Origin: a virus
Length of the DNA stretch: 20,810 nucleotides
Strand: one strand, 5' to 3'
Virus record (IMG/VR): IMGVR_UViG_3300020469_000322
Location: 1-20,810 of that record
Positions 1-20,810 of the stretch are shown here, in pieces (the first letter of the stretch is position 1; each line of letters begins with the position of its first letter). Position numbers and translations under genes: made by a program. The notes under the pieces are model-generated. The model saw only the letters and a program-made list of their open reading frames with translations. It made no database searches and was not told the DNA's origin.

Positions 1-282
1 AAGTCTGGTATCTTTGTAGACTTTAAAACTAAAGATAATCTAGAAGGTAAAGACCCTGCTCGTTTAGTATATGATGAACATGGTATGCAGTTGTCAGCCT
101 ATGCTCAAGGCTGTGGCTTTAATGATGTAGAACGAGTATCTATATTTGTTGATCGTAAAGACAAAGAACTTATAGCCTGTCATATATGGGATAAAGACTC
201 TCAAACAAAACATACAGAAATGTTTAACAGTATTTTAAACTATTGGAAATTAGTAAAAAATTATGAATCAAAAAAAATCTAA
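1..282 (+). CDS. PD-(D/E)XK (RecB/Cas4-like) exonuclease, C-terminal fragment
   Basis: The reading frame is open from the first base, so only the last 93 residues are in the window and the start lies upstream. The fragment opens with a D-x-K motif (Asp7-Phe-Lys9, in VDFKT) and then has a Q-x3-Y motif (Gln30 and Tyr34, in QLSAYA). This order and spacing is typical of motifs III and IV of RecB/Cas4-type PD-(D/E)XK nucleases, which degrade DNA in a metal-dependent way. In phages such enzymes often recycle host DNA or act in recombination. Its last 20 bases overlap the next gene, which suggests translational coupling. The family call rests on two motifs and on the neighbouring endonuclease I; the catalytic N-terminal part is not visible. 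Confidence 0.7.
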   Translation, partial: KSGIFVDFKTKDNLEGKDPARLVYDEHGMQLSAYAQGCGFNDVERVSIFVDRKDKELIACHIWDKDSQTKHTEMFNSILNYWKLVKNYESKKI

Positions 283-511
283 ACAGTTAAGACGAAAAGC
301 AGAAGACTTACTTATTGAGTGGTTAAGAACAATGGTTCCGGATGGAGAAGATAAAGCTAGGATTAATAGAAAGAATCTTAATGAGTTCTTACCCGAACAA
401 ACTCATATCTTTGCTAACAATAAATTTTTGTTGAGTGCATATAGTTTGAGATGGTTCTATAAAAAAGTTAAACAGAATCCTAACATTACACTTGGAGAAT
501 TGAATGCCTAG
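263..511 (+). CDS. Small basic phage protein of unknown function (82 aa)
   Basis: This is a Lys/Arg-rich, mostly helical protein that starts with a run of Lys residues. It contains an aromatic stretch (SAYSLRWFYKKVKQNP, about residues 58-73) that suggests a nucleic-acid or protein contact surface. No catalytic motif is visible. It overlaps the nuclease upstream by 20 bases and the endonuclease I gene downstream by 8 bases, so all three are probably translated together. Similar small proteins occur next to endonuclease I in marine phages as far as I recall, but I cannot name a function. The ATG lacks a clear Shine-Dalgarno site, which fits coupling to the upstream gene. Confidence 0.7.
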   Translation: MNQKKSKQLRRKAEDLLIEWLRTMVPDGEDKARINRKNLNEFLPEQTHIFANNKFLLSAYSLRWFYKKVKQNPNITLGELNA

Positions 512-950
512 ACGAGTTCCCAGAAAACCTAGACCTAAAAAAACTAACGTACCTAAAGGTTATGATAGTACATGGGAATATAATATACATCAAACTATTT
601 TACAAGATTGGAAACATCATTGGGATAAGATTGATTATATAGTAGAACATACTTATGAGCCAGACTTTATAAAAGTTATCAATGGTCAAACTATATTATT
701 AGAAGCTAAAGGAAGATTCTGGGATTACGCTGAATATAGTAAATACATTTGGATAAGAGAAGCTTTAAAAGAAAATATAGGAGAATTTGAATTAATATTT
801 TTATTTCAAAAACCTTTTGCACCTATGCCGGGAGCTAAGATAAGAAAGAACGGAACAAAAAGAACTCATGCTGAATGGGCAGAAACAAATAATTTTACAT
901 GGTATAGTGAAGAAACTTTACCGAAGGAATGGATAACAGATGAACTATAA
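504..950 (+). CDS. T7-type endonuclease I, Holliday-junction resolvase
   Basis: This is a branched-DNA endonuclease of the phage T7 gp3 type. It resolves four-way junctions and replication intermediates and helps break down host DNA. At 148 aa it is about the size of T7 endonuclease I (149 aa). The PD-(D/E)XK active site is complete: EPDF with Asp54, then LEAKG with Glu67 and Lys69, matching D55/E65/K67 of T7, and Glu25 in the early helix matching E20. The IRE helix after the active site and the C-terminal PKEWI (PAEWI in T7) also match. The N-terminus is strongly basic (MPRRVPRKPRPKK). A GGAG site lies 7 bases before the ATG. The start overlaps the previous gene by 8 bases and the end overlaps the DUF3310 gene by 11 bases. 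Confidence 0.92.
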   Translation: MPRRVPRKPRPKKTNVPKGYDSTWEYNIHQTILQDWKHHWDKIDYIVEHTYEPDFIKVINGQTILLEAKGRFWDYAEYSKYIWIREALKENIGEFELIFLFQKPFAPMPGAKIRKNGTKRTHAEWAETNNFTWYSEETLPKEWITDEL

Positions 951-1206
951 ATTTAATGAAGGACAACTAATACAAGAACTACAAGCTTATATTGATGGTA
1001 CATATGGTGAGCATTATGCTTCCGATAAGTATCAAGCAACAGACATCATCATTGATTCAGGACATGGTGAGGGGTTTACTCTTGGTAACATTATGAAGTA
1101 CGCTAAACGTTATGGAAATAAAGAAGGAAAGAACAGAAAAGACTTGCTAAAAATACTACATTATGGTATAATAATGTTAAACGTACACGATACAGAGAAC
1201 TCATAA
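940..1206 (+). CDS. DUF3310 family phage protein
   Basis: This 88-aa protein has the hallmark of the DUF3310 family, which is common in phage replication regions: an acidic helical lead-in, then GFTLGNIMKYAKRYGNK (residues 45-61) and an Asp-Leu-Leu-Lys helix ending in HYGIIML. DUF3310 proteins are sometimes labelled nucleotide kinases, but no P-loop is present here and I do not support that label. The gene lies between endonuclease I (11-base overlap) and nrdA, where the stop TAA and the start ATG share one base. This position suggests a role in nucleotide or DNA metabolism, but the family's function is unknown to me. Confidence 0.82.
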   Translation: MNYKFNEGQLIQELQAYIDGTYGEHYASDKYQATDIIIDSGHGEGFTLGNIMKYAKRYGNKEGKNRKDLLKILHYGIIMLNVHDTENS

Positions 1207-3101
1207 TGGTAGATGATAAAATAGGTATCAAGGAATATCTTGGTATAAAAATTAATTATAGTAATGAAAAATTATTAGATAAGTTTAGCCTTGATACACT
1301 CAAGGATAGATATTTATGGGAGAATGAAACACATGCCCAAGAAGCATTTGCCAGAGCATCCGTCTTCGGAGCAACCTACAAAGGTCACACAGATTTTGAA
1401 TTGGCTCAAAGACTTTATCACTACAGTTCCTCTTGTTGGTTCATGTTTAGCACTCCTATACTTAGTAACGGGGGAACAAGTCGTGGTCTTCCTATTAGCT
1501 GTTTCCTCAATTATGTACCTGATAGTAGGGATGGTTTATCTGCTCACTATGACGAAAATATTTGGTTGGCAAGTTCGGGTGGAGGTATTGGTGGATTTTG
1601 GGGAGATATTAGGAGTAATGGTATTTCTACTACTCACGGTAGTAAGTCTACTGGTTCAATCCCCTTTATGCATGTCGTAGATTCTCAAATGTTAGCCTTC
1701 AACCAAGGCACAACAAGACGTGGTTCTTATGCTGCATACATGGATATATCTCATCCAGAGATTGAAGAGTTTATTAACATGCGTAAAGAATCCGGCGGTG
1801 ATATTAATCGAAAGAATCTTAATCTTCACAATGGTATTAATATTACTAATGAGTTTCTCAAAGCTGTAAAAGAAGATGCAGACTTTAGATTGATTGACCC
1901 TAAGACTAATGAACCTACAAAGATTTTAAATGCTAGAGACTTGTGGTGGCAGATCATCAATGCAAGGGCAGAGACAGGTGAGCCATACATGATTAATATA
2001 GATACATGTAACGAAGCTTTACCCAAAGAACAAAAAGATTTAGGTTTAGAAATCAAACAGAGCAATCTTTGTTCTGAGATTACTTTAGCTACTAACGAAG
2101 AGAGAACAGCAGTGTGTTGTTTATCTTCTGTAAACTTAGAATACTTTGATGATTGGAGTGAGAACCCTCTGTTCATTGATGATTTAATTACCATGCTTGA
2201 CAACGTGTTACAACATTATATTGATAACGCTGTTGATACAAATAACTTAGGAGAATACAATGCAAATTTTAAAAGGTTTCAAAAACATATTAAACCGGGC
2301 AAAGAAGGGTTTCTTAAATCTGCCTACTCAGCTTATAGAGAAAGGTCGTTGGGTTTGGGTGCAATGGGATTCCATTCGTATCTCCAATCAAAAAACATTC
2401 CTTTTGAGGGTATCTTTGCTACGGGCTTTAATTACAAAGCATTTAAATACATCAAGAGACATTCGCTTAAAGCAACTGAAAGACTTGCTGATGAACGTGG
2501 TGAGTCACCTGATGTCAATGGTAGTGGTAGGCGTAATGCTCATCTACTCGCTGTTGCACCTAACGCTAGTTCTAGTATTATATGTGGTGGTACTTCTCCT
2601 TCGATTGAACCGTACAGGGCTAATCTATATACGCACAAAACGTTATCTGGCTCGTTCCAAGTTAAAAACAAATACCTAGAAGAAATTTTAAATAATAAAG
2701 GACTAAAGAAAAAAGAGTTAATTGCTGTCTGGAAAGATATTGCAGGTAACGAAGGTTCGGTTCAACATCTAGATATATTAACAGATGAAGAAAAAGAAAT
2801 ATTTAAAACAGCAAATGAAATAGATCAAATATGGATTGTTGAACATGCATCTAAACGTCAAGAGTTTATTTGTCAAGCACAATCAGTTAATCTTTTCTTT
2901 ACTATACCTACAGCCACAGAACCACAGAAAGTACATGATGAGTATATGCAGTATGTTAATGATGTTCATTGGTATGGTATGAATAAACTAAAGTCTTTGT
3001 ATTACTTTAGAACTAATGCTGCTAGAAATGCAGAAAATGTAAACACTAAAGTACAACGTATAAAATTAGACGATGCTGAATGTATCGCATGTGAGGGATA
3101 A
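1206..3101 (+). CDS. nrdA: Class Ia ribonucleotide reductase, catalytic alpha subunit, without ATP cone
   Basis: This is the large subunit of the enzyme that reduces ribonucleoside diphosphates to deoxyribonucleotides. The radical-site triad is in QSNLCSEIT (Asn287, Cys289, Glu291). The redox pair is Cys99 in PISCFLN and Cys304 in VCCLSSVNL. The radical-transfer tyrosine pair is Tyr599-Tyr600 in YYFRT. The C-terminal thiols that accept electrons from thioredoxin or glutaredoxin are Cys626 and Cys629 (CIAC). The protein is 631 aa against about 760 in E. coli; the missing part is mainly the N-terminal ATP cone, since the fold starts almost at residue 20. The start codon overlaps the DUF3310 stop (TAATG). 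nrdB follows after one small gene. Confidence 0.96.
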   Translation: MVDDKIGIKEYLGIKINYSNEKLLDKFSLDTLKDRYLWENETHAQEAFARASVFGATYKGHTDFELAQRLYHYSSSCWFMFSTPILSNGGTSRGLPISCFLNYVPDSRDGLSAHYDENIWLASSGGGIGGFWGDIRSNGISTTHGSKSTGSIPFMHVVDSQMLAFNQGTTRRGSYAAYMDISHPEIEEFINMRKESGGDINRKNLNLHNGINITNEFLKAVKEDADFRLIDPKTNEPTKILNARDLWWQIINARAETGEPYMINIDTCNEALPKEQKDLGLEIKQSNLCSEITLATNEERTAVCCLSSVNLEYFDDWSENPLFIDDLITMLDNVLQHYIDNAVDTNNLGEYNANFKRFQKHIKPGKEGFLKSAYSAYRERSLGLGAMGFHSYLQSKNIPFEGIFATGFNYKAFKYIKRHSLKATERLADERGESPDVNGSGRRNAHLLAVAPNASSSIICGGTSPSIEPYRANLYTHKTLSGSFQVKNKYLEEILNNKGLKKKELIAVWKDIAGNEGSVQHLDILTDEEKEIFKTANEIDQIWIVEHASKRQEFICQAQSVNLFFTIPTATEPQKVHDEYMQYVNDVHWYGMNKLKSLYYFRTNAARNAENVNTKVQRIKLDDAECIACEG

Positions 3102-3102
3102 T

Positions 3103-3252
3103 ATGAAATGTTGGCATTGTGAAACAGAATTAATATGGGGTGGAGATCACGACATAGAAGATGAAAATGATGAGTACGTAATGGAAACTAATTTAAGTTG
3201 TCCTGAATGTAATTCATTTATAATAGTATATTTACCAAAGGAAAAATTATGA
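3103..3252 (+). CDS. Zinc-ribbon protein between nrdA and nrdB (49 aa)
   Basis: This very short gene fills the gap between the two reductase genes. It has two Cys-x2-Cys knuckles (KCWHC at residues 3-6 and SCPEC at 33-36) separated by an acidic stretch (HDIEDENDEY), a classic four-cysteine zinc ribbon. It starts one base after the nrdA stop, has an AGGG ribosome site upstream, and its TGA overlaps the nrdB ATG (ATGA). The tight fit on both sides makes it very likely real and translated with nrdA and nrdB. Its role is unknown. It could be a nucleic-acid-binding ribbon or a partner of the reductase. A redox role is possible from the CxxC pairs, but it has no thioredoxin or glutaredoxin fold. 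Confidence 0.85.
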   Translation: MKCWHCETELIWGGDHDIEDENDEYVMETNLSCPECNSFIIVYLPKEKL

Positions 3253-4232
3253 GCTTATTAGACACAAGAGATTACTACAAACCTTTTGATAACCCGTGGA
3301 TGTTTGACTACTACGTGTTGCAAAATCAAATGCATTGGATGCCAGAGTCAGTACCATTACACACCGATGTAAAAGATTGGCAAGAACTAACACCAGTAGA
3401 AAAAAATTTACTAACACAAATATTTAGATTGTTTACTCAGTCAGATGTAGATGTTGGTGCAGGTTACGTTGATAGGTATATGCGTATCTTTAGAAAACCA
3501 GAAGCTAGAATGATGATGGGTTCATTTGCTAACATGGAATCAATTCATCAACATGCGTACAGTTTGTTATTAGATACAGTTGGTATGCCAGATATAGAGT
3601 ACAAAGCTTTTGCAGAGTATGAAGAAATGTCAAACAAGCATGAGTACGTACATAATATTAAAACAACTAAGTCAGATAAAAAAAGTATTGCAAAAACTTT
3701 AGCAGTTTACTCCGCCTTTACAGAAGGACTGCAGTTGTTTTCTAGCTTTGCAATCTTGTTAAACTTCCCACGCTTCGGACGTATGAAAGGTATGGGGCAG
3801 ATTGTTACTTACTCTATTCGTGATGAGTCTATGCACGTTGAAGCTATGACTAAATTGTTTAGAGAGTTTATTCAAGAGAACCTTGATATATGGACAGACG
3901 ATTTCAAAGCAGAAATATATGAGATATGTAGACAGATGGTAGACCTTGAGGACAAGTTCTTAGATTTAGTGTTTGACATGGGAGACCTTGAAGGACTTAC
4001 TAAGAAAGATATGTATGCTTACAATAGATATATAGCTGATAGAAGATTACTACAGCTAGGATTAAAAACAAACTATGACCAGAGAGAAAATCCTCTTGGT
4101 TGGTTGGACGAAGTGATGGGTGTTGAACATCAAAACTTCTTTGAAGGTCGTGCTACTTCTTATATGAAAGCAGGACTACGTGGTAGACAAGATAAGATAA
4201 CTTTTGCAAACTTGGAGAGTGATAATGGTTAA
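3249..4232 (+). CDS. nrdB: Class Ia ribonucleotide reductase, radical-generating beta subunit
   Basis: This is the small subunit that holds a di-iron centre and a tyrosyl radical and passes the radical to NrdA. All metal ligands can be placed by spacing against E. coli NrdB: Asp66, Glu97 and His100 (ESIHQHAY), Glu159 (FTEGLQLF), then Glu193 and His196 (RDESMH). The 34-residue gap between the last two glutamates equals that in E. coli. The radical tyrosine is present as Tyr104, four residues after His100, so this is the Tyr-radical type. It is 327 aa against 376 in E. coli. An AAAGGA site precedes the ATG, which overlaps the zinc-ribbon stop; the end overlaps the next gene by 8 bases. Confidence 0.95.
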   Translation: MSLLDTRDYYKPFDNPWMFDYYVLQNQMHWMPESVPLHTDVKDWQELTPVEKNLLTQIFRLFTQSDVDVGAGYVDRYMRIFRKPEARMMMGSFANMESIHQHAYSLLLDTVGMPDIEYKAFAEYEEMSNKHEYVHNIKTTKSDKKSIAKTLAVYSAFTEGLQLFSSFAILLNFPRFGRMKGMGQIVTYSIRDESMHVEAMTKLFREFIQENLDIWTDDFKAEIYEICRQMVDLEDKFLDLVFDMGDLEGLTKKDMYAYNRYIADRRLLQLGLKTNYDQRENPLGWLDEVMGVEHQNFFEGRATSYMKAGLRGRQDKITFANLESDNG

Positions 4233-4443
4233 TAAGAACGAAGCAAACTTAGTAAGTTTTAAAGTGCTTCTTACACGCAAGAATGAAATAGTTACAGAGT
4301 TTAGTATGTTACCGGAGGATATGGTCGATGAGATATTCCCTCTTGATGAGAGAGACTTAATCAAAACAATCCTCCGTAACGGTAAGACAAAGATGGGAGA
4401 CTTACATAATTATTTTCAAAGAGAGTTAAATGTTTTAAAGTAA
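4225..4443 (+). CDS. Small protein of unknown function, last gene of the nrd operon (72 aa)
   Basis: I place the start at the ATG at 4225 because a GGAG site lies 7 bases before it. An ATG 21 bases upstream is in frame but lacks such a site. The product is 72 aa, charged and probably alpha/beta: a short strand region (SFKVLLTRKNEIVTEFSML), an acidic middle (EDMVDEIFPLDERD) and a Lys-rich C-terminal helix. No motif points to a function. It overlaps nrdB by 8 bases and is the last + strand gene. Its stop codon touches the stop codon of the convergent - strand gene with no spacer. Confidence 0.72.
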   Translation: MVNKNEANLVSFKVLLTRKNEIVTEFSMLPEDMVDEIFPLDERDLIKTILRNGKTKMGDLHNYFQRELNVLK

Positions 4444-4812
4444 CTATCCTGCTAAAGGATTTTTATTCTCTTCTTTAAATATTTTTATATCAGTCTTAAC
4501 ACTTTCTATATCAGCTTTCATACCTGACATATCAGACTTGATAGCTTCGACTTTGTTAGACTGACTATCAATCTTAATTAAAATAGTTTCATCAATTGTT
4601 TTGTTAATATAAGATACAGAAGTTTCTAACGCTTCTATTCTTTTTTCAATTTCGCCCAAACCATCATCAGTTTCTTTAGCTTGTTCAGCTTTATTTTCTA
4701 AGTTTTCAATCCTATTAACATAGGTTGCACCAGTATATCCAAACCCAGCTAGTGTTCCAATAATACCAGCTAATGCAATAAACTGTGTTGTTTTGTTTTG
4801 TAACCAATCCAT
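4444..4812 (-). CDS. Membrane-anchored coiled-coil protein (122 aa)
   Basis: I choose the ATG at 4812 (MDWLQNK) over the one at 4845 because a GGAGA site sits at the right distance and the longer version would overlap the IscU gene. Near the N-terminus is one hydrophobic segment rich in small residues (FIALAGIIGTLAGFGYTGATYV, about residues 11-32), preceded by a short polar end. A long charged helical part with heptad-like spacing follows (from ENLENKAEQ to the C-terminus), so the protein is probably an inner-membrane anchor with a coiled coil. It is the last gene of the - strand unit. A spanin-like or antiholin-like role is possible from its place next to lysis-type genes, but no lipobox or other diagnostic feature is seen. 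Confidence 0.78.
   Translation of the reverse strand: MDWLQNKTTQFIALAGIIGTLAGFGYTGATYVNRIENLENKAEQAKETDDGLGEIEKRIEALETSVSYINKTIDETILIKIDSQSNKVEAIKSDMSGMKADIESVKTDIKIFKEENKNPLAG
4446..4464 (+). terminator. Possible weak Rho-independent terminator of the + strand operon
   Basis: Just after the last + strand stop codon there is a 5-bp inverted repeat (ATCCT at 4446-4450, AGGAT at 4456-4460) with a 5-base loop, followed by a run of T (4460-4464). It lies inside the 3' end of the convergent gene. The stem is short and has only two G-C pairs, so this is a candidate only. On the - strand no T-run follows the stem. Confidence 0.35.
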
Positions 4813-4813
4813 A

Positions 4814-5227
4814 TTATTCTCCGTTTTGTTTTTGTTGCCAATCATTTATGGCTTGTTTTATACTATCTTCTGCTAACACACTACAATGCAACTTGATAGG
4901 TGGTAACTCCAAAGCATCAGCTATGTCTTTATCTTTTATCTGACAAGCTTCTTCTATTGTCTTTCCTTTTAACATGTCAACAAACATAGTACTAGATGCT
5001 ATTGCTGATCCACAACCATAAGTTTTAAACTTAACATCATCAATTATATGCCTGTTACCATAAAGTTTACATTTAATTTGTAACTTCATTACATCTCCAC
5101 ATGCAGGTGCACCAACCATACCAGTACCTACATCTAAATCTTTAGGGTCAAATCTACCTACTGAATATTTTTCAGGATTATTTAAAACTCCTTCAAATCT
5201 ATCTACAACTTTACTTGAGTATGCCAT
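4814..5227 (-). CDS. iscU: IscU-type iron-sulfur cluster assembly scaffold
   Basis: This is a full-length homologue (137 aa; E. coli IscU has 128) of the scaffold on which IscS-derived sulfur and iron are built into [2Fe-2S] clusters. All key residues are there: Cys43 and Asp45 in GAPACGDVMKLQI, Cys72 in KTYGCGSAIASS, and His114 and Cys115 in KLHCSVLAED. The HscA-binding LPPVK loop is present as LPPIK (residues 108-112). The difference from bacterial IscU is a short insertion near residues 15-24 (LNNPEKYSVG) and a more variable C-terminus. No IscS, HscA, HscB, ferredoxin or A-type carrier is in the window, so it must rely on the host's partners. It is translated in the late - strand unit; its ATG overlaps the stop of the 66-aa gene by one base. 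Confidence 0.95.
   Translation of the reverse strand: MAYSSKVVDRFEGVLNNPEKYSVGRFDPKDLDVGTGMVGAPACGDVMKLQIKCKLYGNRHIIDDVKFKTYGCGSAIASSTMFVDMLKGKTIEEACQIKDKDIADALELPPIKLHCSVLAEDSIKQAINDWQQKQNGE
4818..4822 (-). promoter_or_regulatory. Ribosome-binding site that fixes the start at 4812
   Basis: GGAGA on the - strand lies 5 bases before the ATG at 4812 and inside the 3' end of the IscU gene. The in-frame ATG 33 bases further upstream has no comparable site. Confidence 0.6.
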
Positions 5228-5427
5228 TAGAATAACAACGATATTCCGTAAAAAGATAATAACATAAACATAAATACACCGACCTGTACACCAGACATAA
5301 TAGCTACAATTTTTAATTGTCTATCTGCCCACCAGTTTAATTCAGTTTCTTCCCAATGTAAAAAATCTTTTGGTGATGCATTCCTTGGTTTGTTAAATAA
5401 CAAGTTTGGTTGTTGTGGTATTTTCAT
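5227..5427 (-). CDS. Single-span membrane protein (66 aa)
   Basis: The protein has a polar, Trp-rich N-terminal half (about residues 1-39, with HWEETELNWWADR) and one hydrophobic C-terminal segment (about residues 40-66, VAIMSGVQVGVFMFMLLSF) that runs to the end. Positive residues before the span suggest an N-in orientation. It sits tightly between the 716-aa exported protein (one base gap) and IscU (one base overlap), so it is part of the same unit. Its function is unknown. Size and topology would fit a holin-like or antiholin-like protein, but other membrane proteins nearby are equal candidates. Confidence 0.75.
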   Translation of the reverse strand: MKIPQQPNLLFNKPRNASPKDFLHWEETELNWWADRQLKIVAIMSGVQVGVFMFMLLSFYGISLLF

Positions 5428-5428
5428 A

Positions 5429-7579
5429 TTATAGTGGTGGTTGTAATTGTCTCATTTCAATTAGTGTTTCTAAACTCTGACCTGCCATTTGATAAAAGCC
5501 TTCGATGTTATCTGACAACATATTGTTTGCATAAATATCTTTAGACTCGTACCATATATCTTGGTCTGGTAATGTAACTAATCTATAGTTATTAAAGTTA
5601 GGTACAAATCCCATGTAAGCTATAATAGTATTCTCTGAGCCATACTCACCAGTCTCTTCTTGTTTAGCTTCAACATCATCTTGAGCAGCTTGTAAATTCT
5701 GGGCTATAACATTAGCTACAGTTTGTTCTGTTTCTGTAGCTGATGCATCTGTAGAAATTGACACATCTATTTGACTTTGTAAAGTTTGAGTAGGTGTTAC
5801 ACTAACTGCAACACTTGTTGTCTCTACTGTTTCAACTTCAACACTTGTAGAGCTTGTAGAATTACTCACACTAAAGCTTGTACTCATATCTAAAACTTGA
5901 TTGTTTTGTGCAGTAGATGCTGTAAACTGTGCTGACATACTAGGTGAGTTGCTTGTACTCATACCACCACTAGAACTAGACGATGATACGCTAGAAGCTC
6001 CTGTCGTTCCGCCTGTAGCGTGTGTAGAATTACCGGATGTAGTACCACTAACACTAGATTGAGCTGTATTTAAAGTAGAAGATATAACGTTTAGTGCCAT
6101 TTCTCTACTTATTGAACTCTTACCCTCTGGCAGTATAGCACCAACAACTATCTCTTCTTCTTGTAGTTCTTCTACTCTTTCCTCTTCTACTTCAGCTATA
6201 CGTTCTTCTTCCATCTCTTCACGCATCTCTTCTATCTCTTCAAAGACTTCTTCTACAGCTTCTTCTTCAAAGACCTCTTCAATAAATTCTTCTTCAGGTT
6301 CTTCTACATATGCAAGTTCTTCTTCCATCCTTGTCTCTTCTTCAAACCATTCTTCTAGTTCTTCAATAGTTTCCAATTCAATAAATGTTTCAGGTTCTCT
6401 ATAATCTTCTACAAGGAATGTTTCTTGAAAGATAAACTCATCAATCAATAACTCTTCTACCGGCATAAAAATTTCTTCTTCTTGCATAGTTAAGTCATAG
6501 ATAACATCAAAAGGTTCGTAGTATTCTTCAGGAGAAAACATCTGCTCAAAGATTATTTCTTCTTCATATATATACTCAGGCTCTTCAAAAAAGTCATACT
6601 CAAGTTCAAAGACATACTCTTCAAAAATTTCTGGCTCTTCAAAAGTGTCATACATGTCATACTCTTCTTGATAACCATAGTTAATCTCTTCTTCAAAGTA
6701 AGCCACTGAATTTTCTTGTCTATAACCTTGACAAAACGGACCGTATTGTGGGTCTAAATCACATTGAAGATCGTCATATGCATCCCAATAATAAGGACAT
6801 GACTCAGAATATAACTGATCTATATCACATTGTTGAGTTTGATAAGCTGCTGCATAACCAGAACAACTTGAATTGTTTAAAGGATTACTACAATCAATAT
6901 TATTACCACTACCAGAACCATATAACGAACCACCATTTTCTAACATATCATTAAATGATGTGTCGTTCCAATTAGTATTTACACAACTACTAAAGTTAGT
7001 AGAGCCTGTATTACATTCATCGTGAAATAAATATTGATAGATTTCAGAGCTACCACTACCTACTTCACCAATTAAAACATCGTGATTAATTATATCTAAT
7101 TCACCATATCTATACTCAAAAGTATTGTTAGTCCAAAGTATAACTTCAAAACTGTTATCAGATGCACGATTATACTCACGCATATCATACCAACCAAAAA
7201 CTGTCATATCATTAAAATTTTTTGCTAACATCTTTGAACCATTGTCTCGTATGAGATCAGTCCAAAAAGGTAACATAGTATAAGTATATTGATTTGATAA
7301 AGGGTCTGGTGTATAATCAGAGCAATAAGCTCCGGAGGTTTTAAAGTGAAGACAACCATTCGTAGCCATTCTAGCAGAGCTAAACGTTTGATTATAAAAA
7401 TCAAAGTTAAACCCTAGATTAAAAGCATTAGAGACTTGGTCGTCTCCAGAGTTTAGATTGGTTGTACCTGATTGATTGGTAAGGTCTATTAAAGACTGAT
7501 TGCCTTCGTAGATATACTGACTAAAGACATTAAGACTTAAGAGACACGCTACTGCGTAGCATAAAATTCTTTTCTGCAT
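5429..7579 (-). CDS. Exported multidomain protein: nidogen-like head, Cys repeats, Glu-rich arm
   Basis: This 716-aa protein starts with a Sec signal peptide (MQKRILCYAVACLLSLNVFS, residues 1-20). Residues about 45-190 resemble a nidogen (NIDO)-type extracellular domain: GFNFDFYNQTFSS, MATNGCLHF, then MLPFWTDLI. Residues 230-285 hold three Cys repeats. Residues 295-478 are extremely Glu-rich with regular aromatic and aliphatic residues. Residues about 505-625 are Ser/Thr-rich, and the C-terminal 75 residues (from YMGFVPNFNNYR) return to normal composition. There are 10 Cys after the signal peptide, an even number, as for disulfides. The start has an AAGG site and overlaps the previous gene by 31 bases. 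A surface or envelope role is inferred; whether it is in the virion or shed by the cell is not known. Confidence 0.85.
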   Translation of the reverse strand: MQKRILCYAVACLLSLNVFSQYIYEGNQSLIDLTNQSGTTNLNSGDDQVSNAFNLGFNFDFYNQTFSSARMATNGCLHFKTSGAYCSDYTPDPLSNQYTYTMLPFWTDLIRDNGSKMLAKNFNDMTVFGWYDMREYNRASDNSFEVILWTNNTFEYRYGELDIINHDVLIGEVGSGSSEIYQYLFHDECNTGSTNFSSCVNTNWNDTSFNDMLENGGSLYGSGSGNNIDCSNPLNNSSCSGYAAAYQTQQCDIDQLYSESCPYYWDAYDDLQCDLDPQYGPFCQGYRQENSVAYFEEEINYGYQEEYDMYDTFEEPEIFEEYVFELEYDFFEEPEYIYEEEIIFEQMFSPEEYYEPFDVIYDLTMQEEEIFMPVEELLIDEFIFQETFLVEDYREPETFIELETIEELEEWFEEETRMEEELAYVEEPEEEFIEEVFEEEAVEEVFEEIEEMREEMEEERIAEVEEERVEELQEEEIVVGAILPEGKSSISREMALNVISSTLNTAQSSVSGTTSGNSTHATGGTTGASSVSSSSSSGGMSTSNSPSMSAQFTASTAQNNQVLDMSTSFSVSNSTSSTSVEVETVETTSVAVSVTPTQTLQSQIDVSISTDASATETEQTVANVIAQNLQAAQDDVEAKQEETGEYGSENTIIAYMGFVPNFNNYRLVTLPDQDIWYESKDIYANNMLSDNIEGFYQMAGQSLETLIEMRQLQPPL
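6146..6697 (-). repeat. Glu-rich low-complexity arm within the 716-aa gene
   Basis: Residues 295-478 are dominated by Glu, with paired Glu separated by Phe, Tyr, Ile or Val, giving the + strand a long run of ttc/tct triplets. No exact repeat unit is kept, so this is compositional bias rather than a simple tandem array. Confidence 0.8.
6725..6892 (-). repeat. Three diverged 20-22-residue cysteine repeats
   Basis: Residues 230-285 contain three units of the form C-x2-D-x2-Y-x3-C-x2-Y-x2-A-Y: DCSNPLNNSSCSGYAAAY, QCDIDQLYSESCPYYWDAY and QCDLDPQYGPFCQGY. The first unit has Pro-Leu in place of the Asp/Tyr positions and the last is cut short. Six cysteines would allow one disulfide per unit. Confidence 0.75.
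7548..7560. other. Small perfect hairpin in the gene overlap
   Basis: GCTAC and GTAGC (7548-7552 and 7556-7560) form a 5-bp stem with a 3-base loop. It contains the TAG stop of the 364-aa gene and lies 17 bases inside the 716-aa gene. No T-run follows on the - strand, so it is not a usual terminator; it could be chance. Confidence 0.3.
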
Positions 7580-8643
7580 TGCCTTTTAGTTTTAGTTTTA
7601 GTTGTGTAGGTTTTTTTTACTAACCCAACTACATCTTTATTTATATTATCTCTGTTAGGATTCTTGTCGTAAGTACATTCTTTTATAAAAAGTTTTAATT
7701 GTTCTTTAGCATCAGGTCTTTTAGATTTGTTTTTTGACCAAGCTTTCTCAGCTTCTTTACCTATCTGACCTTGGTAAGGGCAAGGAGTACCAGCCATTTC
7801 CATAGCCTTAAATACTCTAGGGTCTTGACATAGTATTGAGACTGAAGCTACTTTCATACCGGTATCATACAGATACTTGGAAAGTTTTAAGCGTTCACAG
7901 TTAGTATCAGTAACTGTACGTCCTGTAGAGAACCCAAATACTTGCCCTTGATAAGCACCAGAACGACCTACAGTACAAAGGTCTTGAGAGTAAGACATAA
8001 TACTAGGTGCTATAGCAGAAGCAGGAGGTGCTTCGCTTTTTACGTTCTGATTGATTGTTTGTGTAGAGTTAGACTCGTTAATATTTCTATTAGTATTATC
8101 AGACTTTGTATTGTTATTATTGGTATTAGTATTATCAGTAGTAACATTAGAATCTGAAGTAGATTGATTAACATTAGTATTATTATTAGTATTTGTATTA
8201 TTACTAGTAGAATTACTATTGTTGTTTACATTTTGATTTACTGTAGAGTTTACAGTAGAGTTAGATGTAGACGTAGATGTGTTATTATTGTTATTAGTAT
8301 TGGTATTATTACTGGTAGATGTAGAATTATTAGTATTGTTATTTGTGTTAGTTGATGTATTAACATTAGTATTATTATTAGTTGAGGTATTAGTATTCGT
8401 ATTTACGTTAGTATTATTATTGGTGTTAGTATTCGTATTAGTATTAGTATTTGTATTATTATTAGTATTATTATTGGTGTTAGTATTTGTAGTAGTCGTA
8501 TTATTAGTAGTAGTTAATTCATTGTCTTCACAATACTGTGTACCTGCAGTACAATCATCTGCACTTACAGCAAACGACATTGCCCATAAACTTAATATAA
8601 GTAATGGTCCAAAAAAATTTTTATTTATATCTCCTCTTGACAT
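7549..8643 (-). CDS. Exported Asn/Thr-rich protein with conserved cysteine C-terminal domain
   Basis: This 364-aa protein has a clear signal peptide (hydrophobic core FFGPLLILSLWAMSFAVSA, likely cleaved after Ala28). A short cysteine pair follows (Cys31, Cys38), then a tract of about 160 residues made almost only of Asn, Thr and Ser (residues 43-200). The C-terminal domain (about 205-364) has normal composition and includes LCTVGRSGAYQGQVFG, GMKVASVSILCQDPRVF and AGTPCPYQGQIGKEA. It holds six cysteines, giving an even total of eight after export. I have seen similar C-terminal domains in marine phage genomes, but no function is known to me. A perfect AAGGAG site precedes the start. The gene lies between a holin-like gene and the 716-aa exported protein. 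Confidence 0.85.
   Translation of the reverse strand: MSRGDINKNFFGPLLILSLWAMSFAVSADDCTAGTQYCEDNELTTTNNTTTTNTNTNNNTNNNTNTNTNTNTNTNNNTNVNTNTNTSTNNNTNVNTSTNTNNNTNNSTSTSNNTNTNNNNNTSTSTSNSTVNSTVNQNVNNNSNSTSNNTNTNNNTNVNQSTSDSNVTTDNTNTNNNNTKSDNTNRNINESNSTQTINQNVKSEAPPASAIAPSIMSYSQDLCTVGRSGAYQGQVFGFSTGRTVTDTNCERLKLSKYLYDTGMKVASVSILCQDPRVFKAMEMAGTPCPYQGQIGKEAEKAWSKNKSKRPDAKEQLKLFIKECTYDKNPNRDNINKDVVGLVKKTYTTKTKTKRQCRKEFYATQ
8044..8517 (-). repeat. Asn/Thr/Ser codon repeat tract
   Basis: About 470 bases encode residues 43-200 of the 364-aa protein, mostly as alternating AAT/AAC and ACT/ACA/ACC codons, seen on the + strand as repeated att, agt and ttagtatta. Units are short and imperfect, and many N-x-T triplets result. 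Confidence 0.88.
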
Positions 8644-8648
8644 TTTGT

Positions 8649-8654
8649 CTCCTT
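8649..8654 (-). promoter_or_regulatory. Strong Shine-Dalgarno site of the 364-aa gene
   Basis: AAGGAG on the - strand ends 5 bases before the ATG at 8643, directly after the stop codon of the 125-aa gene. It is the best ribosome site among the lysis-type genes, which suggests high expression of the exported protein. Confidence 0.65.
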
Positions 8655-9032
8655 TTATTTATTTCCTGCTGGTTTTTTAGATGTGCTAGTATACAGACCA
8701 AACCAAGCTGCTCCGGCTCCAACAACAACAGATATTAAACCTGACTGTTCCATACTAGGGTCCGGTAAATCCATATACCAAAAAACTACATAATATAATA
8801 AATACATATATATACTAAGAAAAGCTCTAGGTATTATTCTCCAACTATCTATAGCTTGTGCTACAAATATAAGTTTTTGATAGGGGTTATCGTTCTTGAT
8901 ATCCTCTAACTCTCTTATCCTATCTTTTAATGCTGACTTTTCTTGTAGTAACTCCATGAATTTATTAAGATCAATTTCAACCTCGTTCCTATCCATGTCG
9001 CCACTAAATCCACCCATATTATTTTGTTGCAT
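8655..9032 (-). CDS. Holin-like protein with two membrane spans (125 aa)
   Basis: The N-terminal half is polar and helical with heptad-like spacing (residues 20-48). Then come two hydrophobic segments: about 68-88 (RAFLSIYMYLLYYVVFWYM) and about 97-115 (SGLISVVVGAGAAWFGLYT), separated by a short acidic loop with Pro-Asp-Pro. The C-terminus is short and Lys-rich. Small size, two spans and a charged tail are typical of phage holins. The second span looks like that of putative holins I recall from marine phages. The gene sits between another membrane protein and an exported protein. The holin call is inference from topology and context; no endolysin gene is adjacent to confirm it. Confidence 0.7.
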   Translation of the reverse strand: MQQNNMGGFSGDMDRNEVEIDLNKFMELLQEKSALKDRIRELEDIKNDNPYQKLIFVAQAIDSWRIIPRAFLSIYMYLLYYVVFWYMDLPDPSMEQSGLISVVVGAGAAWFGLYTSTSKKPAGNK

Positions 9033-9041
9033 AATGTTCTC

Positions 9042-9476
9042 TTATTTTTTAACTAGGCTTCCACCAAAGTACATACCTATAATTGCTGATACAAGGTTTG
9101 TATCTAATTGTGTTATTACTAAACCTTGAAAAGTTATCCACTCAAATATATCTCTACCATCAGTAAAGAATAAAAATCCCGGTTTAAATAATGTATATCC
9201 TACTGTTACATCTACATCTGGATAATAAACAGCTACGAGTTTAGGTAGTATAACAATTGCAAAGATAGACGATAGTGCAATGATACGTCTTGTCCATTGA
9301 AATCCTTTATCTTGTACGTTACGTGCAGATTCTACAGCTTTAAGTTGAAACTCTCCACGAGTAATCAACATCTTTTGCTCATCTTGTTTAGCCTTCATAC
9401 GTTGAGACCACAAACTTAACATACTACTCATTAGAGTAGAACCTAACATAGTTATAATTTCAAATGGGAACATCAT
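9042..9476 (-). CDS. Three-span membrane protein, possible holin (144 aa)
   Basis: Three hydrophobic segments are seen: about residues 4-23 (PFEIITMLGSTLMSSML), 63-84 (RRIIALSSIFAIVILPKLVAV) and 126-141 (NLVSAIIGMYFGG). Between the first two lies a charged helical linker (about 25-60). The arrangement recalls the three-span holin group found in gene-transfer agents and marine phages, but I cannot confirm this by alignment. There are two adjacent ATGs. AGAGG lies 3 bases before the first and 6 before the second, so the second (9473) may be the true start. The gene overlaps the 49-aa gene by 17 bases. Confidence 0.72.
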   Translation of the reverse strand: MMFPFEIITMLGSTLMSSMLSLWSQRMKAKQDEQKMLITRGEFQLKAVESARNVQDKGFQWTRRIIALSSIFAIVILPKLVAVYYPDVDVTVGYTLFKPGFLFFTDGRDIFEWITFQGLVITQLDTNLVSAIIGMYFGGSLVKK

Positions 9477-9609
9477 ATACCTCTTGTAATAGTTCTTCGT
9501 AAAGTCTTCTAAAGTTTTCTAATTCCATAAAGCCCAACCCTTGTCCAATCTGGTGCATTCTATAAATGTTATAGGCTGTGTTTAATTGTTTCTCTGTGTA
9601 AAGTAGCAT
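9460..9609 (-). CDS. Small conserved-looking protein (49 aa)
   Basis: This short gene fills what would otherwise be a 130-base gap. Its ATG overlaps the stop of the 1582-aa gene (TAATG) and its end overlaps the next gene by 17 bases, the same coupling used elsewhere in this unit. The product is helical and charged, with aromatic residues (MLLYTEKQLNTAYNIYRMHQ at the N-terminus, then FRRLYEELLQEVYD). No Shine-Dalgarno site is clear, so translation probably depends on reinitiation. I recall similar tiny proteins beginning YTEKQLxxAYxIYR in marine phages, always of unknown function. Confidence 0.68.
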   Translation of the reverse strand: MLLYTEKQLNTAYNIYRMHQIGQGLGFMELENFRRLYEELLQEVYDVPI

Positions 9610-12600
9610 TAGTCGTGAATGGTCCAGAGTTCATTTACTCTGTCAATTGTTTCTTGATTAAATTTTGGATTCTTAGAAGATAAAGTATGATGATTATATA
9701 AATATGCATCTTTACCTGCTTGTTGATCGCCACCTAACAAGTAAGGAACCAAATATTTATCACTACCTTTTGCTTCTAAAATATTACCATAAAATAATAA
9801 TGTTTGTGTATCTGAACTTAATTTACTAGCATCGTTATCTTTAGGAATTGGTGTAAATAAATTACGTTTATCTTCTGGTAATCTTTTTAAAGTTCTATTA
9901 TAAGCTACAGGTAATGTACCTTCTAAAAATTGATGGTATCCTGCAGCACTACTACCTCGTAAGTTACCTCCTTTAGGAACATTTCTATTACTACTTTCAA
10001 TATTTCTAGTATTTTGTTCTAGGTCCTGCATTCTTTTTTTAAATAAATCTATATTAGCTTGTTCAGCATACTCTGGATTTTCATTAAGCATTCTGTTATA
10101 ATGATAACTTAAAATATCATTTTGAAAACTATTAAAATTAGGGTCATTTTGTCTATTCAATCCATCTACAAAAGCTGCACTTTTATTATATGCTTCTTTA
10201 ATTGTATCTTTAATAGTACCAGCAAATGTACCTTCATTAAAACCTAACCTATCCATTTGTTCTTGGTAAGGTTCACCAGTAAACGGGTCAACTCTATCTG
10301 CTGGATTTTCTTTAGTAAAAGGTACGTTGTATTCTCCTTCGACTATACCACCCACAGATTTACGTGTCCTCATTAATTCCATAGGTGTATATATTCTGTA
10401 TTGATTATCAATGTCTTCTATAATTGGTAGATAATGATAGTCTAGTAGTAAATTATTATACTCATCATAAAAATTTGAAAAAGTCATACCTTTACTAAAA
10501 TCAACTTTTCTTTTAATAGATTTTAATTGATACTCTGTAAGTCGTAAAGGAACAAATGAATTATTACTTGCTAAAAAATTATTTCTTTCAGAAGATGTAA
10601 AATATCTTAGAGCTGATTGTGCAGTATTACTAATAGTTTTTATATCTGTGTTAAAATGTCGTGCAGCTTCTAGTGCCAACTTTGCATCAGTAAAACTTTT
10701 ATAATAAGAACTGTTAGCTTTTTGATATGTATTTAATATTTGTTGTGGAGTTCTTCCTTCTATTATATTTGATGTTATGTAATCTTTTTGTTCTTTATTT
10801 TTATTACTTAAGTCATACATTTTAAAAGATAAAGACCTTTTAATTGAAGATGGCTTAACAGTTATTGTCCTCTGACCTGTCAATCTAGAGAATAATTCTG
10901 TTCCTAAAGATAACTCTCCCTTTTTAATTCTTTCAGCTTTTTTACCGCCTAGTAAACTTAAATCATCTTGTATCTCTCTAGGTATTACTCCTGTAGCAAG
11001 ATGATTGAATGAAGCCATTAAATTATTATAACTTAAACCACCTTCGCCCGGATTATAATCAGGAATTAATCTACCAGTTTCATAGTCTTTACCTTGATTA
11101 AAGGTTACATCCAGAACTTTATCTGTTAAAATAGCAGGACCAGTAAAAGGTTTTAGAAATAACATCATAGATTCTTTCATACCGTTTAAAACTTTATCAC
11201 CTACAAATTTTGAAGGTATTGTTGGGTCTGTTGCTTCATTTAAAAATGCTCTAAAAACATCTGTAATTGGAGCTGAAGGGTCTGTGTAAGTTAAATCAAT
11301 ATATTCAATATTACCATCTTCATCTCTATCAAAAATTAAGGCACTGTTTTTTGACCATTCTGGAAGATTTAAATGTCTTATAGCTCTTTCATCTTCGTCT
11401 GTAACTCCCCAAACTTTTTTACTTAAATCTGTAGCTCCTTTACCCATACCGTATGTTACAGCTATTTGAGAAGCTAATCTTTTCATTCCTCTTTCAACCA
11501 TTACTTCATTACCAGTTCTTATTTCTTTCATTCCACGCATTAGGGTATTATAATTATTACGATACTGTTCTGCAGTAAATGAAAAGAAATTACCAACAGG
11601 CAGCTTTCTTAATTGTTGAATGCCCGGTGCAATTAAATCATAAGTAGGCATTGTATCTCTAATAATATCTGCTGCTTCTTGTTTCAAAACATCAATACTT
11701 TTATTAGGATATGCCTTTTGTAAAGTTTGTAGTTCTTTATTATAACCTGCAATTCTCCACATATCGTCTTCAGCTACATATACATTAGTTAGATTTTTAT
11801 TAACCCTAGCAAGTTTTGATGAAGCAACTTTAGGATTTGTAATTAAAGAATTATTTTTTGTACTTACATAATCATTAAAAAGTTTTTTAAATTCACCAAC
11901 TCTAACATTTTGATTAACTAATCCAAGACGTTGATACTCTTCATATATTTCTGTTAAAGCTGCATCTTTACTTAATGGACTTTTTAACGGATTAATTTGG
12001 TTATCTAAAATTTTTAAAGCATCTGTAGTGTCTGAAGTAAAAGGATTCATTCCATTTCTCATAAGAATAAGTCCACCACCAACTGTATTTCTAACGTGCG
12101 TTGTTCCGTTATAAACAGTAGCAGCAGCTTGAGAAAAACCTTTTAATTTTAAAGCATACCCATAAGCCATAGCTAATTTACCGGGGTCAGGAACATTTTT
12201 CATTTTACTAAATAAATTAGCTATACCTTCTGTAGTATTAACTCCGTTTAATTTATGAAATCCTTTACCTACAATTTTTGAAGCTTCCATTTTTTTATCT
12301 GGAGCAACCGAATACTTTCCTGTACCTTTGAAAAACCACTTACCTAAACCATCTTTATATAAATCATCCATTAATTTATATTGAGTAATTTCACTGGATA
12401 AAGTTTCTATAGTTCTAAACACTGAAGTAGAAGCAGATACCTTTCCCCCTAAAAGCTCATCAATAGCCGGAGAAATATTTTTTCTTGCTTTAAAAACTTT
12501 TTCTGCATTTTTAGTACCAAACACAGAGTTAATATGAGATTCAAAATTATTAAAAGATTTACCTTTATTTTTATTTAATAAATTATCTACATATTTTTCT

Positions 12601-14357
12601 GCTTGTCTTTGATACCACCCAGTAGGTCTAGGTCTAACTCTTCCAGCAGTTTGATCTGAAGATTGTAAACCTATTTTAATTTGAGATACTGCATTATCAT
12701 ATAATTCTTTACTAGGTTTATAACTAGGATTTTCAAAAGCTTCATAAGTTTTTCTAAGATATTTACCCATATTAGAGTTAATTTGTTCTCTAATTTTTTT
12801 AGGTATATATTTAGATTGAGCTAACATAGTACTTAAGTTATCAATGTTCTCTCGTGCTGCTAAAGCATGTGGTTGAATTTGTTTTGGTAAATCTTTTAGT
12901 TTAACTAATTTTTTATTTTTCTTTTGTCCAGTTAAATAATACTGAAATAAATCTTCAATTTGATCTTCTGTATATTTACCTTCTTTAGAAATTTTTTTAA
13001 TAGAGGTTACTAATTTTGAATGTATATCCATTGCCCTAGCTGACCAAGCAATTTTATTATATTCTGATTTCTTAATAATATCTAACATACCCGGAGCATA
13101 CATACCACCTCTAGTTGTTAAAGCATAAGTAGTTTCTTGTAACATTCGCCACCCTTTATTAGCAAGACTATCTTTACTTGCGAAAGAAGAGTTTAGGTCA
13201 CGGATAATTGGAACGTCAATTTTTTGTTTTACTGGTTTTACAATTTTGTTTGCTGAATCAGATTGTCTAGAAACATTTATAAATTCTTTAAAACGAGCAA
13301 CACCTTCTGGTCCAGATTCTTTAATTTTATTTACTAAATTTGTAACACCTTTTACAGCAAGTTTACCTGCTCCTAGTGTAACTCCAAATGCTGAACTAAA
13401 TACAACACCATCTAATAATAAACTTAATCGTCTGGCTGCTTCTGGACTGTCTTCATCAGCATCTAAATAATCAAACAAAGCAGACAACTTAGTATCATCA
13501 TCTCCTATAAAATTAGAAATACCACCAGCTACAATTGCAAAATCAGGGTCGTCTACAAATGTAAATTGAGCAGCAACCTCTGCTTTTATTAATGGTTCAA
13601 ATTTTTCTAATCTACCAATTCTGGTATCTGCTCTACTTTCTAAAGTTTTTTGAATTTTAGAAGGTCTTCCTCTTTTCCTTCTCGGAGCAGATAGTCCTTT
13701 TTTAACAACTTCTAAACCAGCTTTAGTAGGTCTTTTTGTTATTGCCATTCCAGCTATTAATTCACTAACAGGTCTACTAATAGCTTCTGCAGTTGTTGTT
13801 GCTTCTTCTAACTCATAATAAGTTTCACCAGTTTTAGCATCTACTTTTGTTTCGTAAATATCTTTACCAGCTAGATTTCTAAAAAACTTATCTGTATTTC
13901 TTCTAATCTCTGTTTCATTTGGTAAAACTGCTCCAGTTATTTTTCCTGTACCGGGTACAAGAGTATCACTTACTCTCGTTACTACACCCCTACCTAAATT
14001 TAAAAGAGCTTCAGTAGCTTCACTATAAGGAGTAACAACAGCTCGTCTTGTACTTTTCCAACCTCTACCTTCTTCTTTAGCTATTTTTTCTAACTCGCTA
14101 ACACCAAATAAAGATTTGTAATATTCGGGATTATCTTTTAGTTTATCTTCAGGTTTAGTAGGATCAAAAAATTCTTTTATTGTGTGGTCAAATTTAGTTT
14201 CTGCACCCTCAATAGATAACTTTACAAATTCATCAAAGTCATAATTTTGATTAAAAACTTTTTTAGAATTGTAAAGAGTTTCTAATTCTTGAATATCAGT
14301 TTCTAGATTTCTAGTTTTACGAATACTATCTTTATAGATTTCAAAGCGTGATGCCAT
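9609..14357 (-). CDS. Giant virion protein, probable DNA-ejection (internal virion) protein
   Basis: At 1582 aa this is the largest gene in the window and resembles, in size and position, the giant ejection proteins of podoviruses (T7 gp16 is 1318 aa). It is mostly helical and Lys/Asn-rich. Visible parts are an AT-hook-like motif (RRKRGRPSK, residues 226-234), a hydrophobic Gly/Ala-rich segment (about 310-345, LLLDGVVFSSAFGVTLGAG) that may insert in a membrane, a central region near residue 750 (THVRNTVGGGLILMRNGM), and a C-terminal domain (about 1442-1582) with a lysozyme/transglycosylase-like SSAAGYHQF motif. AAGGAT precedes the ATG. The gene follows the 551-aa gene after 9 bases. An alternative is a large polyvalent protein with unknown enzymatic parts. 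Confidence 0.8.
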   Translation of the reverse strand: MASRFEIYKDSIRKTRNLETDIQELETLYNSKKVFNQNYDFDEFVKLSIEGAETKFDHTIKEFFDPTKPEDKLKDNPEYYKSLFGVSELEKIAKEEGRGWKSTRRAVVTPYSEATEALLNLGRGVVTRVSDTLVPGTGKITGAVLPNETEIRRNTDKFFRNLAGKDIYETKVDAKTGETYYELEEATTTAEAISRPVSELIAGMAITKRPTKAGLEVVKKGLSAPRRKRGRPSKIQKTLESRADTRIGRLEKFEPLIKAEVAAQFTFVDDPDFAIVAGGISNFIGDDDTKLSALFDYLDADEDSPEAARRLSLLLDGVVFSSAFGVTLGAGKLAVKGVTNLVNKIKESGPEGVARFKEFINVSRQSDSANKIVKPVKQKIDVPIIRDLNSSFASKDSLANKGWRMLQETTYALTTRGGMYAPGMLDIIKKSEYNKIAWSARAMDIHSKLVTSIKKISKEGKYTEDQIEDLFQYYLTGQKKNKKLVKLKDLPKQIQPHALAARENIDNLSTMLAQSKYIPKKIREQINSNMGKYLRKTYEAFENPSYKPSKELYDNAVSQIKIGLQSSDQTAGRVRPRPTGWYQRQAEKYVDNLLNKNKGKSFNNFESHINSVFGTKNAEKVFKARKNISPAIDELLGGKVSASTSVFRTIETLSSEITQYKLMDDLYKDGLGKWFFKGTGKYSVAPDKKMEASKIVGKGFHKLNGVNTTEGIANLFSKMKNVPDPGKLAMAYGYALKLKGFSQAAATVYNGTTHVRNTVGGGLILMRNGMNPFTSDTTDALKILDNQINPLKSPLSKDAALTEIYEEYQRLGLVNQNVRVGEFKKLFNDYVSTKNNSLITNPKVASSKLARVNKNLTNVYVAEDDMWRIAGYNKELQTLQKAYPNKSIDVLKQEAADIIRDTMPTYDLIAPGIQQLRKLPVGNFFSFTAEQYRNNYNTLMRGMKEIRTGNEVMVERGMKRLASQIAVTYGMGKGATDLSKKVWGVTDEDERAIRHLNLPEWSKNSALIFDRDEDGNIEYIDLTYTDPSAPITDVFRAFLNEATDPTIPSKFVGDKVLNGMKESMMLFLKPFTGPAILTDKVLDVTFNQGKDYETGRLIPDYNPGEGGLSYNNLMASFNHLATGVIPREIQDDLSLLGGKKAERIKKGELSLGTELFSRLTGQRTITVKPSSIKRSLSFKMYDLSNKNKEQKDYITSNIIEGRTPQQILNTYQKANSSYYKSFTDAKLALEAARHFNTDIKTISNTAQSALRYFTSSERNNFLASNNSFVPLRLTEYQLKSIKRKVDFSKGMTFSNFYDEYNNLLLDYHYLPIIEDIDNQYRIYTPMELMRTRKSVGGIVEGEYNVPFTKENPADRVDPFTGEPYQEQMDRLGFNEGTFAGTIKDTIKEAYNKSAAFVDGLNRQNDPNFNSFQNDILSYHYNRMLNENPEYAEQANIDLFKKRMQDLEQNTRNIESSNRNVPKGGNLRGSSAAGYHQFLEGTLPVAYNRTLKRLPEDKRNLFTPIPKDNDASKLSSDTQTLLFYGNILEAKGSDKYLVPYLLGGDQQAGKDAYLYNHHTLSSKNPKFNQETIDRVNELWTIHD
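9612..10034 (-). other. Lysozyme/transglycosylase-like C-terminal domain of the 1582-aa protein
   Basis: Residues 1442-1582 contain GSSAAGYHQFLEGTLP, the pattern S-S/T-A-x-G-x-x-Q-F/L seen after the catalytic glutamate in lysozyme-fold muramidases and transglycosylases such as lambda R (STGAGRYQLL). Later LSSDTQTLLFYGNIL resembles the S-x-x-x-Q-D helix of that fold. Candidate catalytic residues are Glu1447 or Glu1454. This is a motif-level call. Confidence 0.5.
13656..13682 (-). other. AT-hook-like motif in the 1582-aa protein
   Basis: Residues 226-234 read RRKRGRPSK, matching the AT-hook core RGRP with basic flanks, which binds the minor groove of AT-rich DNA. It sits in a basic linker after about 220 residues. 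Confidence 0.6.
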
Positions 14358-14366
14358 TAACTATCC

Positions 14367-16022
14367 TTAATAAGTGTCAGGGTCTGCCGGATCAAAGTCT
14401 GATGTTGTTGTTTTTAATCTGGATGTAATTTGGTCGTATCCCGGTATATCTAAATCGTCTTCTCCTGTTATATCTAACAAACGTTTTGTTGTTCTAATTC
14501 TATTGTCAATGTATTGTTTCTTTTGTAATTCAAAAAACTCATTAGCATAGTTTCCATTGTCAATACGTAATCTATTATCCGAAGCACTCAAACCACCTAG
14601 TTTTCCAAGCTCTGTTAATTCTGCGTATGCTTCTGGGTTAGTCTCACTAAATACAGCTTTTATCTCATCACTAACTGGTGTATTTTTAATTGCTTGAATT
14701 GTTAATGTGTTTCCTAATTCAATTTCAGCAGCTATAGAAGAAGAAGTTTCTTTCCATACAGCTTGTCCAATTTGTTCCTTAGTAAGCAGACCTCTACCTT
14801 TAGCAATTTGAGCTTTCATATATAAGTTATCTTGTTCTTTTAAGAAAGCTTCTTGTTCTTTAATGTATTGGTCTGAACCCGGAACACCACTAAATGTTCT
14901 ATTATTTGCTTCTATTGCTAGTTCACCATAGAACCTTGCATCATCTAATAAGTCTTGATTTAAATTTGTAATACCAGTAGCTTTACGTATTTCAGCAGCT
15001 AATGCTCTTTCTTTTTGATTTTGTGTCATATTGTTTATAACATCAGGACTTGAATTAAAACGATCTGTTGCTTCTTTAATTTTTTCTTTATTTTCAACTA
15101 AGTAACCTTGAACAATGTTAGATGTAATAATCTCTTCTGCTTTTCCTAAAGTTTGTAATGATGGGTCAAGCTGTAAGAATTCTCTTTGTGAAGCATTATA
15201 AATTCCCGGATTTTGAGAATTAGTAAGATTAAATTTATCCATTTCTTTTATAAACTCTGTTCCAGTAATTCTAATCTTTTTAAGTTCTAACACTGGTAAA
15301 TTTGGTGTTTTTCCTTTACTTGATGGTTTGTTGTAAAGATTTTTTTCACTTAGTAATTTATTGTAAGACTCTTCAGCTTTAATATAATTGCTTTCTAATT
15401 TTTGATCTCTATTTTTACCTATACCAACTTTGTTTAACACTTTATGTACTAAACTTAACTCAGTAGGACTAGTAATTTTTCTTCGTTCAGCTTTAAATTT
15501 ATTTAACACTGGTTCAGAGTAAGCTTCAAACGAACCTAACCTACCTGCTTTTTCAGGATCATATTCATTTTTAATAAATGAGTCATATTGATTTGTAGAA
15601 TATTCATTTTTCCAAGTTCGTTTCATTTTGTTGGCATCTTCATTCGAACCATCAAACCTTGTGGACATACCTTGCTCAGTTACATATTTATCAAAAGCTA
15701 ATTCTGCATCTGCATCATAGTATTCAAAAATACCTTTACTCTTAATATCATCATATTTATTTTGTAATTTAAATTGATTATCATAATTAGATTTAGCTTC
15801 TGCAGCAGCAATAATTTTTCTATCTTCTAAATCTTGTAAATTTTGCATAACTTCAGATTCCATTTTACTTTCTCTAGCATTAAATAAAAATGATGCTACT
15901 AATGCATTTCTCCTTCTGTTACTTGTTTTATTATTACCAGAAAAGTAAGCTGCAGCTATATCACCAAACTTTATACCTGCACTTTTTCTACCTAATAAAC
16001 TTGTAAAATCTTTGTTTGCCAT
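14367..16022 (-). CDS. Virion-associated protein of unknown function (551 aa)
   Basis: This is a soluble, highly helical, Lys/Glu/Asn-rich protein. It starts MANKDFTSLLGRKSAG, has a Gly/Ala segment at about residues 16-30, then a basic patch (NRRRN) and long charged helices. No enzyme motif or membrane span is seen. Its position directly upstream of the giant ejection-type protein, with a 9-base gap, and one base after the 197-aa gene suggests a virion internal or tail component, as the gene before gp16 is in T7-like phages. A strong AGAGGAT site precedes the ATG. Assignment as structural rests on context; mass spectrometry of virions would settle it. Confidence 0.72.
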   Translation of the reverse strand: MANKDFTSLLGRKSAGIKFGDIAAAYFSGNNKTSNRRRNALVASFLFNARESKMESEVMQNLQDLEDRKIIAAAEAKSNYDNQFKLQNKYDDIKSKGIFEYYDADAELAFDKYVTEQGMSTRFDGSNEDANKMKRTWKNEYSTNQYDSFIKNEYDPEKAGRLGSFEAYSEPVLNKFKAERRKITSPTELSLVHKVLNKVGIGKNRDQKLESNYIKAEESYNKLLSEKNLYNKPSSKGKTPNLPVLELKKIRITGTEFIKEMDKFNLTNSQNPGIYNASQREFLQLDPSLQTLGKAEEIITSNIVQGYLVENKEKIKEATDRFNSSPDVINNMTQNQKERALAAEIRKATGITNLNQDLLDDARFYGELAIEANNRTFSGVPGSDQYIKEQEAFLKEQDNLYMKAQIAKGRGLLTKEQIGQAVWKETSSSIAAEIELGNTLTIQAIKNTPVSDEIKAVFSETNPEAYAELTELGKLGGLSASDNRLRIDNGNYANEFFELQKKQYIDNRIRTTKRLLDITGEDDLDIPGYDQITSRLKTTTSDFDPADPDTY

Positions 16023-16023
16023 G

Positions 16024-16617
16024 TTACTTATCCTCTTTACCTAATAAACTATTAGGTTGTTCTTGTTTTTCTAATAAACCTTTTGGTAATTCAATTTGTT
16101 CTATTTGTTCTCTAACTTCTACTGGTATAGTTTGTGGATTAATCCTATTAATGGTTTGATTTTTAATTTCTTGTAAAGCTGTTAAACCACTTTTCAAAGT
16201 TTTTTCTTGTTGTTCCCCAGTTATTTCTGGTTCTTTATCATCTTCCCCTGTATCAACAATATATTTAATATTTGCTTTCTCAGCCAATGCCATAATCATA
16301 TACATGGTTGGCTCCATTAATAATGACATTAAATCTGGATTCCACTTACCTTCTAAAAACCCAGAATACAAAACAATAGATGCAAGGTCTATAACACCTA
16401 CACCATTTGAAACTGACTCTAATAAGTTAGGAACTGTTTCTGGAGTTGTTAATACGCTAAATACATACAAAGATGCTTCTTTAGTATTAACAAACTCTGG
16501 TGGTTGTTCCCACTTATAAGGTTGCTTTGGGTCATTTGTAAGGGATTGTCCGGGTATAGATTTACCTGTAGCTAAACTATTACCTAAAAATTCTACTGCT
16601 TTTTCTGATATTGCCAT
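16024..16617 (-). CDS. Conserved marine-phage structural-type protein (197 aa)
   Basis: The N-terminal part holds a distinctive motif (IPGQSLTNDPKQPYKWEQPP, residues 21-40), followed by a mostly helical domain with GKWNPDLMSLLMEPTMYMIM and an acidic, Gln/Glu-rich C-terminal tail that ends in a Leu-Leu pair motif (NSLLGKEDK). I recognise the PGQSLTN-x-P-x2-PYxWEQPP motif from virion-region proteins of marine podoviruses and cyanomyoviruses, where it is annotated as hypothetical or structural. The length is typical. The gene abuts its neighbours by 1 and 4 bases, and an AGGATAGGA site precedes the ATG. The molecular role is unknown. Confidence 0.75.
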   Translation of the reverse strand: MAISEKAVEFLGNSLATGKSIPGQSLTNDPKQPYKWEQPPEFVNTKEASLYVFSVLTTPETVPNLLESVSNGVGVIDLASIVLYSGFLEGKWNPDLMSLLMEPTMYMIMALAEKANIKYIVDTGEDDKEPEITGEQQEKTLKSGLTALQEIKNQTINRINPQTIPVEVREQIEQIELPKGLLEKQEQPNSLLGKEDK

Positions 16618-16621
16618 GTTC

Positions 16622-17788
16622 CTATCCTATTGCTTGTGGAGTTGCTAATGGTTGATAAAATTGTGATAAATAATTTGTAGACCCTGTACCATAAAGAGTT
16701 TGTTGAGATAACTCTTGGAAGCTCGGTATACGTGTCATACCTGTAGCTGCCATTGCTGAAGGTCCGACTGCTTGTATGTAATTTGCTTGTGCAGCTTCTG
16801 CTAATGGTTGAGATGCAACACCAGCACTTCTAAATGGTTCTTCGTAATCACCCTGTAAAGCTCCCATAATTGCACCTGTTGTAACACCTTGTATAGTATC
16901 ACCGACAAAATCATCACCAAATAATTTACCATCTTCACCTAATATTTTGTCTTTAGCAAAATTATAACCTCTTTCAAATATATTTGGAGTACTAGCAGTA
17001 GCTGCTTTTGATGTAGTAGTAGTTCCTAAAGCGTTAGGAACAGTAACTGCTAATTGTTCTGCAGCAGTACCAGTAACTCCTCCTACACCTCCTATTGAAG
17101 GTATACCAGTTGCTGAAACAGAAGCAGCACCGGGAAGAGTACTAGCAGTGGTAGCTAATTGTTGAGATGCTGTACCTGTTACTGCTGTTCCTGTTCCAGA
17201 TGAAAATGCAGTTGGAACTGTAGATGTTAATTGTTTTGAAATATTAACTTGCTCTGCAATATTATTTTTAACAACAGATAAAGTTTGATCTAATGCAGGT
17301 ACAGCTTCTTTAATAAGACTATCTGTAATAGTTGGGTAAACATTTGTAGACCCTGTAATAGCAGCACTATCAATTGCTGCAATTGCTGAATTAGCTTTTT
17401 CCATATTATTAGTTGCGGTAGCTATTTGACTAGCCATTGTTTGATTAGCTGCTGATTTTTTTACAGCTTCGGTTGCTAAGTTTTCACCAGCTAATAAAGC
17501 TGTTTCACTTAGTTTTGCCGATGCACCTACTGATTGTACTCCTGATGCAGCTATGGCTTCTGCAGCAGCAGCTTCACTTGCAGCAGTTGCAGCAGTTTGT
17601 GTGGCTGCAGTTGTTCCTGCTTTAGCTGCACCGCCAAAGACACTTTGTGCCCACCCTGTTAATCCTTTAGCTACTGGACCCATAAGCATGTATAATCCTA
17701 CAGCACCTATGACAGAACCTAATTTACTTCCAAAAACTTTATTAAGTTTTTTACTTATTTTTCTACCTATTTTTCTTAACCATCCCAT
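16622..17788 (-). CDS. Ala/Thr-rich virion protein with basic N-terminus (388 aa)
   Basis: The N-terminal 20 residues are strongly basic and amphipathic (WLRKIGRKISKKLNKVFG) and are followed by a hydrophobic segment (about 25-48, SVIGAVGLYMLMGPVAKGL) that could insert in a membrane. The middle is Ala/Thr/Ser-rich with few charged residues and has three loose repeats around KQLTSTVPTAF, QQLATTASTLPG and EQLAVTVPNALG (residues 185-255). The C-terminal part (270-388) is more ordered, with GDDFVGDTIQGVTTGAIMGAL. This composition is common in small ejection proteins of podoviruses, which form membrane channels, so that role is plausible but not shown. The gap to the previous gene is 3 bases and an AGAGGAT site precedes the ATG. 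Confidence 0.72.
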   Translation of the reverse strand: MGWLRKIGRKISKKLNKVFGSKLGSVIGAVGLYMLMGPVAKGLTGWAQSVFGGAAKAGTTAATQTAATAASEAAAAEAIAASGVQSVGASAKLSETALLAGENLATEAVKKSAANQTMASQIATATNNMEKANSAIAAIDSAAITGSTNVYPTITDSLIKEAVPALDQTLSVVKNNIAEQVNISKQLTSTVPTAFSSGTGTAVTGTASQQLATTASTLPGAASVSATGIPSIGGVGGVTGTAAEQLAVTVPNALGTTTTSKAATASTPNIFERGYNFAKDKILGEDGKLFGDDFVGDTIQGVTTGAIMGALQGDYEEPFRSAGVASQPLAEAAQANYIQAVGPSAMAATGMTRIPSFQELSQQTLYGTGSTNYLSQFYQPLATPQAIG

Positions 17789-17791
17789 AAT

Positions 17792-20209
17792 TTAAAATCC
17801 TCTTCCACTTATATAATCTTCGTATGGATCATATGAATAACCAGCATTAAATGAATTACTTACTGTACCTAAAAGACCTGTTAGAAAATCATCATATTTT
17901 TCACCAGCCTTACCCTCGTTAGCTAAAGCTGTTGAGATTATCTGTGCCTTTCTATTTTCTTCGTTTTCGTAAGCTCTAAAATCAAAGTCAGCTTGATCTC
18001 TTAATTCTTGCCATAAGAATGATTGAGACTGCATACTTAAACCAAAAGCATTCTGTGCATTCTGCATATTAATTTGATTTTGTGCAGCAGTATTAACTGT
18101 ATTAGCTTGTCTTCTCCATTGAACATTAGAAGCTTCAACAGCAGCAGCATTTTGTGCGTTCCATTGATTCCTTGCAAAGTCTTGTTGAGAATTAAACTGG
18201 TCTACTTGTGTTACTAACTGAGCATTAAATTTATTTAAATCAGCTTCTCTTTGTGAATCTCTGGCTGCAGCAGCGTTATTTTGAGTAGCGTTAAACTGTT
18301 CCATAGCATTTGTTTGAGAAGCATTGTACTGATTCATCTGTGCATTAAGATTTGTCATAAACTGATTTGTTTGATTTTCACTAGCAGCATTAAACTGAGC
18401 TGCAGCATTTTGAGCTGATTGATTACTTAATAATCTTTGTTGATTTTGTTGAGCTTTTAAAACATTAGCTTGTTGATTATTACTTAGATTAGTTAAATCC
18501 ATTTGTAAGAATGCTTGAGCATTTTGTATTTGTGTACGTTGATTAAAGTCTGCTTCAGTTAAGTTAGCCTGAGACATTAATGCTGCATCTTGTATAATAG
18601 TTTGTTGGTCCATTGTAGCATTTGTAATACCTACAGTTTGTAAGAACTTACTATTAGAAAGTGCTATCTGTTGGTCAGAACTAAACTGAGCCATATTCAT
18701 TTGGAAAACGTTACTAGCATTTGTTAATGCTGTTTGTTGTACTCTTGCAGCATTAGACTCTGCTTCTTGAGCTTCTATAGCTCTTTGCTGTCCTACACTA
18801 GTTTGTATAGCTTGTGCATTAGACTGAGCCATTGGCATAGCTGATGTTATAATAGCATTAAACAAGGCATCTCTACCTACTGTAGATGCTGACATACCAC
18901 GTTGAGCTAACATAGATTCTACTGATGCAACAGCAGGTCTTGCCCATGCAGGAATTTCACCTTCTTCAATACCACTTAATAAACTGTCTAACTGATTAGA
19001 TACTAATGCTTCTTGTGGTAATCCTTCAATAATACCTCTTTCAGATTCACTAAAGTCTGCTAGTCTATCTTCTAAAGATTCTGGGTCATTACCAAGTTCT
19101 GTAATATCTGCATCACTTAATCCAGCGTTTGATAGTTGTTTCTTAGCTCTTGTAATACGTGATAAAGAACTACCTACGTTAATAGCAGCAGTTGATTTAG
19201 CTCCTTCACTTAACGTACCAACAACTCTTTCAGTTAAAGCACCCTCTGGAATATCAATGGTTGCAGATTGAGTTGGGTCTATACGTTCAACACCTGCAGC
19301 TTGTGCAACAGCATCTGTTGATACTTCTCCAGTTGCAGCATCTACTTTTGCGTCCGGAGTTACAGTGGTTGCTGTCATTTGTGCAGCTTGTATCTCTTGT
19401 GGAGTTTGTGCAGTTGTTACATCACCTGTAGTAACTGTTTCTGGTGTTACTCCTTGTGCAGTAGCTGCTTTTGCTCTTTGTTCAGGAGTAAGAGCATCCA
19501 TTTTTGTTACAACAGTATCAGCAACAACTGGAATTGGATTTCCTTCTTCGTCTAATATAAGATTACCAGCCGAATCTCTTTGCATTCCACCAACTTTTTG
19601 AGCATCTGGAATAACTGCAGATTCAGATACAACACCTTGTGCAGATTGTGTAATAGTATCAGCAGTATCTTCAATACGAGCAGTTCTTTCTCTAGCAGCA
19701 GTAGTATCTATAATAAGTTGAGAACGTGCTGCTGCCAATCTAGCTTCTTCTGCTGCTAATCTAGCTTCTTCTGCTAATCTAGCTTCTTCTGCTAACCTAG
19801 CTTCTTCTGCTAATCTAGCTTCTTCTGCTAATCTAGCTTCTTCTGCTAATCTAGCTTCTTCTGCTAACCTAGCTTCTCTTTCTTCTTGAGTTTCAGTTTC
19901 TTCTGATGGAGGTGTTTCATCTACTACATTATCTTTACCACCACCTACACCACCTATTGATGGTGGTTTTGGAGGTATTTTATCATTAGGGTCTTTATCA
20001 ACAACAGGACTCGGAGCAGGAGTAGTCGTAGGCGTAGGAGTAGGAGTAGGAGTAGTAGTAGGTTCTGGAATATTTGGTTCAGCACGATCACGTTCATCAC
20101 CTCTTCTTTCAGGTCTTCTACCACCTTTCTGATAACCAACTCTACCCCCTTGGGTATAGTCTTCTCTTTTAACTGAACTTCTTTTTCTGTTTTTTCTTTT
20201 ATTAGCCAT
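17792..20209 (-). CDS. Large repeat-rich virion protein with hendecad C-terminus (805 aa)
   Basis: Domains in order: a basic N-terminus (1-40) with GGRVGYQKGG; a Pro/Thr linker (about 48-70); six ARLAEE repeats plus two variants (113-160); an Ala/Thr-rich region (about 170-345); a conserved-looking core (419-470, IPAWARPAVASVESMLAQRG, then SASTVGRDALFNAII); and a long Asn/Gln/Ala helical region (480-760) in which aromatic residues recur every 11 residues. The C-terminus is RAYENEENRKAQII followed by a Tyr/Asp-rich tail. I recognise the core and the C-terminal region from structural proteins of marine podoviruses and cyanophages. The protein probably belongs to the tail or internal virion parts. 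An AGGA site precedes the ATG; the next gene starts 3 bases after its stop. Confidence 0.78.
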   Translation of the reverse strand: MANKRKNRKRSSVKREDYTQGGRVGYQKGGRRPERRGDERDRAEPNIPEPTTTPTPTPTPTTTPAPSPVVDKDPNDKIPPKPPSIGGVGGGKDNVVDETPPSEETETQEEREARLAEEARLAEEARLAEEARLAEEARLAEEARLAEEARLAAEEARLAAARSQLIIDTTAARERTARIEDTADTITQSAQGVVSESAVIPDAQKVGGMQRDSAGNLILDEEGNPIPVVADTVVTKMDALTPEQRAKAATAQGVTPETVTTGDVTTAQTPQEIQAAQMTATTVTPDAKVDAATGEVSTDAVAQAAGVERIDPTQSATIDIPEGALTERVVGTLSEGAKSTAAINVGSSLSRITRAKKQLSNAGLSDADITELGNDPESLEDRLADFSESERGIIEGLPQEALVSNQLDSLLSGIEEGEIPAWARPAVASVESMLAQRGMSASTVGRDALFNAIITSAMPMAQSNAQAIQTSVGQQRAIEAQEAESNAARVQQTALTNASNVFQMNMAQFSSDQQIALSNSKFLQTVGITNATMDQQTIIQDAALMSQANLTEADFNQRTQIQNAQAFLQMDLTNLSNNQQANVLKAQQNQQRLLSNQSAQNAAAQFNAASENQTNQFMTNLNAQMNQYNASQTNAMEQFNATQNNAAAARDSQREADLNKFNAQLVTQVDQFNSQQDFARNQWNAQNAAAVEASNVQWRRQANTVNTAAQNQINMQNAQNAFGLSMQSQSFLWQELRDQADFDFRAYENEENRKAQIISTALANEGKAGEKYDDFLTGLLGTVSNSFNAGYSYDPYEDYISGRGF
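18155..18397 (-). repeat. 33-base-period (11-residue) aromatic repeat in the 805-aa gene
   Basis: Residues Phe606, Phe617, Tyr628, Phe639, Phe661, Phe672 and Trp683 are exactly 11 apart, with one slot (Arg650) skipped. Most are preceded by Gln and followed by Asn-Ala/Ser. This is a hendecad pattern at protein level; the DNA units are diverged. Confidence 0.8.
19730..19873 (-). repeat. 18-base tandem repeat encoding ARLAEE
   Basis: Eight units share the + strand core aatctagcttcttctgct (some with aac for aat): six encode ARLAEE, one has an added Ala codon (ARLAAEE) and the last diverges (ARLAAA). Near-identity of the units at base level points to recent expansion by slippage or recombination. 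The peptide would form a single charged helix or coiled coil. Confidence 0.9.
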
Positions 20210-20231
20210 TATTAAATCCTATATACTTATT

Positions 20232-20474
20232 TTACTTAACTTCAAAGAGTTTGTCAAGTTTTTCACCAATTTTATCTATTCTATCCATGAGGATTCCCAT
20301 ATCATCTTTAAGTTCTGATTTAGTAACATAATCTTTTGCCATCTCTTCACGAGTTTTATTTAAGAGTATGTCAATTCTTTTACTTTCTGAAGCATTTTGT
20401 CTAATACTAAATAAAATTGGTGCAAGTACCAAAGTTATAAAAATGTTCCAAAATAAATAAGGTGTTAGTTCCAT
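20232..20474 (-). CDS. Membrane-anchored coiled-coil protein (80 aa)
   Basis: An N-terminal hydrophobic segment (about residues 5-24, PYLFWNIFITLVLAPILFSI) is followed by a charged helical tail with heptad-like Leu/Ile spacing (RIDILLNKTREEMAKDYVTK, then MDRIDKIGEKLDKLFEVK). The layout is like that of the 122-aa protein at the other end of the - strand block. I recall close relatives starting MELTPYLFWNI in uncultured marine phages, without known function. It begins 5 bases after the stop of the partial gene upstream and precedes the 805-aa gene by 22 bases. A role in virion or membrane contact is speculative. Confidence 0.78.
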   Translation of the reverse strand: MELTPYLFWNIFITLVLAPILFSIRQNASESKRIDILLNKTREEMAKDYVTKSELKDDMGILMDRIDKIGEKLDKLFEVK

Positions 20475-20479
20475 AGTGT

Positions 20480-20810
20480 TTATCCGATAGTTTTAGTAAC
20501 GGATGTTGGTGTAATCAGTAATGCGATTTGTGCATCTAATCCTGTTTTCATAGATGTAACAGTATCAGAAGTAAGAGCAGCTTCAACCCATCCTTGTACT
20601 TTAGCAGCATCTAAACTTGCAAATGCTGTAAAGCTTGAAAGGTCTGAAGTGTCTAAACCCTGTGAACCATAGGAAGTAGCAGTCCAGTTATTACCATCGC
20701 TATCCTTATTAGTATCATCAGTAGCTGTAAGTCTCCAATGAACATTGTAGACTACATCACTTTTACTATCTTTAGTTGGATATGTATCAACTGTTGAAAC
20801 ATCCCAAGTA
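20480..20810 (-). CDS. Small phage protein, C-terminal 109 residues (start beyond window)
   Basis: The frame is open to the window edge and ends with a TAA at 20480-20482; no in-frame ATG that looks like the start is visible. The product contains VYNVHWRLTATDDTN near its N-terminal end, then WTATSYGSQGLDT, SSFTAFASLDAAKVQGWVEA and a helical C-terminus ending in TPTSVTKTIG. Small proteins with the V-x-x-V-H-W-R-L motif are common in phage structural regions (I believe as a DUF family of about 100-120 aa), so little of the gene is missing. The function is unknown. The two Trp and the small-residue strands suggest a compact beta/alpha fold. Confidence 0.72.
   Translation of the reverse strand, partial: TWDVSTVDTYPTKDSKSDVVYNVHWRLTATDDTNKDSDGNNWTATSYGSQGLDTSDLSSFTAFASLDAAKVQGWVEAALTSDTVTSMKTGLDAQIALLITPTSVTKTIG

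Follow-up and report, generated by a model that had tools for sequence, protein, structure and literature searches.

The closest repeat precedent for an array of 11-residue units (hendecads) such as the one described here is offered by the tape measure proteins of siphophages. In some of these proteins, as described, an F or W marks each unit of 11 residues, and such units have been gained or lost (PMC3271669); 25 of the 29 proposed repeats of the TP901-1 TMP consist of 11 residues (PMC5099701). The latter report also states that infectivity was unaffected when one whole repeat of this TMP was changed to alanines, a result that calls for caution in the weight given to the aromatic residues of the repeat protein presented below. 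Hendecads are likewise found in the pilot protein H of phiX174, an unrelated ssDNA phage, in which, as described in PMC7354561, three hendecads of a Gln/Asn-rich helix are followed by heptads and ten copies assemble into a DNA-translocating tube whose lining consists of amide and guanidinium side chains; the three 11-residue units tabulated in that source carry no aromatic marker. With respect to gene organization, the nearest systems are the ejection modules of podophages. Genes resembling gp14, gp15, and gp16 are described as forming, in T7-like phages, an operon comparable to the cluster discussed below (PMC8954989; PMC10925440). Phage SU10 has five experimentally shown ejection genes, gp20–24, with products of 260, 350, 322, 551, and 1473 aa, and the Salmonella phage 7-11 cluster, gp020–024, encodes proteins of 412 (annotated 'DNA ejection protein'), 299, 181, 545, and 650 aa.

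The window, i.e., the whole analysed stretch of 20,810 nucleotides of the viral record IMGVR_UViG_3300020469_000322, contains a gene for an 805-aa protein followed by four further genes of the same cluster (Table 1). Window positions 18155–18397, for which an exact 11-residue aromatic repeat had been proposed in the original prediction, correspond to residues 605–685 of this protein. The slots exactly 11 residues apart are occupied by F606, F617, Y628, F639, R650, F661, F672, and W683; seven of the eight are therefore aromatic, with R650 as the exception, and the proposed main context, Q-[FYW]-N-[AS], surrounds five of the seven aromatic slots (the exceptions are KFNA at 661 and QFMT at 617). 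Within residues 481–780 there are eight F/Y/W pairs at lag 11 versus 1.45 expected, a number equalled in 0 of 2000 shuffles. Of 20,000 shuffles of residues 481–805, one gave seven aromatic slots out of eight at lag 11; when all lags between 5 and 30 were allowed, one of 2000 shuffles did so. None of the other window proteins tested has more than six of eight slots occupied at any of these lags. The observation is confirmed and is stronger than originally stated. When the window protein was taken by itself, a Fourier test of the aromatics in residues 465–760 showed a peak neither at 11 (power 0.5) nor at 11/3 (1.5), which we attribute to the aromatics outside the aromatic block being located in other phases. 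The block of residues 606–683 is real, but as a delimitation of the repeat it is too short: the true span extends from P459 to about residue 760, with a repeat length of 304 residues, and the aromatics mark a single sub-block within it. A distinct array, of the hexapeptide EEARLA, is present in the N-terminal part of the 805-aa protein, with 7.9 copies of its 18-bp unit.

Table 1. Positions, within the window, of the repeat protein, its parts, and the neighbouring genes of the cluster
Feature	Positions	Strand	Remarks
805-aa repeat protein	17792..20209	minus	Proposed internal/ejection protein; homologues in HMO-2011-type phages
EEARLA hexapeptide repeat, near residues 111–160, outside the 11-residue repeat	19732..19877	minus	18-bp tandem array
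Conserved non-repeat motif, P420-W422-A423 to P459, directly before the repeat	18833..18952	minus	Invariant alignment columns
Amide-rich hendecad block with few aromatics, residues 459–605	18395..18835	minus	Main site of length changes in relatives
Aromatic hendecad block, residues 606–700, to the WRR motif	18110..18394	minus	
Single continuous predicted helix, residues 558–763	17921..18538	minus	AlphaFold2
388-aa neighbour, second gene of the cluster	16622..17788	minus	
197-aa neighbour, conserved with the repeat protein	16024..16617	minus	Homologue in 153/174 loci compared
551-aa neighbour	14367..16022	minus	
1582-aa neighbour	9609..14357	minus	Homologues with differing C-terminal domains

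The 11-residue period is a property of the whole family. In 96 homologues pooled together, F/Y/W pairs at lag 11 number 623 against 105.5 expected (5.9-fold enrichment), with a 4.0-fold enrichment at lag 22, and the best eight-slot aromatic count among 173 sequences is seven in 93, six in 57, five in 20, and four in 3. F606 and F617 are invariant across 17 diverse members. In the first 96 rows (of 97) with both anchors, the F606–R700 interval has 61, 72, 94, 105, or 116 residues, all of the differences being multiples of 11. In a larger set comprising 173 homologue loci and the window, both anchors are present in 170 of the 174 rows, every one in phase. The P459–F606 interval takes 12 values there (70, 92, 114, 147, 158, 213, 224, 323, 334, 444, 664, and 774 residues) and the F606–R700 interval six (61, 72, 94, 105, 116, and 160). 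Loss of the phase in homologues had been named as the finding that would speak against the repeat, and the phase was kept in 169/169 rows for both intervals, the loci being redundant and several representing one contig twice, so that row counts overstate independence and the distinct lengths and the tree count carry more weight. To explain the lengths on a tree of 168 rows, P459–F606 must have changed a minimum of 19 times and F606–R700 a minimum of 6 times, at least 25 changes in all. The rows left out were L011 (no ORF hit), L067, L069, L131, and L142 (truncated or fragments), and L052 (no W422 anchor). If F606 had been assigned to the wrong unit, an indel out of phase would still show: P459 and R700 are anchored by motifs that lie beyond the array or at its edge, and the summed spacings are in phase as well. 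An out-of-phase W422–F606 distance in two rows was considered as a shift of the repeat and rejected, the shift being located in the W422–P459 loop. The control intervals behave differently from the repeat interior: start–W422 has 112 distinct lengths and R700–end 34, in both cases with all 11 residue classes populated, and five intervals of the neighbouring 1582-aa family (23-member alignment) are each spread across 8 to 10 of the 11 classes. In the longest homologues, arranged in rows of 22 residues, the 11/22-residue repeat is unbroken from the P459 motif to about the W733 region, and the self-similarity of these longest members is highest at multiples of 11, notably at 55 and 110 residues.

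The repeat is nearly free of Gly and Pro and rich in amides, with 1.0% Gly + Pro and 30.5% Asn + Gln among 55504 pooled repeat residues. In the aromatic blocks of 92 representatives, position 1 of the unit is F/Y/W in 82%, position 2 Asn in 75%, position 3 Ala in 64%, position 5 Leu in 23%, position 9 Val/Ile/Leu/Met in 58%, and position 11 Gln in 63%; positions 1, 5, and 9 share a single stripe of an ideal 11/3 helix. The suggestion that the aromatics line a tube is not supported by this arrangement, as the aromatic position shares its stripe with Leu and Val/Ile and looks like a packing face, N and Q being located elsewhere. In the upstream block (92 representatives) position 11 is I/L/V/M in 74%, position 3 is Ala, Leu, or Phe, and position 9 is hydrophobic, with Asn at position 2 and Gln at positions 7 and 8. 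Two hydrophobic faces are formed in this way, and hydrophobicity has its strongest harmonic at 11/4 rather than at 11/3. The two-faced upstream block argues against a plain hendecad coiled coil, and we read it as a helix that may touch neighbours on two sides; according to a rough estimate its faces are about 150 degrees apart on an ideal helix, which would suit a wide ring of helices. The helical character proposed originally agrees with the long helix predicted by AlphaFold2. With a clean alignment (61 sequences) the model has helices at residues 446–547 and 558–763 and a mean pLDDT of 63, with block means of 82–92 over residues 635–704 and lower values elsewhere, while with a noisier mixed alignment the helix is broken into several pieces at a mean pLDDT of 69; both are single-chain models of modest confidence. 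A PDB search with a 17-member profile returned no chain at E up to 1, and thus no match to phiX174 H, which is presumably among the chains searched, and Foldseek with the first model returned nothing at E up to 0.001.

By tblastn against 50,697 phage records, a match to the repeat protein was found in 25, annotated in 24 as 'hypothetical protein' and unannotated in one. The matching phages are Pelagibacter, Roseobacter, Puniceispirillum HMO-2011, Vibrio CHOED, Pseudoalteromonas Slicky01, Aeromonas, Rhizobium, and Sinorhizobium phages, and judging by these matches the source group of the protein is that of the HMO-2011-type phages and their relatives. According to its announcement, Sinorhizobium phage phiM6 most resembles HMO-2011 (PMC6256558), and the HMO-2011-type group is described as classed in Podoviridae (PMC9038755). 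A distant match in the phage record MW202701.1 bears the label 'huntingtin', probably an annotation artefact. The window protein itself gave weak low-complexity matches only in PHROGs and Pfam. Among 17 members, PHROG matches are to 'virion structural protein' in two and to 'DNA ejection protein' in one, the latter match covering the C-terminal part that holds Peptidase_S74. This domain, with which the CRP-3 and CRP-738 homologues end, is located at the C-terminal end in two of the seven members compared with Pfam one by one (the window, L085, L096, L095, L097, L083, and L163); it also terminates annotated ejection proteins and occurs in tail fibres and spikes. No experiments or proteomics on the family or the phage group were found in the literature searched, mostly at summary level.

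The cluster headed by the repeat gene is located on a single strand in the order 805-388-197-551-1582 aa, and in isolates this gene order is kept and the sizes vary widely. By position and size only, it resembles the SU10 ejection genes and matches the order of the Salmonella 7-11 cluster, which is preceded by a small gene, as is the repeat gene in the window. With podophage ejection proteins (T7 gp14/15/16, SU10, 7-11, and DEV gp72) the repeat protein and its neighbours share layout, sizes, a helical character, and, in some members, the S74 tail. A peptidoglycan hydrolase domain, another component of podophage ejection modules, is present in L050, a homologue of the 1582-aa neighbour ending in Glucosaminidase (E 7.5e-27). 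Domain searches found no peptidoglycan hydrolase domain in the window's own 1582-aa copy, and a lytic transglycosylase reading of its C-terminus was not supported. Of the 1582-aa homologues L050, L018, and L014, one carries Glucosaminidase and HNH, and two have a weak match to ADP-ribosyltransferase of polyvalent proteins, below its cut-off; the differing C-termini of these homologues look as if they were interchangeable cargo. A profile comparison of the repeat protein with nine phiEco32/7-11-type ejection proteins was not significant (20% probability, C-terminal tail only), nor were those with 7-11 gp020, SU10 gp21, and SU10 gp22, and homology of the 197-aa and 551-aa neighbours to ejection proteins of this type was tested and not found. 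The phiEco32/7-11-type proteins compared have no consistent 11-residue period, unlike the repeat protein. The likeness to ejection proteins is therefore one of position and presumed role, membership of an ejection or tape measure family by descent not being established; gene order is also what speaks for the original designation as a virion protein.

Other genes were noted in the window and in related loci. Window positions 1206–4232 encode the large and small subunits of a ribonucleotide reductase (HMO-2011 and phiM6 have a B12-dependent enzyme), a NifU-like Fe-S assembly gene (phrog_8429) is located at 4814–5227 within the phage structural region, and a 364-aa protein with a long Thr/Asn-rich repeat is encoded at 7549–8643, where an opposite-strand ORF (8279–8680) resembles its antisense shadow. 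Genes annotated as lysine acyltransferase, ferrochelatase, and 2OG oxygenase are found beside the repeat gene in the pelagiphage loci L087 (3783–4232) and L092 (1–1484).

We consider it probable that the 805-aa protein, built around a modular hendecad rod, belongs to the internal (ejection) proteins of a marine short-tailed phage of the HMO-2011 type. A small conserved domain would end at P459 and be followed by a nearly Gly/Pro-free, Asn/Gln/Ala-rich α-helix composed of 11-residue units of three turns each. In the aromatic block, F/Y/W at position 1, Leu at 5, and Val/Ile at 9 would form a single packing stripe, and the upstream block would present its two hydrophobic faces. These stripes probably mediate lateral contacts between copies of the protein, giving a bundle or tube which, once ejected, may help to carry DNA across the envelope. 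Whole units would be gained or lost because the stripes then stay in register, any other indel rotating the rest of the helix out of it.

The same regularity could be mainly of mutational origin, with in-register recombination duplicating or deleting multiples of 33 bp under little selection on phase. Repeats with a 33-bp period would bias recombination towards in-register events, and the longest homologues do carry the 55/110-residue super-repeats; nevertheless, neither the window gene nor that of the 1813-aa homologue contains a 33-bp array according to Tandem Repeats Finder, so that any likeness of the units in their DNA has been lost, and the free variation of the flanks, set against an interior changing solely by multiples of 11, together with the two invariant phenylalanines, makes this explanation very unlikely. 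As for the location of the protein, a tail needle, a central fibre, or another exterior trimeric coiled-coil fibre, its length tuned by whole-unit changes, would account for the tail-fibre-annotated genes directly upstream in HMO-2011 and CRP-207 and for the Peptidase_S74 domain at the end of two homologues, which serves as a chaperone in tail spikes and fibres; P22-like tail needles are length-variable helical trimers, as given in the title of a reference in the DEV paper. Nonetheless, the corresponding gene position in Salmonella 7-11, Cronobacter A24, and Aeromonas BUCT695 is that of annotated DNA injection/ejection proteins, the window repeat is rich in Asn/Gln and has few charges (12% charged and 35% N + Q in residues 500–700), and the upstream block, being hydrophobic on two faces, is unlike a simple trimeric coil, so that we consider an exterior fibre unlikely.

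An interpretation compatible with the ejection reading is that the protein acts as a true ruler, the number of units setting the length of a tail extension or of a trans-envelope channel. The unit length, the aromatic markers, the unit-wise gain and loss, and the largely helical nature resemble those of siphophage tape measures as described (PMC3271669; PMC5099701), the repeat ranges between relatives from 216 to 931 residues (32 to 140 nm as one straight helix), and the super-period of the longest members points the same way. The resemblance has its limits: here Y is also a marker, the context is mostly Q-F-N-A, homology is not supported by sequence, and none of the 174 sequences matches the strict pattern 1 that Belcaid et al. 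(2011) gave for tape measures, with seven [FW] markers in a row. The group, being assigned to Podoviridae in PMC9038755, has no long tail to measure, there is no known length read-out, and no correlation is seen between repeat length and the size of the giant gene downstream (r = −0.03, n = 87). A measuring function is on balance rather unlikely. Similarly doubtful is the fuller proposal that a short-tailed lineage dominating marine waters possesses a helical ruler of modular design, i.e., a tube-forming ejection protein whose length, about 30 to 140 nm of helix, is given by the number of units (often gained in tens) and adapts the DNA channel to the envelope of the host.

The presence of such an array in a short-tailed phage suggests that aromatic repeats of 11 residues, familiar from tape measures, are not confined to long tails; should the proposal of a modular ruler be true, tape measure logic itself would exist outside long tails. 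A hendecad rod of variable unit number in a short-tailed phage would provide a concrete handle on the passage of DNA across two membranes, since either whole units or parts of units can be removed from the repeat and the consequences for DNA delivery could then be measured.
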